A stretch of DNA of 64,000 nt, taken from the NCBI GenBank assembly GCA_030145845.1, contig JAIXHJ010000006.1, positions 124,001-188,000 of the forward strand, given 5' to 3'. Shown piece by piece: positions 1 to 64,000 of this stretch (positions are counted from its first letter, which is position 1; every line of letters starts with the position of its first letter). The notes beneath the pieces are model-generated. The model saw only the letters and a program-made list of their open reading frames with translations. It was not told the DNA's origin and made no database searches. The stretch is from Pseudomonadota bacterium (GTDB lineage: Bacteria > Pseudomonadota > Gammaproteobacteria > Pseudomonadales > Oceanobacteraceae). Both the position numbers and the translations under genes were made by a program.

Positions 1-350
1 AGGAATTTGGTCTGGCCTGGGGCGAATTTGATGTGCTGGCCACCCTGTTACGCAGTGGCGCACCTTATTGTCTGACCCCGACCCTGCTGTTCCGCTCGGC
101 CATGCTGTCGTCCGGCGCCATGACCAACCGCCTCAACAAGCTGGAAAAGCAGGGCCTGGTCGAGCGTCTGCCGGACCCGGATGACCGCCGCAGCCTGCTG
201 GTCCGGCTGACGGATGACGGTTACCGGCTGATCAGCCAGGCCATCACAGAACATGTGGATACCGAAGCGCAATTGCTGGCAGCGCTGAGTGAAGATGAAC
301 AGCAACAGCTGAACAGCCTGCTGAAAAAGTGGCTGGCAGATTTCGAATAA
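1..350 (+). CDS. MarR-family transcriptional regulator (5' end outside window)
   Basis: Only the C-terminal part is present; the frame is open back to base 3, so the gene starts upstream of the window. The visible protein has the MarR winged-helix pattern: a GEFDVLATL helix, a LTPTLLFRSAMLSSGAMTN recognition helix, then the wing KQGLVERLPDPDDRRSLLVRLT with the conserved DxRS wing tip, and a C-terminal dimerisation helix. MarR proteins bind DNA as dimers and are usually released by small aromatic or phenolic ligands or by oxidation. The ligand and target cannot be told from this fragment because its own promoter and upstream neighbour are missing. A GTG at 33 is only an internal codon. Confidence 0.85.
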   Translation, partial: EFGLAWGEFDVLATLLRSGAPYCLTPTLLFRSAMLSSGAMTNRLNKLEKQGLVERLPDPDDRRSLLVRLTDDGYRLISQAITEHVDTEAQLLAALSEDEQQQLNSLLKKWLADFE

Positions 351-489
351 CGTTTCTGCCAGAAGACTATTCCCGCATTGCCCCTCCAGTATTGCCAAAT
401 CCGGATATATGCATCCAGATATGAATTCTGTGATCTAATACAAAGTGTAAGGATTTTGAAAACAGACCGTAGCGGCATTGGAGAGGCAT

Positions 490-3294
490 ATGGACAGGTG
501 GCAGAAACGCAGTATTTTCCTGATCGGATTCAGCATGCTGATGGCCATCAGCGGCTGCAGTGGTGGCGGCGGTGGCAGCTCATCCCCGACGGACGCCACC
601 GTCACCGTGTCCCCACTGCTGGACACCACCGCCGAAGTCACCTTTCCTGAGAACTCACCGTTAGACTTCAGCAATGCTTCAATCACACTGGCAGATGCAG
701 AAATCAGCATCTCATCCACCAACACCGCCAGCGTTTCTGTTTATGCTGACCGCCTCAATCAGCTGAGTATCTTCCTGCCATCGCGGGATGGTGGTGAAAG
801 TCCGACCCTGTATCTGACAACCACCGTGGTTCCCGGGGAAAGAACTATCCGCCTGAATGTTGAAGAAACTGCCATCGCCCTGATCATGGCGGCCCTGAGT
901 ACGGAATACACCGATAACGTTCAGACCGCCTCCTACACCAAATATGTCGTCAGCAAACACGCCGCTGACTTTGTCAGTGCCTTCAGCAGCGCGCTGGCGG
1001 ATGATCCCTATATGCTCCGGGCAGATAACCTGCCCACCCTGCTCTCCTCGCTACTGGCCGACAGTTATTCAGCCGCCATCAATGCTGCCGACGGCGAGCT
1101 GGGGACCACTTTCAATACCCTGACCACAACATCGGTCGCGCCGCTGGCAGACCTTTATGAACCGGTAGTGTATGAAGAAGATTTCGGTAATTTCATTTTA
1201 AAAAGTGATGCCCTGCCGCCATTCGGCGGGCTGACCCTGATTCCGCCCAACAGCCTGACCAGTGAGGAGCTGGTATTGCTCAATGGCTCCATGATTCCCG
1301 TGCTGACCCGCATCACAGATACCAGCAGCGATATTGTGATCAAAGACATTCCTGCAGCCTTTGCCGATCAGGCATTCAGTAGCGATATTCTCAGTCCCAG
1401 CAGCGGCCCCTTCGGTCTGCAACTGCCGAACTGGGAAAACATTGATAGCGGCAATAAAAATCTGTTAGTTGAAATCTACAGCCCCGGTCTCAGAGACATC
1501 ACCGACAGCCATTATTCCGACACTGGCAGTCCCTCCGCCGCCCTGCTGACGCGGGCAGTATTTTCCTCTGCCATTCTGCCGGTTATCGGGGCGGTTGTGC
1601 CCGGTGTATCCGGCGACAGTAACACCATTGCCAACGATGTTGCTGAGGTTATTTTCAGTACCCTATACAGCGCCGGTGCCTTTGAACACATCCTCTATTA
1701 CTGGCCACAGGGTGAGTACGTTACCGGTCTGGAAAAAACCTATAACTCACTCAGCAATGCAGCACTGATGTCTGCCATCATTAATAAACTGATCGAAAAA
1801 GAACTGCTCAAGCCGGAAACCACGGCCAAACTGATTGCCCTGCTTGCGGTCAAATTTACCGCCGCGGAATACGCCATTGCTTCCGCTGCGATTTCCATCA
1901 ACAGCCTCACTTATGGCCTGCTGAATACCCCCAGCAAAGTCACGTTTCAGGTGGTGTATCCGGTCGGCCTGCACGATCTTTATCCGATGTCAGTGGAAAA
2001 ACTGCCCAGCGACCAGGTCAGCAGTGGCAATACGCAGGATTTCGTTCTCAGTGGCCATGGTTTCAGCCCGGTGGAATTCAATGGCGATACTTATTACGCC
2101 ACCCTGCAACTCGAAGCCTTTGCGGCTGACGGCACCTCGCTTGGCTACAACACACTGGGCAATGGTGAATACACCCGTCAACCCTGCGGGACTGAGTGCA
2201 CGGGTGATGCCATCATTTTCAGGCTGCCGGATTACGTCCTCGACCAGTCGACCAATGCTCATCATGTCGAAATTACCCTGCATCATTATTATATCGAGCC
2301 GGGTTATCTGGCTGACTACACCGACTGGTTCAATGATCTGGAAAGCATCAGCCTGCCGTATTTCGACAGTGCAAGAAAAAAATATACGGTGTACCTGACT
2401 CAGGATGTCGAAATTACCGCCATAGAACCGTCCGTGGTAACAACCGGTTCAGCCGTCACGATTACCGGCACCGGTTTTGCCAGCAGCAGTGGTGAACTGA
2501 CCAATGAAGTGCTGTTTACGGATTATAACGGCGATCTGTTCGCCGGCTATTTAAGCAGTGAGTCTGACACCGAAATCCGCACCTACGTTGATGAGGATAT
2601 TGATCTCAATGATCATGACACCGAAAGCTATCGTCATATCGGCAGTGGCAGTGTTTATGTCGAACTTTCCGACGGCTCAGAATCCAACGCCGTGCTGATT
2701 CAGGTCGTCCCCAAAACAGTCACTTTTTCACCGGAACCAGTGAGCGGCGATATGACCGACAGAGGAACCCTGATCAGCCTGAATCAGGTTAACGGTCTGC
2801 CGGTGTATTACTCTCTGAACGGTGGCCCCCTGATCGAATACAGCGCGCCAATTGAAATCACCGCGACCACCACCATCAGCGCGCACGCACAGCTGACAGT
2901 GGATGGGGTGATCTACCCGTCAGCCATCACCAGCCGTTCTTACGTCAGCTGCCTGGAAGGACAGACCTATATCCGCTATCCCCACGGCCCGTCCTGCGAA
3001 TACATAGAGAATGAAGAGCTGATGACCATCCGTTACTGCCCACTGTATGAAACCCAGTACAGCGGCAACATGGTCACCCCCTACGGCACAGCAACCTGTT
3101 CTTATTCCCTCAGCAGTCTGAACCTGGCGCGCGAAAATCATATTGCCGCCGATGGCAGTACCCTGCTGGAAAGCACTCAGTACTGGGATGAACCCGTCGG
3201 CCGGCCCATGTATATCTGGCGTCCGTATGCCAGCTACAACTTCTGCCCTGACGGTTCATTTCTGGTGGTAGGCGAGAGCTGCGAAAGTCACTGA
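490..3294 (+). CDS. Large surface/periplasmic lipoprotein with TIG and chitobiase-C-like domains
   Basis: 934 residues from the ATG at 490, chosen over a TTG at 478 because GAGAGG lies just upstream and the N-terminus then forms a clean lipoprotein signal. The basic MDRWQKR start, a hydrophobic stretch and the lipobox ISGC (Cys23) are followed by a Gly/Ser-rich tether. Residues about 640-740 resemble an IPT/TIG immunoglobulin-like fold (ITAIEPSVVTTGSAVTITG). About 743-802 resemble the chitobiase/hexosaminidase C-terminal repeat (YYSLNGGP...YSAPIEI). The last 120 residues are cysteine-containing. The central 500 residues are not recognised. It is probably exposed at the outer membrane; binding or structural function is unknown. 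It stands alone, ending in a long hairpin. Confidence 0.8.
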   Translation: MDRWQKRSIFLIGFSMLMAISGCSGGGGGSSSPTDATVTVSPLLDTTAEVTFPENSPLDFSNASITLADAEISISSTNTASVSVYADRLNQLSIFLPSRDGGESPTLYLTTTVVPGERTIRLNVEETAIALIMAALSTEYTDNVQTASYTKYVVSKHAADFVSAFSSALADDPYMLRADNLPTLLSSLLADSYSAAINAADGELGTTFNTLTTTSVAPLADLYEPVVYEEDFGNFILKSDALPPFGGLTLIPPNSLTSEELVLLNGSMIPVLTRITDTSSDIVIKDIPAAFADQAFSSDILSPSSGPFGLQLPNWENIDSGNKNLLVEIYSPGLRDITDSHYSDTGSPSAALLTRAVFSSAILPVIGAVVPGVSGDSNTIANDVAEVIFSTLYSAGAFEHILYYWPQGEYVTGLEKTYNSLSNAALMSAIINKLIEKELLKPETTAKLIALLAVKFTAAEYAIASAAISINSLTYGLLNTPSKVTFQVVYPVGLHDLYPMSVEKLPSDQVSSGNTQDFVLSGHGFSPVEFNGDTYYATLQLEAFAADGTSLGYNTLGNGEYTRQPCGTECTGDAIIFRLPDYVLDQSTNAHHVEITLHHYYIEPGYLADYTDWFNDLESISLPYFDSARKKYTVYLTQDVEITAIEPSVVTTGSAVTITGTGFASSSGELTNEVLFTDYNGDLFAGYLSSESDTEIRTYVDEDIDLNDHDTESYRHIGSGSVYVELSDGSESNAVLIQVVPKTVTFSPEPVSGDMTDRGTLISLNQVNGLPVYYSLNGGPLIEYSAPIEITATTTISAHAQLTVDGVIYPSAITSRSYVSCLEGQTYIRYPHGPSCEYIENEELMTIRYCPLYETQYSGNMVTPYGTATCSYSLSSLNLARENHIAADGSTLLESTQYWDEPVGRPMYIWRPYASYNFCPDGSFLVVGESCESH

Positions 3295-3305
3295 GGTGGC
3301 TATGA

Positions 3306-3343
3306 CTGAGGTCCGCCGCTTATGCTGCCGCGGCGGACCTCAG
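3306..3343. terminator. 14-bp perfect hairpin between converging genes
   Basis: CTGAGGTCCGCCGC at 3306-3319 pairs exactly with 3330-3343 around a 10-base loop. It sits between the lipoprotein stop (3294) and overlaps the last codons of the minus-strand gene ending at 3320. There is no clear T-run on either side, so it may be a bidirectional transcription stop or an mRNA 3'-end protecting stem. Confidence 0.55.
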
Positions 3344-3607
3344 CTCACAACGCCCCATCTGTGTCAGATCACCCACAGCTTCAGCGTCACCGGCATCAAC
3401 CATCAGACGCAGCCGCTGCGCGTAAAACAGGTCAGCAATCCCCTGCAGGTCCTGCACTCCGTCACTCATCATCGCGCCGCCGATAATCCGCGCCATTTTC
3501 CGCCAGTCACTGCTCAGCATGGCTCTCAGCGCCTGATCAATACGGGCCAGCTGCTCAGCATTCAGGGCTTCAACCGCGGCCTGCTGTTCTGGGGTCAGGG
3601 TGTCCAT
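3320..3607 (-). CDS. Small conserved hypothetical protein (DUF3658-like?)
   Basis: 95 residues, acidic and helical, beginning LTPEQQAAVEALNAEQLARIDQAL and followed by SSDWRKMARIIGGAMM. The combination of an LTPEQ start and a W-K-A-R-I-I-G-x-A-M core is reminiscent of the DUF3658 family of uncharacterised proteins. I make this comparison from memory and it is tentative. There is no signal peptide or membrane segment, so it is probably cytosolic. Its end is embedded in the hairpin shared with the converging lipoprotein gene, and the run of four alanines before the stop is encoded by one arm of that hairpin. No function is proposed. Confidence 0.6.
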   Translation of the reverse strand: MDTLTPEQQAAVEALNAEQLARIDQALRAMLSSDWRKMARIIGGAMMSDGVQDLQGIADLFYAQRLRLMVDAGDAEAVGDLTQMGRCELRSAAAA

Positions 3608-3885
3608 GACGGTATTCTCCGTTTATTCCTGCATTGCTTTCCTGACTGGTCAGCCTGCATTGTTATTCAGAATCCTCACAAATAACAACCCTGTAAATAA
3701 TAATCTCCGCCAGGCACTGGTACGGAACCCGGACAAAGCCGATGCACTGCACCCCCATACTCTGTCCGGAACGACTGTGATACAACAGGACACAGCCATG
3801 ACTTCAGCAACTATCGGCGACAGAACAACGCCGCCACAGAACGGCATATGCCGGCAACAGACGCAGTGCGTCAGGGGCAAAGTCC

Positions 3886-4575
3886 ATGATCAATGAAACC
3901 ACAGCAGCCAGGTTAAAGGATCTGAAGAGCGCCAGTGCCGCCTTTGTCCGCGACCGGCAGCACAGCGCAGAAGACATACACAGGCTGAGAACAGCCGCGC
4001 GGGAAATTCTGTCCCTGCTCAGCGCCGGACAACAGACCGCTCCCGAACTGAAAAAACTGATCAAAGTGAGCAACAGCATCCGCGATATCGATGTACTGAA
4101 CAGCGACTATCTGCCACATCTGCCGGAGGCGGTGCAGAAGAAAATCAGGGCTTCCCTGCTCCGGGAAACCCTGCAACGGCGAAGAAAAAAGGAACTGAAA
4201 AAACTGACCGCCTATCTGCAGCCGTTCAGCGTCAGTGATATCCGCTTAACAAAGTCGAAAAAACAAGCGCCGGCGGCGGCGCCGGCAGTACCGGATTTCA
4301 AGATGAAAAGGCTGCATCAATACAGAATATACATTAAACAACAGCTTTATATCGCCAGAAATACAGAGCCGGATAACCAACAGAAGATCCGTCGTCTGAG
4401 CCGGATTAAAGACCTGCTGGGTGATATTCACGATAACCACAATGCGCTGAAAATGATCCGCCGGCTGCTGCCGGGCAGAAAATATTTCACCTTACTGCAG
4501 GCATACAACCGCAAAGAAAATAAAAAGAAATACCACAAGGCAGGAATACTGATTGCACAACTGGCGAACCATTAG
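3886..4575 (+). CDS. CHAD domain protein
   Basis: 229 residues, strongly basic and all-helical. The first half carries the CHAD signature: EDIHRLRTAAREILSLL with the conserved His-Arg pair near residue 27, then SNSIRDIDVLN, and a run of Arg/Lys (QRRRKKELKK). The second half repeats the pattern (RLHQYRIYIKQQLYIARN ... RLSRIKDLLGDIHDNHNALKMI). CHAD domains form helical bundles with a basic, histidine-lined face that binds inorganic polyphosphate. This protein lacks the CYTH triphosphatase domain often fused to CHAD, so it is a stand-alone polyphosphate-binding candidate. The ATG at 3886 overlaps no neighbour. The 280 bases upstream show no other gene or motif that I can support. Confidence 0.82.
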   Translation: MINETTAARLKDLKSASAAFVRDRQHSAEDIHRLRTAAREILSLLSAGQQTAPELKKLIKVSNSIRDIDVLNSDYLPHLPEAVQKKIRASLLRETLQRRRKKELKKLTAYLQPFSVSDIRLTKSKKQAPAAAPAVPDFKMKRLHQYRIYIKQQLYIARNTEPDNQQKIRRLSRIKDLLGDIHDNHNALKMIRRLLPGRKYFTLLQAYNRKENKKKYHKAGILIAQLANH

Positions 4576-4599
4576 CCACACCGGCTGCCGGTGTGGCTA
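4573..4599. terminator. Bidirectional hairpin between CHAD gene and fpr
   Basis: TAGCCACACCGG at 4573-4584 pairs perfectly with 4588-4599 around a three-base loop. The first arm includes the stop codon of the CHAD gene, and the structure lies 11 bases beyond the stop of fpr on the other strand. It can serve both converging transcripts. Confidence 0.7.
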
Positions 4600-4610
4600 C
4601 AGCAGGCGCT

Positions 4611-5384
4611 TTATTTCTCCACAAACGCCCGTTCAATCACGTAATGTCCGGCTTCCCCGGCACGGGCTTCCTTAAAGCCCAGACCATCCAGGATCGTGGT
4701 CAGGTCCGCCAGCATGGCCGGGCTGCCACACAGCATAAAGCGGTCATTATCCGGGTCCAGGTCCGGCAGACCGATATCCCGGGTCAGCTTGCCACTGGTA
4801 ATGGCATCGGTTAAGCGGCCCTGAGTGCGGAATGGTTCACGGGTCACGGTCGGGTAATAAATCAGTTTTTCCCGCACCACCTCACCGAAATATTCATTGT
4901 GCGGCAGTTCGTTCAGAATCCGGTCCTGATAGGCCAGCTCCGACACGTAACGCACGCCGTGTGTGAGAATGACCTTGTCATACTGCTCATACACATCCAG
5001 ATCCTTGATGATACTCATAAAAGGCGCCAGACCGGTACCGGTACTGAGCAGGTACAGATTCTTACCCGGCAGCAGACTGTCGGTGATCAGTGTTCCCACC
5101 GGCTTGGTGCCCACCAGCAGTTCATCACCGACCTTCAGATTCTGCAGGCGCGAAGTCAGCGGGCCGTCCTGCACCTTGATGGAGAAAAACTCCATCTCTT
5201 CCTCGTAATTGGCACTGGCAATACTGTAAGCACGCAGCAGTGGCTTGTTGTCCACTTCCAGCCCGATCATGGTGAAATGGCCATTTTTGAAACGCAGCCC
5301 CTGATTCCGGGTGGTGGTAAAACTGAACAGAGTGTCATTCCAGTGGTGCACACTGGTAACGGTTTCGCGGATCAGATTGCTCAT
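4611..5384 (-). CDS. fpr: Ferredoxin-NADP+ reductase (bacterial type)
   Basis: 257 residues, the usual length of bacterial ferredoxin/flavodoxin-NADP(H) reductases. It exchanges electrons between NADPH and ferredoxin or flavodoxin via FAD, feeding Fe-S cluster repair and oxidative-stress defence. Visible motifs are the FAD-binding RAYSIAS (about residue 50), the NADPH-binding STGTGLAPFMS (about 112), a CGSPAM motif, and the conserved C-terminal YVIERAFVEK that stacks on the flavin. It lies divergent to a LysR gene across 116 bases, the same arrangement as fprA/finR in Pseudomonas, where the LysR protein activates the reductase gene under oxidative stress. The spacing suggests a shared control region. 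Confidence 0.95.
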   Translation of the reverse strand: MSNLIRETVTSVHHWNDTLFSFTTTRNQGLRFKNGHFTMIGLEVDNKPLLRAYSIASANYEEEMEFFSIKVQDGPLTSRLQNLKVGDELLVGTKPVGTLITDSLLPGKNLYLLSTGTGLAPFMSIIKDLDVYEQYDKVILTHGVRYVSELAYQDRILNELPHNEYFGEVVREKLIYYPTVTREPFRTQGRLTDAITSGKLTRDIGLPDLDPDNDRFMLCGSPAMLADLTTILDGLGFKEARAGEAGHYVIERAFVEK

Positions 5385-5500
5385 AACCTTCGTTGTTTCC
5401 CATGTAAATTTGCCTTGCAGAGCATACTAACGCCCGCCAAAATATCGATAAATCAGATTATTTGAATATATCTGTTCGGTTTTATCGAAAAGGACCCATT

Positions 5501-6391
5501 ATGCGCTATTCCCTACGCCAGCTGGAGGTATTCGTCGCTATCGCTCACCAGCAGAACCTGACCCGGGCCGCTGACGAGCTGGCGATGTCACAGAGTGCTG
5601 CCAGCAGCGCACTGAAAGACCTGGAAAGTCAGTTTGGTCTGCAGCTGTTTGACCGCATCGGTAAACGCCTGCAGCTGAACGAACAGGGCCGCCTGCTGCG
5701 CCCCCAGGCCGAAGCCCTGCTGGCTCAGGCTCGGGAGTTTGAGCAGAGTCTGCTGCAGCATGCCGAAGCCGGCCCGCTGAATGTCGGCGCCACGCTGTCG
5801 ATCGGTAACTATCTGGCGGTCGGACTGATGGCGGAATATATGGCGCGCTACCCCAAAGCCAGCGTGCGCCTGGATGTCGCCAACACCCGCCATATTGTCG
5901 ACCGCGTCCTCAACTATGAACTGGATGTCGGCCTGATCGAAGGCGAACTGAACCACCCCGAACTGGAGATGATTCCCTGGCGGCGCGATGAACTGGCTGT
6001 GTTCTGTCATCCGGATGATCCGCTGACCCGGCTGACGGAAGTCAGCGATAACGACCTGCGCAGTGCCCGCTGGATTCTGCGCGAGGCCGGCTCCGGTACC
6101 CGTCAGGCATTTGACCGCGCCATGTCCGGCCTGCTGCCGGATCTGCATATTGCGCTGGAACTGCAACACACCGAAGCCATCAAGCGTGCTGTCGAGGCCC
6201 GTCTGGGCATTGGCTGCCTGTCGCTGATTACGCTGACCGATGCCTTTAAACGCGGCAGCCTGGTGCGCCTGAATGTACCGGCACGGGATTTCAGCCGTCA
6301 GCTTTACCTGATCGTGCATAAACAGAAATACCGCAGCGCCGGCATTAATGCCTGGCTGAAGTTATGTCAGCAGGACGACGCGGCAGACTGA
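5501..6391 (+). CDS. finR: LysR-family regulator, FinR-like
   Basis: 296 residues from ATG 5501, preceded by AAAAGGACC; an in-frame ATG at 5462 lacks a ribosome site. The N-terminal helix-turn-helix (LRQLEVFVAIAHQQNLTRAADELAMSQSAAS) and a type-2 periplasmic-binding-like effector domain mark it as LysR. In Pseudomonas the gene divergent from fprA encodes FinR, needed for induction of the reductase by superoxide-generating compounds. Position and orientation here are the same, so I use that name. The effector is not visible from the sequence. It ends 26 bases before a strong terminator shared with the converging lipoprotein gene. Confidence 0.8.
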   Translation: MRYSLRQLEVFVAIAHQQNLTRAADELAMSQSAASSALKDLESQFGLQLFDRIGKRLQLNEQGRLLRPQAEALLAQAREFEQSLLQHAEAGPLNVGATLSIGNYLAVGLMAEYMARYPKASVRLDVANTRHIVDRVLNYELDVGLIEGELNHPELEMIPWRRDELAVFCHPDDPLTRLTEVSDNDLRSARWILREAGSGTRQAFDRAMSGLLPDLHIALELQHTEAIKRAVEARLGIGCLSLITLTDAFKRGSLVRLNVPARDFSRQLYLIVHKQKYRSAGINAWLKLCQQDDAAD

Positions 6392-6417
6392 TGCCTGGCC
6401 GCGGAAACAGATACAAA

Positions 6418-6442
6418 AAAAGCCCGGAAAATCCGGGCTTTT
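6418..6442. terminator. Bidirectional rho-independent terminator
   Basis: AAAAGCCCGGA pairs with TCCGGGCTTTT around a three-base A loop, giving an A-run before and a T-run after, so it functions on both strands between finR and the converging lipoprotein gene. Confidence 0.92.
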
Positions 6443-6467
6443 AACACTGTAAATCCGTCAGTATCTT

Positions 6468-7694
6468 TTATTTAACTTCGACTTCAGCACCCGCGCCTTC
6501 CAGCTCGGCTTTGATCTGCTCGCCGAGACTGTCGGATTTCAGCATCGCTGCCGCCACCGGTAGCGTTTCTTCAACTTCCGACTGCGGAACATCCGGTGCG
6601 GTAAATTCAATCAGTTTGCCTTCGTCAGTGGCATCATGACACCACAGGGTGGTGCCGTTCACCGCCAGTGCATCGACACAGTGTTCAAAATCACCGCCGC
6701 TTAACAGTACAAATTCTTCGCCGCTGAAATCACCACCGGCCAGACCTTCATCAGCCGATACGGCAAACAGATCATCACCGCTGACAGCGATATCGAGGAT
6801 TTCGGCACCATTATCGGTTGCAGAGGTAAAGATATTACCGGCAGTTTCAAGAATAAATTCACCACTCTCGTAATCGTACAACAGCGTGTCGCCCTCGTCG
6901 TTTACTGTCATGATTAAGTCGTCATCGCCGTTATCCACTGCGCCGACACTTGGGAAGGAGCTTTCCAGAGATGCACTGGCGTATGAAATTTCCGCTACGG
7001 AGTAATCAAAGTCGATACCCGCGCCAAATACAAAGCCTCTGCCTTCAGAACCAGCACCGGATACCCAGAAGTCCACTTCGTATTCACTGCCGCCTTTGTC
7101 TGCGGTATCGGAAACCATCAGGCCGCCCAGTGAGTAGCAGCTGTACAGTACGGCATCGTCACTCAGGTTTATGCTGGCGGAGATATCGGTACCCGCCACA
7201 TAGAACTCAAGGGCGGCGGCATCCGGCAGGTCTTCTGCGGCAATCTGCGCAGAGACGCCGCCACCACTGACTTCCGCACCGTCCGGCACGCCGGCTTCAT
7301 CATAGCCACAGGTTGCCACGATGACGGTGTCCAGCTCTTCACCATCCACGGTCACGGTAACCGGTAAGGCCAGTACGTCACGGTAGTAGTCGCGCTCCAG
7401 CGTAATACCGGAATCGCTGAATTCCTTGCTGCCGCTTTCTGCCAGCATCAGTGAATGCGAGAAAGTGCCGTCGCCGTTATCCGAACGCTTCAGTGCCACA
7501 AGAGCACCATCGGTTGCCCCCTGGGGATACGTCAGGCCAACCAGTTCATCGCTGCCGGCGCTCCAGCCGGTATCCATATAAACAGTCGCAGCCGGTGCGT
7601 CATCAGAAGACGATGATGAACTGCTGCCGCCACAAGCGGTCAGAGCAGCCGTCGCGGCTATGACAGAGCTGAGGGTTAAATAACGGTTTTGCAT
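6468..7694 (-). CDS. Ser-rich tethered lipoprotein of unknown function
   Basis: 408 residues. MQNRYLTLSSVIAATAALTAC forms a lipoprotein signal with lipobox LTAC (Cys21), followed by GGSSSSSSSDD, a flexible tether of the same style as the two other large lipoproteins in this window. The mature part is acidic (many Asp/Glu), contains few basic residues and reads as repeated beta-strand segments (DDLIMTVNDEGDTLLYDYESGEF, DLFAVSADEGLAGG), which could be a propeller-like fold. I recognise no catalytic motif. The start ATG at 7694 faces a metallopeptidase gene on the other strand. Likely anchored in the outer membrane of a marine-type bacterium, given its acidity. Confidence 0.78.
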   Translation of the reverse strand: MQNRYLTLSSVIAATAALTACGGSSSSSSSDDAPAATVYMDTGWSAGSDELVGLTYPQGATDGALVALKRSDNGDGTFSHSLMLAESGSKEFSDSGITLERDYYRDVLALPVTVTVDGEELDTVIVATCGYDEAGVPDGAEVSGGGVSAQIAAEDLPDAAALEFYVAGTDISASINLSDDAVLYSCYSLGGLMVSDTADKGGSEYEVDFWVSGAGSEGRGFVFGAGIDFDYSVAEISYASASLESSFPSVGAVDNGDDDLIMTVNDEGDTLLYDYESGEFILETAGNIFTSATDNGAEILDIAVSGDDLFAVSADEGLAGGDFSGEEFVLLSGGDFEHCVDALAVNGTTLWCHDATDEGKLIEFTAPDVPQSEVEETLPVAAAMLKSDSLGEQIKAELEGAGAEVEVK

Positions 7695-7808
7695 ACCTGT
7701 AATCCATGTCTGTTGTTAAAATCCGCGCTCAGTAAAACAGACACCGTATTTTCAGACTTCACCCTCTTGGGTGAAAATAACCCTATCGCCCACAGACAGA
7801 GCCAGATT

Positions 7809-8324
7809 TTGACATCCTCTCAACCAGTCAACCGTTACCTGAATGGCTACAGCGCAGCACTGCAGCAGCAGGCACAGGCATTATTGCAGAACGGACAGAC
7901 TGCCGGCCTGCTGCTGAATAAATATCCGCAGGTGCACAGCCTCAACTCAGAGAAAGCCCTGTATCAGTACGCCCAGGAACTGAAAAACAGTTTTATGCGC
8001 AGCTCGGCCCCGATCAGCAAAGTGATTTACGACGACAAAATACACATCATTAATAATGCACTGGGGCTGCACACTTATATTTCCCGCGTTCAGGGCAATA
8101 AGCTGAAGGCGAAAAATGAAATCCGTATTTCATCCCTGTTCCGCAAGGTTCCGGAACCCTTGCTGAAAATGATACTGGTGCACGAACTGGCACATCTGAA
8201 AGAGAAACAGCACAACAAAGCCTTTTATAAACTCTGCTGCTATATGGAGCCGGCCTATCACCAGCTGGAGTTCGATCTGCGCCTTTACCTCTGTCACCGT
8301 GAGCAATACGGCGACCTGTGGTAA
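7809..8324 (+). CDS. YgjP-like zinc metallopeptidase
   Basis: 171 residues from a TTG at 7809. The frame is open back to another TTG at 7689, but those 40 codons overlap the start of the divergent lipoprotein gene and look unlike protein, while homologues that I recall begin near here. The zinc site is HELAHLKEKQH (His125, Glu126, His129, His135), the HExxH-x5-H pattern of the YgjP/SprT-like (DUF45) family. The preceding SRVQGNKLKAKNEIRISSLFRKVPEPLLKMILV and the trailing YHQLEFDLRLYL are typical of the Pseudomonas branch. The substrate is unknown. There is no signal peptide, so it is cytosolic. It ends two bases before the converging TauE gene. Confidence 0.8.
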   Translation: MTSSQPVNRYLNGYSAALQQQAQALLQNGQTAGLLLNKYPQVHSLNSEKALYQYAQELKNSFMRSSAPISKVIYDDKIHIINNALGLHTYISRVQGNKLKAKNEIRISSLFRKVPEPLLKMILVHELAHLKEKQHNKAFYKLCCYMEPAYHQLEFDLRLYLCHREQYGDLW

Positions 8325-8325
8325 C

Positions 8326-9090
8326 TCAGTGCTGCCACCAGGTCCAGATCAGCTTCAGCGCCAGCACCGTCAGCACCCAACGGAAGATCTGACGGAACCA
8401 GACTTCCGGCATTTTACCCATCAGTTTCAGGCCACTGCGGGTACCGAGATAACCACTCAGAATCATCAGACTGATCAGCGGCAACCAGCGCGCAAAGGCA
8501 AAACCGGCCAGCACGAAGGTCATTATTTTCAGGCTGTGTTGCACGGTCATGCAGGAAGAAAAATTTGCCGTGTACTGCCAGCGGTCCGTACCGCTGCGCC
8601 CCAGCCAGGCCGACACCAGCGGTCCGGTCGCGCCCACCAGCATAGTCAGCAGTGTGGTCAGCAGGCCTCCGGTGAACAGTCCCGCCGGTTGCCTGCCCAG
8701 TCCGATCTGCGGCATACGTCCCCAGCTCAGCCAGAGAATAAACAGCCCCACCAGTAACGGAATCAGGCCCGGCTGCAGCCGCACCAGCAGCAGTGAGGAT
8801 ATCAGTGCCGCCAGTAGCCCGCCGGCGGCAAACCAGCCGACCTTACGCCACCCGGTATGACGGCGGGTCAGCCAGGCGCGGGAGGTATTGGAACCCAGCT
8901 GCACAAAACCGTGCACCGGAATCAGAGCCGCCGGTGGCAGCACCGAGGCCATCACTGCAAGCAGAAAAGAACCGCCGCCGACACCGGCAGCTGCGCTGAG
9001 CAGCGAGCCGAGAAAACTGCAGCCCAGCAGGATCAGCAGCGGCAGTAAGCTCAGACCGGCAAACCACTGCTGGGCGATGCTGTCAGACAT
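8326..9090 (-). CDS. TauE/SafE-family anion exporter
   Basis: 254 residues from the ATG at 9090. A longer frame to 9168 exists, but the chosen start has GAGG directly upstream and overlaps the upstream SLATT gene by 8 bases, the usual sign of translational coupling. It has about eight membrane helices with the small-residue motif AAAGVGGGSFLLAVMASVLPPAALIPVHGFVQLGSN of the TauE/SafE (DUF81) family. Members export sulfite, sulfoacetate or other organosulfur anions through the inner membrane; the substrate here is not evident. A second, diverged TauE gene lies at 28462-29202. Confidence 0.88.
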   Translation of the reverse strand: MSDSIAQQWFAGLSLLPLLILLGCSFLGSLLSAAAGVGGGSFLLAVMASVLPPAALIPVHGFVQLGSNTSRAWLTRRHTGWRKVGWFAAGGLLAALISSLLLVRLQPGLIPLLVGLFILWLSWGRMPQIGLGRQPAGLFTGGLLTTLLTMLVGATGPLVSAWLGRSGTDRWQYTANFSSCMTVQHSLKIMTFVLAGFAFARWLPLISLMILSGYLGTRSGLKLMGKMPEVWFRQIFRWVLTVLALKLIWTWWQH

Positions 9091-9652
9091 CCTCGCGCCC
9101 GTGCTGCATCCAGTGACGGGCGTAATCATAATCTTTTGCCGACACAATAAAGGCTTCCGCTCGCTCATTGATATCCGCGTATTCGGCGTTCAGGCGGGGT
9201 AATTCACTGGCCAGCTGCTGCAGGCTCAGCAGCTTATCCGCGTGCAGTGCCAGCAGGCGTTCACATTCCCGTGCCAGCTGCAGATAATCGTTACCGACTT
9301 CACGGTGACCGGCACAGGTTTTCTTGAAATCAAAAAAGGTCTGAATGCCGCCCAGCGCCGCCGCGAGCAGCGCCAGTCCTGCCCCCAGCCATTTGCCCCA
9401 GTCCGGCAGCTCAGCCTGCAGCAGTGAGAAAAATACCGAGCCCAGAATCAGGTTAATGGTCACCACCGGCACCCCGCAGAGCACATGCAGATTACGGCGC
9501 CGCAGCGAGGCATAAAAATGGCTGTGCTTGCCCAGGTGGGCGTTATAACGCAGGTGCTCCACCAGGCTGAGCACGGATGAGGCGGTCACACTTCCCGCAG
9601 CCGCTGGCGGCATAACAGAGGATTCAGGCATAACAGGCACAGTCAGAAACAT
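9083..9652 (-). CDS. SLATT-domain two-helix membrane protein
   Basis: About 190 residues. The core is HLRYNAHLGKHSHFYASLRRRNLHVLCGVPVVTINLILGSVFF, a second helix WLGAGLALLAAALGGIQTFFDF, then KKTCAGHREVGNDYLQLARECE and a long C-terminal helix. Two adjacent transmembrane helices followed by a conserved HR-x5-Y-x2-L-x-RE segment is the SLATT pattern (SMODS/SLOG-associated two-TM effector). SLATT proteins often act as membrane effectors beside nucleotide-sensing partners in predicted conflict systems. No SMODS, SLOG or reverse-transcriptase partner is present here; the only partner is the TauE exporter that overlaps its 3' end. Start choice (GTG 9655, ATG 9652 or ATG 9631) is uncertain because no strong ribosome site is seen. 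Confidence 0.75.
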   Translation of the reverse strand: MFLTVPVMPESSVMPPAAAGSVTASSVLSLVEHLRYNAHLGKHSHFYASLRRRNLHVLCGVPVVTINLILGSVFFSLLQAELPDWGKWLGAGLALLAAALGGIQTFFDFKKTCAGHREVGNDYLQLARECERLLALHADKLLSLQQLASELPRLNAEYADINERAEAFIVSAKDYDYARHWMQHGREDV

Positions 9653-9758
9653 CACAGATAAGGCCGGAGACTACCGTAGCCGGTCCGCTGCGGTAAACCT
9701 TTTCAAGCCCTGCGGCTCAGGGTAGTCTGTCAGCAATACCAATACACCGGAAAACAAT

Positions 9759-10589
9759 ATGGATAGCAGATGGTCCGGCATCCGCCCCACACTGGCACTG
9801 CTCAGCCTGCTGTTGGTGCTGACAAACAGCGATGAGGCAATGGCCCGGGAAATTGTCCGGGTCGGGGTGTACGAATACGCGCCTTATGTCATGAGCGCGG
9901 ATGACGGCAGTTACTATGGCCTGACGCCGGATCTGATAGCTCTGCTCAATGAAAGTCAGGATGCTTATGAATTCACCCTGTATCCTGTCTCTGCCAAACG
10001 CCGTTATCAGGCCTTCAGCCACGGCGACTTCGATATGATTTTCTTTGAAAGTCCCGATTGGGACTGGCAGCACACAGAGCTGCAGATATCAGCCCCGTTC
10101 AATGCCGATGGTGAAGTCTACGTTGCCCTCAACGACCCGGGCCGCGGCCAGGACTACTTCGACAATCTGCAGGATCTGCGCCTGCTGGGTGTGCTTGGTT
10201 TCCACTACGGCTTTGCCGGCCGCAACGCCGATGAAAATTATCTGCGCGACCATTACCGTATTACCCTGTCATGGTCGAATCAGAAAACCCTGCAGCTGCT
10301 GTGTGAACGCCATGGCGATATCGCCATCGTCAACCGCTCGTTCCTGGCCTATTACCTGCGACATAATCCGGATAAAGAAAACGCACTGCTGGTGTCTGAT
10401 CATTATGATCAGATTTACCAGCATCATATTCTGATCAGTCCGGAATTCACCCCCGGCGCAGAACAGATGAATCACCTGCTGGCTGAACTGAAACAGGATG
10501 GCCGTCTGAAAACCCTGTTTGCCGGTTACGGCATCAGCGAATGTTCAGCCCGGCAACTGGCTGAGAAACCGCGTTTCTGTTTCTGGTAA
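9759..10589 (+). CDS. Periplasmic family-3 solute-binding-like protein
   Basis: 276 residues. A signal peptide (IRPTLALLSLLLVLTNSDEAMA) is followed by REIVRVGVYEYAPYVMSADDGSYYGLTPDLIALLNE, the start of a type-3 extracellular solute-binding fold (amino-acid-binding-like). The two lobes continue with a DFDMIFFESPDW segment and LRLLGVLGFHYGFAG. No permease or ATPase gene is adjacent, so it may work as a stand-alone sensor or donate ligand to a transporter encoded elsewhere. Such orphan proteins are frequent in Oceanospirillales and Pseudomonas. The ligand cannot be inferred. It is related in type to the protein at 23750-24520. Confidence 0.78.
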   Translation: MDSRWSGIRPTLALLSLLLVLTNSDEAMAREIVRVGVYEYAPYVMSADDGSYYGLTPDLIALLNESQDAYEFTLYPVSAKRRYQAFSHGDFDMIFFESPDWDWQHTELQISAPFNADGEVYVALNDPGRGQDYFDNLQDLRLLGVLGFHYGFAGRNADENYLRDHYRITLSWSNQKTLQLLCERHGDIAIVNRSFLAYYLRHNPDKENALLVSDHYDQIYQHHILISPEFTPGAEQMNHLLAELKQDGRLKTLFAGYGISECSARQLAEKPRFCFW

Positions 10590-10595
10590 GACGGC

Positions 10596-10832
10596 TCAGC
10601 CATCTACCCGCTGCGCCAGCCGGCGGACACACGCTTCGCAGATACAGGCCTGGCCACGCAGCGGCGCCGGCACTTTATTAAGCAAGTCGTCGCTGAAGCT
10701 GATATCCGTTGCCATGCACCAGCAACTGCGCGGATCTTTACCCGCCTCCAGCGCGCATTGATTACGCCCGCCACACAAGGGGCAGCGGCTGCGATCTGTA
10801 TCTGCTGCTGAATCCGGAGTTTCTGTCATCAC
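10596..10832 (-). CDS. Cysteine-rich CWC-family small protein
   Basis: 78 residues with three Cys clusters: CPLCGGRNQCALE, SCWCM and CICEACV. The order CPxCG-x3-C, C-W-C, then C-x-C-x2-C is the cysteine-rich CWC family, thought to bind zinc or another metal. No function is known for the family. It converges on the solute-binding gene with 6 bases between stops and lies upstream of nothing it obviously belongs with; argG follows on the same strand after a 131-base gap that includes the argG terminator. Confidence 0.85.
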   Translation of the reverse strand: MMTETPDSAADTDRSRCPLCGGRNQCALEAGKDPRSCWCMATDISFSDDLLNKVPAPLRGQACICEACVRRLAQRVDG

Positions 10833-10913
10833 TCACCCGTCATTACCTGCCGGCGGTTATCGTCAGCCATTAAACCACTGACGCCGTATGCCAGGGCCTC
10901 GCTACTGCCATAA

Positions 10914-10940
10914 AAAAAGAGCGCCGCAGCGCTCTTTTTA
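10914..10940. terminator. Terminator of argG
   Basis: AAAAAGAGCGC pairs with GCGCTCTTTTT around a CGCA tetraloop, 24 bases beyond the argG stop on the minus strand, with T-runs in both directions. Confidence 0.93.
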
Positions 10941-10963
10941 CCACTTAAAAAAACCGTCACCGC

Positions 10964-12181
10964 TTACAGCAGGTTACGGCCTTTTTTCGCAGCGGTACGC
11001 AGACGCAGAGCGTTCAGCTTAATAAAGCCTTCCGCATCTTTCTGGTTGTATGCACCGGCATCATCTTCGAAGGTGGCAATGGCTTCGTCGAACAGCGAGT
11101 CTTCAGACTTACGGCCAACAACAATCACGTTGCCTTTGTACAGTTTCAGGCGCACTTCACCGTTAACCACTTTCTGGGTTTCGTCGATGGCGGCCTGCAG
11201 CATTTTACGCTCAGGAGACCACCAGTAACCGTTGTAAATCAGGCTGGCGTATTTCGGCATCAGCTCGTCTTTCAGGTGGGCGGCTTCACGGTCCAGAGTG
11301 ATGGACTCAATGGCGCGGTGTGCTTTCAGCAGTACGGTACCGGCCGGCGTTTCGTAACAGCCGCGGGCTTTCATGCCGACATAACGGTTTTCCACGATGT
11401 CGACACGACCGATACCGTTGGCACCCGCCAGTTTGTTCAGCTCTTCCATAATAGTGGCCGGTGATTTTTCCACACCGTCCAGCGCTACGGCATCACCGTT
11501 TTTGAAGGTGATGTTCAGGTAAGTTGCTTCGTCCGGTGCGTTTTCCGGAGAAACAGACCACAGCCACATATCTTCTTCCGGCTCGGCCCATGGATCTTCG
11601 ATCAGGTCGCCTTCATAGGAAATGTGCAGCAGGTTAGCGTCCATGGAGTATGGCGACTTTTTGCCTTTTTTCTTTTCTACGTGGATGTTGTGTTCATCAC
11701 AGTAGGCCATGAGTTTTTCACGGGAGTTCAGATCCCACTCACGCCATGGCGCAATCACTTTTACGCCGGGTTTCAGTGCGTAAGCACCCAGCTCGAAACG
11801 CACCTGGTCGTTACCTTTACCGGTTGCACCGTGGGCAATGGCATCTGCACCGGTTTCGTTGGCAATTTCGATCAGACGCTTGGAAATCAGCGGACGGGCA
11901 ATGGAAGTGCCCAGCAGGTATTCACCTTCATAGATGGTATTGGCACGGAACATCGGGAATACGAAGTCACGGGCAAACTCTTCACGCAGGTCATCGATGT
12001 AGATTTCTTTGATGCCCAGCGCTTCCGCCTTGGCACGTGCCGGTTCAACCTCTTCGCCCTGACCGAGGTCAGCGGTAAAAGTAACCACTTCGCACTTGTA
12101 CTCTTCCTGCAGCCATTTTGCGATCACAGAAGTATCCAGACCACCGGAATAGGCCAGCACGACTTTTTTGATGTCTGACAT
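10964..12181 (-). CDS. argG: Argininosuccinate synthase
   Basis: 405 residues, full length. It joins citrulline and aspartate using ATP to give argininosuccinate, the penultimate step of arginine biosynthesis, in the cytosol. The N-terminal ATP pyrophosphatase motif [15 protein letters not shown], the citrulline-binding [13 protein letters not shown] and [17 protein letters not shown] are all present, as are the C-terminal [37 protein letters not shown] residues. It is monocistronic, with a terminator on each side. No arginine-repressor box was identified by eye in the 75 bases upstream before the preceding terminator. Confidence 0.98.
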
Positions 12182-12255
12182 GAATTTCTCCAGATGAAAT
12201 CAGCCGTCGTATCCCTGCAGACCGGACCCGGCGTGCGTTTGAGCGACGGAAAAAG

Positions 12256-12290
12256 AAAAGGGCAGCATTCTAACGGTATGCTGCCCTTTT
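12256..12290. terminator. Terminator of the TSP3-lipoprotein operon
   Basis: AAAAGGGCAGCAT pairs with ATGCTGCCCTTTT around a 9-base loop. On the minus strand it follows the stop at 12321 and insulates argG from read-through. Confidence 0.93.
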
Positions 12291-12320
12291 ATCCAGCTCA
12301 GTAGCGGAGAATGCCCGGAC

Positions 12321-13001
12321 TTACTGGCATTCCACCATCACGAAGGTGGTATTCCACATTTCCGTGCCTTCATCGCTGAAGCTGCGGCCGATCATGACAT
12401 CACCGTACTTGCTGACATAAAAGCTGAGACTGTCTGTGCCCACGGTAACGGACAGGGTGCCATTGCTGAAGCTGTTGATGGTGCCGGTAAAACTCTCCGG
12501 TTCCGAGTACGACTGCAGAGACCCTGTCAGGCCAGCAATGTCGTAGCCGTCATAAGTGTAATACTGCACACTCAGTCCCAGCTCCATCTCATCTGCTGAA
12601 TTACCGGTCACGCTGAACTGAGTGCTGCTGGTAATGGACAGAGTTGAAGTTTCGGAAGCGGCATTCACGCTGGCGTAGTTATCATCACCCTCATAACGGC
12701 CGGCCGTGTGGTTCTGAACCATGCAGTAGGTACGGCCCACCAGGTCCGAGGCATCAGTCACTTCCTGCGGCAGGGCATCAATCTGCGCCTGCAAATCTTC
12801 AATCGCAGACTGCAGCGTGCTGATGTCAGTGGCGTTGGCATCCACCGCAGTCGTCACGGCGGTAAAGTTACCGTTCACTTCAGAGGCAACCGCGGCGGTG
12901 CCACTCTGAAACGTGGTCATTGCGCTGCTGTCGACAGTGCCCGCCTGAGTGGCCACAGCCGCTGACAGTAACGCGATTCCTGCTGATACTTTGATAGTCA
13001 T
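12321..13001 (-). CDS. Secreted protein with short coiled coil, unknown function
   Basis: 226 residues. A signal peptide (VSAGIALLSAAVATQA) is followed by TTFQSGTAAVASEVNGNFTAVTTAVDANATDISTLQSAIEDLQAQIDAL, a short segment of the F-x-GT-A-A-EVN-NF type seen at the start of many exported and tail-fibre-like proteins, then a short coiled coil. The C-terminal 130 residues form predicted beta strands with two cysteines (YCMVQ near the start, VECQ at the very end) that could pair. The gene begins 32 bases after the upstream lipoprotein gene with a CAGGAG ribosome site, so the two are probably an operon and may act together at the cell surface. Confidence 0.72.
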   Translation of the reverse strand: MTIKVSAGIALLSAAVATQAGTVDSSAMTTFQSGTAAVASEVNGNFTAVTTAVDANATDISTLQSAIEDLQAQIDALPQEVTDASDLVGRTYCMVQNHTAGRYEGDDNYASVNAASETSTLSITSSTQFSVTGNSADEMELGLSVQYYTYDGYDIAGLTGSLQSYSEPESFTGTINSFSNGTLSVTVGTDSLSFYVSKYGDVMIGRSFSDEGTEMWNTTFVMVECQ

Positions 13002-13033
13002 AATATTCTCCTGCTTAAATTCTTCGTGACTGG

Positions 13034-14524
13034 TTACTGCCAGTTGGATTCATTCCAGTTTGTTTCATCCCAGACCGCGTTTTCATCGCTGTCGCATGCA
13101 TCACCGATACCGTCGCCGTCTTCATCTTCCTGGCCGGCATTCGCCACGGTCGGGCAGTTATCAGTGCCGTCTTCGACGCCATCCGCATCACCATCGCTGT
13201 TGTCCGGATACGGGTCAGAGTTATCACCGATGCCATCACCATCTGTGTCGGTGGTTTCAGTCGGATCATCATCAAACGCGTCGGCGTTATCACCGGTACC
13301 ATCACCGTCTGAGTCCAGATATTCGTCAGCATCGTCAGGGAAGGCATCCGAGTTGTCACCGACGCCATCACCATCCGTGTCGGTGGTTTCAGTCGGGTCA
13401 TCATCAAACGCGTCAGCATTATCGCCAGTGCCATCACCGTCAGAATCAAGCCATTCGCTGTCATCTTCCGGGAATGCATCCTCGCTGTCGGCCACACCAT
13501 CACCGTCAATATCGGAGACCACCTCAGCCGTGCCCGGCGTACTGTCGATGCTGCCGTCTTCGAGTTCGGTGGTGGATGTTGTCACGCCGGTAGTATCCGT
13601 TTCTGCAGCAATCAGGGATTCGATATCACTGATCGTGGTGGTGGTACCGGGAATGGTCATCTGCGAAACATCCTGCGTCACCGAATCCTGCACCGCCGCA
13701 GCGCTGACAGAGCTGAATACAGACACAGCACCGGACTCAGACTGGCCGTCGATATCGCCGTCGGTCATATCCTCAACCAGCGCTGCCAGCACGTCGTCCG
13801 ATGACGAAGCACCAGACAGAACATTTTCTGACAGGTCATTGACCACCACCGCCAGGGATTCAATCGCCTGACGATAACCGACCACACTGGTCAGGGCAGC
13901 CGTATCGGTCGTAGCAGCCGTCACCAGCGGTACTGCGGTATAAAGATCAAAGGATGTATCCAGACCAAAGCCCAGCGTTGACAGTACCTGGCCGGCAGCC
14001 ACATCCAGCGCCGCAGAAAACTCGCCGGCATCAATGGTTCCGTTATCATCACCGGAATAAGGGTTGCCCTCATCGGCTTTGGCAGTGGCCAGTTTTACCG
14101 CCATGGTGGTCAGTGGCGTGGCGTAAACGGCAGTGCCGGTCAGCAGTGAATCGGCGTCCACTACGTTCACCAGGGTGGTAATAATCGGGGCCACACCGGT
14201 ATTAATATCCGTGGTGGCATCGTTGGCAGAGAACTCAACCAGCAGCTGCTGACCGGCATAGGTCGATGGCAGAGTCAGACCGGATACGAATGACGTGGCA
14301 TCCGTCGTTGCTGTACTGATGAGGTCGCCTTTCAGATCGGCAGCAGAGAGGTCGATGGCATACAGGCTGACATCGGCATTGGCCAGCGGCCCTTTCACAG
14401 CCGCTCCCGAGACAGTGGTGGATGAATCGTCCGACCCGGATGAAGAACCTCCACCATCCCCGCAGGCTGTCAGCAGCAGACTGCTGATGGCAATCGCCAG
14501 ACAGGATTTAGAGTGTAATGGCAT
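13034..14524 (-). CDS. Lipoprotein with thrombospondin type 3 calcium-binding repeats
   Basis: 496 residues. Lipobox LTAC (Cys21) is followed by a Gly/Ser/Asp tether. Residues about 36-330 are a non-repetitive exported domain with a GAAVKGPLANADVSLYAIDLS beginning typical of carboxypeptidase-regulatory-like beta folds. Residues about 335-475 hold four to five Asp-rich repeats (DSDGDGTGDNADAFDDDP, DTDGDGVGDNSDAFPDDA), the thrombospondin type 3 pattern that binds calcium, ending with DNCPTVANAGQEDEDGDGIGDACD. The tail WDETNWNESNWQ is unusual. Two copies of a 44-residue unit are near-identical in DNA, suggesting recent duplication. It leads an operon with the secreted protein downstream, and its leader can fold over its ribosome site. 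Confidence 0.82.
   Translation of the reverse strand: MPLHSKSCLAIAISSLLLTACGDGGGSSSGSDDSSTTVSGAAVKGPLANADVSLYAIDLSAADLKGDLISTATTDATSFVSGLTLPSTYAGQQLLVEFSANDATTDINTGVAPIITTLVNVVDADSLLTGTAVYATPLTTMAVKLATAKADEGNPYSGDDNGTIDAGEFSAALDVAAGQVLSTLGFGLDTSFDLYTAVPLVTAATTDTAALTSVVGYRQAIESLAVVVNDLSENVLSGASSSDDVLAALVEDMTDGDIDGQSESGAVSVFSSVSAAAVQDSVTQDVSQMTIPGTTTTISDIESLIAAETDTTGVTTSTTELEDGSIDSTPGTAEVVSDIDGDGVADSEDAFPEDDSEWLDSDGDGTGDNADAFDDDPTETTDTDGDGVGDNSDAFPDDADEYLDSDGDGTGDNADAFDDDPTETTDTDGDGIGDNSDPYPDNSDGDADGVEDGTDNCPTVANAGQEDEDGDGIGDACDSDENAVWDETNWNESNWQ
13245..13508 (-). repeat. Two tandem 132-bp coding repeats (TSP3 units)
   Basis: The segment beginning GTGTCGGTGGTTTCAGTCGG at 13245 recurs at 13377, an offset of 132 bases (44 codons), with a few third-position changes. 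They encode consecutive calcium-binding repeats and could expand or contract by recombination. Confidence 0.8.
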
Positions 14525-14528
14525 AGTA

Positions 14529-14627
14529 ATTCCTTACGTTACGATCAGAGCACCGCGAAGCAGTCTGATCCCTGAGACTGACGGCTGAATTTCACCCAAC
14601 CGCTGGCCGTATCCTAACGTAAGGAAT
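14529..14627 (-). promoter_or_regulatory. Structured 5' leader sequestering the ribosome site of the TSP3 lipoprotein
   Basis: On the minus strand the ribosome site lies inside TAACGTAAGGAAT (14541-14529), 4 bases before the ATG. An exact 13-base complement lies upstream at 14627-14615, separated by 73 bases. Inside this loop two shorter hairpins share bases and exclude each other: 14575-14580 with 14561-14566, and 14564-14570 with 14543-14549. If the transcript includes the upstream arm, the start site would be masked. It may alternatively be a pair of DNA operator half-sites. Confidence 0.5.
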
Positions 14628-14641
14628 GTTTCTGTTTAGTA

Positions 14642-14666
14642 AAAAAGTGCCAGAATTGGCATTTTT
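14642..14666 (-). terminator. Terminator after motY
   Basis: TGCCA/TGGCA with a GAAT loop, flanked by A-run and T-run on both sides. On the minus strand it follows the motY stop (14703) and precedes the leader of the TSP3 lipoprotein gene. Confidence 0.75.
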
Positions 14667-14702
14667 GTCGCATGTAAGCATTGACAAAAGTATTAGCAAA
14701 TA

Positions 14703-15617
14703 CTAGCCATCGCTTTTCCGCTCCGGCGGAATATAAATCAGATTCTCCGGAATCGGCATATCCTTGCGCTGCTCCAGACGGATGGTTACGCGGCGGTTCT
14801 CTGCCCGTCCGGCCGCGGTGCCATTGCTGGCTACCGGGTAGCGGTCTCCGTGGAAACGGGTGGTGATCATCTCCGGGTCAACACCCTGCTTGATAAAGTA
14901 ACGCTCCACATCCTCGACCCGCGCCTTGGAAACCTGACGGTTGTCATAACGCCGCCCGACACTGTCGGAATGGCCGTCCAGATAAATGGCAAAGACTCTG
15001 GGATCGTGCTTCAGATAGTAAATAATCCGGTCCAGTGTCTTCATATCATTGCGGTCGATCTGTTCCTCACCGCTGCCAAACAGCACCTTGGAACGCGCCA
15101 CCTGATCGAAATTCATCGGCAGCAGCTGCTTCACACACTGAATGTAGTCCTGATAACGGTCGGGAAATGCCACCGCCGACACATGCACCTGCACATAGCG
15201 CTCACCGTCATAGTAGGTTTTGTGACTGATGGCCGGCCACTTCCCTTCCAGCAGCGCATGCAGGAACTGGTTGCTGCGCCGCGCGTCCAGACTCAGGTTG
15301 GGAGACTTGCTGACGATACGCGAAGTGCCGAGGTTTTCGCTTTTGCCGGACGGCTGCCACGGCGGCGGCAGAATACTGATACGCGCCTGACTGAAATCCA
15401 TCAGGTTACGCACAGTTTCCAGACGGAAAGTCACATCCTCACCGGCACGCTGATAGAACACCGCCTGGCCATAGCCCGGGATCTCCTGTTCAAAGCGGCA
15501 GGAAAACACCGAACCACTGACCGCCCACGCGGTATTTTCCACGGAGCTGCCGAATTCCAGTGCGGCACTGGCATGCAGGGCCAGCGCCAGTAAGGGTATC
15601 AACACGAATCTGTACAT
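14703..15617 (-). CDS. motY: Sodium-type flagellar motor protein MotY
   Basis: 304 residues. A signal peptide (FVLIPLLALALHASA) precedes an N-terminal domain that in MotY binds the motor basal body (T ring), then a C-terminal OmpA-like peptidoglycan-binding domain: VLFGSGEEQIDRNDMKTLDRIIYYL, IYLDGHSDSVGRRYDNRQVSKARVEDVERYF and GRAENRRVTIRLE. Together these anchor the stator around the flagellar motor in the periplasm. The motY gene is divergent from pyrC-rnt, as in Pseudomonas, which makes the name secure compared with a generic OmpA protein. The C-terminal PENLIYIPPERKSDG tail is proline-rich. Confidence 0.9.
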   Translation of the reverse strand: MYRFVLIPLLALALHASAALEFGSSVENTAWAVSGSVFSCRFEQEIPGYGQAVFYQRAGEDVTFRLETVRNLMDFSQARISILPPPWQPSGKSENLGTSRIVSKSPNLSLDARRSNQFLHALLEGKWPAISHKTYYDGERYVQVHVSAVAFPDRYQDYIQCVKQLLPMNFDQVARSKVLFGSGEEQIDRNDMKTLDRIIYYLKHDPRVFAIYLDGHSDSVGRRYDNRQVSKARVEDVERYFIKQGVDPEMITTRFHGDRYPVASNGTAAGRAENRRVTIRLEQRKDMPIPENLIYIPPERKSDG

Positions 15618-15784
15618 AACCTTCCGTCTGCTGCCAAGCCCGGCAGCATCAGCTTTATGGAGTATCTCAGAACTCTGTATCGGCCGGCTGCGGTAAAAAT
15701 TAAGTATTCAGACGCGGTTTTCGTGCCACATTCCGGTACAATGCGCAGCCATCTACCCCTGAATTTTAGACAAGGCTGAGCAAT

Positions 15785-16822
15785 ATGACCGAACGTCTTA
15801 CCATTACCCGCCCCGATGACTGGCATCTGCACCTGCGTGATGGCGCTGTGCTGCAGCACACAGTGCCGGCGACTGCCCGGGTAATGAAACGGGCGATCAT
15901 TATGCCGAACCTGCAGCCACCGGTGATGAATGCGGAGCAGGCGCTGGAATACCGCGACCGCATCCTGTCCCGGGTTCCTCAGGGCATCAACTTCGATCCG
16001 CTGATGGTGCTTTATCTGACCGATAACACCACCCCGGAAATGATCCGCGAAGCAAAAGAAAGCGGGCGTGTAGTCGCCGCCAAACTGTACCCGGCCGGAG
16101 CCACCACCAACTCAGATTCCGGTGTCACCGATCTGGGTAAACTCGACGATGTGGCCGCCGCCCTGGCGGAACACGATATGCCGCTGCTGGTGCATGGTGA
16201 AGTCACGCAGAATCACATTGATATCTTCGACCGCGAAAAAGCCTTTCTGGATACCATTCTGGCGCCACTGGTCAGCCGCCACGCCGACCTGAAAGTGGTG
16301 GTCGAACACATCACCACCAAAGATGCGGCCGAATTTGTCAGCAGCCAGGGCGACAATATCGGCGCCACCATTACCGTGCAGCATCTGGCTTACAACCGTA
16401 ATCACATGCTGGTCGGCGGTATCAAGCCGCACTTCTACTGTCTGCCGATCCTGAAGCGTAATATTCATCAGCAGGCGCTGCAGGATGCCGTGGTCAGTGG
16501 CAGTTCCAAATTCTTCCTCGGCACCGACAGCGCCCCTCATGCCAGAGGTGCAAAAGAGTCGGCCTGTGGCTGTGCCGGCTGCTTTACTGCGTATGCTGCC
16601 ATTGAGCTGTACGCCGAAATCTTTGAAGACCTGGGCGTGCTCGGGAATCTGGAAGCCTTTGCCAGCTTCCATGGTCCGGACTTCTACGGCCTGCCACGCA
16701 ACAGTGATGAAATCACCCTGGTGAAAGAGCCGTGGCAGGCGCCCACAGAAATGCCATTCGGCAACGATGTGATCGTGCCCCTGCGGGCCGGTGAAACCCT
16801 GCGCTGGAAACTGGAGTACTGA
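15785..16822 (+). CDS. pyrC: Dihydroorotase
   Basis: 345 residues, the class II length. It interconverts carbamoyl-aspartate and dihydroorotate in pyrimidine synthesis. The zinc ligands [10 protein letters not shown] (residues about 11-20), the carboxylated-lysine region [13 protein letters not shown], the histidines of LLVHGEV and VVVEHITT, and the active-site loop [13 protein letters not shown] are all present. The TGA stop is followed by rnt three bases later, so the two are co-transcribed. The 167-base gap to motY contains both promoters. No attenuator of the pyrC type was recognised. Confidence 0.97.
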
Positions 16823-16824
16823 GC

Positions 16825-17475
16825 GTGAGCACAGAAGAAAAGCTGGAAAAGACCCTGATGGCCAGCCGCTTCCGCGGTTTCCTGCCGGTCGTCGTGGATG
16901 TTGAAACCGGTGGTTTCAATGCCGACACCGATGCCCTGCTGGAAATTGCCATGGTCACCCTGCGCATGGATGACGATGGTTATCTGCATCCGCACGAAAC
17001 CATGAGCGCCAATATTCATCCGTTTGACGGCGCCAATCTGGAACAGGAAGCACTGGATTTTACCGGCATCGACCCGTTTGACCCGGAGCGGGATGCCGAA
17101 TTTGAAATTGATGCCCTGACCAGCATGTTCCAGACCGTGCGCCGCGAGATCAAAGCCAATGGCTGCAACCGCGCCGTCCTGGTCGGTCATAACGCCCACT
17201 TCGATCACGGTTTCCTGCGCGCTGCGGTTGCCCGTAATGACATCAAACGCGATCCTTTTCACCCGTTTTCATCATTCGATACCGCCTCCATCGCCGCCAT
17301 CGCACTGGGCCATACGGTACTGGCGAAAAGCTGCAAAATGGCCGCTATCGATTTCGATAACAGCGAAGCCCACAGTGCCGCCTACGATACTTTCAAAACC
17401 GCGGAACTGTTCTGCTATATCGTCAACCGCTATAAGGATCTCGGCGGCTGGCCACTGGCCGGGGCTGAGGAATAA
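16825..17475 (+). CDS. rnt: Ribonuclease T
   Basis: 216 residues. A 3'-5' exoribonuclease of the DEDDh family that trims the CCA end of tRNA and matures stable RNA 3' ends. The three exonuclease motifs are visible: VVDVETGGFNADTDALLEIAMV, LVGHNAHFDHGFL and HSAAYDTFKTAELF, with the catalytic Asp/Glu/Asp/His/Asp. The start is a GTG at 16825, three bases after the pyrC stop. A strong terminator follows. Confidence 0.96.
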   Translation: MSTEEKLEKTLMASRFRGFLPVVVDVETGGFNADTDALLEIAMVTLRMDDDGYLHPHETMSANIHPFDGANLEQEALDFTGIDPFDPERDAEFEIDALTSMFQTVRREIKANGCNRAVLVGHNAHFDHGFLRAAVARNDIKRDPFHPFSSFDTASIAAIALGHTVLAKSCKMAAIDFDNSEAHSAAYDTFKTAELFCYIVNRYKDLGGWPLAGAEE

Positions 17476-17483
17476 CGCGGCAG

Positions 17484-17508
17484 GCCGTACCTGAGGTACG
17501 GCTTTTTT
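17484..17508 (+). terminator. Terminator of pyrC-rnt
   Basis: GCCGTACC pairs with GGTACGGC around TGA, followed by six T residues, 9 bases past the rnt stop. Confidence 0.92.
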
Positions 17509-17697
17509 ATGCCTGTCGTCTGTCCGGCTGCAACCCGTAAGCAGGTACTTACCAGCTGCCACTTGACGGCCACCGACAGCAACACAACAGACGGCGCCGG
17601 TCACTGCAATCCGGCGGAATTTTCCGCTAAAATGACCGGCTGATAATCATTACTACAACGCCCGCCTGCGGGCCGCTCTGTGAGAACGACAACGACG

Positions 17698-18069
17698 ATG
17701 GATTTCCGCTTTTATTACAACGAGCGCCAGCTGCCCTGCGCCCAGTTATCCATGGATCACGAGGCCTTCGGTCTGTGGCTGACTGACGAAATCAGCGATG
17801 ATCAGACCAACCTGTCCGCTGTACTGGCAGCCGTTGACGCTATCCTCAATGGCCAGCGCAGCGACTATGAAGCTCAGGGCCATGACTTTACCCTGTTGCT
17901 CAGCCGTGACGATGCCAGAGTGATTGCCAACACCCTGCTCGATGATCACACAGCGGAAGAACTGCAGGACGAGGATCTGGATATTTATGATGCTGAGTCC
18001 CACGCCGAATGCGGCCTGGAAGATTTCCGTGACCTGCTGATTGAATGGCGGGATTTTCTCGAAGACTAA
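17698..18069 (+). CDS. yacL: YacL-family (UPF0231) protein
   Basis: 123 residues from the ATG at 17698; a GTG at 17680 in frame is less likely because the protein family begins MDF/MDY. It matches the E. coli YacL pattern: MDFRFYYNERQLPCAQLSMDHEAFGLWLTDEI, the central GHDFTLLLSRDDARVIAN and the acidic C-terminus YDAESHAECGLEDFRDLLIEW. The family is small, acidic, cytosolic and of unknown function. It lies 190 bases downstream of the pyrC-rnt terminator as a separate unit. Confidence 0.85.
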   Translation: MDFRFYYNERQLPCAQLSMDHEAFGLWLTDEISDDQTNLSAVLAAVDAILNGQRSDYEAQGHDFTLLLSRDDARVIANTLLDDHTAEELQDEDLDIYDAESHAECGLEDFRDLLIEWRDFLED

Positions 18070-18298
18070 AACGTAAATCATCAGCAGGCTGAGCAAAAAT
18101 AGCGTCAGCCCTGCTACCACGATCCGCTCCTCTTTTCTGCGCCATTTTTCTGAAGTACGGCCGTACCGCTATCCCCCATAAGCAGTAGATTCCCACAGAC
18201 ATTAATACACATATCGCTAAGATCTGTTACGCCATGAAAAAAATAGTGACAGGATATGACTACCGGGTTCACCGAACCCCGAAGCGGAGGGAATCACT

Positions 18299-19327
18299 AT
18301 GATCAAGCGCATTCTGTTAACAACGCTCGCCCTCACTCTTGGCTGGTACAGCAGTGTAGCTGCCGCTGCCTGTCTGGGGGTTGAAGGCGGCGTGCAGACT
18401 CAGACCCTGTATGCCGGCCAGTCAATTGACGCCGGTACAGTCACCCTGACTGTCAGCGGCGATAACCTCGTCGTCACCTACAACACCCACGATGGCTGGA
18501 CCCTCAGCGACACCCATCTGTGGATCGGAACTTCCCTGACCGATATGCCACAGACCCGTAAGGGCTCACCGAAAATCGGAAACTTCCCTTATCACAGTGG
18601 TGATATCAGCGGCAGCAGCAGCTACAGCGAAAGCATTCCGCTGAGCACGCTGGATTTCATCTGCCCCCAGGCTGATACCACCTACTACCTGGCCGCGCAC
18701 GCGGTGGTCAGCAAAGTCTCCGGCGACGGCGACAACGTGCAGACTGAAACCGGCTGGGCCGATGGTATCCGCTTCGTTGAACAGGGTATGTGGGGCACCT
18801 ATTTCACCATTACCCTGAGCTGTAACTGCGGGGATGACAGACCGCCGGTGGTAGCCGGTTGTGAAACCGCTTTTGCCTACAGCGGCGGCAGCAATGCTGC
18901 TGATGACGACATCACCACCAGTTTCCTGGTAATTGATGAAGATGCCGATGGCAATGGTGACTTCAACCGCTGGGGCTGGAGCAACGGCCCGGTCGGACCC
19001 GGCAGCTACAGCTGGGACATTTATGCCGGTGCCGGTCAGAGTGATATCAGCAAAGGCACTCTCGTTGGCCAGCTGAATGTGATTTACGATGGCTTCACGG
19101 CCTACGTGGATTACCTGATGTACAGCCCATATGTACTGCAGGAAACCCACCTGTATGTCGGTAATGAGTTACTGGCCTACGATGTCAACGGCCTGTTTAC
19201 TGTCGCCCCCGGTCAGTACCCATACAGCCACGGAGAACTGGAGAATGTTTCCGGTGACAGCTACATTCTGTATGAACTGATGGGTGATCTTTATATCGTT
19301 GCCCATGGTGTCAGCTGCGCGCCATAA
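18299..19327 (+). CDS. Secreted two-repeat protein of unknown function
   Basis: 342 residues with a signal peptide ending AAAACLG and a good GCGGAGGGA ribosome site. The protein has two related halves. Each contains an H-L-W/Y-I/V-G motif (TLSDTHLWIGTSLTDMP and VLQETHLYVGNELLAYD), a G-x-(F/Y)-P-Y-x-H/S-G/H segment (GNFPYHSGDISG, GQYPYSHGELENVSG), and a closing YxxAH (YYLAAHAVV, LYIVAHGVS). Cysteines are placed near the halves' ends. The pattern suggests an internal duplication of a beta-sandwich domain. I do not recognise the family. It is flanked by its own terminator and has no operon partner. Confidence 0.75.
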   Translation: MIKRILLTTLALTLGWYSSVAAAACLGVEGGVQTQTLYAGQSIDAGTVTLTVSGDNLVVTYNTHDGWTLSDTHLWIGTSLTDMPQTRKGSPKIGNFPYHSGDISGSSSYSESIPLSTLDFICPQADTTYYLAAHAVVSKVSGDGDNVQTETGWADGIRFVEQGMWGTYFTITLSCNCGDDRPPVVAGCETAFAYSGGSNAADDDITTSFLVIDEDADGNGDFNRWGWSNGPVGPGSYSWDIYAGAGQSDISKGTLVGQLNVIYDGFTAYVDYLMYSPYVLQETHLYVGNELLAYDVNGLFTVAPGQYPYSHGELENVSGDSYILYELMGDLYIVAHGVSCAP

Positions 19328-19348
19328 CAACTGCAGCCAATGCAGCAC

Positions 19349-19377
19349 AGAAAAACAGGCCTCTGGCCTGTTTTTCT
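19349..19377 (+). terminator. Strong terminator
   Basis: AGAAAAACAGGCC pairs with GGCCTGTTTTTCT around a TCT loop, 22 bases past the stop of the secreted two-repeat protein. Confidence 0.92.
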
Positions 19378-19450
19378 GTTTAAAACCCGGCGCATTTTTC
19401 AGCGTCGCGGTCAAAATCTGAACTCCGGCCACGCATCGGCCTCTGCGCCA

Positions 19451-19948
19451 CTACCAGCAACCGCTGATTTCCCAGCTCTGATTGCCGAGCATCACCTCAT
19501 CACCAACGCCCAGCCCCATCAGCTGTTGCGCCAGCGGCGCCTGCGCACTGATCACCTGAACCATGCGGCCGTCGAGCAGCAGCTGACGGCCACCGACCGG
19601 TGTTATCCAGAAATGGCGCGGCACCTGCCCGGCACAGGTCAGTTCTGCCAGAGCTCCCGCGGCAATCACATCATCTTCGTCAAAGTCCGTCACCGGCCAA
19701 CGGGCAATACGGATACGGATCTCCTGCAGCTCACGGATACGCTCCGACTGGCCATGTGCCAGGTAAGCCGCTTCCAGGCTCAGCGTGTCGTACTGATTTT
19801 CTGGTTTATTGTCTGCGTGTGACGCCGTTTCCTGCGCCTGACGGGCAGCGTCAATCGCCGTCCGGATGTCCTCATCAAGGACGCTCAGCAAAGCGGATTT
19901 CAACTGCGATTTAATGTCTGCATTCACCTGTTCAGTACCGGATGCCAT
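19451..19948 (-). CDS. GreA/GreB-like transcription factor (Rnk-type domain)
   Basis: 165 residues from the ATG at 19948. A longer frame to 20071 would overlap the divergent mutarotase and is rejected. The helical N-terminus (ADIKSQLKSALLSVLDEDIRTAIDAARQAQETASHADNKPENQYDTLSLEAAYLAHG) resembles the GreA coiled coil, and the C-terminus resembles the GreA/B FKBP-like domain (SAQAPLAQQLMGLGVGDEVMLGNQSWEI), which binds the RNA polymerase secondary channel. The family is common in Pseudomonas but its exact role is not established. It is not the main GreA or GreB, which have different lengths and start regions. Confidence 0.8.
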   Translation of the reverse strand: MASGTEQVNADIKSQLKSALLSVLDEDIRTAIDAARQAQETASHADNKPENQYDTLSLEAAYLAHGQSERIRELQEIRIRIARWPVTDFDEDDVIAAGALAELTCAGQVPRHFWITPVGGRQLLLDGRMVQVISAQAPLAQQLMGLGVGDEVMLGNQSWEISGCW

Positions 19949-19996
19949 TCGCTGTGGCATTATAACCCGGCCCCGACCAATAAGGACCGCTGTAGC

Positions 19997-20890
19997 ATGA
20001 CTGCCCTGAGTAACTGCCAATACATCCGCACGGTGCGCCGTGGCGAACTGGAATGCCTGGAAATCCGCCATGCGGATTTCAGCGCCGATCTGCTGCTGCA
20101 GGGAGCGCAGCTGATTTCGTTCACTCCCCGCAACAGCAGCAACTGGCTGTGGCTGAGTGATCAGGTGCAGTACCGGCAGGGAACCTCATTGCGGGGCGGT
20201 ATTCCGCTGTGCTGGCCCTGGTTCGGCAATGCGGCCATGAATCCTGAAGCTGTCAGGCAGCAGATCACGGATATTGAGCAAGCACCGGCACACGGCTTTG
20301 CCCGTGTGCGTGACTGGCAGATTGACAGGATTGAAGAACACCCCACCCGCGTAACCATCGGGCTGTCGCTGGCCGATGCCCGTCACCCCTGCTGGCAGGC
20401 GGCACTGACTGTCAGTGCCACCTTCTGCTTCAGCGCCGGAGCCCTGCAAATCCGTCTGACCACGCACAATACCGGCACAGAGGCCGTTACCTTCTCGCAG
20501 GCACTGCACAGCTATTTTCCGACAGCGGATATTCACCGGACCGAAGTCCGCGCAGCAGACGGCTGCCGTTATATCGATACGCTGGATAACTGGCGTGAAA
20601 AAAAGCAGCAGGGGCCCATCACCTTCAGCGCGGAAACCGACCGTATTTATTACCCGCAGGGGCCGCTGAGACTGTCAACGCCGCAGCAGCAGCTGATGCT
20701 GCAGACGGAGGGCAGTCACAGTGCGGTGGTGTGGAATCCATGGACAGAAAAAGGCGCGCGCCTGAGCCAGTTTGGCGCCACTGACTGGCAGGGTATGTTC
20801 TGTGTTGAAACGGCCAATGCGCTGGAGGATGCGGTCACCCTGCCCGCCGGCAGCAGCCATACACTTGAGCTTTTGCTGACGCCGGGCTGA
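19997..20890 (+). CDS. yeaD: D-hexose-6-phosphate mutarotase (YeaD type)
   Basis: 297 residues. It interconverts alpha and beta anomers of hexose-6-phosphates in the cytosol. The galactose-mutarotase fold is seen from GAQLISFTPRNSSNWLWLSD, RGGIPLCWPWFG, PAHGFARVRDWQ (catalytic His region), ALHSYFPTADI and ending FCVETANALEDAVTLPAGSSHTLELLL, which has the catalytic Glu in VET. It is divergent to the GreA/B-like gene across 48 bases. No sugar-catabolic partner is adjacent. Confidence 0.9.
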   Translation: MTALSNCQYIRTVRRGELECLEIRHADFSADLLLQGAQLISFTPRNSSNWLWLSDQVQYRQGTSLRGGIPLCWPWFGNAAMNPEAVRQQITDIEQAPAHGFARVRDWQIDRIEEHPTRVTIGLSLADARHPCWQAALTVSATFCFSAGALQIRLTTHNTGTEAVTFSQALHSYFPTADIHRTEVRAADGCRYIDTLDNWREKKQQGPITFSAETDRIYYPQGPLRLSTPQQQLMLQTEGSHSAVVWNPWTEKGARLSQFGATDWQGMFCVETANALEDAVTLPAGSSHTLELLLTPG

Positions 20891-20972
20891 CCGCATCAGC
20901 GATGCATATGCAGATGATCCTGCGCGAAATGAACCAGTCCGGGAAGAATCCGCCTGACCGCTGCTCCCTGTG

Positions 20973-21380
20973 TCAGGCGGCGTCCCCCTTTTGCTGGTAA
21001 AGGAACTGTGCCGTCACCCGGTCCATGCTTTTCAGATGCTGGCCGAACCAGTCGGGGATGGTTTCCAGCAGAAACTCCAGCACCGGACTGACATCGCCGC
21101 TGCTTTCAAAGTTCTGCAGCTGCTCACGGAACATATCCAGCACCCGTTCGTGCTCAGCTTTGTGCAACGGATAAGGCGGGAAGTGATAGAGCTGCATTTC
21201 TTCCTCTTCATGGGCGAAATGCTTCTCACAGTGATGATACAGATTCTGCAGATGAGGCAGCGCCGGCTCCCCCATCAGCAGTGACTGTTCGGCCCGGTTC
21301 AGCAGAGTCGCGAACTCTTCATGTTCGCGGTTCATAAAATCCTGGGCCAGTGGCGGGTGGTCACGGAATACTATGGTCAT
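20973..21380 (-). CDS. Hemerythrin-domain protein
   Basis: 135 residues, a single hemerythrin four-helix bundle. The di-iron ligands are visible: REHEEFATLLNRAE (His-Glu), HHCEKHFAHEEEEM (H-x3-E/H pattern), PLHKAEHERVLD and FGQHLKSMDR. Bacterial single-domain hemerythrins bind oxygen or nitric oxide and may supply oxygen or sense it. It is monocistronic, with a LysR gene upstream in the same direction but separated by 94 bases that contain a likely promoter. Confidence 0.88.
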   Translation of the reverse strand: MTIVFRDHPPLAQDFMNREHEEFATLLNRAEQSLLMGEPALPHLQNLYHHCEKHFAHEEEEMQLYHFPPYPLHKAEHERVLDMFREQLQNFESSGDVSPVLEFLLETIPDWFGQHLKSMDRVTAQFLYQQKGDAA

Positions 21381-21473
21381 AACCGCTCCTGAGGGCGTTT
21401 TACGTTCAGACTAACGGAATGATTTATTCCGTTTCTTGACCATTATCAACGCCACTGGCTGCTCCGCTCCGGC

Positions 21474-22409
21474 TCAGCAGTACTGGGCAACGTCGACGAT
21501 GGTCCGGCGCAGCCAGCGGTGCGCCTGATGGTGCTGCAACAGGGGTGACCACGCCATCTTGAGTTCAAACGGCGGGATCTTGAACGGCGGCGTTCTGACC
21601 ACCAGCGACGCGGCTTCAGCCTGCATATCGGCTACCTTGCGCGGCAGTGTCGCCACCAGATCATTATTCAGCGCCAGCAGCGCCGGCATCTGATAATGAC
21701 GGGTAAAGACGGAAATCTTGCGTTTATGACCCAGCTTGGACAGAGCATTATCCACCCACCCCAAACGGATGACTTTTTCCGGGTCGATACCGACCCCGGC
21801 GCCCATCCCGGTCTTGCTGACCCAGATGTGCATACTGGCCAGATAAGCATTCAGATCAAAACTGTCGACCATGGGGTGATCAGGATTGATCAGGCAGACA
21901 AAATCATCCTGCCACAAGGTCATCTGGTGAAAGGACTGCGGCATTTCATCGAAACGGTTGATGGCCATATCCACCTTGCCCGCTTCCACATCCTTGAAGG
22001 TCACATCCGACGGTGTCAGTACGTCCAGGATCACATCCGGGGCATCGGTTCGCAGACGCTTGACCAGCTCCGGCACCAGCGTTGATTCGGCGTAGTCACT
22101 GACCATAATGCGGAACACGCGGTGACTCGACAGCGCATCAAATTCTTCCAGCGGCTGCAGGGCGGTTTCCAGCTCGCCCAATGCCTTGCGGATCACAGGC
22201 TGCAGTTCCTGAGCACGCTCAGTGGGGGTCATACCATCCGAGGTACGTACCAGCAGGGGATCGGAAAAGAGTTCGCGCAGACGGCGCAGACCGTTGCTCA
22301 TCGCCGGCTGGGTAATACCCAGTTGCTGGGCGGCTTTGGTGACACTGCCTTCGCGCAGCAGCACATCAAGATATACCAGCAGGTTCAGATCAATGCGGTC
22401 CAGATTCAT
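21474..22409 (-). CDS. LysR-family regulator, NodD/LeuO-like subgroup
   Basis: 311 residues. The helix-turn-helix is at the N-terminus (DLNLLVYLDVLLREGSVTKAAQQLGITQPAMSNGLRRLRELFSDPLLVRTSDGM). The LxRTSDGMTPTERA segment is typical of the NodD/NahR/LeuO branch. The effector domain ends VVDVAQYC. The nearest genes are a hemerythrin downstream and a phosphoribosyltransferase upstream (same strand, 104 bases apart), and no obvious divergent target is present. The ligand and regulon are unknown. Confidence 0.9.
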   Translation of the reverse strand: MNLDRIDLNLLVYLDVLLREGSVTKAAQQLGITQPAMSNGLRRLRELFSDPLLVRTSDGMTPTERAQELQPVIRKALGELETALQPLEEFDALSSHRVFRIMVSDYAESTLVPELVKRLRTDAPDVILDVLTPSDVTFKDVEAGKVDMAINRFDEMPQSFHQMTLWQDDFVCLINPDHPMVDSFDLNAYLASMHIWVSKTGMGAGVGIDPEKVIRLGWVDNALSKLGHKRKISVFTRHYQMPALLALNNDLVATLPRKVADMQAEAASLVVRTPPFKIPPFELKMAWSPLLQHHQAHRWLRRTIVDVAQYC

Positions 22410-22513
22410 GCACGGCCTCCGTGATTAAGGGCGGCCATTGTCTCAGGCTTTTCATCATTCACCAAGTGTATGTAAAAAGCCCTTCATATAACCCGGACAA
22501 ATTATACTGGCAC

Positions 22514-23077
22514 TCAGCGCAGGAACGGAGTGACCCAGGGCTTGTTGGCATCGATTTCTTCGCGGCTCAGGCCTTTCAGCTCATACGGGAAAACCAGCCA
22601 GTCATCCGTTTCACGCAGGCAGAAATCGGGACGGAAATCGACGCGGTTGTAGGAAGGACGCTGCCACAGGGTTGCCACACGCACGTCCTGCGGCATATTG
22701 CGTTTCAGCTTGGAACGCAGGCGGTTAATCACAGCGCTGATGTTATAGCCGGTACTGAATACGTCATCGACAATCAGCAGGCCGTCATCCACGTTCAGAT
22801 TTTCCACCAGATACTGGGTACCGTGTACCCGGATTTCTTCCGGCGATTCCACCATGCTCTGATAAGCCGGCAGGCCACGGTAGGATGTCCGCAGCGCAAT
22901 GTGGTCGGTTTTAACGCCCAGTGTCTGCAGACATTCCTGCACATAAATACCGACGGAGCTGCCACCACGCCACAGGCCGACGATAAAAGTCGGGCGGAAG
23001 CCACTCTCGAAAATCTGAACTCCGAGGCGGAAGGCGTCCTGAATGACGGTATCTTCGTCCAAAAATCGTTTCTGCAT
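22514..23077 (-). CDS. Phosphoribosyltransferase (copy A of a divergent pair)
   Basis: 187 residues, type I PRTase fold. The PRPP loop is LLIVDDVFSTGYNISAVI, preceded by GFRPTFIVGLWRGGSSVGIYVQE, the flexible-loop and PPi-binding region of hypoxanthine-guanine type enzymes. It transfers a phosphoribosyl group from PRPP, probably to a purine base, in salvage. The PRPP motif has FSTG where most have the LDTG pattern. It is divergent, across 95 bases, from a clear paralogue at 23173-23745; the two share GFRPTF, WRGG, VQE, VHGxxYLVxN and LLIVDDV. Confidence 0.82.
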   Translation of the reverse strand: MQKRFLDEDTVIQDAFRLGVQIFESGFRPTFIVGLWRGGSSVGIYVQECLQTLGVKTDHIALRTSYRGLPAYQSMVESPEEIRVHGTQYLVENLNVDDGLLIVDDVFSTGYNISAVINRLRSKLKRNMPQDVRVATLWQRPSYNRVDFRPDFCLRETDDWLVFPYELKGLSREEIDANKPWVTPFLR

Positions 23078-23172
23078 AACCAGCTCTTATGTGACAGTGA
23101 TGGTGTTCGGGCGCTATCATAGCACATTGACCATTCGGTCAGGTAAAGCGATTGACGGGAGCATGATACAAA

Positions 23173-23745
23173 ATGAGCAATAAACAGTACCTGACAGCTC
23201 AGGGCCTGCTGGAAGATTCTTACCAACTGGCCGCTCAGGTGTTCGACAGCGGCTTCCGCCCGACATTTATGATTGCCGTCTGGCGTGGTGGTGCACCGAT
23301 CGGTATCGCGGTTCAGGAGTATCTTGATTACCACGGTGTGGAAACCGACAACATCGCCATCCGCACCTCGTCTTACCATGGTATTGATAACCAGGCGAAA
23401 GAGGTCAAGGTGCACGGTCTGAATTATCTGGTGAAAAATATCACCCACGAAGACAGCCTGCTGATTGTCGACGACGTTTACGACACCGGCCGTTCGATTG
23501 AAGCCATTATTGATGAACTGCGCCGCCGCGCACGACTGAACAGCCCGCATGATATCCGCGTGGCCGTGCCTTACTACAAGCCATCACGTAACCAGACGAA
23601 ACGCGTACCGGATTACTATGTACATGAAACCGACGCCTGGCTGAAATACCCGCATTCTCTGGAAGGCCTCAGTGCCGCAGAAATCGGGAAAGGCCGGCCG
23701 GAACTGTACAGCATCATTAAGGATCACCTGCCGGCTGATCTGTAA
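23173..23745 (+). CDS. Phosphoribosyltransferase (copy B of a divergent pair)
   Basis: 190 residues, paralogue of copy A, with PRPP motif LLIVDDVYDTGRSIEAII (the more canonical form) and the same WRGGAPIGIAVQEYL and VHGLNYLVKN segments. The C-terminus differs (SLEGLSAAEIGKGRPELYSI). Likely a hypoxanthine/guanine/xanthine-type salvage enzyme. Divergent transcription of two paralogues suggests joint control with different base preference. It abuts the converging solute-binding gene with a 4-base gap. Confidence 0.85.
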   Translation: MSNKQYLTAQGLLEDSYQLAAQVFDSGFRPTFMIAVWRGGAPIGIAVQEYLDYHGVETDNIAIRTSSYHGIDNQAKEVKVHGLNYLVKNITHEDSLLIVDDVYDTGRSIEAIIDELRRRARLNSPHDIRVAVPYYKPSRNQTKRVPDYYVHETDAWLKYPHSLEGLSAAEIGKGRPELYSIIKDHLPADL

Positions 23746-23749
23746 GCCC

Positions 23750-24520
23750 TCACTCCGGTTCGTGCAGCATGCGGCGGAAATAATCCGCCTGCAGCTGCGG
23801 CACATTCAGCCGGCTCAGCCCTTCATTAAATATCTGCAGCAGTTGCTCCCTGTCTTTCTGAAAACACAGAAACAACTGTTTGTTTTCCAGCAGCCGCGGA
23901 TGAAAACGCACCTGCTCAGCAATGGCCGCCAGTTCAGGATCACGGCTCAGACTGTAGCTCAGCACATGGCGGTCGATCACTGCCAGATCCACCCGCCCGA
24001 AAGCAACTTTCTGAATATTGGCCTTATCATTCAGTACCTCTGACGACACCAACAGGCCGTCGTCAATCATCCGGTCAAGATCCGCGGTATTCACATAATC
24101 CTTCACCACCCCGATGTGGTAATCACGCAGATCACCGATGTGCTGCCAGGGCAGAGGCTCGCCGGCCTGCTGTACAAACCCCAGCTGCCCTTCTCCGGCG
24201 GCATCAGAAAACAGAAAGGTATCGCTCAGCGCCGGGCTGAAATATTCCGGCAGATAACCGGCATAACCGGAAGTGGGCTGCCGGGCGAGATAAATAGCGC
24301 GGCTCCAGGGATAAAAATCCACCTCCAGCCGGTAACCCATTTCGGCAAACGCGCGGCGGGCGATACTGACCGTCGCGCCACCGCCGGGCAGATCCGGATC
24401 GGCATAGGGCGGCCAGCTCAGCGACGTCATCCGCACCAGACGTTCATCCGCTGCAGCACCGCCGCACAGAATGCCCAGCAACAACAATATCAGTGTTTTT
24501 TTCATCATCGCCCGGCCCAT
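23750..24520 (-). CDS. Periplasmic transporter-type substrate-binding protein
   Basis: 256 residues from the ATG at 24520, chosen because AGGG lies 5 bases upstream; ATGs at 24544 and 24508 are alternatives. A signal peptide (MMKKTLILLLLGILCGGAAADE) precedes LVRMTSLSWPPYADPDLPGGGATVSIARRAFAEMGYRLEVDFYPWSRAIYLA, the start of a family-3 solute-binding fold, and DRHVLSYSLSRD near the end. There is no transport system nearby. The same type of orphan is at 9759-10589, so the genome probably carries several. The ligand is unknown. Confidence 0.78.
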   Translation of the reverse strand: MGRAMMKKTLILLLLGILCGGAAADERLVRMTSLSWPPYADPDLPGGGATVSIARRAFAEMGYRLEVDFYPWSRAIYLARQPTSGYAGYLPEYFSPALSDTFLFSDAAGEGQLGFVQQAGEPLPWQHIGDLRDYHIGVVKDYVNTADLDRMIDDGLLVSSEVLNDKANIQKVAFGRVDLAVIDRHVLSYSLSRDPELAAIAEQVRFHPRLLENKQLFLCFQKDREQLLQIFNEGLSRLNVPQLQADYFRRMLHEPE

Positions 24521-24631
24521 GGCTGCCCTGCTCTGACTGAACATTAGTGCACTGCCACGCTCTCTGCCGCGCTGAATATGTATCTTTATGACAAGCGCCG
24601 GCGGTTACATTCTGCCCGCAGACGCGGTACG

Positions 24632-25327
24632 TCAGTGCAGCCCATAGCGGACCGACAGGCCCAGCGTGGTATCTGCGTATTCGTTGTAATCCTCATCAAT
24701 ACTGGTTGTGCCCAGACTCAGGATAAACTCTGCGTCATTCACCACCCGGCTGAGACTGACGGCGTAATACTGATAGCTGGCCTTGTCTTCATCCCAGGCA
24801 AAGCGTTCCTTATCGCCGGACTGATTGTGCGCCACCGTGACACCCAGGCGGTAATCCCCCAGCGGTTCACTGTGCTGCAGACGGACAATCTGATTACTGG
24901 TGCCGGAACGGAAGTAATCCGGGGCGTAGTACCAGTACAGGCTGGTGTCCTGCGCCAGATACAGACCCACGGAATATTCGCCGTAGTCATACTCCGCCTC
25001 GTCATCACCATGAAAAGTCGACTGGCGGTAGCCCAGATCCACCCCCAGCGCCGGCAACAGATCGCGGTAAAAGCCGGCATAGACATCCCACTCCAGCCAG
25101 GTATCGTCGTCTTCACCGAAATCCACATTACTGGCCCAGGTACCGGCATACAGGCCGGAAGCCATGCGGTAAACCATTCCCGCCTGTAAGGCTGCCCCGC
25201 CTTCAGTACGGGAAACGCCATTCATGCGGTAATCGGACAGCAGATTCAGCTCATAGCCAACATCTGCCCGTCCCTGTGCTGCAGCCGTCACGCCGGCTGC
25301 CAGCAACAGAATTGCAGGCAATTTCAT
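24632..25327 (-). CDS. TorF-family putative outer membrane porin
   Basis: 231 residues from the ATG at 25327, which has GAGGAGAAAGGA directly upstream; the open frame extends to 25537 but the extra 70 codons overlap the divergent gene's start. A signal peptide (KLPAILLLAAGVTAAAQGRA) precedes ADVGYELNLLSDYRMNGVSRTEGGAALQAGMVYRMASGLYAGTWASNVDFGEDDDTWLEWDVYAGF, the hallmark start of the TorF/Gcw_chp family, followed by alternating aromatic beta strands to a C-terminal GLSVRYGLH. The C-terminal residue is not Phe/Trp. Putative pore; substrate unknown. Confidence 0.85.
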   Translation of the reverse strand: MKLPAILLLAAGVTAAAQGRADVGYELNLLSDYRMNGVSRTEGGAALQAGMVYRMASGLYAGTWASNVDFGEDDDTWLEWDVYAGFYRDLLPALGVDLGYRQSTFHGDDEAEYDYGEYSVGLYLAQDTSLYWYYAPDYFRSGTSNQIVRLQHSEPLGDYRLGVTVAHNQSGDKERFAWDEDKASYQYYAVSLSRVVNDAEFILSLGTTSIDEDYNEYADTTLGLSVRYGLH

Positions 25328-25526
25328 TCCTTTCTCCTCAATCGGTTTCGCTCTGTTCCGTCTGTGCGGACAGCCTGAGATGCCCGTTACGGGCGCAATA
25401 TCACGCTGACCGGCAAACCTTACACAGACCTGACAAAAAAGCCCCTTAATGCTCCGGCGTTGCCGCCGACAACTACTATGATTCTTATCAGGGAGCGTGA
25501 ACGCCCCTCCGTAACGGAGTATGCCC

Positions 25527-26297
25527 ATGACCATCATAAACTCACTCTACTCTTCCGGCCTGAAAGCAACCGCCGATTATTCCACAGCGAATACTGAGGT
25601 GACGGATCAGGAAAAAGAAGAGGCTGAACAAAGCGGCCATGTTGCCCCGGTCAGCACCGAAGATCAGGTAAATATTTCACCACAGGCCATTGAGAAGCTG
25701 AATGCTGAAATGCAGGCCGATGCTGATCAGCGCGGCGAAGAAGACACCATGATGGCACCACCTCCGCCACCACCTCCGGCGGCAGAAGATGAAACGGCTG
25801 CCACCCTAAGCGACACAACAGAAGAAGCCGCTGAAGAAACCCTGACCGCCATGGCTCCGCCTCCTCCACCGCCGCCGGCAGCAGTAGATGAAACGGCTGC
25901 CACCGTAAGCGACACAACAGAAGAAGCCGCTGAAGAAACCCTGACCGCCATGGCTCCGCCTCCTCCTCCACCGCCGCCACCAGCGGATGAGGAGACAGCC
26001 ACGGAAGATGACAGCGCGACAGCCTCTGACAGTGACACTGCGTCTGCCACGGAAGAAGCTGAAGACAGCGGACAGGCTGCCGCCGCCGGTGGTGGTTCAG
26101 CCAGCAGCAGCGTAGATGAGCAGATTGCCGAGCTGCAGGAACAGATCAAAGCCGTGCAGCAGGAAATCGCGCAACTGACTCAAAAAGCCAAAGAAGATGA
26201 AAGCGCTGAGGCCCTGTTGCAGGCCAAGCAGGCTGAACTGGGTGCCCTGCAGTCCGAACTGATGGAACTGATGTCGGAGCAGCTGCAGAGCGCCTGA
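25527..26297 (+). CDS. Proline-rich repeat protein with coiled-coil C-terminus
   Basis: 256 residues from the second ATG (25527), which sits 7 bases past GGAG; the ATG at 25521 has the ribosome site too close. The N-terminus has DQVNISPQAIEKLNAEM, the D-x-V-x-I-S-x-x-A pattern often seen in flagellar-associated proteins such as FlgM relatives. The middle has three blocks of seven to nine prolines (APPPPPPP) separated by acidic spacers, duplicated in DNA. The C-terminus is a coiled coil (VDEQIAELQEQIKAVQQEIAQLTQKAKE...). No signal peptide is seen. Composition suggests a flexible scaffold; function unknown. Confidence 0.7.
   Translation: MTIINSLYSSGLKATADYSTANTEVTDQEKEEAEQSGHVAPVSTEDQVNISPQAIEKLNAEMQADADQRGEEDTMMAPPPPPPPAAEDETAATLSDTTEEAAEETLTAMAPPPPPPPAAVDETAATVSDTTEEAAEETLTAMAPPPPPPPPPADEETATEDDSATASDSDTASATEEAEDSGQAAAAGGGSASSSVDEQIAELQEQIKAVQQEIAQLTQKAKEDESAEALLQAKQAELGALQSELMELMSEQLQSA
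25788..25985 (+). repeat. Two tandem 99-bp coding repeats
   Basis: The segment starting GATGAAACGGCTGCCACC at 25788 recurs at 25887 with very few substitutions, 99 bases (33 codons) apart. Each unit encodes an acidic spacer plus a polyproline block. A shorter third polyproline block precedes them at about 25755. Confidence 0.9.
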
Positions 26298-26305
26298 TCC
26301 GGCAT

Positions 26306-26336
26306 AAAAAAACGGAGCCATTGGCTCCGTTTTTTT
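26306..26336. terminator. Bidirectional terminator
   Basis: AAAAAAACGGAGCC pairs with GGCTCCGTTTTTTT around ATT. It serves the proline-rich gene on the plus strand and hom on the minus strand. Confidence 0.95.
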
Positions 26337-26352
26337 ATTGCAGCAACAGCAT

Positions 26353-27657
26353 TCAGCTCAGATGTTCAACCCGGATACGGGTCACTTCACCAACCGTGCT
26401 CGGCAGCGCTTCAATATCAGCGATCGCCTTATTCATATTCTTTTCCAGAATACGGTGGGTCAGCAGAATGATCTGCGCCAGTGATTCTTCTTCCTTCGGC
26501 TCTTTCTGAATAATGGCCTCAATATTGATGCCTTTTTCACTCAGAATGGTCGCCACCGAGGCCAGCACACCGGCCTGATCCAGCACCGGAATACGCAGGT
26601 AGTACGCGGTTTCCACTTCTTCGATCGGCAGTACCGCTTCATCTTCGATACGGTCAAAGGCCAGATGATTCACCCGCGCAAGCGGATCGGCTTCCATGGT
26701 ACGCGCCAGGTCAATAATGTCAGCCACCACGGCCGAGGCAGTCGGACCGGCACCGGCACCGGCGCCCACATACAGGGTATCGCCCACGGCATTGCCATTT
26801 GCCATCACCGCATTCAGTACGCCATCAACCTTGGCGATCGGACGGGATTCCGGAATCAGGGTCGGATGCACACGCAGATCAATACCACGCTCAGTCTGGC
26901 AGCTGATCCCCAGATGCTTGATGCGGTAGCCCAGTTCTTCTGCGTACTCAACGTCTTCACGGGTAATACGGCTGATGCCTTCTGTGTAGCAGCGTTCAAA
27001 CTGCAGCGGAATACCGTAAGCAATGGACGCCAGAATGGTCAGCTTGTGCGCCGCATCGATACCTTCCACGTCAAAGGTCGGATCGGCTTCGGCATACCCC
27101 AGCTCCTGTGCTTCTTTCAGTACATCACTGAAGTCACGGCCTTTGTCACGCATCTCGGTAAGAATGAAGTTACCGGTGCCGTTAATGATACCGGCCAGCC
27201 AGTTGATACGGTTGGCCGCCAGACCTTCACGCACAGCCTTGATAATCGGAATACCGCCGGCTACCGCGGCTTCATACATCACACTGACGCCTTTGGCTTC
27301 AGCCGCGGCGAAGATTTCTTCACCATGCACCGCGATCAGCGCTTTGTTGGCGGTCACCACATGCTTGCCGTTTTCAATCGCCATCAGCACCAGCTTACGC
27401 GCAACGTCGTAACCACCGATCAGCTCCACCAGCACATCGATGTCCGGATTGCGGGCCACGGCGAAAACATCATCCGTCACGTCCGTATTGCTGGTGTCGC
27501 AGGCCGGATTGGCATGACGCGCAGCGACCTGCGCGATAATAATCTCACGACCTGCCCGGCGTGCAATGTTTTGCGCATTGGTGGTCAGCACATTGAATGT
27601 GCCACCGCCGACTGTACCTAAACCACAGATACCTACTTTTACCGGTTTCAAGGTCAT
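26353..27657 (-). CDS. hom: Homoserine dehydrogenase
   Basis: 434 residues from the ATG at 27657, preceded by AGGAGAC; the frame extends to 27711 without support. It reduces aspartate semialdehyde to homoserine on the way to threonine and methionine. Domains: NAD(P)-binding Rossmann motif (VGICGLGTVGGGTFNVL), catalytic region with EAAVAGGIPIIKAVREGLAANRINWLAGIINGTGNF and a DPTFDVEGIDAAHKL, and a C-terminal ACT domain (YYLRIPVLDQAGVLASVATIL) for threonine feedback. In Pseudomonas thrC normally follows; here the gene ends at a terminator facing an unrelated gene, so thrC must be elsewhere. Confidence 0.96.
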   Translation of the reverse strand: MTLKPVKVGICGLGTVGGGTFNVLTTNAQNIARRAGREIIIAQVAARHANPACDTSNTDVTDDVFAVARNPDIDVLVELIGGYDVARKLVLMAIENGKHVVTANKALIAVHGEEIFAAAEAKGVSVMYEAAVAGGIPIIKAVREGLAANRINWLAGIINGTGNFILTEMRDKGRDFSDVLKEAQELGYAEADPTFDVEGIDAAHKLTILASIAYGIPLQFERCYTEGISRITREDVEYAEELGYRIKHLGISCQTERGIDLRVHPTLIPESRPIAKVDGVLNAVMANGNAVGDTLYVGAGAGAGPTASAVVADIIDLARTMEADPLARVNHLAFDRIEDEAVLPIEEVETAYYLRIPVLDQAGVLASVATILSEKGINIEAIIQKEPKEEESLAQIILLTHRILEKNMNKAIADIEALPSTVGEVTRIRVEHLS

Positions 27658-27931
27658 GTCTCCTGTTGTTTGCAGAGATGATCGGTTAGCGGCTCCGTCC
27701 CCGGAGCACAAAGGCCGGTATTCTACGCTAACCCGTGCGCTTGCCCAACCCGGCGGCGGCTATTTCCTCTGCCGGGTCATGGCGCAGCAGAAAAACACCG
27801 GCAGCGGTTGCCCCCGCCGCCGTTAAGCCGTTAAATCGGAAAGGCTGCAGCACAGGGACTGCAGTGCAGATAACAACATGAACAACACAGAACCGGCAGC
27901 CACGGTCATTGCATAACAGGAAGGCATATCC

Positions 27932-28444
27932 ATGACGAATTTTCTGGTCTTAACCGTCATCGCCGACGATAAACCCGGCATTGTCGAACAGCTGTCCGCC
28001 GTGATCGCCCGCCACGGCGGCAACTGGCTGGAAAGCCGCATGGCACATATGGCCGGCAAATTTGCCGGTATTCTGCGCATCAGCGTTGATGGCGCGCACA
28101 ACGAGGCGCTGCTGGCGGAGCTGGCCACACTGAAAAGCCGGGGGATTCAGGTAAATGCGGAGCAGGGCCAGGCCGACCATGCAGCCAACAGCATTGATCT
28201 GACCCTGAATCTGGTCGGCAACGACCGTCCGGGCATTGTCCGCGAAGTGTCGCAGGCACTGTCACACATGGGGGTGAATGTACTGGAGCTGACCACCGAC
28301 TGTGACAGTGCCGGCATGTCAGCAGTGCCCCTGTTCCGGGCCGAAGCACTGCTGCGTGTGCCACAGGACTTCGATACTCAGGTACTGGCCGATGCGCTGG
28401 AATCCATTTCCAACGATCTGATGGTGGAAATCCGCCTCGACTGA
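27932..28444 (+). CDS. Double-ACT-domain regulator, GcvR-like
   Basis: 170 residues with two tandem ACT domains: residues 3-75 (LVLTVIADDKPGIVEQLSAVIARHGGNWLESRMAHMAGKFAGILRI) and 90-165 (LNLVGNDRPGIVREVSQALSHMGVNVLELTTDC). This is the arrangement of GcvR, which in enteric bacteria binds GcvA to repress the glycine-cleavage operon. No gcvA is adjacent, so the target is not shown. Together with hom (which also has an ACT domain) it could hint at amino-acid control. The 274 bases between hom and this gene contain no other gene that I can support. Confidence 0.82.
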   Translation: MTNFLVLTVIADDKPGIVEQLSAVIARHGGNWLESRMAHMAGKFAGILRISVDGAHNEALLAELATLKSRGIQVNAEQGQADHAANSIDLTLNLVGNDRPGIVREVSQALSHMGVNVLELTTDCDSAGMSAVPLFRAEALLRVPQDFDTQVLADALESISNDLMVEIRLD

Positions 28445-28461
28445 CGGCCGGCGGCGGGCCT

Positions 28462-29202
28462 TCAGCCCAGCGCTGCCCGTACCAGCAGATACACGGAATT
28501 CAGCGCCAGCAACACCATCATCACGCGGAAAAATGTTTCACTGTTGACGCGCTGTGACAACCAGCGGCCGAGCCAGGTGCCGAGAAAGGCGACCGGGATC
28601 AGCAGCAGTGTCATGGTGCCCACTTTCAGGTTCAGCAGCCCCAGCCAGGCATAAGGGATCACCTTCACGCCGTTCATCAGGCCGAAGGCAATCGCCATCT
28701 GGGCCAGATACTGTTCTTTGCTGATGTTCAGGGTCAGGAAATACGCCTGCATCGGCGCTGCACCGGCGTGTGCCAGTACACTGCCCAGCCCACCGAGACT
28801 GCCGAGCAGATGCGGTTTGAAACGGCCCCGGCCGTTACCGGCCCCTCCCAACAGCGGCCAGACCCGCTGCGCCAGCACCCAGATCCCCATGATGCCGATA
28901 ATCGCCTGCACACCGCGCTCGCTGACCACATCGAGCAGCGCGGCGCCAATAAAAATGCCGCCGATAATCCCCGGTACCACCGGCAGCAGCATCTTCCAGC
29001 TCATATAGTGACGGTAAATACGGATGGTCAGTACATCCATCAGCAGCAGAATGGGTAACAGAATACCGATGGCCGCTTCGCCACCGATAAACGGCGCCAT
29101 CATCGGCACCGCCACCACACCAATGCCACCACCAAAACCGGATTTGGAAATGCCGGTGATTAAAACACCGGTCACAGTCACCAGCAGAAAAACAGGATCC
29201 AC
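28462..29202 (-). CDS. TauE/SafE-family anion exporter (second copy)
   Basis: 246 residues, eight membrane helices, with GISKSGFGGGIGVVAVPMMAPFIG in place of the glycine-rich loop of the first TauE gene, and GSLGGLGSVLAHAGAAPMQAYFLTLNISKEQYLAQMAIAFGLMN further on. It exports anionic sulfur or organic compounds by family expectation. It is close to a pirin gene on the same strand (15 bases apart), which may be an operon. It differs enough from 8326-9090 that the substrates probably differ. Confidence 0.87.
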   Translation of the reverse strand: MDPVFLLVTVTGVLITGISKSGFGGGIGVVAVPMMAPFIGGEAAIGILLPILLLMDVLTIRIYRHYMSWKMLLPVVPGIIGGIFIGAALLDVVSERGVQAIIGIMGIWVLAQRVWPLLGGAGNGRGRFKPHLLGSLGGLGSVLAHAGAAPMQAYFLTLNISKEQYLAQMAIAFGLMNGVKVIPYAWLGLLNLKVGTMTLLLIPVAFLGTWLGRWLSQRVNSETFFRVMMVLLALNSVYLLVRAALG

Positions 29203-29217
29203 AATGTTCCTTTCTGA

Positions 29218-29937
29218 TTACAGTGCCGGTTGACGGGCTCCCGGCAGGTCAAATAACAGCGCCTCGCTGTTGCCGGCGGATGCCAGCTCCAGCACAGACT
29301 CTTCTTTCAGACCAAGACCGTCACCTTCCTGCAGATGCAGCACCCCGCCACCGGCGGTTACCGTCAGCGGTCCCCGGATCACATGCAGATAATAACTGCG
29401 TGTGCTGTCCAGTGACTGGCGGATGCTTTCCGCCTGCAGACGCACATGACTGACCACCGCGTTCTGGCGGATGGTCAGGGTACCGTCACGGCCATCCGGG
29501 GTAATCACCGGCTGTATGGCGGACGTGCGGGCAAACGGCTGCTGCTGGTATCCCGGCGGCGTGTCTTTTTCATCCGGCTCAATCCAGATCTGCAGGAAAT
29601 GCAGTTCGTCAGTGGCCGACGGATTAAATTCACTGTGCGTAATGCCACTGCCGGCGGACATCAGCTGAAACTCCCCGGCCGGCAGAATTTTCTCATTACC
29701 GGTGGAATCACGGTGGGCAATACTGCCCTCCAGTACATAGCTGATGATTTCCATATTGCGGTGGCCGTGGGTTGCAAACCCCTTACCCGCAGACACCCGG
29801 TCGTCATTGATCACCCGCAGGGCAGAAAAGCCGTTAAAACGCGGGTCATAATAATCGCCGAAGGAAAACGTATGGGCACTGCGTAACCAGCCAAAATGGG
29901 CACGGCCACGGTCTCTGGCTGAGCGCAAGGTTATCAT
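29218..29937 (-). CDS. yhhW: Pirin-family protein (quercetinase-like)
   Basis: 239 residues, bicupin. The metal ligands are in GKGFATHGHRNMEIISYVLEGSIAHRDS (two His) and AGSGITHSEFNPS (His and Glu). The E. coli YhhW protein of this type is a quercetin 2,3-dioxygenase-like enzyme, though its natural substrate is uncertain. Cytosolic, iron- or other metal-dependent. It leads a likely two-gene unit with the TauE gene downstream. Divergent to the EamA transporter. Confidence 0.9.
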   Translation of the reverse strand: MITLRSARDRGRAHFGWLRSAHTFSFGDYYDPRFNGFSALRVINDDRVSAGKGFATHGHRNMEIISYVLEGSIAHRDSTGNEKILPAGEFQLMSAGSGITHSEFNPSATDELHFLQIWIEPDEKDTPPGYQQQPFARTSAIQPVITPDGRDGTLTIRQNAVVSHVRLQAESIRQSLDSTRSYYLHVIRGPLTVTAGGGVLHLQEGDGLGLKEESVLELASAGNSEALLFDLPGARQPAL

Positions 29938-30077
29938 AATTCACCTCTCTGATGCGGCGGACACAAGCCCGCCTCCGGTTGTTGCATGCATGCAACGCTC
30001 TTTTAAACAGTCGGTGCGGACTTGGGGGCCAACAGTATGGAATAATCCCGTCCCGCAAACTTTCTGACGTTTTCCCC

Positions 30078-30983
30078 GTGACCGCATACTCATCTTCTGC
30101 CGGCCAGCAGGCACACCATCTCCGTGCGGATATGATGCTGGTGGTGGTAACCCTGGTGGCCGCCCTTGGCTGGATTTTCTCCAAGGAAGCCCTGAACGGT
30201 TTTCCGCCATTAATGTTTATGGGCCTGCGCTTTCTTATCGCCGGCCTGATTCTGGCGGTTCCCGGCTACCGCGCCCTGCGCCGTCTCCGCGCGCACGAGT
30301 GGCGTACCTCTGCGGTGGTCGGACTGGTCTTCGGAGCCGCCATGAGTTTCTGGATCACCGGTCTGTCGCAGTCATCAGCCTTGGGCGAAGGTGCCTTTAT
30401 CAACAGCCTGTCGGTGGTCATGGTGCCGCTGATCAGTATGCTGCTGTTTGCGGAAAAACCTGCCCTCAGTGTCTGGCTTGCCCTGCCGGTCGCCATTGCC
30501 GGCCTCGCTCTGCTGTCGTTGCAGCACGGGTTTAATCCGGCACCGGGACAGATGTATTTTCTGGCCTCAGCCCTGCTGTTTTCGCTGATGCTGATTCTCA
30601 ATGGGCGCGCCGCCAGCCGTATTCCGGCCCTGGCACTGAGCAGCATTCAGCTGGTCGTGGTCGGGCTGATGGCCTGCGTGCTGTCGCTGTTGCTGGAAGA
30701 TCTGCCGCAGCAGTCCGGTGTCGCCATGTGGGTATGGCTGGGCCTCAGCATCACCATCGGTACGTCTGCCCGCTTTCTGTTGCAGACCTATGCCCAGGGG
30801 TTGACCACCCCCAGTCACGCTGCAGTGATCATGATTCTGGAACCGGTCTGGACCGCGCTGCTGGCCAGTGTCTGGTTTGACGAACACATGTCCGCCATCC
30901 AGATCACCGGCTGCAGCCTGATTCTGGCATCACTGCTGATCAACCGCTGGCAGGCGGTCAGCGGCTGGCTGCTGCGCCGCTGA
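30078..30983 (+). CDS. EamA/DMT-family transporter
   Basis: 301 residues if the GTG at 30078 is the start (an ATG at 30132 is possible; a frame open from 29952 overlaps the pirin promoter). Ten membrane helices in two EamA repeats: LVVVTLVAALGWIFSKEALNGFPPLMFMGLRFLIAGLIL and MYFLASALLFSLMLILNGRAASRIPALALSS. Members export metabolites or take up small molecules. Substrate unknown; the closest neighbours are pirin and a nitroreductase. Confidence 0.85.
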   Translation: MTAYSSSAGQQAHHLRADMMLVVVTLVAALGWIFSKEALNGFPPLMFMGLRFLIAGLILAVPGYRALRRLRAHEWRTSAVVGLVFGAAMSFWITGLSQSSALGEGAFINSLSVVMVPLISMLLFAEKPALSVWLALPVAIAGLALLSLQHGFNPAPGQMYFLASALLFSLMLILNGRAASRIPALALSSIQLVVVGLMACVLSLLLEDLPQQSGVAMWVWLGLSITIGTSARFLLQTYAQGLTTPSHAAVIMILEPVWTALLASVWFDEHMSAIQITGCSLILASLLINRWQAVSGWLLRR

Positions 30984-30993
30984 CCTGCCGCAC

Positions 30994-31635
30994 TCAGTTC
31001 AGGGCGTGCGCCTGACCCGGGCGCGCATCCAGCACACTGACTTCAGCCGCCGCCAGACGTGGCTTACGGCCCCAGTTGCCGTCTTTGGCATAGCCCAGCG
31101 TCACCATCATCGCCGGCGTATAACGGTCGCCGATGGCAAACAGGGCTTTTACCTGCTCAGCATCGAAGCCGATCATCGGACAGGTGGCCAGCCCCTTGCC
31201 GGTAGCCGCGGTCATCAGGTTCATGGTTGCCATGCTGGCAGAACGCAGGGCTTCGTCGTGGGCTTTGGCGGCCTGACCGCTGTAACCGTCAGTCACTGCC
31301 TGCACCATATAGTCACGCACGCCTTCGTTATACACACCGGCATCCACACCACGCTGGGCAATCTCGGCCATACGTTCATGGCCCTGTTCATCGGCCAGCA
31401 CCAGAATCACCGCCGCCGCATCCACCACTTTCTGCTGGCCGTAAGCGGCCTCTTTCAGCTGCTCTTTGGCCTGCGGATCTGTCACCACCAGATAACGGGT
31501 GTGCTGGATATTGAAAGCGGACGGTGCCTGCTGGGCGTAATCCAGCAATGCCAGGATTTCTTCGTTGCTCACCGTACGGCTGCTGTCGAAGTAGTTAACC
31601 GACGTGCGGTCAGTCAGTGCATCAAATACATTCAT
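30994..31635 (-). CDS. Nitroreductase-family flavoprotein
   Basis: 213 residues from ATG 31635, which follows GGAGGAGAGAAACC; the longer frame to 31752 overlaps the divergent LysR gene. The FMN-binding N-terminus TDRTSVNYFDSSRTVSNEEILALLDYAQQAPSAFNIQHTRYLVV and the C-terminal TCPMIGFDAEQVKALFAIGDRYTPAMMVTLGYA are typical of NfsB/NfnB-like enzymes that reduce nitro compounds or quinones with NAD(P)H. Divergent across 104 bases from the LysR gene at 31740, which is its probable regulator. Confidence 0.9.
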   Translation of the reverse strand: MNVFDALTDRTSVNYFDSSRTVSNEEILALLDYAQQAPSAFNIQHTRYLVVTDPQAKEQLKEAAYGQQKVVDAAAVILVLADEQGHERMAEIAQRGVDAGVYNEGVRDYMVQAVTDGYSGQAAKAHDEALRSASMATMNLMTAATGKGLATCPMIGFDAEQVKALFAIGDRYTPAMMVTLGYAKDGNWGRKPRLAAAEVSVLDARPGQAHALN

Positions 31636-31739
31636 GGTTTCTCTCCTCCGTTGATGGGCACAGTTTAATTCGCTAAGGTCGATATAAAAGGTCATAATTT
31701 CGCATACCACATTCGATAAATACGAAAGCAGGAGCGGCG

Positions 31740-32624
31740 ATGAAAACAACACTCGAACAATGGCGGATGTTCAAGGCAGTGGTTGATCATGGCGGCTATG
31801 CACAGGCGGCAGAGGCCATCCACAAGAGCCAGTCCACCATCAGCTATGGCGTGCACAAACTGCAGGAACAGCTGGGCGTGCAACTGCTGGAAGTTGAAGG
31901 GCGTAAGGCCGTCCTTACCGACCATGGCCGCATCCTGCTGCAACGCGCCGAACAGTTGCTCGATCAGGCCGAAAACCTCGATAAGGTCGCCGATTCACTG
32001 AGCTGTGGTGTTGAACCTCTGGTGCGTCTGGCGCTGGATCTGATTTATCCGCAGGATCTGCTGTTCGATGTGCTGGAGCATTTTTCGGAACAGTTTCCCA
32101 ACACCCGGGTCGAACTGGAAGAGTTCGTCCTGACCGGCGGTAACGATATGCTGGTGGAAGGCAGTATTGATCTGCTGGTGACACCGAAAGTCCCGCCCGG
32201 CTGGACCGGTGAGCATATTTTCCGCGCCCGCTTTGTCCCGGTCTCGCACCCCGGCCACCCGCTGCAGCAGCTCGGCCGTGATGTGACTTACGATGATCTG
32301 GCCCAGCACCGTCAGGTGGTACTGCGCGACTCCAGTAAGAAATCGCGCCAGGACGCCGGCTGGCTCGGAGCTCATCAGCGCTGGACCGTTACCCATTCCA
32401 GCACCAGCCTGAACATTGTCCGCCGTGGTCTGGCTTACGCCTGGCTGCCGGAGCACAGTGTGCAGGAAGAACTCCGTCAGGGACTGCTGGCCACCCTGCC
32501 GCTGAAACCGGATGGCGCCCGTTATGTCGATCTCTATCTGGTGGAGGCCTACGGCGAAACCGCCGGTCCTGCGACCCGCGCGCTGGCGCGTCTGCTGGCC
32601 GGCGTCTGTGACAACCCTGCATAA
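31740..32624 (+). CDS. LysR-family regulator (YhaJ-like)
   Basis: 294 residues. Helix-turn-helix LEQWRMFKAVVDHGGYAQAAEAIHKSQSTISYGVHKLQEQLGVQLLEVEGRKAVLTDHG, then a LysR effector domain. In E. coli the related YhaJ activates genes for redox and aromatic compound breakdown. Its position opposite a nitroreductase fits that kind of role. It is followed after 15 bases by a small membrane protein gene on the same strand. Confidence 0.9.
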   Translation: MKTTLEQWRMFKAVVDHGGYAQAAEAIHKSQSTISYGVHKLQEQLGVQLLEVEGRKAVLTDHGRILLQRAEQLLDQAENLDKVADSLSCGVEPLVRLALDLIYPQDLLFDVLEHFSEQFPNTRVELEEFVLTGGNDMLVEGSIDLLVTPKVPPGWTGEHIFRARFVPVSHPGHPLQQLGRDVTYDDLAQHRQVVLRDSSKKSRQDAGWLGAHQRWTVTHSSTSLNIVRRGLAYAWLPEHSVQEELRQGLLATLPLKPDGARYVDLYLVEAYGETAGPATRALARLLAGVCDNPA

Positions 32625-32639
32625 ACGGCGGAGAATGAT

Positions 32640-32849
32640 ATGACCATCGATATGACCCAGCTGCTGCTGGGCGTGCTGTTCAGTTCCATCGGCATCGGCT
32701 ACAGCATTTACGGTAAACGTCAGCACCATAAAGTGGCGTTCTGGAGCGGCCTAGCGCTGATGTTTTACCCCTATCTGGTACACACCAGCCTGATGCTGGT
32801 GGTGGTCGGCATCGCCCTGATGCTGGTGCCACGCTTTGTGGTTCTGTGA
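32640..32849 (+). CDS. Small two-helix membrane protein
   Basis: 69 residues, almost all hydrophobic: QLLLGVLFSSIGIGYSIYGKRQHHKVAFWSGLALMFYPYLV and a second helix SLMLVVVGIALMLVPRFVVL. A short GKRQHHK loop separates the helices. Similar small proteins, sometimes labelled amino-acid transport protein, are common in marine gammaproteobacteria without a known function. It has a plausible ribosome site (GGCGGAGAATGAT) and begins 15 bases after the LysR stop. Confidence 0.75.
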   Translation: MTIDMTQLLLGVLFSSIGIGYSIYGKRQHHKVAFWSGLALMFYPYLVHTSLMLVVVGIALMLVPRFVVL

Positions 32850-32855
32850 AGCGGT

Positions 32856-34280
32856 TCAGAACATGCCCAGCAGCTGCCACCACAGGTAATCCAGCGGCAC
32901 CAGTACCAGCAGAGTAATGGCCGCCAGCGGCCACAGAATACGCAGCAGATGTTTCACCGGTTCGTTGAACAGCTGCATGCCCACCAGCAGTGGCCCGGAC
33001 TGGTACGGAAACAGAATGGTGGAAAATCCGATCACCTGCGTCATCAGCACCGTGGCCACCGACAATCCGGTCAGCTGCGCCAGATCACCGGCCATCGGGG
33101 TCAGCACCGCCGGCACACCGGGCAGCGTGGTCAGCATGCCGGTAAAAAACGACATCGCCACCAGCGAAAAGAAATTCAGCGCATCCCGGCCTTCTTCCAT
33201 CGGCAGCCAGTGCTCCAGCGTTCCCGCCAGAATCTGTCCCAGCCCGGTCTGATTGACCACCGTCCCGACACCGAGTACACCGGCAATAAATAACAGCAGC
33301 GAAACATTAATCTGCTGATTGAACTGCTTATGCTCCACCAGACCAATTTTCGGCAACAGCAGAAAAACCGCGGCTGCCAGCCCTACCCAGGCCGGACTGA
33401 TACCGTGCAGGGTATCGGTGAGCCAGAATCCCAGCGCCACCAGCAGCACCATCAGTAACTTTTTCTGCTCGCCACTGCTGAACGTTTCATCGTCCGCCGG
33501 GCGTTGTTCTGCCGGCTGTGGACGGTCGGCAAACAGCAGCGTAATCAGCACCGCGATCACCGCCGCCTTGATCATGCCCAGCAGCGGAAAGTGCAGCAGC
33601 AGATAATGGGTATAACTGAAATGCTGGTCGTAAATATTTTCCGCGGCACCGATCAGCACCATATTGGGAATATTCGACGGCAGAATCGTAAAGGTCGGAA
33701 TATGACAGGCCATGGCCACCGCCAGCGCCACACCGGTACGCCCCCGGGAACCAGGCAGGAAACCACAGCGTTCGGCCAGCGCCAGCCCCACCGGTACCAT
33801 CATAATGGTGCGCCCCATGGACGACGGCATAATAAAGCCCAGCAGGGTGCACACCAGCACCAGCCCACCGATCAGGTGCGCGTAACTGCGGTCCAGATGC
33901 TGCCCGAGAAAACCGGCAATACGGTGTCCCAGACCGGTGGAGCGGATTGCCATACCGATCACCATGCCGGAAAAAATCAGCCAGAACGCAGTCGACGAAA
34001 AACCGGCAAAAATAGCCACCGGCTGCGCCACCTGCAGCAGCACAGCGGCAAGAAAAAATAACAGGCTGGTGAGATATTCCGGCAGCGTACCGGTGGCCCA
34101 CAGCGCCAGCGTCACCATCACAATGGCGGTGGTACGGCTCTGCAGCGCCGTCAGCCCCATGGGTTGCCACAGGGTAACGGCGGCTGCCAGCAATAAAATC
34201 AGAATAACGAACAACCGGCCGGGGGATCGGAGTACAGCCACAGGAACACTCCATACAGGAATAAGGACACTATTTTCCAC
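32856..34280 (-). CDS. DASS/SLC13-type anion transporter
   Basis: 474 residues from a GTG at 34280. Twelve or so membrane helices with the family pattern: TTAIVMVTLALWATGTLPEYLTSLLFFLAAVLLQVAQP, FIMPSSMGRTIMMVPVGLALAE and GMLTTLPGVPAVLTPMAGDLAQLTG. Members carry sulfate, dicarboxylates or tricarboxylates with sodium or protons. The Ser-Asn-Thr type motif of classical dicarboxylate transporters appears altered (PSNIPNMV), so the substrate is uncertain. Divergent from the AraC gene at 34315 across 34 bases. Confidence 0.85.
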   Translation of the reverse strand: MENSVLIPVWSVPVAVLRSPGRLFVILILLLAAAVTLWQPMGLTALQSRTTAIVMVTLALWATGTLPEYLTSLLFFLAAVLLQVAQPVAIFAGFSSTAFWLIFSGMVIGMAIRSTGLGHRIAGFLGQHLDRSYAHLIGGLVLVCTLLGFIMPSSMGRTIMMVPVGLALAERCGFLPGSRGRTGVALAVAMACHIPTFTILPSNIPNMVLIGAAENIYDQHFSYTHYLLLHFPLLGMIKAAVIAVLITLLFADRPQPAEQRPADDETFSSGEQKKLLMVLLVALGFWLTDTLHGISPAWVGLAAAVFLLLPKIGLVEHKQFNQQINVSLLLFIAGVLGVGTVVNQTGLGQILAGTLEHWLPMEEGRDALNFFSLVAMSFFTGMLTTLPGVPAVLTPMAGDLAQLTGLSVATVLMTQVIGFSTILFPYQSGPLLVGMQLFNEPVKHLLRILWPLAAITLLVLVPLDYLWWQLLGMF

Positions 34281-34314
34281 GATCTGCTGGCTGCAGAAAG
34301 GCTACAATCTGACA

Positions 34315-35136
34315 ATGGATATCTCAGAAGCGACATACGATGAACCGATCCGGGCCGGATTTGTGGAAGATCCGCAACGCCCGGTGCTGTGCTTCGCCAA
34401 CCACCAGCCACGTGGTCACCGGGTGCGCAGTCACCGTCATCCGCGCGCGCAGGTGGTGTGGGCGGTGTCCGGTGCCATGCGGGTGGTCACGGATGAGGCC
34501 AGCTGGATTGTACCGCCGACCCATGCGGTGTGGATTCCGTCCGGTCAGCGCCATCAGGTGACCTCACTGACCGAAACCTCGGTGCGTTATCTTTATATCG
34601 ACGCAACGGCCTGCAGTGGATTACCGCAGGATGCCCAGGTGCTGGAAGTCACCGCCCTGATGCGTGAGCTGGCGTTACGAATGCTGAAATACGAAACCCT
34701 GCTGCTGAACAACACGCCGCTGCCGGCAGCCGAGCAGCAGAGCCTGGATCTGACCCTGGCGCTGTTGCTGGATGAGCTGTCGCATCTGCAGCCGGCGCCG
34801 CTGTATCTGCCCAGCGCCCGCGACCGGCGTCTGCACCGGCTGATGCATACGCTGGTACGCCACCCGGATAATAACCAGCGGCTGGAAGAGCTGGCGGCCG
34901 GCAGTGGCGCCAGCGTCAGAACACTGGAGCGGCTGTTCCGCAAAGAAACCGGGATGAGTTTCCAGCAATGGCGCACACGGGTAAAACTGATGGAATCAGT
35001 CAACCGCCTGGTGGAAGGAGAAAGCAGTGCCGCCATCGCCCATTCGCTGGGCTACCGCAGCAGCAGCGCTTTTGTCGCTGCTTTCCGCCGCCATTTCGGC
35101 AAGCCGCCACAGAGTTTTATCCGCACCCGGGAATAG
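34315..35136 (+). CDS. AraC-family regulator (cupin sensor)
   Basis: 273 residues from the ATG at 34315; the open frame upstream to 33937 lies antisense to the transporter. An N-terminal cupin (GHRVRSHRHPRAQVVWAVSGAMRVVTDEASWIVPPTHAVWIPSGQRHQV) is followed by a C-terminal double helix-turn-helix (LEELAAGSGASVRTLERLFRKETGMSFQQWRTRVKLM, then SSAAIAHSLGYRSSSAFVAAFRRHFGKPPQSF). It resembles regulators placed opposite the genes that they control, so the DASS transporter 34 bases away is the likely target. Its stop abuts the NikR-like gene. Confidence 0.88.
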   Translation: MDISEATYDEPIRAGFVEDPQRPVLCFANHQPRGHRVRSHRHPRAQVVWAVSGAMRVVTDEASWIVPPTHAVWIPSGQRHQVTSLTETSVRYLYIDATACSGLPQDAQVLEVTALMRELALRMLKYETLLLNNTPLPAAEQQSLDLTLALLLDELSHLQPAPLYLPSARDRRLHRLMHTLVRHPDNNQRLEELAAGSGASVRTLERLFRKETGMSFQQWRTRVKLMESVNRLVEGESSAAIAHSLGYRSSSAFVAAFRRHFGKPPQSFIRTRE

Positions 35137-35586
35137 TCAGTCCCTGGGCGGTAACGGATGAATCGGCGGAATAATGTAGGAATTCAGCAGCAGACGGCCG
35201 TACACCACCCCACGCAGGGTAATCATTTTATCGGCAATCATATTCAGCTTATCGGCCGGCCCCTGAATCAGGATAATGGATAAGGTATTGGTGTTGGTCA
35301 GGTTAACGTTAAGACTGCTGATCACTTCGTCCAGATATTCAAACTGCAGGTCCTGCAGACGCTTGTTCAGCCCCGCTGTCGAATGGTTGTAAACCAGATT
35401 CACGGTCCCCGTCATCACCTCGCTGCCACGCTGTGAACGGTACTCGTTAATCTGATGGTTAATCATGTCACAGATGGCCTGGGAACGGCTTTCAAAGCCG
35501 CGCTGCGTGACCATTTCATCCAGCCCTTCCAGCAGGGTTTCGGGCATGGAAATACTGATGCGGCTGATTTTTTCTTTACTGCTCAT
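35137..35586 (-). CDS. NikR-like ribbon-helix-helix regulator lacking nickel ligands
   Basis: 149 residues. N-terminal RHH DNA-binding domain (ISRISISMPETLLEGLDEMVTQRGFESRSQAICDMINHQI) and a C-terminal ACT-like domain that aligns with NikR throughout (VYNHSTAGLNKRLQDLQFEYLDEVISSLNVNLTNTNTLSIILIQGPADKLNMIADKMITLRGVVYG). The four high-affinity nickel ligands of E. coli NikR (His76, His87, His89, Cys95) correspond here to Phe82, Asn93, Asn95 and Thr101. It therefore should not sense nickel by the known mechanism. It is the last gene of the ABC/creatininase/glutamine-synthetase set and may sense another ligand. Confidence 0.85.
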   Translation of the reverse strand: MSSKEKISRISISMPETLLEGLDEMVTQRGFESRSQAICDMINHQINEYRSQRGSEVMTGTVNLVYNHSTAGLNKRLQDLQFEYLDEVISSLNVNLTNTNTLSIILIQGPADKLNMIADKMITLRGVVYGRLLLNSYIIPPIHPLPPRD

Positions 35587-35599
35587 ATCATTTCCTTAA

Positions 35600-35630
35600 C
35601 CGGCAGATGCCGGCCCCTATGCATGGGGGC
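35600..35630. promoter_or_regulatory. Two palindromes just upstream of the NikR-like gene
   Basis: CCGGCAGATGCCGG (35600-35613) and GCCCCTATGCATGGGGGC (35613-35630) lie between the glutamine-synthetase stop and the ribosome site of the NikR-like gene (AAGGAAATGATATG on the minus strand). They could be operators for autoregulation or RNA hairpins. No NikR consensus (GTATGA-N16-TCATAC) is seen. Confidence 0.4.
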
Positions 35631-35734
35631 ATTCTGTTTTTCTTCCAGCGCTGACATGGCAGTCAGATGGATAAAGTCAACAATCGCTGACAACCGGCGT
35701 CACGGGCCACAGGCTCCCGTGACGCCGCCTCTGC

Positions 35735-37105
35735 TCAGAACAGGTGGCTGTAACGCTCAGTTTCCCAGGCGCTGACTGCAGTGTGGTATTCATTCCACTC
35801 CGCCTGCTTGTAACGGATAAATTCGTTACGCAGTTCAGTGCCCAGAACCTGTTCCACAAACGGGTCAGCGGCAAACGCTTCGATGGCTTCGAACAGCGTA
35901 CGCGGCAGGAAATTAATCCCTTTGGCCTCACGCTCTTCTTCTGTCAGTTCGTACAGGTTCTTCTCCTGCGGCTTGCCCGGATCAATGCCCTCTTTAATGC
36001 CTTCCAGACCCGCTGCCAGCACCAGTGCTGCTGCCAGATACGGGTTAACGGCACCATCCGCATTACGGGATTCGCAGCGGCCACCGCCCATCGGCACCCG
36101 GACAGAGTTGGTGCGGTTATTGGAACCGAAGGAATTGAATACCGGTGCCCAGGTGAAGTAAGGCATATCGCCCTGCCGCACCAGACGCTTGTAGGAGTTA
36201 ACCGTTGGCGCAAAGACCGCACACAGTGCCGGACCGTGTTTCAGGATACCGCCGATAAACTGGTAACCCAGCTTGGTCAGCCCCAGACCATACGGGTCAT
36301 CTTCCGGCTTGCACTGGAACAGGTTTTCACCACTTTCCAGATCGTACAGTGACATATTGAAATGCGCGCCGTTACCGGTACGGTTGGAGAACGGCTTCGG
36401 CATAAAGGTGGCCAGCAGGTCTTCCTGCTTGGCGTATTCCTTGGCCATCATTTTCAGGAAGGTAAAACGGTCACAGGTAGTCACCACATCGGCGTATTTG
36501 AAATCAAACTCAAACTGACCGTTGGCATCTTCGTGGTCGAAGGAATATACGTCCCAGCCCAGATCATTCATGCTGGTAACCATTTTATCGACCCAGCTGA
36601 AATTGCTTAAAAAAGCGCGGGTGTCATAACAGGGTTTTTTCAGTTTGTCGTCCGGGTCCGGAATTTCAAGCGTACCGTTTTCATTTTTCTTCAGCAGATA
36701 CACTTCCGCCTCGATACCCAGATTCATGCCATAACCCAGAGCATTGGCCTCCTCCAGCACTTTTTTCAGCAGCACCCGGGTATTCAGCATATAAGGCTCG
36801 CCATAGAGCGTATTATCGGCAGGCATCCAGGCGATTTCCGGCTGCCATGGCAGCTGAATAATATGGTCCAGATCCGGTACCGACGCGATTTCATCATCGT
36901 TCGGCGCCTGGCCCAGACCATCCAGAGCATAACCGGTATACAGCTCAGAACCATGGGCCATATGATGCAGATGGGAAATGGGAACAATTTTCCCCTTGGG
37001 AACACCGTGAATATCCACATAGGTGCCCATGCAGTATTTAACGCCTTTGCTCTTCAGCTCTTCCTGAATCGCAGTGATTTCCGCATCGGTTTTGGTCTCA
37101 ATCAT
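35735..37105 (-). CDS. Type III glutamine-synthetase-like ligase
   Basis: 456 residues from the ATG at 37105, which follows AAAGGTAATTAAA; the GTG at 37123 is an alternative start but lies in that ribosome site. The GS fold is complete: [22 protein letters not shown] (beta-grasp), [34 protein letters not shown], and [20 protein letters not shown]. It is not the dodecameric GlnA type but the GlnT/glutamate-amine ligase class, which can join glutamate to ammonia or to an amine. Located between a creatininase-family gene and a NikR-like regulator in the importer operon, it may capture released ammonia or gamma-glutamylate an amine. The substrate is unproven. Confidence 0.88.
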
Positions 37106-37253
37106 TTTAATTACCTTTTTCACATGATATTGACCCGACTGAGCCGTTAGGGCGGCTAGCCTGAAATTTTCGCCGGGGTTATGGTTGCAGCCGGCCGTTA
37201 ACCTGAAAACAGATCACGGCTGACCAGTAAAGGGACAAGCGCCCTGTCAAACA

Positions 37254-38033
37254 TTAAACGTCAGCATCCTCCAGGATGCTGTGGTTATAACTCTGATTTA
37301 ATGGTGGCTCTTCATTCACTGCTTTATTCAGTACCGCCGTCAGGTCATCACACATCCAGCCGAACAGTTTTTCACCGTCCGCTGCCGTTGCTGCAGAGGG
37401 GGTACCGGTTACACCATTCAGACTGGTACGGTTCACCGGATGGCTGAATACACAGCCCTCGGTGCGGTCCGGGTCATCGGCCTGCTGCAGCTTATCTTCA
37501 CGTACAATCTGTGGGTGCAGAGCCATCATCAGCGCGGTTTCAGCATGGTTGGCATGCCAGTCTTCAGCATCGTCGTGATGGGCCTTTTTCACCCGCTCTG
37601 AAATCTGTGCGGTATGCACCAGGGCAATCATCAGGTCGTCATGGCGGGCACGCAGAATTTCCAGCGCGCAACGCAGTGGTGCAGCATTGGTCACGTGGCC
37701 GTTAATCAGCACCAGCCGGCGGATACCGGAAGATTTCACCCAGTCACCGATATCAGAGATCACATCAATCAGGGTTTTCGGGTTCAGCGCTATGGTACCC
37801 GGCCAGCGCTTTGAATGACCGACTGAACAGCCGTAGGGCAAAGTCGGCAGCAGAAAAACATCGGTATTTTCCGCGACTTTACGGCACAGGGTATCAGCGA
37901 TAGCGCTGTCCATGCCGCAGCCCATATGCGGGCCATGCTGTTCCGTGGCACCAACCGGCAGAATCGCAGTGCGGACACCGGACCTGACAGCTGCGCCGAC
38001 TTCTTCCCAGGTCATACTGGCTAATTCGTACAT
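37254..38033 (-). CDS. Creatininase-family amidohydrolase
   Basis: 259 residues. Metal-binding motifs: PVGATEQHGPHMGCGMDSAIA (Glu-His and Asp ligands), and ...DWHANHAETALMMA where the usual HAGE-x-ETS region sits; the NGHGGN motif is replaced by NGHVTN. Family members hydrolyse creatinine, formamides or other cyclic amides with divalent metals. The changed NGHVTN and HANHAETA suggest a different substrate from creatinine. Its start overlaps the stop of the ABC ATPase by one base, so it is translationally coupled to the transporter and should act on the imported compound. Confidence 0.85.
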   Translation of the reverse strand: MYELASMTWEEVGAAVRSGVRTAILPVGATEQHGPHMGCGMDSAIADTLCRKVAENTDVFLLPTLPYGCSVGHSKRWPGTIALNPKTLIDVISDIGDWVKSSGIRRLVLINGHVTNAAPLRCALEILRARHDDLMIALVHTAQISERVKKAHHDDAEDWHANHAETALMMALHPQIVREDKLQQADDPDRTEGCVFSHPVNRTSLNGVTGTPSAATAADGEKLFGWMCDDLTAVLNKAVNEEPPLNQSYNHSILEDADV

Positions 38034-38944
38034 CAGAATACACTCCCTACATCATCATTAACCGGCACCATACGCACCAGATTCAGGTGATCGTCATCGG
38101 TTTCTTCTGCCGGTGGATGAATCAGTTCTTCAATATGTTTTTTGGTCGCCAGAAATTCCTGTGACAGGAACTGATCCGGATGACGCGGTTGCGGTACCGG
38201 CACTTCCACCAGTTCCTGCACTTCCCCCGGATTGGCTTTCAGCACCAGAATACGGTCGGCCAGATACACGGCTTCATCCAGATCGTGGGTAATAAAGAAC
38301 ACGGTAATATCGATGTTCTTCCAGATCTCCATCAGATAAGCCTGCATTTTCGCCCGGGTCTGGGCATCCAGCGCGCCGAACGGTTCATCCATCAGCAGGA
38401 TTTTCGGCTTATTGGCCAGCGCCCGCGCAATGGCCACACGTTGTTTCATACCGCCGGACAGCTGGTGCGGATAACTGTTTTCAAACCGCGACAGGCCGAT
38501 CAGTTCAATCCACTGGCGCGCTTCAGCCTCGGCGCTGTTTTTATCCATGCCGGATTCAAGCAGGCCGAACATAATGTTGCGTTTGACGGTCAGCCAGGGA
38601 AACAGGGTGTACCCCTGAAACACCATGCCGCGTTCCGGACCTGGTTTGCTGACAGCCTTACCGTCGAGCAGCACCTGCCCTTCACTGGCCTGCTCCAGTC
38701 CGGCGAGAATACGGATCAGGGTGGACTTACCACAGCCTGACGGGCCAATCACACAGACAAATTCGCGTTTATGAATTTTCAGATCAATATTTTTCAGCGC
38801 GGTCACTTCACCATGCAGGCCGTTGAATTTTTTCGTCAGCCCCTTCACTTCCATGGTCACCGGACGCTGTTTCAGCCGCTCAAAACGGTCTTTGACTTCC
38901 GGGCTCTGCTTTTTGTAATCGGGTAAATTCACATCAGTCATCAC
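38033..38944 (-). CDS. ABC transporter ATPase (SsuB/TauB/NrtD type)
   Basis: 303 residues. Walker [10 protein letters not shown], signature [15 protein letters not shown], Walker [13 protein letters not shown], and the switch histidine in [10 protein letters not shown]. The family imports nitrate, taurine, aliphatic sulfonates or related small nitrogen and sulfur compounds together with a TM subunit and a periplasmic binding protein. A C-terminal extension of about 40 acidic residues ([32 protein letters not shown] region) is unusual. Overlaps creatininase by one base; 18 bases after the permease. Guanidine or urea-like compounds are the likely cargo from context. Confidence 0.92.
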
Positions 38945-38962
38945 ATCTCTCCAATTACGTAT

Positions 38963-39910
38963 TTACTTGCTTTGTTGCCACGGAAACAGACGACGGCCAA
39001 TCCACGCCAGCAGCAGATCAATGGTCAGACCGAGAATACCGATCATCATGATGGCGGCGAAAACATTGTCGAAATTCTTGTAGCGGGCCTGCTGGGTAAT
39101 AAACCAGGTAATACCGGAACTGGTACCGATCAGCTCCGCCACAATCAGATAGGTCCAGGCCCAGCCCAGCAGGATACGGATATCACGGTACAGGTCGGGC
39201 AGAATGCCCGGCACAACGATGCGGAACAGCATGGAGCGGTTGCCCGCGCCCAGCGTCTGCCCGGCTTCGAGTAATGCCGGATCCAGTTTGCGCGTGGTAT
39301 TGGCAACCACCAGCACCTGCTGAAAAAAGGTACCGATAAAAATAATGGCAATTTTCGGTGCCTGATAAATACCCAGAATGGCGACGGCGAGTGCGCCAAA
39401 AGCCGGGGCCGGCAGGTAGCGGAAAAACTCAATAAAGGGTTCAAACAGGCGGGAGAAGAAATCATAGGTTCCGGCCAGAATACCCAGCGGAATACCGATA
39501 ATGGAGGAAATCACAAACCCCCAGAAAATAACCTGAATACTGCTCCACAGGCTTTCGTGCAGCCAGGCTTCGCTGCGGCGCTGGGGTTCGGTGGTAAACG
39601 CGGTATAAAACGCAGTAACCACTTCGTGGGGAGCCGGCAGGTACACAGGGTTCGCCGGAATGCCCTGCGGCAGAGCCGTGCCATTTTCTTCAGCGGTGGC
39701 GGATTCGTTATAGAAAATTTCTTTATCCACCAGCATATCGTTACGGAAATAACTGACAGAACCCGGATCGGTCACCTTCATATCCGGATGCCAGATAAAG
39801 GGCACATAACTGACCATGCACCAGAGCAGAACAGGCAGGCCGAAGCTGCACAGAGCAACAAGCGTTCTGCTGCGGCGATCCAGTGGTTTATTAACGGTAA
39901 ACAGTGACAT
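38963..39910 (-). CDS. ABC transporter permease
   Basis: 315 residues. A first membrane helix (LVALCSFGLPVLLWCMVSYVPFIW) is followed by an unusually long periplasmic segment of about 70 residues, then five more helices with the BPD family cytoplasmic loop EAGQTLGAGNRSMLFRIVVPGILPDL. Partners are the ATPase 18 bases downstream and the binding protein 130 bases upstream. The extra periplasmic segment may contact the binding protein. Confidence 0.9.
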   Translation of the reverse strand: MSLFTVNKPLDRRSRTLVALCSFGLPVLLWCMVSYVPFIWHPDMKVTDPGSVSYFRNDMLVDKEIFYNESATAEENGTALPQGIPANPVYLPAPHEVVTAFYTAFTTEPQRRSEAWLHESLWSSIQVIFWGFVISSIIGIPLGILAGTYDFFSRLFEPFIEFFRYLPAPAFGALAVAILGIYQAPKIAIIFIGTFFQQVLVVANTTRKLDPALLEAGQTLGAGNRSMLFRIVVPGILPDLYRDIRILLGWAWTYLIVAELIGTSSGITWFITQQARYKNFDNVFAAIMMIGILGLTIDLLLAWIGRRLFPWQQSK

Positions 39911-40040
39911 AAGCTGTGCCTTTTACAATCTTTATATACAACATCAGAACGTATATCCCCCTGCCCACATGAATGGACATAAGCAGTAGCAGGGGGAACG
40001 CCGGTTACCCGGCGCAGGTATTTCAGGTCAGACAGACGGC

Positions 40041-41012
40041 TTACAGAGATTCCATAATGGAAGGATCAATGTAGCTGTCGACCGGTTGTTTATCGCTGTA
40101 GACCTTGTTGTCGACGTTGAACTGATCGGCAATTTCCGTGGAGCCATACAGAGACTTGAAGCCTTCCGCTTTCTTCATAAATGGCAGTGCTTCTTTCAGC
40201 GTCAGGATCTTGGTGCCATCGATAAAGCCTTTGTATTCCAGCGCTGACAGACCAACACGGGCCGCCATAATGCTGATGGCATCGTCACGGGTCGCCGGAT
40301 CTTTCAGGTAATCCACCGCCTGATACCAGACTTTAACCACTTTCTTCCATTCTTCTTTGTGTGCCGACAGGCTGGCAGGTGATACGGCCAGCACGTCATA
40401 GATCAGACCAGGTTCGTTAGCACTGGAATAGATACGCTTGGAACCCGGAACCAGTTTCAGCGCCTGACCGGAACTTGGCTGCCACGCACCGATTGCGTCC
40501 ACCTGACCGGAAGCCAGCACCTGAGGCGTTTCGTTGGTCGGTACATTCACCAGTTCAACGTCATCCTCTGTCATGCCATTTTTTTCCAGCGCATTCAGCA
40601 GCAGCAGGTGGTCAACAAAGCCCACTTCCACACCGATTTTCTTACCTTTCAGGTCCTTGATCGACTTGATACCCGGAGCACCGACAATCATGTCGTTACC
40701 GGCACTGTAGTCGTTGATCAGGATCATGACGTTCTGTGCGCCGGTAGAACCGGTCACCAGCGCATCACCGTTGGTCATCGCAACCGCATCCAGCTGACCG
40801 GCAGCAAAGGCATCCATACTGGCAACGTAGTCAAACCATTCGAACTGAACGTCCACCCCTTCTTTTTCGAACATTTTCTTCTCAATGGCGATTTCCCAGG
40901 CTACCCAGCCCGGCCAGTCGCTGTAACCGATTTTCAGTGGTTCAGCGAGTGCACCACCCGCCATTAACAGTCCAGCGAGCAATGAGCCAATAAAGCGTTT
41001 CTTGATCGTCAT
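40041..41012 (-). CDS. Periplasmic substrate-binding protein of ABC importer
   Basis: 323 residues. A signal peptide ([18 protein letters not shown]) is followed by [67 protein letters not shown], the NMT1/taurine-binding (SsuA/NrtA-like) fold. The first gene of the leftward operon; a GGGAGA ribosome site precedes the ATG, and a sigma-54-type promoter lies 48 bases upstream. In other genomes closely placed homologues are called urea carboxylase-related ABC transporter. Substrate guanidine or a related compound is inferred from the neighbouring riboswitch and enzymes. Confidence 0.9.
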
Positions 41013-41059
41013 AGGTGTCTCCCGGTATTACGGTTTTGGATTCTGGTAATACTGGTCAT

Positions 41060-41075
41060 AGCACCAAGCGTGCCA
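41060..41075 (-). promoter_or_regulatory. Sigma-54-type promoter for the leftward ABC operon
   Basis: On the minus strand TGGCACGCTTGGTGCT matches the sigma-54 consensus TGGCACGNNNNTTGCW at all but one of its defined positions, with the GG and GC exactly 10 bases apart. The expected start of transcription is near 41049, leaving a short leader before the ATG at 41012. Confidence 0.75.
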
Positions 41076-41278
41076 TCCGGACGGTACAGCATGAATAAAA
41101 TAAACCACCGGGAAAAAGCTGACCAAACGATCAGGCGGCGCCAAGCCGTTATAAAATCTCACTTATTCTGTTGCAGGAGCACAGCACAATGGTGCCGGGT
41201 CAGGTCTGCAGCGCAGAACGCAAAGCGGACATAAGAAACCTGGCTGACAGGCTGCTGATGGGTGCACTTCAGTTTAAA

Positions 41279-41295
41279 TGCACCATATAAATGCA
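41279..41295. promoter_or_regulatory. Candidate NtrC site
   Basis: TGCACCATATAAATGCA fits the 17-base NtrC pattern TGCACCA-WWW-TGGTGCA fully in the left half and in the last four bases of the right half. It lies between the two facing sigma-54-type promoters. A second inverted repeat, GCACCAAAGGTGC at 41312-41324, is nearby with a 2-base shorter spacing, so it is a weaker candidate. Confidence 0.5.
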
Positions 41296-41378
41296 AAAAG
41301 ATCCCGATGTCGCACCAAAGGTGCACAAAAAGAACATTATTCCCCTGCCAGGTCCCCGTCAGCACAGGACTTGCACAA

Positions 41379-41394
41379 TGGCACAGTCTTCGCT
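41379..41394 (+). promoter_or_regulatory. Sigma-54-type promoter for the rightward carboxylase operon
   Basis: TGGCACAGTCTTCGCT matches the sigma-54 consensus except for two positions, with GG and GC 10 bases apart. The expected start is near 41405, about 65 bases before the riboswitch. Confidence 0.7.
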
Positions 41395-41469
41395 TTATAC
41401 TAATAACACCGCTGGCGCAGCCGGCGGTGACTACGCGGTACAGGGTAACGACAGCAGTTACCCATCAAT

Positions 41470-41580
41470 AAGGGCACTAGGGTTCCGGCTGATTGCATCA
41501 GTGACTGGTCCGAGAGTGACCGACCTGCCAGCAGCGTACTGGAAGGTTACACGGAGGGATAAAAGCCCGGGAGATCAACA
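41470..41580 (+). ncRNA. Guanidine-I (ykkC) riboswitch
   Basis: The conserved blocks of the class occur in order: CTAGGGTTCCG (41477-41487), ACTGGTCCGAGAG (41504-41516) and ACACGGAGGGATAAAAGCCCGGGAGA split here as ACACGGAGGGATAAAAGCCC (41549-41568) followed by GGGAGA. This RNA binds guanidinium and turns on the downstream genes. The 171 bases to the first gene (41581-41751) contain a GATGGT/ACCATC hairpin and a T-rich stretch but no clear intrinsic terminator, so the switching mechanism cannot be read. Its presence names the carboxylase below as guanidine-related. Confidence 0.93.
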
Positions 41581-41751
41581 GGATGGTGGCAAACCATCAT
41601 CGTTGTATCCGCTTCCGTGAAACCAGAGAGGACGCTTATGAAGCATTATTTCTCAATATATTTTTTCTCTTCACAGAGTCCGGACAGCATCCGTCTGTCG
41701 CGCGGGCAATCTGTTGTTTTTCATTTTCCGGGCAATCGGTAAGGAGTCGTT

Positions 41752-42489
41752 ATGCACAACCAATATATGCTGGGTGAACCTGTTTACGAAGATACACTGG
41801 GCGGTGGCTGCCACTGGTCAATGCGGGTTAAAAAAGGCACCCTGCTGACACTCACCGACGTCAAAGGCGGCGCCAATGTCGGCATGCTGTTCTTTAATCC
41901 TTACGACCTGCTGGAAAAATACAACGCACCCGACACCCTGAAATGTCAGCATACGTTCAAACTGACGGCCGGTAACTGCCTGTATTCCGATATGGGTCGC
42001 ATTTTCGCTTCCATTGTTGAAGATGACTGTGGCTGGCACGACACCGTGTGCGGCAACCTGAACAAAGAAAACCTGGAAAAAAAATGGACCCTGAAAACCT
42101 ATCAGGAAGCGCATAACGACTGGACCAAAAACGGCTATGACAGCTTTCTGGTAGAGCTGGCGAAGTACGGTTTAAACCGTAAGGATATGGCCGCCAACCT
42201 GAATCTGTTCAGCCGCGTGGAAACCGATGATGACGGCAATATGCAATACATTGCCGGAGCCTCCAGAGCCGGTAACGCCGTTACCCTGCGCTTTGAAATG
42301 GATACCCTGGTCGTGCTGCACACCTGCCCTCACCCACTCGACACCGCCGGCGAATACCCGGTACGTCCGGTGCATTACCGTCTGGCCAGAGCCAAACCGG
42401 TCGCCGATGACGATCCGTGCAAAAACCACTGCGACGAAAACCAGCGCGGTTTTAAAAATAATTTCCTGTACAACTTCTGTGAAGCCTGA
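41752..42489 (+). CDS. DUF1989 protein, carboxyguanidine deiminase-type subunit 1
   Basis: 245 residues. It has the urea-amidolyase-associated DUF1989 pattern: [54 protein letters not shown] and [19 protein letters not shown] with several Cys/His likely to bind metal. Proteins of this type were long called urea carboxylase-associated proteins; paired subunits (CgdA/CgdB) deiminate carboxyguanidine to allophanate. It is first in the operon under the guanidine riboswitch. The start ATG follows AAGGAG. Confidence 0.87.
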
Positions 42490-42502
42490 GGAGCACAGCA
42501 CC

Positions 42503-43141
42503 ATGATCAAAGCAAGCAACCTCGACCCGAACGATGCGCTGTTCCGTCAGGAAATTCTGGCCGGTGATTATTTCATTCACCGCATTGAAGCCGGACAGAC
42601 CATCCGTATTCTCGATCTGGAAGGCAATCAGGCCGCAGACACCCTGTTTTACAATGCCGACGACCCCAGTGAACGCTACAGCGCTATGGATACCATCCGC
42701 GAACAGGGCAATGTGTATCTCACTGCCGGTTCAGTCCTGATGACCAATGAAAACCGTCCGCTGCTGGAAATTGTCGCCGACACCTGTGGCCGCCACGACA
42801 CCCTGGGCGGCGCCTGTGCCACCGAGTCCAACACCGTACGTTATTCACTGGAAAAGAAATGCATGCACGCCTGCCGTGACAGCTGGATGCTGGCCATTGC
42901 CGAACACGAAGAATTCGGTCTGGATAAAGCCGACATCACGCACAACATCAATTTCTTCATGAATGTGCCCATTACCAGAGAAGGCGGCCTGACCTTCGCC
43001 GATGGTATTTCCGATGCCGGCAAATACGTGGAACTGAAAGCCCTGATGAATACCATTGTGCTGATTTCCAATTGCCCGCAGCTGAATAACCCCTGCAATG
43101 CCTATAACCCGACACCGGTTGAAGTGCTGGTGTGGGAATAA
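42503..43141 (+). CDS. DUF1989 protein, carboxyguanidine deiminase-type subunit 2
   Basis: 212 residues from the ATG at 42503, 13 bases after the previous stop; the frame extends to 42227 inside the neighbour and is ignored. Motifs: [57 protein letters not shown] and [23 protein letters not shown]. It is a paralogue of the upstream gene with the same TCG-HDT metal-site pattern, consistent with a heteromeric deiminase. It should act on the product of the carboxylase encoded next. Confidence 0.88.
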
Positions 43142-43231
43142 GCCGTCAGCCACAGAAACATGACAGCTCCGGACGACCGGAGGCTGACAGAATTTCCGGC
43201 GGGACGACCCGCCAGCAAGTGAGAATGGACC

Positions 43232-46200
43232 ATGTTCAGTAAAGTCTTAATCGCTAACCGGGGCGCCATCGCCGTCCGGATTATCCGCACCCTGAAAAAA
43301 ATGAATATCGGGGCCGTCGCGGTTTACCACGAAGCAGACCGCCACTCCCTTCACGTACAGCAGGCTGATGAAGCCTTCTGCCTGGGCAATGGCAGCGTGG
43401 CCGATACTTACCTGAATCAGGAAAAAATTCTGTCATTCGCCCGCGAAAGTGGTGCCGGAGCCATTCACCCCGGCTACGGTTTTCTCAGTGAGAACACAGG
43501 TTTTGCCGCCGCCTGTCAGCAGGCCGGCATCGTTTTTCTTGGCCCGCGTCCGGAGCATATGGATGCCTTCGGCCTGAAGCACAGTGCCCGCGCCCTGGCA
43601 GAAGCCAATCATGTCCCGCTGCTGCCCGGAACAGAACTGCTGACCAGCCTCGACAGCGCCCTGTCGGAGGCTGAACGTATCGGTTATCCACTGATGCTGA
43701 AAAGTACCGCCGGTGGTGGTGGTATCGGTATGCAGCTGTGCTACAGCAGCGGGGAACTGGCTCAGGCATTCGAATCAGTGAAACGCCTGAGCGCTAACAA
43801 CTTCGCCAACGACGGTGTGTTTTTAGAAAAATTTGTCGAAAAAGCACGCCATATCGAAGTCCAGATTTTCGGTGATGGTGCAGGCAACGTGATCGCCCTC
43901 GGCGAACGTGACTGCTCCATTCAGCGCCGCAACCAGAAAGTGCTGGAAGAAACCCCGGCTCCCGGTCTGAGTGAGGCATTACGCAGCGAACTGCACGCCA
44001 CCGCAGCCCGTCTGGGCGCGGCGGTGAATTATCAGAGTGCCGGCACGGTGGAATTTATTTTCGATGCCGGCAGCCACGAATTTTATTTCCTCGAAGTAAA
44101 TACCCGCTTACAGGTGGAACACGGTGTCACCGAACAGGTTTACGGCGTTGACCTGGTGGAATGGATGATCCGTCTCGGCGCCGGCGAACCCCTGCCACTG
44201 GAGCAGGCATTTACCGCCCGCGGCCACAGCATGCAGGCGCGTATTTATGCCGAAGATCCGGTACAGGATTTTCAGCCCTGCGCCGGCCTGCTGAGCAGTG
44301 TGCAGTTCCCGCCGCAGAGCAGTGCGCTGCGGATCGATACCTGGGTGGAAAGCGGCAGCGAAGTCCCTGCCCTGTTCGACCCCATGATTGCCAAGGTGAT
44401 TACCACCGCGGATAACCGTGATCAGGCGATGCAATTATTGACGGACGCACTGGCACAGACCGAACTGTACGGTATTGAAACCAACCGCCGTTATCTGCTG
44501 GATATTCTCGCCGACAAGCGGGTACAGAGCGGTGATGTTTATACCCAGCTACTGAAAACCCTGAACCACAAACCAACCTCAGTGCAGGTGCTGAGTGCCG
44601 GCACCCAGACCACGATTCAGGATTTACCGGCACGTACCGGTTACTGGGATATCGGGGTACCGCCATCCGGCCCGTTTGATGGTTATTCCTTTGCCCTGGG
44701 TAACCGTCTGCTCGGTAACCCCGACAACGCCGCCGGCCTGGAAATCACCATCAAAGGCCCGCTGCTGAAATTCCATGCGCCAACCACCGTACTGCTGGCC
44801 GGCGCCCGGACCCCTGCAACCCTCAGCCGTGGAGAAGAAAGCCACGATCTCGCCTTCTGGCAGCCAATTACAGTGCAGGCCGGTGATCTGCTCGACTGCG
44901 GCAGCGTCAGTGACGCCGGCGCCCGCGCCTATCTGCTGCTGGCCGGTGGTTTCAGTTGCCCCGACTATCTCGGCTCCAAAGCCACCTTTACCCTGGGTCA
45001 GTTCGGTGGCCATAACGGCCGCGCGTTACTGCCCGGCGACGTTCTGCATTTTACCGCCACAGACAATACCGTCGCGGCACTGCCGGCAGAACTGCAGCCG
45101 GCCATCAGCCACGAATGGGAAATGCGCGTTATTTACGGCCCGCACGGTGCACCGGAGTTTTTTACTCAGCAGGATATCGACACTTTTTTCGCTCACACCT
45201 GGGAAGTGCATTACAACTCCAGCCGCACCGGTGTGCGTTTAATCGGACCAAAACCGGAATGGGCACGGCAGGATGGCGGTGAAGCCGGTCTGCATCCTTC
45301 CAATATTCACGATAATGCCTACGCCATCGGCGCGGTGGATTTCACCGGTGACATGCCGGTTATTCTCGGTCCGGATGGCCCCAGCCTGGGCGGTTTTGTC
45401 TGCCCGGTAACCGTCATTACCGCCGACCTGTGGAAAATGGGTCAGCTGCGTGCCGGCGATAAAATCCGTTTTATTCCGGTCAGCCAGCAGACGGCGGTGG
45501 AGCTGGCAGAAAAACAACAGCAGGCCCTGCAGTCTCTGCAGGTGTCAGCAACTAACATCACCACCTATATGCCTGCCAGCCCGGTCCTGCATGAAATTTC
45601 CGCCGCTGACCACCCGACCGGAGTGATTTACCGCCCTGCCGGTGACCGCTATTTACTGGTGGAATACGGTCCGCTGCAGCTGGATATCCGCCTGCGTTTC
45701 CGCGCCCACGCCTTAATGCAGCATCTGCAGCAGCAGAAGACGGACGGCCTGTGGGAACTGACCCCGGGTATCCGTTCACTGCAGGTGCACTACGACTCCA
45801 CCGTCATCAGCCAACAGGCGGTGCTGGATTTACTCATCGAAGCAGAAAATCACCTCGGTGACCTGAAAGACGCCGAAGTGCCATCACGCATCGTCCATCT
45901 GCCGCTGTCGTGGGACGATGAGGTCTGCCGTCTGGCGGCACAGAAATACATGCAGTCAGTGCGCGCCGATGCCCCCTGGTGTCCGGATAATATTGAATTC
46001 ATCCGTCGCATTAACGGCCTTGAGTCTGTTGATCAGGTCAAAGACATTGTCTTTAACGCCAGCTATCTGGTGATGGGACTGGGTGACGTTTATCTCGGCG
46101 CACCGGTGGCAACCCCGGTTGATCCGCGCCATCGTCTGGTGACCACCAAATACAACCCGGCGCGCACCTGGACTGCGGAAAATTCCGTCGGCATCGGCGG

Positions 46201-46825
46201 CGCTTATATGTGTATTTACGGCATGGAAGGTCCGGGCGGTTACCAGTTTGTCGGCCGTACCCTGCAGATGTGGAACCGCTATAAAAAGACGAAGGAATTT
46301 ACTCAGCCCTGGCTGCTGCGTTTCTTCGATCAGGTACGTTTCTATGAAGTCAGCCACGACGAACTGACCAGAATCCGCGAACAGTTCCCGCATGGCCAGT
46401 ACCCGATTAAAGTGGAAGAAACGCGCTTTAATCTGGCGGAATACGAACAGTTCCTCGCGCAACAGGGCGAAGGCATTAACGCCTTCCAGCAGGAACGGCA
46501 GAAAGCCTTCCAGGCCGAACTGGAAGAATGGAAAGCCTCCGGCCGTTTCCATTATGAAGCCGATACCGAACTGGAAGAGGAAGGTGAAGAACGGCCGCTG
46601 GCAGACGATGAATTCAGCATCGACAGCCATGTGTCAGGCAACGTCTGGCAGTGTCTGGTCAAACCCGGTGACCGGGTGGAATCCGGGCAGCCGCTGATGG
46701 TGCTGGAATCCATGAAAATGGAAATCGATATTTCCAGCCATCAGGCCGGCACCGTGGTGGAAGTGCTGCGCGATACCGGTCAGGGCGTCAGCCCGGGTAA
46801 GGCGCTGGTGATTCTCAGACACTGA
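43232..46825 (+). CDS. Guanidine (urea-type) carboxylase
   Basis: 1197 residues, full length for this class. Domains: biotin carboxylase (1 to about 445; KVLIANRGAIAVRIIRTL, KSTAGGGGIGM, FLEVNTRLQVEHGVTE), then a KipA-like half (about 455-760; TGYWDIGVPPSGPFDGYS), a KipI-like half (about 790-1040; LVMGLGDVYLGAPVATPVDPRH), a helical linker and a biotin carrier domain with the biotin lysine in LESMKMEID (Lys1162). ATP and bicarbonate are used to carboxylate guanidine or urea. The upstream guanidine riboswitch and two DUF1989 subunits favour guanidine. An allophanate hydrolase, normally next, is absent. Confidence 0.93.
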   Translation: MFSKVLIANRGAIAVRIIRTLKKMNIGAVAVYHEADRHSLHVQQADEAFCLGNGSVADTYLNQEKILSFARESGAGAIHPGYGFLSENTGFAAACQQAGIVFLGPRPEHMDAFGLKHSARALAEANHVPLLPGTELLTSLDSALSEAERIGYPLMLKSTAGGGGIGMQLCYSSGELAQAFESVKRLSANNFANDGVFLEKFVEKARHIEVQIFGDGAGNVIALGERDCSIQRRNQKVLEETPAPGLSEALRSELHATAARLGAAVNYQSAGTVEFIFDAGSHEFYFLEVNTRLQVEHGVTEQVYGVDLVEWMIRLGAGEPLPLEQAFTARGHSMQARIYAEDPVQDFQPCAGLLSSVQFPPQSSALRIDTWVESGSEVPALFDPMIAKVITTADNRDQAMQLLTDALAQTELYGIETNRRYLLDILADKRVQSGDVYTQLLKTLNHKPTSVQVLSAGTQTTIQDLPARTGYWDIGVPPSGPFDGYSFALGNRLLGNPDNAAGLEITIKGPLLKFHAPTTVLLAGARTPATLSRGEESHDLAFWQPITVQAGDLLDCGSVSDAGARAYLLLAGGFSCPDYLGSKATFTLGQFGGHNGRALLPGDVLHFTATDNTVAALPAELQPAISHEWEMRVIYGPHGAPEFFTQQDIDTFFAHTWEVHYNSSRTGVRLIGPKPEWARQDGGEAGLHPSNIHDNAYAIGAVDFTGDMPVILGPDGPSLGGFVCPVTVITADLWKMGQLRAGDKIRFIPVSQQTAVELAEKQQQALQSLQVSATNITTYMPASPVLHEISAADHPTGVIYRPAGDRYLLVEYGPLQLDIRLRFRAHALMQHLQQQKTDGLWELTPGIRSLQVHYDSTVISQQAVLDLLIEAENHLGDLKDAEVPSRIVHLPLSWDDEVCRLAAQKYMQSVRADAPWCPDNIEFIRRINGLESVDQVKDIVFNASYLVMGLGDVYLGAPVATPVDPRHRLVTTKYNPARTWTAENSVGIGGAYMCIYGMEGPGGYQFVGRTLQMWNRYKKTKEFTQPWLLRFFDQVRFYEVSHDELTRIREQFPHGQYPIKVEETRFNLAEYEQFLAQQGEGINAFQQERQKAFQAELEEWKASGRFHYEADTELEEEGEERPLADDEFSIDSHVSGNVWQCLVKPGDRVESGQPLMVLESMKMEIDISSHQAGTVVEVLRDTGQGVSPGKALVILRH

Positions 46826-46831
46826 GCCACT

Positions 46832-46863
46832 GGCACCGCTCTGCCCTGCCGCAGAGCGGTGCC
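46832..46863 (+). terminator. Strong hairpin after the carboxylase gene
   Basis: GGCACCGCTCTGC pairs over 13 bases with GCAGAGCGGTGCC around CCTGCC, 7 bases past the stop. No T-run follows, so it may be a 3'-end stabiliser or a rho-dependent boundary. Confidence 0.6.
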
Positions 46864-46999
46864 GGCCCACCTTGCCGCTGCGCTTATTCCCCCCCCCTGA
46901 ACGCCCGCTTCAAACAGCAATCTGTGCAGATTGATCATTGCCCTGTACGGGAGGGTTTGCCATTATCCGTCCCGGAACAGCACTTGTGAGAAATTATCC

Positions 47000-47755
47000 A
47001 TGTATCAGGACATCAGCTACAGCATTGATAACGGCATTGCCGTCATCACCATTAACCGCCCGAAAGTACTGAATGCCATCCGTATCCAGACCTATGACGA
47101 CATCATTGACGCCCTGCAGAGCAGCGACCGCAATGATGAAGTAAAAGTCGTGGTCATGACCGGTGCCGAAGGCCGCTTCACGGCAGGTAATGATCTGACC
47201 GACCTGCTGCCACCCAGTGATATCAGTGAACTGAAAAAACGTGTGGGCGGTATTTTTGATACCTTCGCGCAGCTGAGCAAACCCCTGATCATGGCTCAGG
47301 AAGGTGTGGCCATCGGTATCGGTGCCAATATGCTGCTGCACGCCGACATTGCCTACGCCGGTAAAAGCATCCGCTACAGCCTGCCGTTCGCTAAAATCGG
47401 GGTAACTTCCGAAGGTGCCTGCTCGGTATTGCTGGCTGAAGCCATCGGTCCGAAACGCGCCAACGAACTGCTGTATACCGGCCGTTTCTTCAGCGCCGAA
47501 GAAGCCGAACGCTGGGGTCTGCTGACCGCCATGGTGGAAGACGGTCAGGCTCTGGAAACCGCCATGGCCACCGCCCGTGAACTGCTGAAAAACTCACAGG
47601 ACTCCATCCGCGCGATCAAAAAGCTGGGCAAGGCCGAAGGTCACGAACAGCGTGTGCATAAAGCCGTGGAACTGGAAATGGAACTGTTCGGCAGTCTGCT
47701 CGACACCGCCGAAACCCAGGCCCGTATCGGCCATGTTCTGAAAGGCGGCAAATAA
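47000..47755 (+). CDS. Enoyl-CoA hydratase/isomerase family protein
   Basis: 251 residues from the ATG at 47000. A crotonase fold: YSIDNGIAVITINRPKVLNAI, VVVMTGAEGRFTAGNDLTDLL (oxyanion hole) and QEGVAIGIGANMLLHADIAYAG (second oxyanion). The catalytic segment is KIGVTSEGACSVLLAEAIG, closer to isomerase-like members than to the classic E-P-x-A-G hydratases. It is separated from the carboxylase by 174 bases and a hairpin, so it may not belong to the guanidine operon. CoA substrate unknown. Confidence 0.85.
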   Translation: MYQDISYSIDNGIAVITINRPKVLNAIRIQTYDDIIDALQSSDRNDEVKVVVMTGAEGRFTAGNDLTDLLPPSDISELKKRVGGIFDTFAQLSKPLIMAQEGVAIGIGANMLLHADIAYAGKSIRYSLPFAKIGVTSEGACSVLLAEAIGPKRANELLYTGRFFSAEEAERWGLLTAMVEDGQALETAMATARELLKNSQDSIRAIKKLGKAEGHEQRVHKAVELEMELFGSLLDTAETQARIGHVLKGGK

Positions 47756-47780
47756 GGTTCCGTCCCCGCCTGCGGGCGGA

Positions 47781-50207
47781 CTACCTCAGTCCGCCCAGAT
47801 AGAAAAACGATTCCAGATCCGTCACCGCCACCCGGAATGTCCAGTTGGCATCCGGCCGCTCCGGCATGCCGGCAATGGAACGCTGCCCCAGTGACAGGCG
47901 GATTTTATCTCCCAGCAGACCGGTGGATATTTCCCAGCCCAGATAACGGTTGGCATCCCCCAGAACCCCGTCGCTGCCATCCACCCGGTGATCCAGATTT
48001 TCGTTAATGTTCAGATGAATGCCGAACGACGAATAAATCACGTGATCAAACGACGGCCGGTAACCGATCTGCAGTTTATAGTAAGACTGAGGTTCATCCC
48101 TGTAGCTGCCCCACATGCGCCGGTGCAGCGAAATTTCGGTTTCCAGCTGACTGCTGTCAAACACCCAGAAAGACGGACTCGGCGTCCAGGATAAAAACAG
48201 CCCGGTCTGGGCCGCATCCAGCCCGGCCTGATCCGGCAGGAAGTGATACCAGAACGGCGCTTCCGGCACCGACGTGATGGCCCACACATTTTTGCTGCCG
48301 TCGCGGTACAGGTTGGATGCCAGCGCTGCCAGACGCAGCGGTGTGACCATTTTGCCTTCCTGCTGTTCCTCCATCACCAGCAGACGCATGGATGCCCGCC
48401 GCAGACGCTCACGCGACCACTGTTCAAAATCCTGTGGCCGGTCAAGCAGTGACACCCGTGTTTCCTGCAACAGTTCAGATAACGGCTGATCCAGCGCTTC
48501 ACACCGGCCCTGCGCCACGCACAGTGCTTTCTGTACCGTCAGCTCAGCCATAAACACATCCATGCTGGCACCGATAATCTGATCTTCCTGCTCCGACAGC
48601 GAGCGGAACGTGGCCAGAATCAGATAACCGGACATATCGTGCGGCAGATCGGCCGGGAAATAATCATTGAACGGCGCATTACCATGCGCCGCAATGCCCA
48701 GCTCATCCAGCGCAAAAGCACGCAGCATGTAACACAGATATTCCCCTGCCGCGCAGGTTTTATCTTCTTTTTCCCCCAGCAGCTCACGGCTGATGGCCAC
48801 CAGTGCTTCCGCCCGCACGGTGCAGTCAGGCTGCCAGGCGTCTGCGTCCTGTTGTTCATGTTGTTCAGCACACAGATACTGCACGGTATTCATCAGACCA
48901 TCATAAATACCGGCCGCATAATCGTAAGCACGGAAATCGCGGTCGGCAAAAGCGCCGAAATAATGCAGGTAATAACCGGTCAGCGGTGGGTAACGCAGAC
49001 TCACCAGCAGGCGGCGGCCATCGCCATTGGCGTGGGTATTGAATTTATTCAGCAGGGTACGGTTCAGTTCCTGTTTGCGCAGACCGTAAAAAACCGGCAT
49101 CAGCGCTTTCAGCTGCGCCGTCAGGGTATAACCGCCACTGTCCGCCGACGCCTGGCCGGGCATATTCAGCTGTGGATTCAGCAGTGAGCCGGATGCCGCG
49201 GTGCGGGTCTGATGCGGGTCGATAAACAGATAATTACCGCGGCCGCGCTCTTCACTCTCCCCCGGCTGCAGGCTGAGATCAACCGCCGTGCCCAGCGGAA
49301 TATTGTCATACACGCCGCCATCAATAAAAAAACCTTCCTGCTGACGGTAGCCCGACGGGCAACGGCCGTTGCTGCCAGCACGACTGGCATAGCGCTGTGA
49401 AAAACAGTAATGCAGATGCACCCGGCCAAAGGCCACCGGAAAGGCACTGGACGCCATCGCCACCCGGATAACCTGCTCCATCGACAACAGACCGTCATCA
49501 TTTTCCGGCAGCAGCAGATATTCAAAATCGCGTTCACGCGTCACCGGCAGGCGGCTGTTTCGCCACTGCAGTCGGCCATTTTCCACGCTGAGCTCAAGCG
49601 GCACGATAAAGCGCTGCATCTGTACATTCTGCTCGCGCGGTGCAACCGGTACGCGGATATTCAGGGGTGTGGTACGAGTCAGCACCATGCCGATCTGCAG
49701 CCGGCAGCCAGCGCGGTACAGCGGCTGCGCGGCATAATCCTTAAGCCGGCGTACCGTACTAATAAAAGGCTTACGGGCGAACAGAGAGTCAGTTAATACG
49801 TCGGCCTCACCCGGCAGGTCTGCCAGCTGCAGCTGATCGTAATCGTCTTCCCGGCCACTGAGAAAATGATCCAGAGACTGATTCCAGGTGCGGTAAAACA
49901 GATTATTACCGACCTGCCATTCGTCATCATGGCCGGGCGCCATGCAGTAACGCATGGCCGACATCAGCGCATTAATCGCCCCGGCCGAAGAACCGGTCAC
50001 CGATTGCAGACGGTAATGATCCGCGGCCTGCAGATTACGCTGGCGCAGGGTCTCCACCGCGACCCAGTTAATACCGGCCTCATACACCCCGAGGCTGGCG
50101 CCGCCGGAGATGGTGAGGGAATACGGGGCAGGCGGCTGATCAGCGGCCTGCGCCGGCAGAGTACAGACCAGCTGGATAAACAGTACACACAGTCCACGCA
50201 GCAACAC
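47781..50207 (-). CDS. Exported patatin-like phospholipase
   Basis: 808 residues. A signal peptide (LLRGLCVLFIQLVCTLPAQA) is followed by a patatin domain: YSLTISGGASLGVYEAGINWVAVETL (oxyanion loop), LQSVTGSSAGAINALMSAM (catalytic Ser in GSSAG) and EGFFIDGGVYDNIPLG (catalytic Asp). The rest is about 450 residues without a recognised domain; the last 250 are rich in aromatic strands that could form a beta barrel (YKLQIGYRPSFDHVIYSSFGIHLN, DKIRLSLGQR, VTDLESFFYLGGLR). If so, it would be a patatin-barrel autotransporter-like protein anchored in the outer membrane. Converges on the crotonase gene. Confidence 0.8.
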   Translation of the reverse strand: MLLRGLCVLFIQLVCTLPAQAADQPPAPYSLTISGGASLGVYEAGINWVAVETLRQRNLQAADHYRLQSVTGSSAGAINALMSAMRYCMAPGHDDEWQVGNNLFYRTWNQSLDHFLSGREDDYDQLQLADLPGEADVLTDSLFARKPFISTVRRLKDYAAQPLYRAGCRLQIGMVLTRTTPLNIRVPVAPREQNVQMQRFIVPLELSVENGRLQWRNSRLPVTRERDFEYLLLPENDDGLLSMEQVIRVAMASSAFPVAFGRVHLHYCFSQRYASRAGSNGRCPSGYRQQEGFFIDGGVYDNIPLGTAVDLSLQPGESEERGRGNYLFIDPHQTRTAASGSLLNPQLNMPGQASADSGGYTLTAQLKALMPVFYGLRKQELNRTLLNKFNTHANGDGRRLLVSLRYPPLTGYYLHYFGAFADRDFRAYDYAAGIYDGLMNTVQYLCAEQHEQQDADAWQPDCTVRAEALVAISRELLGEKEDKTCAAGEYLCYMLRAFALDELGIAAHGNAPFNDYFPADLPHDMSGYLILATFRSLSEQEDQIIGASMDVFMAELTVQKALCVAQGRCEALDQPLSELLQETRVSLLDRPQDFEQWSRERLRRASMRLLVMEEQQEGKMVTPLRLAALASNLYRDGSKNVWAITSVPEAPFWYHFLPDQAGLDAAQTGLFLSWTPSPSFWVFDSSQLETEISLHRRMWGSYRDEPQSYYKLQIGYRPSFDHVIYSSFGIHLNINENLDHRVDGSDGVLGDANRYLGWEISTGLLGDKIRLSLGQRSIAGMPERPDANWTFRVAVTDLESFFYLGGLR

Positions 50208-50402
50208 CGGCTTCTCCCTGATAAGTGTCCGCTCACGGCGGAAAATATAATGCCCGGATTATTGTTGATACCCGGCCGGAGTAACAGCCCGGCAACAAAA
50301 CAACAGGCCATTCTTCACGTTCACACTGGCCAGCCAGCTGAGCGTAGCGATAATAACAGCTCACACGGCCGCAGCGCCGGAATAAACCAGCCAGAGGATA
50401 GT

Positions 50403-51098
50403 ATGCAAGTCACCATTCTGCAGCACACCCCTTATGAGGATGCCGGTTACGCCGAAGTCCGCCTGCGACAGCATCAGGCTACCCTGAACCGCGTTATGGT
50501 GGCCGACCCGGCGGCGGTTTATCCGACACCGGAGCAGAGCGACATGCTGGTGATCTGTGGTGGTCCGCAGAGCGCCGGCGAGGAAGACCAATACCCGTGG
50601 CTAAAAGAAGAAAAAGCCTATATCCGGGCGGTGATCGACAGCGGCAGACCCGTGCTCGGGCTGTGTCTCGGTGGTCAGCTTATTGCTGCCGCGCTGGGCG
50701 CTGCAGTAAGCCGCAATCCGCAGCCGGAAATCGGCTGGTTTACCCTGCAGGGATTGGATGCCGGTGAAGGCACCTTCCGTTTCCCGCCGCAGTTTGAGGT
50801 GATGGAATGGCATTACGACACTTTCTCGCTGCCCGCCGGGGCCGTCAGACTGGCGTCATCACCGGCCTGCGCCAATCAGGCTTACCAACTGGGTGAGCGC
50901 GTGATCGGTCTGCAGTGTCATCCGGAAATGACAGCGGAAAATATCCGCTATCTGCTGACCCATTTCCCGCAGGAACTGAAGCCGCTGACCGGCATTCAGA
51001 GCGCCGCAGAGATCGACGCCGGCATCGCCCGCCATGCCGCACAGGCGAATCAGCTGATGGCGGATATTGTTGATTATCTGCTGCCGGCTGAGTCCTGA
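50403..51098 (+). CDS. Class I glutamine amidotransferase-like protein
   Basis: 231 residues from the ATG at 50403 (the frame extends further but into the antisense of the patatin gene). The catalytic triad is visible: Cys88 in GLCLGGQLIAAALG, His173 and Glu175 in LQCHPEM. The domain is like GMP-synthase glutaminase but stands alone, as in stress-related or catabolic amidotransferases such as gamma-glutamyl hydrolases of the GuaA-like group. Its 3' end overlaps the converging AraC gene by 25 bases. In a nitrogen-rich context it could hydrolyse gamma-glutamyl compounds made by the ligase at 35735, but that is speculation. Confidence 0.83.
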   Translation: MQVTILQHTPYEDAGYAEVRLRQHQATLNRVMVADPAAVYPTPEQSDMLVICGGPQSAGEEDQYPWLKEEKAYIRAVIDSGRPVLGLCLGGQLIAAALGAAVSRNPQPEIGWFTLQGLDAGEGTFRFPPQFEVMEWHYDTFSLPAGAVRLASSPACANQAYQLGERVIGLQCHPEMTAENIRYLLTHFPQELKPLTGIQSAAEIDAGIARHAAQANQLMADIVDYLLPAES

Positions 51099-52000
51099 CC
51101 GGACCGTGGCAGACTGGATAACGGCTGTTGCCGCCATTCGCGCGGCGACATTCCTTTCAGGCGCTTAAAGGCGCGGGAAAAGCGCGACACATCGGAAAAT
51201 CCCCAGCGGAATGCAATCTCGGTCACGGACGATTCAGCATCCAGACTCAGCTCAGCAGCCGCACGTTCAATACGCAGGCCGAGAATATAACGTGACAGAC
51301 TCTGCCCTTCGCTTTCAAACAGGCGGTACAGGCTGCGGCGGGAAATCGCCATTTCTTCGGCCAGCCGTTCCGGCGTCAGGCGGTAATCCGGCAACAGACG
51401 GCGGATATGCTGCTCCGCCAGCATCCGCAGCGGTGCCCCGTCTTCAGCGTCGGTCAGGGTTTTCAGTGCCGGATGCAGCAGCGCACTGAGCGCACTCTGC
51501 AACGCCTGACCATCCCCCTGCTGTGCACCAAAAGCTTCATCACGGCAGGCCAGCTGCTGCAAAATGTTGCGCAGTATCTGACCACTGATACAGCCCTGTG
51601 ACAGCTTGGCGAAGCCACTGTCCCGTGGCAGCACCTGTGCCAGCAGCGAGCGTGGCAGATGCACCGACATCTGCTGCATCAGCCCCTGTGGCAGCATGTC
51701 GTAAGGGCGCCCGGAATCCAGCAGCGCCATCTCCCCCGGACGCAGCACAAATTCGCCCTGCGCATGGCGCAGGCCCATGGTGCCGTGGGTCTGAAGAATA
51801 AGAAAACAGTGCTGATCGTTCTGCAGACTGCCCGCCGGGTGCTGCACCCGGCTGGCATTGGTCTGGATATGGGCCACTTCCAGGCCGTCATGATTGCGGC
51901 GCTGGATATCCCCGATAAAGGGGATCTGTGGATTGCGCGTCGTGCGGAAGTTTCCGCAGATCTGGCTGACACGGTCTTCCCATACATCAATATCTGGCAT
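51074..52000 (-). CDS. FeaR-like AraC-family regulator
   Basis: 308 residues. An N-terminal AraC-binding-like sensor domain (residues about 20-170, with LRPGEMALLDSGRPYDM) is followed by the double helix-turn-helix (LTPERLAEEMAISRRSLYRLFESEGQSLSRYILGLRIERAAAEL, then SVTEIAFRWGFSDVSRFSRAFKRLKGMSPREW). This layout is shared by FeaR, activator of the phenylacetaldehyde dehydrogenase gene in enteric bacteria. It lies 102 bases downstream of a FeaB-like dehydrogenase gene on the same strand, so it probably controls the alcohol/aldehyde genes. Confidence 0.85.
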   Translation of the reverse strand: MPDIDVWEDRVSQICGNFRTTRNPQIPFIGDIQRRNHDGLEVAHIQTNASRVQHPAGSLQNDQHCFLILQTHGTMGLRHAQGEFVLRPGEMALLDSGRPYDMLPQGLMQQMSVHLPRSLLAQVLPRDSGFAKLSQGCISGQILRNILQQLACRDEAFGAQQGDGQALQSALSALLHPALKTLTDAEDGAPLRMLAEQHIRRLLPDYRLTPERLAEEMAISRRSLYRLFESEGQSLSRYILGLRIERAAAELSLDAESSVTEIAFRWGFSDVSRFSRAFKRLKGMSPREWRQQPLSSLPRSGQDSAGSR

Positions 52001-52102
52001 AGCGGGCCCTTCTGATACACTCAGAATTTCCAGAATTTAATTTACTATTCAAATGAATTTGCAATTACCATTCCAGAACAGACCCGGCAGCCGGAACAGA
52101 CC

Positions 52103-53587
52103 TTAATAGGCCATAATGACCGACTTCACCTCCGTGTATTCGTCAATAAAACTGCTGCCGAACTCACGTCCGATGCCGGAATGCTTCACCCCGCCAAACG
52201 GCACCGCCGGATCGACCATGGTGTGCATGTTCACCCACACCGTGCCGGATTCCACCTGCGGAATCATGCGCATCGCCGCCGACAGATTATTGGTCCACAG
52301 TGATGTGCCGAGACCATAAGGCGTGTTATTGATCAGCGCCAGCAGCTCATCGTCTTCGTCATAGGACATGAAACTGAGCACCGGGCCGAAGGTTTCTTCC
52401 TGCATCAGCACCTCGGTGGCACTGGCGGCGCGGACGATGGTCGGCTGCACAAAATAGCCCGGCCGGTCGATCACTTCCCCACCGCTGAGAATACGGCTTT
52501 CGCTGCCCGCCACCTGCAGATAATGACAGACCTTATCAAACTGCGGTTTATTCGACAGCGGACCAAACACCACACGTTCATCCAGCGGCGAGCCCACCGG
52601 TGCCGCGGCCAGTGCCGCACCCAGTTTACCGGTCAGTTCGTCCAGCCGTGAGGCATGTACATACACCCGCTCCGGGGCCGCACAGACCTGCCCCTGATGG
52701 ATATAACCGGTCTGCAGCAGGCCGGCGACCGCACGGTCAATATCCGCGTCCTGCAGCAGGGCCGCGGTATTTTTACCGCCCAACTCCAGTGTGCAGCGGG
52801 TCAGATCGGCCGCAGCCGTCATATTTACTTTCTTCCCGGTAGCCACCGAACCGGTAAAAGAAACCTTTGCCACATCCGGATGTTCAATCAGCTGACGGCC
52901 GGTATCGCCGCCGCCATTGATCACGTTCAGCACACCATCCGGCAGACCGGCTTCTTTGGCCAGCTCCGCCAGACGCAGCATGGTGAGCGGTGTAAATTCA
53001 CTCGGTTTGATCACCACGCTGCAGCCGCAGGCCAGTGCCGCCCCCAGTTTCCAGATGCCGATCATCAGCGGAAAATTCCACGGCACAATGGCTGCCACCA
53101 CCCCGACCGGTTCGCGGCGGGTAAAGGCGCTGTACTGCTCCCCCGCCATGGACGGAAACGACGGCTGCAGTGTCTGGCCGGAAATCTTGGTGGTCCAGCC
53201 GGCAAAATAGCGCAGAAAAACAGCACTCTGCTGCACTTCAAACAGACGTGAAAGGTTGATGGATTTACCACTGCAGAGGGTGTCCAGCTGGGCAATTTCC
53301 TCACCGTTCTGTTCAATCAGATCCGCCAGTTTATTCAGGATCACACCGCGGGCGTAGGGATTAAAATTGGCCCACAGCGACTGAAAACTGCCTTTGGCTG
53401 CGGCCACCGCCGCATTCAGTTCGTCACGACTGGCGGTCGCAACGGCTGCCACCACTTCTTCATTGGCCGGGTTGATTATGTCAATCAGCGGCGCCGCATG
53501 ACTGATGCAGGCATTCCCCTGAATAAACTGTCCATGCGGACGGGCCAGAAACGCTTTAACGGCTGCGGTTAACGGTACGTCAGACAT
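52103..53587 (-). CDS. Aryl-acetaldehyde dehydrogenase (FeaB-like)
   Basis: 494 residues. NAD-dependent aldehyde dehydrogenase: PVGVVAAIVPWNFPLMIGIWKLGAALACG, the glutamate in TLELGGKNTAALL and catalytic Cys in GQVCAAPERVYV. The C-terminus (VESGTVWVNMHTMVDPAVPFGGVKHSGIGREFGSSFIDEYTEVKSV) is the FeaB/phenylacetaldehyde-dehydrogenase form. Beside iac genes the likely role is oxidation of indole-3-acetaldehyde (or phenylacetaldehyde) to the acid. It begins 13 bases after the GMC gene in the same direction, so they form an operon. Confidence 0.88.
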   Translation of the reverse strand: MSDVPLTAAVKAFLARPHGQFIQGNACISHAAPLIDIINPANEEVVAAVATASRDELNAAVAAAKGSFQSLWANFNPYARGVILNKLADLIEQNGEEIAQLDTLCSGKSINLSRLFEVQQSAVFLRYFAGWTTKISGQTLQPSFPSMAGEQYSAFTRREPVGVVAAIVPWNFPLMIGIWKLGAALACGCSVVIKPSEFTPLTMLRLAELAKEAGLPDGVLNVINGGGDTGRQLIEHPDVAKVSFTGSVATGKKVNMTAAADLTRCTLELGGKNTAALLQDADIDRAVAGLLQTGYIHQGQVCAAPERVYVHASRLDELTGKLGAALAAAPVGSPLDERVVFGPLSNKPQFDKVCHYLQVAGSESRILSGGEVIDRPGYFVQPTIVRAASATEVLMQEETFGPVLSFMSYDEDDELLALINNTPYGLGTSLWTNNLSAAMRMIPQVESGTVWVNMHTMVDPAVPFGGVKHSGIGREFGSSFIDEYTEVKSVIMAY

Positions 53588-53600
53588 CTGTATATTCTCC

Positions 53601-55208
53601 TCAGTCCGCGGCTTTCAGAATCAGATCGGCACCACGCTCACCAATCATCATGGCGACGGCGTTGGTATTACCACTCGGTACCTGCGGACAGATGGACATA
53701 TCCACCACCCGCAGATTGGCAATGCCATGTACGCGTAATTCCAGATCAACCACAGAATCCCGGGCGGATTTACCCAGTTTGCAGGTCCCCCCCGGGTGAT
53801 AAACGGTTTTCACATTCTGACGGACAAAGGCTTCCAGTCCGGCCTGATCATCAATACTGATATTATCCGGTTCAATCACACGCTTAATGATGCGCTTCAG
53901 TGCCGGCTGCTGCATGGCTTTCAGCCCCATCTGCACGGCACGCACCTGATTTTTCAGATCGTCCGGGTGCGACAGAACCCGGGCGTCAATTTCCACCAGT
54001 TCCTCTGCATTACTGCTTTTCAACCGGACTTCACCCCGGGATTTAGAACGCAGATGGCCGACCTTGATGGATACGCCGTGTGCTTCCGCTTCCGGTTTTT
54101 CACCCGGGGTATTATCGAAGTTGTCGAGCATGGGCAGGAAATGAAACTGCACATCCGGACGGCCACAGCCTTCGCTGTCGATAAAAGCACCGCCCTCAAG
54201 AATATTGGAAGTCATCAGTCCGGAACGGAACCACATCCACTGCAGCATATGCTTCACTGCGCTGAAGCCCTTATCAGCCTCATAAATGGAAATATTATCT
54301 TTGGTGGTGGCATTGACGGACATATGCTGATGGTCGTGGAAATTTTTCCCTACCGGCAGCTCAATACGGGTTTCAATTCCGACCTTACTCAGGTTTTCTG
54401 AAGGGCCGATACCGGACAGCATCAGAATTTTCGGACTGCCGATGGCACCGGAACTGATAATGACTTCTTTTGCCGCCTGAGCGACCACATCCGCACCGCC
54501 TTTGACCGCATAGGTCACACCCGTGGCACGGCTGCCCTGCAGGTTCACTTTTTTCACCAGCGCATGCGTTTTAACCGTCAGCAGCGGGCTGTCTTTAACC
54601 GATTTCAGATACGTCTGCGAGGTACTCTGACGCTCACCGTTTTTAATCGTCGCCTGATAGAAGCCGGCCCCTTCCTGTGAAGCACCATTAAAATCATTGG
54701 TATAGGGTAAGCCCATCTGTTCACAGGCACGGATACAGGCCTGGGTCAGCGGATGACGGTAACGGTTTTCGCTGACCGGTACGGCACCGGTTTCACCATG
54801 GTAACGATCACCCAGACTTTCATTGGCTTCTGCTTGACGGAAATAAGGCAGTACGTCTTCATAGCCCCAGCCATCGCAGCCCCATTCACTGACCCAGTCA
54901 TCGTAGTCTTCTTTCTGACCGCGGATATAAATCATGCCGTTCACCGAGCTGCCACCCCCCAGCACCTTACCCTGTGCGATCAGCATCTCGCGGTTATTGC
55001 AGTGTTCCTGTGGCAGCGTCATATAGGGCCAGGATTTCTGCTGGAAAACCTTCACCACCGTCGCCGGGATTTTATGAAAAAGACTGTCGTCACTTTCACC
55101 GGCTTCCAGTAACAGTACCCGTTTACCGGCCTGCACCAGACGTGCGGCGACGGCACAACCGGCCGAGCCGGCTCCGGCGATAATATAGTCATACGTTTCT
55201 GCTGACAT
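53601..55208 (-). CDS. GMC-family alcohol oxidoreductase
   Basis: 535 residues from the ATG at 55208 (AGAGAGG upstream); the frame to 55247 is unsupported. FAD-binding Rossmann motif YDYIIAGAGSAGCAVAARLVQAG, the second GMC signature GSIGSPKILMLSGIG region (SSGAIGSPKILMLSGIGPS) and the C-terminal catalytic HPGGTCKLG and VPSGNTNAVAMMIGERGADLI. Related enzymes oxidise aliphatic or aryl alcohols (AlkJ-like, choline dehydrogenase-like) at the membrane. With the aldehyde dehydrogenase 13 bases downstream, it would convert an aryl-ethanol such as tryptophol to the aldehyde and acid. Confidence 0.9.
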   Translation of the reverse strand: MSAETYDYIIAGAGSAGCAVAARLVQAGKRVLLLEAGESDDSLFHKIPATVVKVFQQKSWPYMTLPQEHCNNREMLIAQGKVLGGGSSVNGMIYIRGQKEDYDDWVSEWGCDGWGYEDVLPYFRQAEANESLGDRYHGETGAVPVSENRYRHPLTQACIRACEQMGLPYTNDFNGASQEGAGFYQATIKNGERQSTSQTYLKSVKDSPLLTVKTHALVKKVNLQGSRATGVTYAVKGGADVVAQAAKEVIISSGAIGSPKILMLSGIGPSENLSKVGIETRIELPVGKNFHDHQHMSVNATTKDNISIYEADKGFSAVKHMLQWMWFRSGLMTSNILEGGAFIDSEGCGRPDVQFHFLPMLDNFDNTPGEKPEAEAHGVSIKVGHLRSKSRGEVRLKSSNAEELVEIDARVLSHPDDLKNQVRAVQMGLKAMQQPALKRIIKRVIEPDNISIDDQAGLEAFVRQNVKTVYHPGGTCKLGKSARDSVVDLELRVHGIANLRVVDMSICPQVPSGNTNAVAMMIGERGADLILKAAD

Positions 55209-55402
55209 AATAACCTCTCTTCTGCGCATTATTCTGATGATGAACAACAGAATTTAACGATCAGAAATAAAAGGTTTCTTGTCTGTCCGTGCCGCCGGCC
55301 TGACGTTTTGTGCCAGTCACCTGCGGCGGCGAAAATAACAGGGAATAAGCCATGCCAATGCGGTCATTGGAACGGCAGAAAAGAGAAGAGGCAGAGAGAG
55401 AA

Positions 55403-55428
55403 TTCCTCCTGCCGGACGGCAGGAGGAA
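55403..55428 (-). terminator. Terminator of iacR
   Basis: TTCCTCCTGCC pairs with GGCAGGAGGAA around GGAC, 11 bases beyond the iacR stop on the minus strand. The following T-run is interrupted (TTCTCTCTCT). Confidence 0.75.
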
Positions 55429-55438
55429 ACAGAGTCAA

Positions 55439-55921
55439 TCAGTGTTCAGGCAGATTATTGAAGAGTAATTCCAGCATGCGGTTAAGACGTGAAATCTGCG
55501 CGTCAGTAATGCCTTTGAAACTCTGACGGAACAGATCTTCGGTAACCACCTGAATAGCTTCGATCGCCTGCTGGCCGGCATCGGTAATAATCACTTCCGT
55601 TACCCGTCCGTCATCACTGCGGGCACGGGTATCGACCAGGCCATCGTCTTTCATGCGGTAAATAATACGGGTGATGGTCGGCAGTTTGGCGACCGCGTGT
55701 TCGGCAATTTCAGTGATACTGGAAACCCCTTCCTGCTTGAGGATAAACAGCACCCGCCAGCGCGGAATATCCAGGCCGATCTTTTTCAGGGCTTTTTCCA
55801 TCGCCAGCGTGTAACGGCCATGAACCCGGGCAAGCCAGTAAAACGGGAATTCTTCTTTTTCAAACTCGTCACTGCCGGGATTAAAGCGGCCACGGCGGGA
55901 CTTCCTGGTTGTTTTTGTCAT
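55439..55921 (-). CDS. iacR: MarR-family regulator of IAA degradation
   Basis: 160 residues from the ATG at 55921; an open frame to 55999 has no ribosome site. The winged helix is ARVHGRYTLAMEKALKKIGLDIPRWRVLFILKQEGVSSITEIAEHAVAKLPTITRIIYRMKDDGLVDTRARSDDGRVTEVIITDAG. In Pseudomonas putida 1290 iacR encodes the MarR repressor of the iac operon, released by indole-3-acetate. Position next to the iac genes supports the name. It is separated from the FMN-dehydrogenase gene by 104 bases. Confidence 0.85.
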   Translation of the reverse strand: MTKTTRKSRRGRFNPGSDEFEKEEFPFYWLARVHGRYTLAMEKALKKIGLDIPRWRVLFILKQEGVSSITEIAEHAVAKLPTITRIIYRMKDDGLVDTRARSDDGRVTEVIITDAGQQAIEAIQVVTEDLFRQSFKGITDAQISRLNRMLELLFNNLPEH

Positions 55922-56025
55922 TGGGGCGTTCACGTAATGTATGTACAGATGTTCACAGATCCGGTGAGGCACTATACAAAACCCTATCTCCCCTGCCAAT
56001 TATTTTCATTTTCAATGAAAATAAT

Positions 56026-57231
56026 TCAGCTTATGAATTCTCTTCCATCGCACATCCACTCCGGCAGAATCAGATCTTCCCGGCGCAGCTGACGGACATC
56101 ACTGTGCCCCATCAGCTGCAGGCAACGGGCGGTTTCCTCCGCCAGAATATCCACTACCCGGCCGGCGCCGTCCGCACCGCCGGCGGCTACGCCGGCCAGG
56201 GTTGCACGTGCCAGCAGCACCCCATCAGCCCCCAGCGCCCGCGCCTTGACGATATCGGCCCCGCGGCGGATACCACTGTCGAGCAGCAGACGGATGCGGC
56301 CCTTCACTGCCGGTGCCACCATGGCCAGCGCCGCCACGGACGACGGCGCCCCGTCCAGCTGGCGGCCCCCATGATTGCTGATCACCACCGCATCCAGACC
56401 GCAGGCCGCCGCGCGCAGCACATCCGCACTGTTCAGCACACCTTTGAGCACCATCTGCCCCGGCCACTGACGGCGCAGTCTGGCCACCTTATCCCAGTCG
56501 AGCTGCGTATCCAGCTGCCGGGCAATAAAATCCATCGATCCCAGTGCGGTGCGCTCAGGCGCCGGCAGATACGGACTCAGATTGCCCATCAGCGGCAGCC
56601 CATGCGGCACCATCACCCGCCACAGCCAGCGCGGATGCAGCAGCACACTGAGCTTGTTGGCCAGCGTCAGCTGGCGCGGGCGGATGAAATTACGCCGGTC
56701 CCATTCGCGGTTACCCACCACCAGCGCATCACTGGTAATCACCAGCGTCGATACCCCCGCGTCCCGGGCGCGCTGCAGCAGCGAGTCATTCAGGGCGCTG
56801 TCGCGCAGGGGGTACAGCTGAAACCACAGATCGGCCTGCGGCACGGCACGGCGGACCTCTTCCAGCGAGGCATTGGCGACCGTGCTCAGACAGAAGGGAA
56901 TGCCGCGACTGGCAGCAGCACGGGCCAGCTCAATATCCGCCTGTGGCCAGAGCATGCCGTTATAACCACTGGGACCAATGGCAAACGGATAGGCGGCACG
57001 ACTGCCGGCCAGCTCAGTCTGCAGATGCGGCGGCGCATTGGCAATCAGCGTCCGGGAGTGCAGGCGGATGGCACTGAAATCGTTGCGGTTCGCAGCCAGT
57101 GTGAGTTCATCCTCAGCGCCGCCAAACAGGTATTCGGCAGCAAAACCGGGCAGCCGCCGGCGTGCCGCGGCCATCATTTCGGTTACGCTCTGAATGCGGG
57201 CCATATCCTGGCCGCGGTAAAAACGTCTCAT
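56026..57231 (-). CDS. FMN-dependent 2-hydroxyacid dehydrogenase
   Basis: 401 residues; ATG 57231 is used, a second ATG at 57204 is possible. A TIM barrel with the active-site patterns YLFGGAEDELTLAANR, FAIGPSGYNGMLWPQADIELARAA, LWFQLYPLRD (FMN-phosphate and substrate region), VLKGVLNSADVLRAA and the catalytic His in AVVISNHGGRQLDGAPSSV. Members are L-lactate and mandelate dehydrogenases and glycolate oxidase. Placed between the porin and iacR, it may oxidise an indole-2-hydroxyacid (indole-lactate) to the keto acid. This is inference. Confidence 0.9.
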   Translation of the reverse strand: MRRFYRGQDMARIQSVTEMMAAARRRLPGFAAEYLFGGAEDELTLAANRNDFSAIRLHSRTLIANAPPHLQTELAGSRAAYPFAIGPSGYNGMLWPQADIELARAAASRGIPFCLSTVANASLEEVRRAVPQADLWFQLYPLRDSALNDSLLQRARDAGVSTLVITSDALVVGNREWDRRNFIRPRQLTLANKLSVLLHPRWLWRVMVPHGLPLMGNLSPYLPAPERTALGSMDFIARQLDTQLDWDKVARLRRQWPGQMVLKGVLNSADVLRAAACGLDAVVISNHGGRQLDGAPSSVAALAMVAPAVKGRIRLLLDSGIRRGADIVKARALGADGVLLARATLAGVAAGGADGAGRVVDILAEETARCLQLMGHSDVRQLRREDLILPEWMCDGREFIS

Positions 57232-57253
57232 GATTATCGGTCCGCTGTAAAAG

Positions 57254-57286
57254 AAAAAAACGCCGGCAGACAGCTGTCCACCGGCG
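57254..57286 (-). terminator. Terminator of the iac-porin operon
   Basis: CGCCGG/CCGGCG flank a GACAGCTGTC palindrome; on the minus strand a run of seven T residues follows. It lies just beyond the porin stop at 57322. Confidence 0.85.
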
Positions 57287-57321
57287 GAAAGAGAACCATA
57301 AATTCAGATCAGCAGCAGTGC

Positions 57322-58563
57322 TCAGAACTCAACATTATACGTGGTAATGAAGCGGATCTGCTCCCAGCCACGGTTGCCGTAGCTCTGGTGGTTAACCATG
57401 TCACGCAGGTCAAACTTCAGACCTTTGAAGGTTTCGTTCTGAACTTCGTAGCTGATGTAAACGTCCTGTTCAGACTGAGTCTCATCAGTACCACCTGCCA
57501 TATGGATCTGATCTGCAGTAATGTAACGGGCCATCAGTTTCAGACCTGGTACGTAGTCCTTAAAGTTATAGGCATACTGAATACCGTAAGAGCGTTCACC
57601 CGGGAAAATAAAGGCGGTTTGTGACCAATGAACAGTATACGGCTGTGGAATATAACCATTAGGCGTCGGGAATAAAGAATCACCTTCCAGATCCTGATAG
57701 CTCAGTGCCAGCATATGGTTACCGCTCAGGAAGCTGAATTTAATGCCCAGTGCATCCACATCCATATCGCCATACAGCGCATTGGATGCAGCGTAACCTT
57801 TGCCATCTTCAGAGTTGGTAAAATATCTCAGCTCTGATTTCAGTTTGATGGTATCCGTCAGACCAGCCATGTGAGTAACACCGAAGTACTGCTGCTGATA
57901 GAAGTCGTTCATTTTACCGTAGTAGTAATCGGCCTTCAGGCTTTTGGTAACCTGGTAGCTCAGACCGATAAAGTCGATGCCTTCTGAACGCTCAGAACCA
58001 TCGGTAACATACATATAGAATTTTTCACGGTCGGATGAATCACGGGTTACGGCTTTCCAGAAACGACCTGCTGTAATTTTCAGGTTTTCAATTTCGGAAG
58101 ATTCCAGTACCGCACCTTCATAGATGGTGTTGAGCTGACGGCTGGTGTCATCCCAGGCGATTGGCAGATGAGGACGATGATCACCGATCTTCAATTCAGT
58201 TTTGGAATATTTGGCTTTCAACGTGCCACCAAAGCGACCGTAGTTGTCCACTTCTTCGCCATCTGAATCAAGAGGCAAAGAGCCGGTGTTACCTTCCGAA
58301 TCCAGGTTAACAGCGCCATCAACCCACGCGTCAAGACCGAACTTTACATCACCATCGGTGTAACCGGAAATATACTGAACCTCTGCCCCCTGTGACCAGC
58401 TGTAAGTATCGGCTGTACTGCCGATATTTTTCTGCTCAATGTAAAAATTCCGCAATCCTATCTTGAGTTTATCATCCTCGGTAAAGCCTGCGTTTACTGC
58501 CCCCGAAACCAGTAAACCCAATGAAGCAGCTAAAATCCCACGTGTATACACGAACTTCTTCAT
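57322..58563 (-). CDS. OprD-family outer membrane porin
   Basis: 413 residues. A signal peptide (GILAASLGLLVSGAVNA) precedes alternating beta strands with the OprD pattern: LRNFYIEQKNIGSTADTYSWSQGAEVQYISGYTDGDVKFGLDAWVDGA, DHRPHLPIAWDDTSRQLNTIYEGAVLESSEIENLKITAGRFW, and a C-terminal Phe (FITTYNVEF) that recruits the barrel assembly machinery. OprD-type channels take in aromatic or basic compounds; with the iac genes the cargo is likely auxin or its precursors. It is 131 bases downstream of iacG and probably shares the operon. Confidence 0.9.
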   Translation of the reverse strand: MKKFVYTRGILAASLGLLVSGAVNAGFTEDDKLKIGLRNFYIEQKNIGSTADTYSWSQGAEVQYISGYTDGDVKFGLDAWVDGAVNLDSEGNTGSLPLDSDGEEVDNYGRFGGTLKAKYSKTELKIGDHRPHLPIAWDDTSRQLNTIYEGAVLESSEIENLKITAGRFWKAVTRDSSDREKFYMYVTDGSERSEGIDFIGLSYQVTKSLKADYYYGKMNDFYQQQYFGVTHMAGLTDTIKLKSELRYFTNSEDGKGYAASNALYGDMDVDALGIKFSFLSGNHMLALSYQDLEGDSLFPTPNGYIPQPYTVHWSQTAFIFPGERSYGIQYAYNFKDYVPGLKLMARYITADQIHMAGGTDETQSEQDVYISYEVQNETFKGLKFDLRDMVNHQSYGNRGWEQIRFITTYNVEF

Positions 58564-58694
58564 ATCTCTATCTCTCTTTTGCGTTGAGTACAGTTATAGT
58601 TCTTGTCGTGCACAACCAGCCGGAACCCGAGAAGGTAACCGGCGAGTTCTGAGCAAATACCTTTATATTTTATTAAAGGTTTATAATTTCGTTT

Positions 58695-59189
58695 TTATAT
58701 AGTCTTGCTCTCACCGATCTTGTGATAAGCGCGGTTAAAATAGAAAAGTCCTTCGGCACGTTCACCGATGCGGATATCCTTAATCTGGCAATAAAAAACA
58801 GTGTGAGAACCCACTTCGTGAACATCACTGATACGGCAATCAAAATTCACTACGGCTTCATCCAGCGCAGGAGATCCTGTACCCATGTCTGTCCAGCTGT
58901 GTTTGGCAAAGCGTTCTTCACTGGTCTGATTGCGATCAGCGAAATCACCAGAGGCCGACTCATGTCCGGCACTGAGGACATTGACGCACAGCACACCATT
59001 TTCCTTAAAGTGGCCATTTGCGAATGACTTACGGTTCATGCACACCAGCAGTGTTGGTGGTTCATCCGTTACACTGGTAACAGCAGTGGCGGTAAAGCCG
59101 AAACGGCCGGCTTTACCATCGGTGGTAATGACAGAAACAGCACCACCCAGCATGGCCATACCGTTACGGAATAACTGAATATCAATCAT
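58695..59189 (-). CDS. iacG: IacG: flavin reductase
   Basis: 164 residues from ATG 59189 (GAGAAAAGACC upstream). A flavin-reductase-like fold: RNGMAMLGGAVSVITTDGKAGRFGFTATAVTSVTDEPPTLLVCMNR, NGVLCVNVLSAGHE and GSHTVFYCQIKDIRIG. It supplies reduced flavin, most likely to the acyl-CoA-dehydrogenase-like monooxygenase IacA, in the cytosol. Last of the contiguous iac enzymes here, 14 bases after iacF. Confidence 0.88.
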   Translation of the reverse strand: MIDIQLFRNGMAMLGGAVSVITTDGKAGRFGFTATAVTSVTDEPPTLLVCMNRKSFANGHFKENGVLCVNVLSAGHESASGDFADRNQTSEERFAKHSWTDMGTGSPALDEAVVNFDCRISDVHEVGSHTVFYCQIKDIRIGERAEGLFYFNRAYHKIGESKTI

Positions 59190-59203
59190 GGTCTTTTCTC
59201 CGT

Positions 59204-60163
59204 TCAGATATCGAGCACAAGGCGCGGGCTTTTGGCACGGGAACAACACACCAGAATCTGATCGTTGTCTTCCTTTTCTTCGTCGGTGAGGAATACATCA
59301 CGGTGATCCGGAATGCCTTCCAGCACATCACACAGACAGGTGCCGCAGGTGCCCTGCTCACAGGAAACTTTGATTTTCACACCGGCTTCGGCCAGTGCCT
59401 CAACAATGGTCTGATTCTCACCGACCTGTACAGTCACACCACTGGCTTCAGCCACGACCTCAAAACTGTCACCGCCGGTTTCCACATCAACCTGGAAAAA
59501 TTCACGGTGAATATGATCGTCGGCAAAACCTGTAGCCGCAGCGGTATCAATCACCCACTCCATAAAGCCGGTCGGGCCGCAGACATACACATGGCCCTGG
59601 GTATCAGCCGGTCTGAGCAGACCGTCGATATCCAGACGCTGACCATCATGTTCATCATCGAACCAGGTATTCACACGGTCAGAAAATCCGCTGGCTGCGA
59701 GGTCTTCCAGGAATGCGCAAGTGGCGCGTGAACGTCCGCAGTACCAGAGTTCAAATGAACGACCGGCAGCCTGCAGCGCATAAGCCATGGCGATCATGGG
59801 GGTAATGCCGATACCACCGCCGATAAGAATGGAATGGCCAGCGTCTTCTGCCAGTGGAAACAGGTTACGCGGTGCACTGATCAGCACTTCGGTACCTTCA
59901 TGCATCGTCTCATGCACAGCCACTGAACCACCGCGTGAAGCCGGGTCTTTGAGAATACCCAGACGATAGGCACTGGTATCAGCAGGATCACTGCACAGCG
60001 AATACTGACGCACAATGCCGTCACCGATATGCAGATCAACGTGAGCGCCGGCGGCAAACAACGGCAGAGGTTTTCCCTCCGGGTCGGCCAGTTCCAGGGC
60101 AATCACATCAGCTGCCTGCTGTTCGCGTCTGCGCACGATCACTTTCAGCAATTCATCACTCAT
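59204..60163 (-). CDS. iacF: IacF: 2Fe-2S ferredoxin reductase of IAA dioxygenase
   Basis: 319 residues from the ATG at 60163, which has GGTGGAG 6 bases upstream; the frame to 60250 lacks a usable site. Order is FAD/NAD first, ferredoxin last: QYSLCSDPAD (flavin-binding Arg-x-Tyr-Ser-like), GGGIGITPMIAMAYAL and VYVCGPTGFMEWVI, then a plant-type 2Fe-2S domain CEQGTCGTCLC...C. This is the phthalate-dioxygenase-reductase organisation. It passes electrons from NADH to the IacCD dioxygenase. There is a 90-base gap to iacE. Confidence 0.9.
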   Translation of the reverse strand: MSDELLKVIVRRREQQAADVIALELADPEGKPLPLFAAGAHVDLHIGDGIVRQYSLCSDPADTSAYRLGILKDPASRGGSVAVHETMHEGTEVLISAPRNLFPLAEDAGHSILIGGGIGITPMIAMAYALQAAGRSFELWYCGRSRATCAFLEDLAASGFSDRVNTWFDDEHDGQRLDIDGLLRPADTQGHVYVCGPTGFMEWVIDTAAATGFADDHIHREFFQVDVETGGDSFEVVAEASGVTVQVGENQTIVEALAEAGVKIKVSCEQGTCGTCLCDVLEGIPDHRDVFLTDEEKEDNDQILVCCSRAKSPRLVLDI

Positions 60164-60253
60164 TTTTAACTCCACCGGTAGTGATACCGGGTTTTTCTGC
60201 TTCAGTACTCTCAGCCTCAGGCGGAGTAATTCATTATTGTTCTGCGCCATGCC

Positions 60254-61009
60254 TCAGCGCATAAACAGACCGCCGTTGACATCCCAGGTGGTTCCGGTCG
60301 TGAAATACGCTTCCGGACGGGCGAGCATCACCACCACGTCACCGATAAAATCGGCATCGCCGAGTTTGCCGGCCGGAATATTGGCCAGCAGCCCCGGTAA
60401 ACGGTCAGCCGGTACCAGTTCACGCACCATCGGCGAATCAACCGGGCCCGGGGCCACCGCATTAACGGTGACATTTTTACCGGCCATTTCTTTGGCAAAG
60501 ACCTTGGTCAGGGTAATAATGCCGCCCTTGGACGCCGCGTAATGGGCACCGGTTGAGGTGCCGCCATTCTGGCCGGCCAGCGATGCCATATTGATCACCC
60601 GGCCATAACCCTGCTGTGCCATAAAGCCGCACATCACCTGACAGCCGGCAAAGGTGCCACCCAGGTTAATATTCACGACCTCGTTAAATTCCTGCTGTGA
60701 GATCTCCATCACCGGCGTCGCGCGGGTAACTGCAGCGTTATTCACCAGCACATGCAATGCACCCCAACGTTCCACCACGGCGGCCAGCGCTGCTTCAAAA
60801 TCCTGCTGTAACGCCACATTCAGCGGCAGAGCCATTGTGCGTTCACCACTGGCATCCAGCGTGGCGGCAGCTGCTGCTGCCGCCTCTGCATTAATATCAG
60901 TGACAACGACACGATAGCCGGCCGCAAACAAACGGGCGGCAATATGAAAGCCGATGCCCTGAGCAGCACCGGTTACCAGCGCCACATGGGTTCTGTTTGC
61001 TTCGCTCAT
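60254..61009 (-). CDS. iacE: IacE: short-chain dehydrogenase/reductase
   Basis: 251 residues. SDR cofactor motif VTGAAQGIGFHIAARLFAAG, NNAAVTR, catalytic Ser/Tyr/Lys (MASLAGQNGGTSTGAHYAASKGG) and a VNAVAPGPVDSPM motif. In iac clusters IacE works with IacA in the early conversion of indole-acetate to 3-hydroxy-2-oxindole-3-acetic acid, according to the described pathway. 10 bases after iacD on the minus strand in the same operon. Confidence 0.88.
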   Translation of the reverse strand: MSEANRTHVALVTGAAQGIGFHIAARLFAAGYRVVVTDINAEAAAAAAATLDASGERTMALPLNVALQQDFEAALAAVVERWGALHVLVNNAAVTRATPVMEISQQEFNEVVNINLGGTFAGCQVMCGFMAQQGYGRVINMASLAGQNGGTSTGAHYAASKGGIITLTKVFAKEMAGKNVTVNAVAPGPVDSPMVRELVPADRLPGLLANIPAGKLGDADFIGDVVVMLARPEAYFTTGTTWDVNGGLFMR

Positions 61010-61019
61010 CGCAGACTCC

Positions 61020-61502
61020 TCAGAAAATAAAGCTGACGGTGCGCAGGAAACCTTCCGCGTGCAGCAGCTTCACAACTTTCTGCTGAATGGTGAAACCGTC
61101 TTCCGCCGGTACCAGCTGATATTCAACATTGCCCGGATAGGTCACCAGCTTGCCGTGACGCAGTTCATTCAGTGTCATGGCGCAACGTACGGTCACCAGT
61201 TCCGGTGTGGCTTCCAGCACCCGCACGCGTGACATCATGCGCACGGTATAGCCAACCGAGTCCGCGGATACGGATTCACCATTTTCCAGACGGGCGACAC
61301 GCATGCGACGCATGGCGGCATCGTCCAGCGCCAGATTGAGCGTACCCAGATAATCGGTTTCATGCAGATCCGTGGGGACGATATACAGACCTTTTTCTTC
61401 CCACAGAGTCAGCCATTCCTGATAACCCTTATGGTCCAGCAGGTCAGCTTCGTAGCCGATGAATTCAGTCACCTGCGCCAGCAGTTGGGTATTGGATTTC
61501 AT
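61020..61502 (-). CDS. iacD: IacD: aromatic ring-hydroxylating dioxygenase beta subunit
   Basis: 160 residues, NTF2-like beta fold: LAQVTEFIGYEADLLDHKGYQEWLTLWEEKGLYIVPTDLHETDYL, and AMTLNELRHGKLVTYPGNVEYQLVPAEDGFTIQQKVVKLLHAEGFLRTVSFIF. It is the structural beta subunit of the benzoate/toluate-type dioxygenase and follows the alpha gene with a 3-base gap. Confidence 0.9.
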   Translation of the reverse strand: MKSNTQLLAQVTEFIGYEADLLDHKGYQEWLTLWEEKGLYIVPTDLHETDYLGTLNLALDDAAMRRMRVARLENGESVSADSVGYTVRMMSRVRVLEATPELVTVRCAMTLNELRHGKLVTYPGNVEYQLVPAEDGFTIQQKVVKLLHAEGFLRTVSFIF

Positions 61503-61505
61503 GAC

Positions 61506-62819
61506 TTATTTTTCCTCGGATTTCACAGCAGACGGCGTCGACATCGCTTTTTTGTACTGGTAATAAGCGCCGCGCATACCGGTTTCAGAACACACGGCAC
61601 CCTGTGGATTACCGTCCTCTGAAGTACGCAGGCGGGTCATGCCACGGTTAACCAGAATCCAGCCGTCGGTGCCGGCCATGGAGCCTTTCTGTACCCGCTC
61701 CCAGGCTTCGCCGTCATCCGGCGTGCCGAAACCCATCGGTCCCTGGAAATGCTCATGCAGGCGCATACGTTTCTGGTTAAATGCTGCCGGTGCCCCTTCA
61801 CCACCCAGCGCCACGTGCTGGATTTCGGTCTCGTCTACCGATACCGGACGCAGAACACGGAAAAACGCCATCGAGCAGGAAACGTTCGGGAACAGGTTGA
61901 GGTTGAAACCGGTACCGTGCGCTGCACGTACCAGTTTTTTCACTTCGTCTTCCGTTTTGCCTTCATCGCGCAGCGCCTGTGCCAGCTCGTTGAAGCGTTC
62001 CGGAATCGGCTGATCAAGGTCCGCCTCAAGGTCAATCAGCTGCGGAATCATCACCATCACACTGTGACCATTACCCAGATCTTCAACAAAACCTTCGCCA
62101 TCCAGGAAGTCGAAAATATCGGCAGTGGCGTCATCCAGAGAGGTCACAAAGGATTTGTGCACAATCGGGAAGTGGTAGGCATCGGTGGTATTTTCCAGCT
62201 GAATTTTCCAGTTACCCGGGAAATTAAAGCGGTGTTCACCCAGCACTTTCAGCGGGTAGCCACCGCCCTGCTTCATAAACAGGTCGATCCACTTTTTCGC
62301 CCCGCCAAGGAAATCTTCCAGCGGCTGAATATCTTTGTTGAAGGTGGCGAAGACCATGCCCTGATAAGATTCCCAGCGCAGGCTTTCCAGCGGCATGTCT
62401 TTTTTATCGAACACACCGTCATATTCTTCCGGCTTCGGCAGTGCACGCAGGGAACCGTCGAGACCATATCCCCAGCCGTGGTACGGACAGGTGAACGCTT
62501 TGGTTTTGCCTTTGCGGCCTTCACAGACGGTGGCACCACGGTGACGGCAGCGGTTCTGCAGTACGTGAATATTCATTTTCCGGTCACGTGACATGATCAC
62601 CGGATGGCGGCCGACAAAGGCGGTTTTGAAGCTGCCGGCTTCCGGCACTTCACTTTCGTGACCGATATAGATCCAGTTATTGTTGAACACCAGGTCCATT
62701 TCTTCTTCGAAGATTTCCGGGTCAGAGTAAAGCTCTTTTCTTACCCGGCCATGTTCGGTGTCCACCATACCGGCAGCCTGCTGGCCGATATTTGTTTTCG
62801 CAATTAATTCACTCATCAT
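61506..62819 (-). CDS. iacC: IacC: aromatic ring-hydroxylating dioxygenase alpha subunit
   Basis: 437 residues. Rieske [2Fe-2S] domain with CRHRGATVCEG...CPYHGWGYGLDG, then the mononuclear iron motif NTTDAYHFPIVHKSF (Asp-x2-His-x4-His). It incorporates both atoms of O2 into the ring; in the iac pathway IacCDF converts the oxindole-acetic acid product toward catechol. Active as an alpha/beta oligomer with IacD, and fed by IacF. Confidence 0.92.
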   Translation of the reverse strand: MMSELIAKTNIGQQAAGMVDTEHGRVRKELYSDPEIFEEEMDLVFNNNWIYIGHESEVPEAGSFKTAFVGRHPVIMSRDRKMNIHVLQNRCRHRGATVCEGRKGKTKAFTCPYHGWGYGLDGSLRALPKPEEYDGVFDKKDMPLESLRWESYQGMVFATFNKDIQPLEDFLGGAKKWIDLFMKQGGGYPLKVLGEHRFNFPGNWKIQLENTTDAYHFPIVHKSFVTSLDDATADIFDFLDGEGFVEDLGNGHSVMVMIPQLIDLEADLDQPIPERFNELAQALRDEGKTEDEVKKLVRAAHGTGFNLNLFPNVSCSMAFFRVLRPVSVDETEIQHVALGGEGAPAAFNQKRMRLHEHFQGPMGFGTPDDGEAWERVQKGSMAGTDGWILVNRGMTRLRTSEDGNPQGAVCSETGMRGAYYQYKKAMSTPSAVKSEEK

Positions 62820-62837
62820 TCATTCCTGTATTAATCG

Positions 62838-63362
62838 TCAGTCGTCAGAGTCACTGCCGGGCACCGGCAAACGTTCATCACTGGACCAGTGGTCCACCGG
62901 ACGGCTGAACAGGTTTTCGGTCTGGAAACGGGCCATGCGCCACGTTCCCTGCTCCTGTCTGAAATCAACTTCCAGACGGGCGCTGTTAAGGTGTGAACCA
63001 CCGGCACTGAAACTGGAAACCTGAATCATGTTCCAGCTGCCGTGGGCTTCATGGCCGCTGACAACGATCTGTTCAGATGTCAGAAAATGCACATTCAGTG
63101 AAAAATGTGCCGGTTCAGTGGCGTACTGCGCCAGCATGGCGACAATCGCGTCACGGCTGTCGTAACCACCAAACGCTTTGGCGTAACGTGCCCCTTTGCC
63201 TTGCCAGCAGGCATCGGCGGTAAAACAGTTACCCAGCTCATCCAGCGGCGTGGCCGGATTCAGGTGATCGCATAAATCCATATAGCGGCTGATGCAGGCA
63301 CGGATCGCTTTTTCGCTCTCCAGTTCACTGACGCGCTGACGCAGCTGCTCAAGCTCGTTCAT
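62838..63362 (-). CDS. iacI: IacI: SnoaL-like NTF2-fold protein
   Basis: 174 residues, NTF2-like fold. MNELEQLRQRVSELESEKAIRACISRYMDLCDHLN begins with a heptad-like helix, then DELGNCFTADACWQGKGARYAKAFGGYDSRDAIVAMLAQYATEPAHFSLNVHFLTSEQIVVSGHEAHGSWNM and TWRMARFQTENLFSRPVDHWS. The family is isomerase/hydratase-like; IacI is needed for full IAA breakdown but its reaction is not fully defined. Two bases after iacB. Confidence 0.87.
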   Translation of the reverse strand: MNELEQLRQRVSELESEKAIRACISRYMDLCDHLNPATPLDELGNCFTADACWQGKGARYAKAFGGYDSRDAIVAMLAQYATEPAHFSLNVHFLTSEQIVVSGHEAHGSWNMIQVSSFSAGGSHLNSARLEVDFRQEQGTWRMARFQTENLFSRPVDHWSSDERLPVPGSDSDD

Positions 63363-63364
63363 GA

Positions 63365-63727
63365 TCAGGTACGCTGCACAATCAGTTCACGGCCGATACG
63401 TGCTTCCACTTTGCAGTAGCGCCACAATTTGTACGGCGTCTCACCCACCGGGGTGGCGCGGAATAAATTGCAGCAGGCTGCCACGGTGTCGTAATCAGCA
63501 ACATCAGCCAGCAGATAGGTTGTCCACGGGTAACCATCAGACGGACCGACCATACTCTGATCGTCATCCATGTTGCCCAGAACACTGACACCTTCCATGT
63601 CATGAATACCATTCCACATCTGACCAAAGGCAGCCCAGACTTCGAGCTGCTCTTCACGTGGAGCATCCATAAAATTCTGATTAATACCCATGCAGAAAAG
63701 TACACGCAGCGGTTTTTTATCACTCAT
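63365..63727 (-). CDS. iacB: IacB: small alpha/beta-barrel protein
   Basis: 120 residues, matching IacB in length and order between iacA and iacI. FCMGINQNFMDAPREEQLEVWAAFGQMWNGIHDMEGVSVLGNMDDDQSMVGPSDGYPWTTYLLADVADYDTVAACCNLFRATPVGETPYKLWRYCKVEARIG. The fold looks like a dimeric alpha/beta barrel (EthD-like). Biochemical role in the pathway is not established. No signal peptide. Confidence 0.85.
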   Translation of the reverse strand: MSDKKPLRVLFCMGINQNFMDAPREEQLEVWAAFGQMWNGIHDMEGVSVLGNMDDDQSMVGPSDGYPWTTYLLADVADYDTVAACCNLFRATPVGETPYKLWRYCKVEARIGRELIVQRT

Positions 63728-63747
63728 AATTTGGTCTCCTTATCGGA

Positions 63748-64000
63748 TTACAGATAACCAGGTAACGGGTCATGTCCGAAGAACATGGCACCGGCATTTT
63801 TCAGGGTGATCACACCCATAAAGGCGTGCTGGGTCGGCATCATGGAGTCGCGCATAATCCGGCACAGAGGATGATCGGTATAAGTACTGGTCATGCCCGC
63901 TACCTGATAGGCAGTGCGGATGGATTCAGCACATTCACTGGTCAGGTGCGTGGTCGAAAGACGCAGCAGACTGACCTGTTGCGGCGTCGGTGCAGCGCCG
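63748..64000 (-). CDS. iacA: IacA: acyl-CoA-dehydrogenase-like monooxygenase (3' end only)
   Basis: Only the C-terminal 83 residues are in the window: TPQQVSLLRLSTTHLTSECAESIRTAYQVAGMTSTYTDHPLCRIMRDSMMPTQHAFMGVITLKNAGAMFFGHDPLPGYL. The C-terminal helical region with RIMRDSMMPTQHAF is typical of acyl-CoA-dehydrogenase-fold flavin monooxygenases (HsaA- or IacA-type). It catalyses the first step of indole-3-acetate attack, using reduced flavin from IacG. The rest lies beyond 64000. Confidence 0.85.
   Translation of the reverse strand, partial: GAAPTPQQVSLLRLSTTHLTSECAESIRTAYQVAGMTSTYTDHPLCRIMRDSMMPTQHAFMGVITLKNAGAMFFGHDPLPGYL

What the first reader, a model, noticed from the sequence alone, without database searches (positions are those of the whole stretch)
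35137..35586. NikR-family regulator with every nickel ligand replaced
The protein aligns with NikR along both domains, but His76, His87, His89 and Cys95 correspond to Phe82, Asn93, Asn95 and Thr101. Coordinated loss of all four ligands in an otherwise intact fold suggests a switch of effector rather than decay. It sits at the end of an operon with a transporter, a creatininase-family protein and a glutamine-synthetase-like ligase, so its effector could be a small nitrogen compound or another metabolite.
Basis: partly seen in the sequence, partly recalled or inferred. Interest (0 to 1): 0.75.

Follow-up and report, generated by a model that had tools for sequence, protein, structure and literature searches.

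The report
Nickel-sensor relative controlling guanidine genes
A protein that looks like the bacterial nickel sensor NikR has lost its nickel site and appears to work instead as the on/off switch for genes that import and break down guanidine, often standing where other bacteria use an RNA guanidine sensor.

Summary
The minus-strand gene 35137-35586 encodes an intact NikR-fold protein with Phe82/Asn93/Asn95/Thr101 at the four nickel-ligand positions. The "coordinated loss" reading needs correction. In the wider clade only Cys95 is gone in every member seen (Thr, rarely Ser/Ile); the histidines vary, and all four are lost in 18 of 81 rows, the window's included. The clade sits in guanidine loci: ABC importer, carboxyguanidine deiminase (UAAP1/2), guanidine carboxylase, often creatininase plus GS-III.

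Two new findings. (1) A 28-bp operator, GTATTAC-N14-GTAATAC (window 41025-41052), follows a sigma-54-type promoter at the operon head. A copy with at most 2 mismatches lies at a head in 69 of 80 related loci; 9 of the 11 misses are cut contigs. Sites with at most 1 mismatch number 57; spacing and half-site controls give 0-3. (2) The regulator trades places with the Guanidine-I riboswitch: of UAAP1-bearing genomes sampled, 2 of 14 with the regulator have the riboswitch, against 42 of 43 without it. I conclude it represses guanidine uptake and use, probably released by guanidine. The effector is inferred. A 2025 review says no guanidine-binding regulatory protein is known.

The parts
35137..35586 (-). 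NikR-fold regulator (RHH + NikR_C/ACT-like domain), F82/N93/N95/T101 at the nickel-ligand positions
35735..37123 (-). glutamine-synthetase type III-like ligase (TIGR03105, 645 bits, cut-off 469.6)
37254..38033 (-). creatininase-family protein (PF02633); below the cut-off of the three NCBIfam equivalogs it matches
38033..38944 (-). ABC transporter ATPase
38963..39910 (-). ABC transporter permease
40041..41012 (-). ABC substrate-binding protein (NMT1-like; 143 bits to the 'putative urea ABC' model TIGR03427, cut-off 333.9)
41025..41052 (.). operator: perfect inverted repeat GTATTAC-N14-GTAATAC, the only exact copy in the assembly, 12 bp 5' of the SBP start
41060..41075 (-). sigma-54-type promoter TGGCACGCTTGGTGCT, 7 bp upstream of the operator
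41379..41394 (+). second, weaker sigma-54-like site upstream of the divergent riboswitch operon (1 mismatch; at chance level on its own)
41466..41575 (+). Guanidine-I riboswitch (RF00442, 90 bits)
41752..42489 (+). UAAP1 / carboxyguanidine deiminase subunit (TIGR03425, 317 bits)
42503..43141 (+). UAAP2 / second carboxyguanidine deiminase subunit (my start codon; the mechanical ORF begins further upstream)
43165..43212 (+). Guanidine-II riboswitch (RF01068, 39 bits)
43232..46825 (+). carboxylase related to urea carboxylase; Asp at the position of K. lactis Asn1330, hence read as guanidine carboxylase

Best explanation
The gene encodes the transcriptional repressor of a guanidine uptake and utilisation locus, built on the NikR scaffold. 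Shown by sequence: the clade keeps NikR's two-domain fold and its DNA-binding layout (a 28-bp inverted repeat with GTAT/ATAC ends, fitting one tetramer with two RHH dimers). It has abandoned the nickel site. It sits with the guanidine importer and, in many genomes, directly ahead of the carboxyguanidine-deiminase/guanidine-carboxylase genes. Its presumed operator lies just downstream of a sigma-54-type promoter, where transcription should start. Inferred: the apo-tetramer sits on the operator and blocks sigma-54 transcription. When guanidine (or methylguanidine) enters the cell it binds in or near the old nickel pocket at the tetramer interface and releases the protein, so the importer, the accessory creatininase/GS-III enzymes and the regulator itself are made. 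That makes it an inducible, autoregulated repressor, opposite in sign to NikR, where nickel is a co-repressor. In many relatives the same operator stands at the head of an operon that includes the carboxylase genes and takes the place of the transcriptional Guanidine-I riboswitch. In the window the two systems split the work: NikR-like for the importer operon, riboswitches I and II for the divergent degradation operon.
For: Neighbourhood: 79 of 80 related loci carry at least one of SBP, UAAP1, carboxylase, GS-III or creatininase beside the regulator. Remote homologues (34-41% identity) in Acinetobacter, Novosphingobium and Asticcacaulis also lie in carboxylase/allophanate-hydrolase/ABC loci, the Acinetobacter one beside an SMR transporter and a 2OG-Fe(II) oxygenase (three of the 27 records with a hit were opened with a gene table). 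Substrate: the carboxylase has Asp where urea carboxylase has Asn1330 in 50 of 50 pieces covering the site, 4 not reaching it (the Asn/Asp rule is recalled). Operator: at most 1 mismatch in 56 of 80 loci (57 sites in 1.41 Mb) against 0-3 sites for eight other spacings and 0 for four other half-site pairs. Promoter: sigma-54-like element in 46 of 56 heads (loose pattern) or 43 of 56 (strict), against 1.1% and 0.14% of 16,000 random 68-mers. The operator recurs at the remote Acinetobacter, Novosphingobium and Asticcacaulis loci (1-2 mismatches). Complementarity with Guanidine-I, UAAP1 counted over its cut-off: class sample 2 of 8 with the regulator, 14 of 14 without (Fisher p 3.8e-4); phylum sample 1 of 7 against 29 of 30 (p 2.0e-5); pooled, shared genomes once, 2 of 14 against 42 of 43 (p 1.6e-9). 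Of 42 clade genomes, 23 of 24 with the regulator directly ahead of UAAP1 lack Guanidine-I; 15 of 18 with UAAP1 elsewhere or not seen have it.
Against: No binding data; effector identity and direction (derepression) are inference. The nickel-site positions, my guess for the pocket, vary a lot within the clade (at least 18 changes at position 82, 9 at 95, 6 at 93 on the 84-row tree), odd for one shared ligand. Fifteen of 58 well-flanked loci show no UAAP1/carboxylase nearby, and one regulator-bearing genome (G661, same species as L064) has no UAAP1 match at E 0.001, so the substrate could differ there. L059 has none of the locus genes in the 10 kb downstream. Guanidine-II is kept in 13 of 31 loci scanned, so guanidine sensing by RNA is often not lost altogether. 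Genome G412 has UAAP1 with neither Guanidine-I nor the regulator. Fisher tests ignore kinship; lineage-independent pairs lean the right way but are too few (5 pairs, median p 0.125). Two uncut loci (L034, L110) lack the operator.
Confidence: 0.68

Rival explanations
1. The protein represses the same operon but senses another metabolite: a downstream product (carboxyguanidine, allophanate), a different guanidino compound handled by the creatininase/GS-III pair, or a general nitrogen signal.
For: Creatininase plus GS-III is the commonest companion (both in 44 of 58 well-flanked loci) and in Hyphomicrobium the operator lies by the regulator/creatininase gap; one regulator-bearing genome has no UAAP1 match. 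The C-terminal domain has the ACT fold, common in amino-acid sensing (recalled).
Against: Nine of 58 loci have the regulator with UAAP1/carboxylase and no creatininase or GS-III. It alternates with a riboswitch whose ligand is guanidine. The importer would have to be switched on before a degradation product can form (inference).
Confidence: 0.17
2. An effectorless or constitutive repressor: it only sets a threshold, and induction comes from the sigma-54 activator (NtrC-like) under nitrogen starvation.
For: Sigma-54-type element directly upstream of the operator in 43-46 of 56 heads; the old ligand pocket is not conserved.
Against: The effector domain is conserved across Pseudomonadota and Verrucomicrobiota with clade-constant residues (E87, S90, Q108, P110 in 57 of 57 rows; E87 is Q in Acinetobacter). 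Where it replaces a guanidine riboswitch, specificity for guanidine would be lost.
Confidence: 0.1
3. It is still a metal sensor (Ni, Cu, Zn or Co) with an altered site.
For: Eleven of 57 rows keep three histidines, H/H/H/T; NikR domains have been solved with Cu and Zn (entry titles).
Against: No site is shared: N/N, Q/Q, H/F, H/L and H/N at positions 87/89 also occur in guanidine loci, several with the same operator; Cys95 is kept in no member seen; the recurrent neighbours are guanidine genes.
Confidence: 0.05

Closest known systems
NikR (nickel-responsive repressor; RHH + ACT-like C-terminal domain)
   Same: Fold along the whole length; constant RHH Arg (R9 = E. coli R3; 57 of 57 and 27 of 27 rows); 28-bp operator ending GTAT...ATAC, with GTATGAC-N14-GTCATAC in Hyphomicrobium, close to the recalled E. 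coli site GTATGA-N16-TCATAC.
   Different: Cys95 and often histidines lost; clade-constant E87, Q108, P110 and a P140/H143 tail; regulon is guanidine transport/degradation behind a sigma-54-type promoter; separate clade (split with SH-aLRT 100).
Guanidine-I (ykkC) riboswitch
   Same: Controls the head of guanidine carboxylase/ABC operons (PMC12508155 and PMC12186494, passages read); in the genomes sampled here the two rarely occur together upstream of UAAP1.
   Different: A protein and DNA operator instead of RNA. Guanidine-II before the carboxylase is often kept.
Guanidine-II riboswitch (mini-ykkC)
   Same: Co-occurs in many of the same loci, which ties them to guanidine.
   Different: Described as a translational switch (PMC12186494, passages read); not replaced where kept.
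CdbA (RHH protein with an organic ligand, c-di-GMP)
   Same: Precedent for an RHH regulator with a non-metal ligand (start of abstract seen).
   Different: Chromosome organisation, not catabolism; whether it has a NikR_C domain was not checked.

Membership tests
NikR (nickel-responsive regulator) | N-terminal RHH plus NikR_C/ACT-like domain | tested here: met
NikR (nickel-responsive regulator) | Square-planar nickel ligands His76', His87, His89, Cys95 | tested here: not met
   F/N/N/T in the window; no clade member with HHHC among 81 (scan biased at this column) or 57 rows; canonical 27 of 27 HHHC
NikR (nickel-responsive regulator) | Curated equivalog models | tested here: inconclusive
   Passes PRK04460 (118.8 vs 105) and PRK02967 (84.2 vs 83), fails TIGR02793 (80.1 vs 175.45)
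NikR (nickel-responsive regulator) | Two half-sites ~28 bp end to end, GTAT/ATAC ends | tested here: met
   a predicted site, binding not shown; E. coli site recalled
NikR (nickel-responsive regulator) | Regulon of nickel uptake or nickel enzymes | tested here: not met
   guanidine-locus genes beside it in 79 of 80 loci; nickel genes were not searched for by name
NikR (nickel-responsive regulator) | High-affinity nickel binding that turns on DNA binding | not testable with these tools
   needs protein
Guanidine-responsive regulator (no protein family described) | Linked to guanidine importer / carboxyguanidine deiminase / guanidine carboxylase | tested here: met
Guanidine-responsive regulator (no protein family described) | Takes the place of the Guanidine-I riboswitch where it precedes the operon | tested here: met
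   association only
Guanidine-responsive regulator (no protein family described) | Binds guanidine and changes DNA affinity | not testable with these tools
   needs protein

The most novel reading that the evidence does not exclude
This is the first protein family of guanidine-sensing transcription factors: a NikR metalloregulator whose metal cation was exchanged for an organic cation, guanidinium, keeping operator geometry and tetramer allostery while the sign flipped from co-repression to induction, and which displaced the Guanidine-I riboswitch in many Pseudomonadota and in Verrucomicrobiota.
Probability: 0.55. Interest if true: 0.9.

Novelty: new variant of a known kind. Interest (0 to 1): 0.82.

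Why it matters
Guanidine is known to bacteria mainly through four riboswitch classes. The 2025 J. Bacteriol. [quoted passage not shown] This clade is a concrete, testable candidate with an operator, a regulon and natural riboswitch-replacement pairs. It would show how a metal-sensing pocket becomes a site for an organic cation and allow RNA and protein sensors of one ligand to be compared in the same operon. It also warns that a "nickel-responsive regulator NikR" label would mislead for this clade: two curated NikR models accept the window protein.

Tried and rejected
Operators at 35600-35630: rejected; the gap differs between relatives and holds no clade operator. Degeneration/pseudogene: rejected; clade-wide conservation of fold, site and locus. 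Chance operator: a <=3-mismatch match in the window is by itself at chance (1 found, 0.88 expected), and the sites with up to 2 mismatches in the genome (11 places, the exact one included) are fewer than the control's 20; only the exact site and its conservation carry weight, and no wider regulon is claimed. Ligase-linked effector: weakened. Literature: guanidine+creatininase+glutamine synthetase+riboswitch (none), NikR+guanidine (16 listings, none on this by title/abstract), guanidine+riboswitch+urea carboxylase+ABC transporter, NikR homologues lacking ligands, guanidine+regulator+carboxyguanidine, guanidine sensor phrases, NikR+urea carboxylase (passages of PMC2667541 read, nickel only), guanidine carboxylase+repressor, guanidine+ykkC+CopG (none), RHH+guanidinium+riboswitch (none): no such regulator seen. 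Listings were judged by title and abstract start, and only open-licence PMC papers are held, so this does not show that it is unpublished.

Biases and dropped rows: the genome-contig scan pattern covers the Cys95 column and accepts only T or I there, so its loci cannot show retained Cys. Searches without that filter gave 15 members, the window included: 9 T, 5 S, 1 I, 0 C. The tool kept the best 80 of 127 relatives. The final tree uses 45 of those 80 loci, the window plus 11 of the other 14 filter-free members (L003, L004, L009 left out), 25 of 44 non-clade hits that had loci, and two references; it is a quick tree with SH-aLRT only. A first tree held a wrong-frame row (L121), replaced. In one search L006, L007, L022, L030 and L031 came out in the wrong frame or strand; L006 and L007 were redone, the other three not used. 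UAAP1 was counted over its cut-off; 14 more genomes (class) and 60 more (phylum) had weaker matches to the model. Guanidine-I genome searches used Infernal's stricter filters; 42 of the 80 loci's genomes were tested, L087 not held. Rfam may lack some guanidine riboswitch classes; I did not check. Operator heads: an automatic rule finds 67 of 80; L068 and L095 add two 1-mismatch sites that I placed at the head by eye. The tetramer and its pocket could not be modelled.

Full report
OBSERVATION. The ORF at 35137-35586 lies on the minus strand. It is an intact 149-aa protein matching RHH_1 and NikR_C and solved NikRs along residues 7-136. F82, N93, N95 and T101 take the places of H76, H87, H89 and C95. 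The AF2 model (pLDDT 85.3) is closest to NikR structures. The own assembly (94.9% complete) has a single NikR_C protein, this one, so no canonical NikR was found beside it.

CONTEXT. On the minus strand the order is SBP, permease, ATPase, creatininase-family protein, GS-III-like ligase, NikR-like. Divergently on the plus strand lie a Guanidine-I riboswitch, UAAP1, UAAP2, a Guanidine-II riboswitch and a large carboxylase. UAAP1/2 correspond to the carboxyguanidine deiminase/hydrolase of the guanidine carboxylase pathway (recalled; pathway layout in PMC12508155 and PMC12186494, passages read). The carboxylase aligns to K. lactis urea carboxylase (3va7) with Asp in place of the Asn at chain position 737, i.e. 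residue 1330 given the 593-residue offset between the 3va7 and 5i8i rows; that this Asn/Asp difference separates urea from guanidine carboxylases is recalled. Of the relatives' carboxylase pieces, 50 of 50 that cover the site have Asp and 4 do not reach it. Allophanate hydrolase is elsewhere in the genome (783 bits). So the locus is for guanidine.

CLADE. A scan of 84,980 species genomes kept 80 loci of 127 relatives, from Thalassolituus and Methylophaga to Methylobacterium, Hyphomicrobium, Parvibaculum and Verrucomicrobiota. In the final tree 57 clade rows form one side of a split from 27 canonical rows (SH-aLRT 100, quick tree). In the 81 clade rows the fourth position is T (79) or I (2), but the scan pattern allowed only these. 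In the 15 filter-free members, the window included, it is T 9, S 5, I 1, C 0. The first three vary: Y/H/H/T 17, H/H/H/T 16, R/H/H/T 10, Y/N/N/T 8, F/N/N/T 7 and others; all four ligands are lost in 18 of 81. So Cys95 is the shared loss, and the full loss belongs to the window's branch and a few others. Clade-constant residues in the 57 rows are E87, S90, Q108, P110 and P140, with H143 in 56; E87 is Q in the remote Acinetobacter copies.

NEIGHBOURS. Of 58 loci with at least 6.5 kb on both sides, 27 have ABC, creatininase, GS-III, UAAP1 and carboxylase; 10 have ABC, creatininase and GS-III only; 8 have ABC, UAAP1 and carboxylase without creatininase or GS-III; 5 have creatininase and GS-III only; the other 8 are mixed. 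Of all 80, 79 have at least one of SBP, UAAP1, carboxylase, GS-III, creatininase; L059 has none in the 10 kb downstream and its contig starts about 100 bp upstream. Remote homologues: of 27 plasmid-collection records with a hit I opened four. Three had gene tables and all three lie in carboxylase/allophanate-hydrolase/ABC loci; the Acinetobacter one is beside an SMR transporter, a 2OG-Fe(II) oxygenase and a hypothetical protein, like the methylguanidine operon of PMC12508155 (passages read) plus an SMR gene. The A. baumannii record had no gene table there.

OPERATOR. Upstream of SBP lies GTATTAC-N14-GTAATAC, exact in the window and the only exact copy in the assembly. Across the 80 loci (1.41 Mb) 57 sites with at most one mismatch fall in 56 loci; eight other spacings give 0-3 sites and four other half-site pairs 0. 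Of 60 loci with the SBP start and 150 bp before it, 56 have a site of at most 2 mismatches within my distance limits; the other 4 (L068, L089, L092, L095) have a site of at most 1 mismatch just outside them, where my ORF starts run too far upstream. A wider automatic rule over all 80 loci gives 67 with a site at a head; L068 and L095, placed by eye, make 69. Of the 11 without, nine contigs begin inside the operon; L034 and L110 are real misses. Hyphomicrobium has GTATGAC-N14-GTCATAC, and L065 and L086 carry a second copy before UAAP1. A sigma-54-like element (TGGCAY-N5-xTGCW) precedes the site in 43 of 56 heads, 46 with a looser pattern, against 0.14% and 1.1% of random 68-mers. In most it ends 2-7 bp before the operator; in L063, L084, L088, L094 and L108 it ends 12-19 bp before it. 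So the operator would usually cover the start point (recalled spacing of sigma-54 promoters). The Acinetobacter head shows the same promoter-plus-operator pair; the Novosphingobium and Asticcacaulis loci have operator copies with 1-2 mismatches.

RIBOSWITCH EXCHANGE. In 274 gammaproteobacterial genomes UAAP1 (over cut-off) occurs in 22, and the clade in 8, all among the 22. Guanidine-I is present in 14 of 14 without the regulator and 2 of 8 with it; in the 6 without riboswitch the matched stretches of regulator and UAAP1 are 47-269 bp apart, same strand. In 369 Pseudomonadota genomes UAAP1 occurs in 37, the clade in 8 (7 with UAAP1; G661 without), Guanidine-I in 29 of 30 without the regulator and 1 of 7 with it; in five of the six negatives the matches are 168-198 bp apart, in G337 about 7 kb. 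Fisher p 3.8e-4 and 2.0e-5, pooled 1.6e-9 with the shared G000 and G107 counted once; these ignore kinship. Exceptions are G412 (neither) and G000 and G213 (both; UAAP1 is not downstream of the regulator there). In 42 clade genomes tested directly, 23 of 24 with UAAP1 straight after the regulator lack Guanidine-I; the exception L074 has it between the two genes. Of the 18 others, 15 have it; L093, L100 and L064 do not. Five lineage-independent pairs lean the same way but cannot reach significance. Guanidine-II is kept in 13 of the 31 loci and in the Methylobacterium-type G337 locus. So the protein stands in for the class I switch, not for class II.

MECHANISM. The most economical reading is an autoregulated repressor with an induced release, at a nitrogen-controlled sigma-54 promoter. 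That it regulates these operons is well supported by operator conservation, though binding is not shown. That guanidine is the effector follows from the exchange with a guanidine riboswitch and from the importer being beside it in 48 of 58 well-flanked loci; it is not shown. The pocket is a guess: the old metal site at the tetramer interface, with residues 82/93/95/101 and the acid E87.

KNOWN OR NEW. The fold family is NikR; membership as a nickel regulator fails on ligands and regulon. [quoted passage not shown] my searches showed no such regulator in the held library. I rate it a new variant of a known kind with high interest.

Noticed in passing
window 35735-38033; L090, L099, L101, L106: A creatininase-family plus GS-III pair travels with guanidine genes and in Hyphomicrobium is alone beside the regulator, with the operator near the divergent gap; its reaction is unknown and may be a second guanidino-compound route.
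   Followed up: partly
L147 (Acinetobacter sp. NCu2D-2 plasmid) 6800-12516: Remote NikR-like regulator with operator and sigma-54-type promoter ahead of allophanate hydrolase and SBP, beside an SMR transporter, a hypothetical protein and a 2OG-Fe(II) oxygenase: looks like a methylguanidine/guanidine locus under protein control.
   Followed up: partly
L065 10579; L086 5966: A second copy of the operator lies between the regulator and UAAP1, suggesting direct control of the degradation genes as well.
   Followed up: no
L074 10563-10685: The one locus seen where a Guanidine-I riboswitch sits between the regulator and UAAP1: a possible transitional arrangement.
   Followed up: no
L143 (G412): UAAP1/carboxylase locus with creatininase and GS-III but neither Guanidine-I nor the NikR-like regulator; control unknown, part of the locus is masked.
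   Followed up: partly
L142 (G661), L064: Regulator, operator, ABC importer, creatininase and GS-III in a genome with no UAAP1 match: the substrate there may be handled by another pathway.
   Followed up: partly
window 34300-35136: AraC-type regulator with cupin domain converging on the operon end; a close homologue also follows the regulator in L033 and L035. Relation to the locus not tested.
   Followed up: no
window 59204-63362: Gene cluster with Rieske-type dioxygenase-like, small-subunit-like, dehydrogenase and ferredoxin-reductase-like ORFs, read by eye only: probable aromatic-acid degradation.
   Followed up: no
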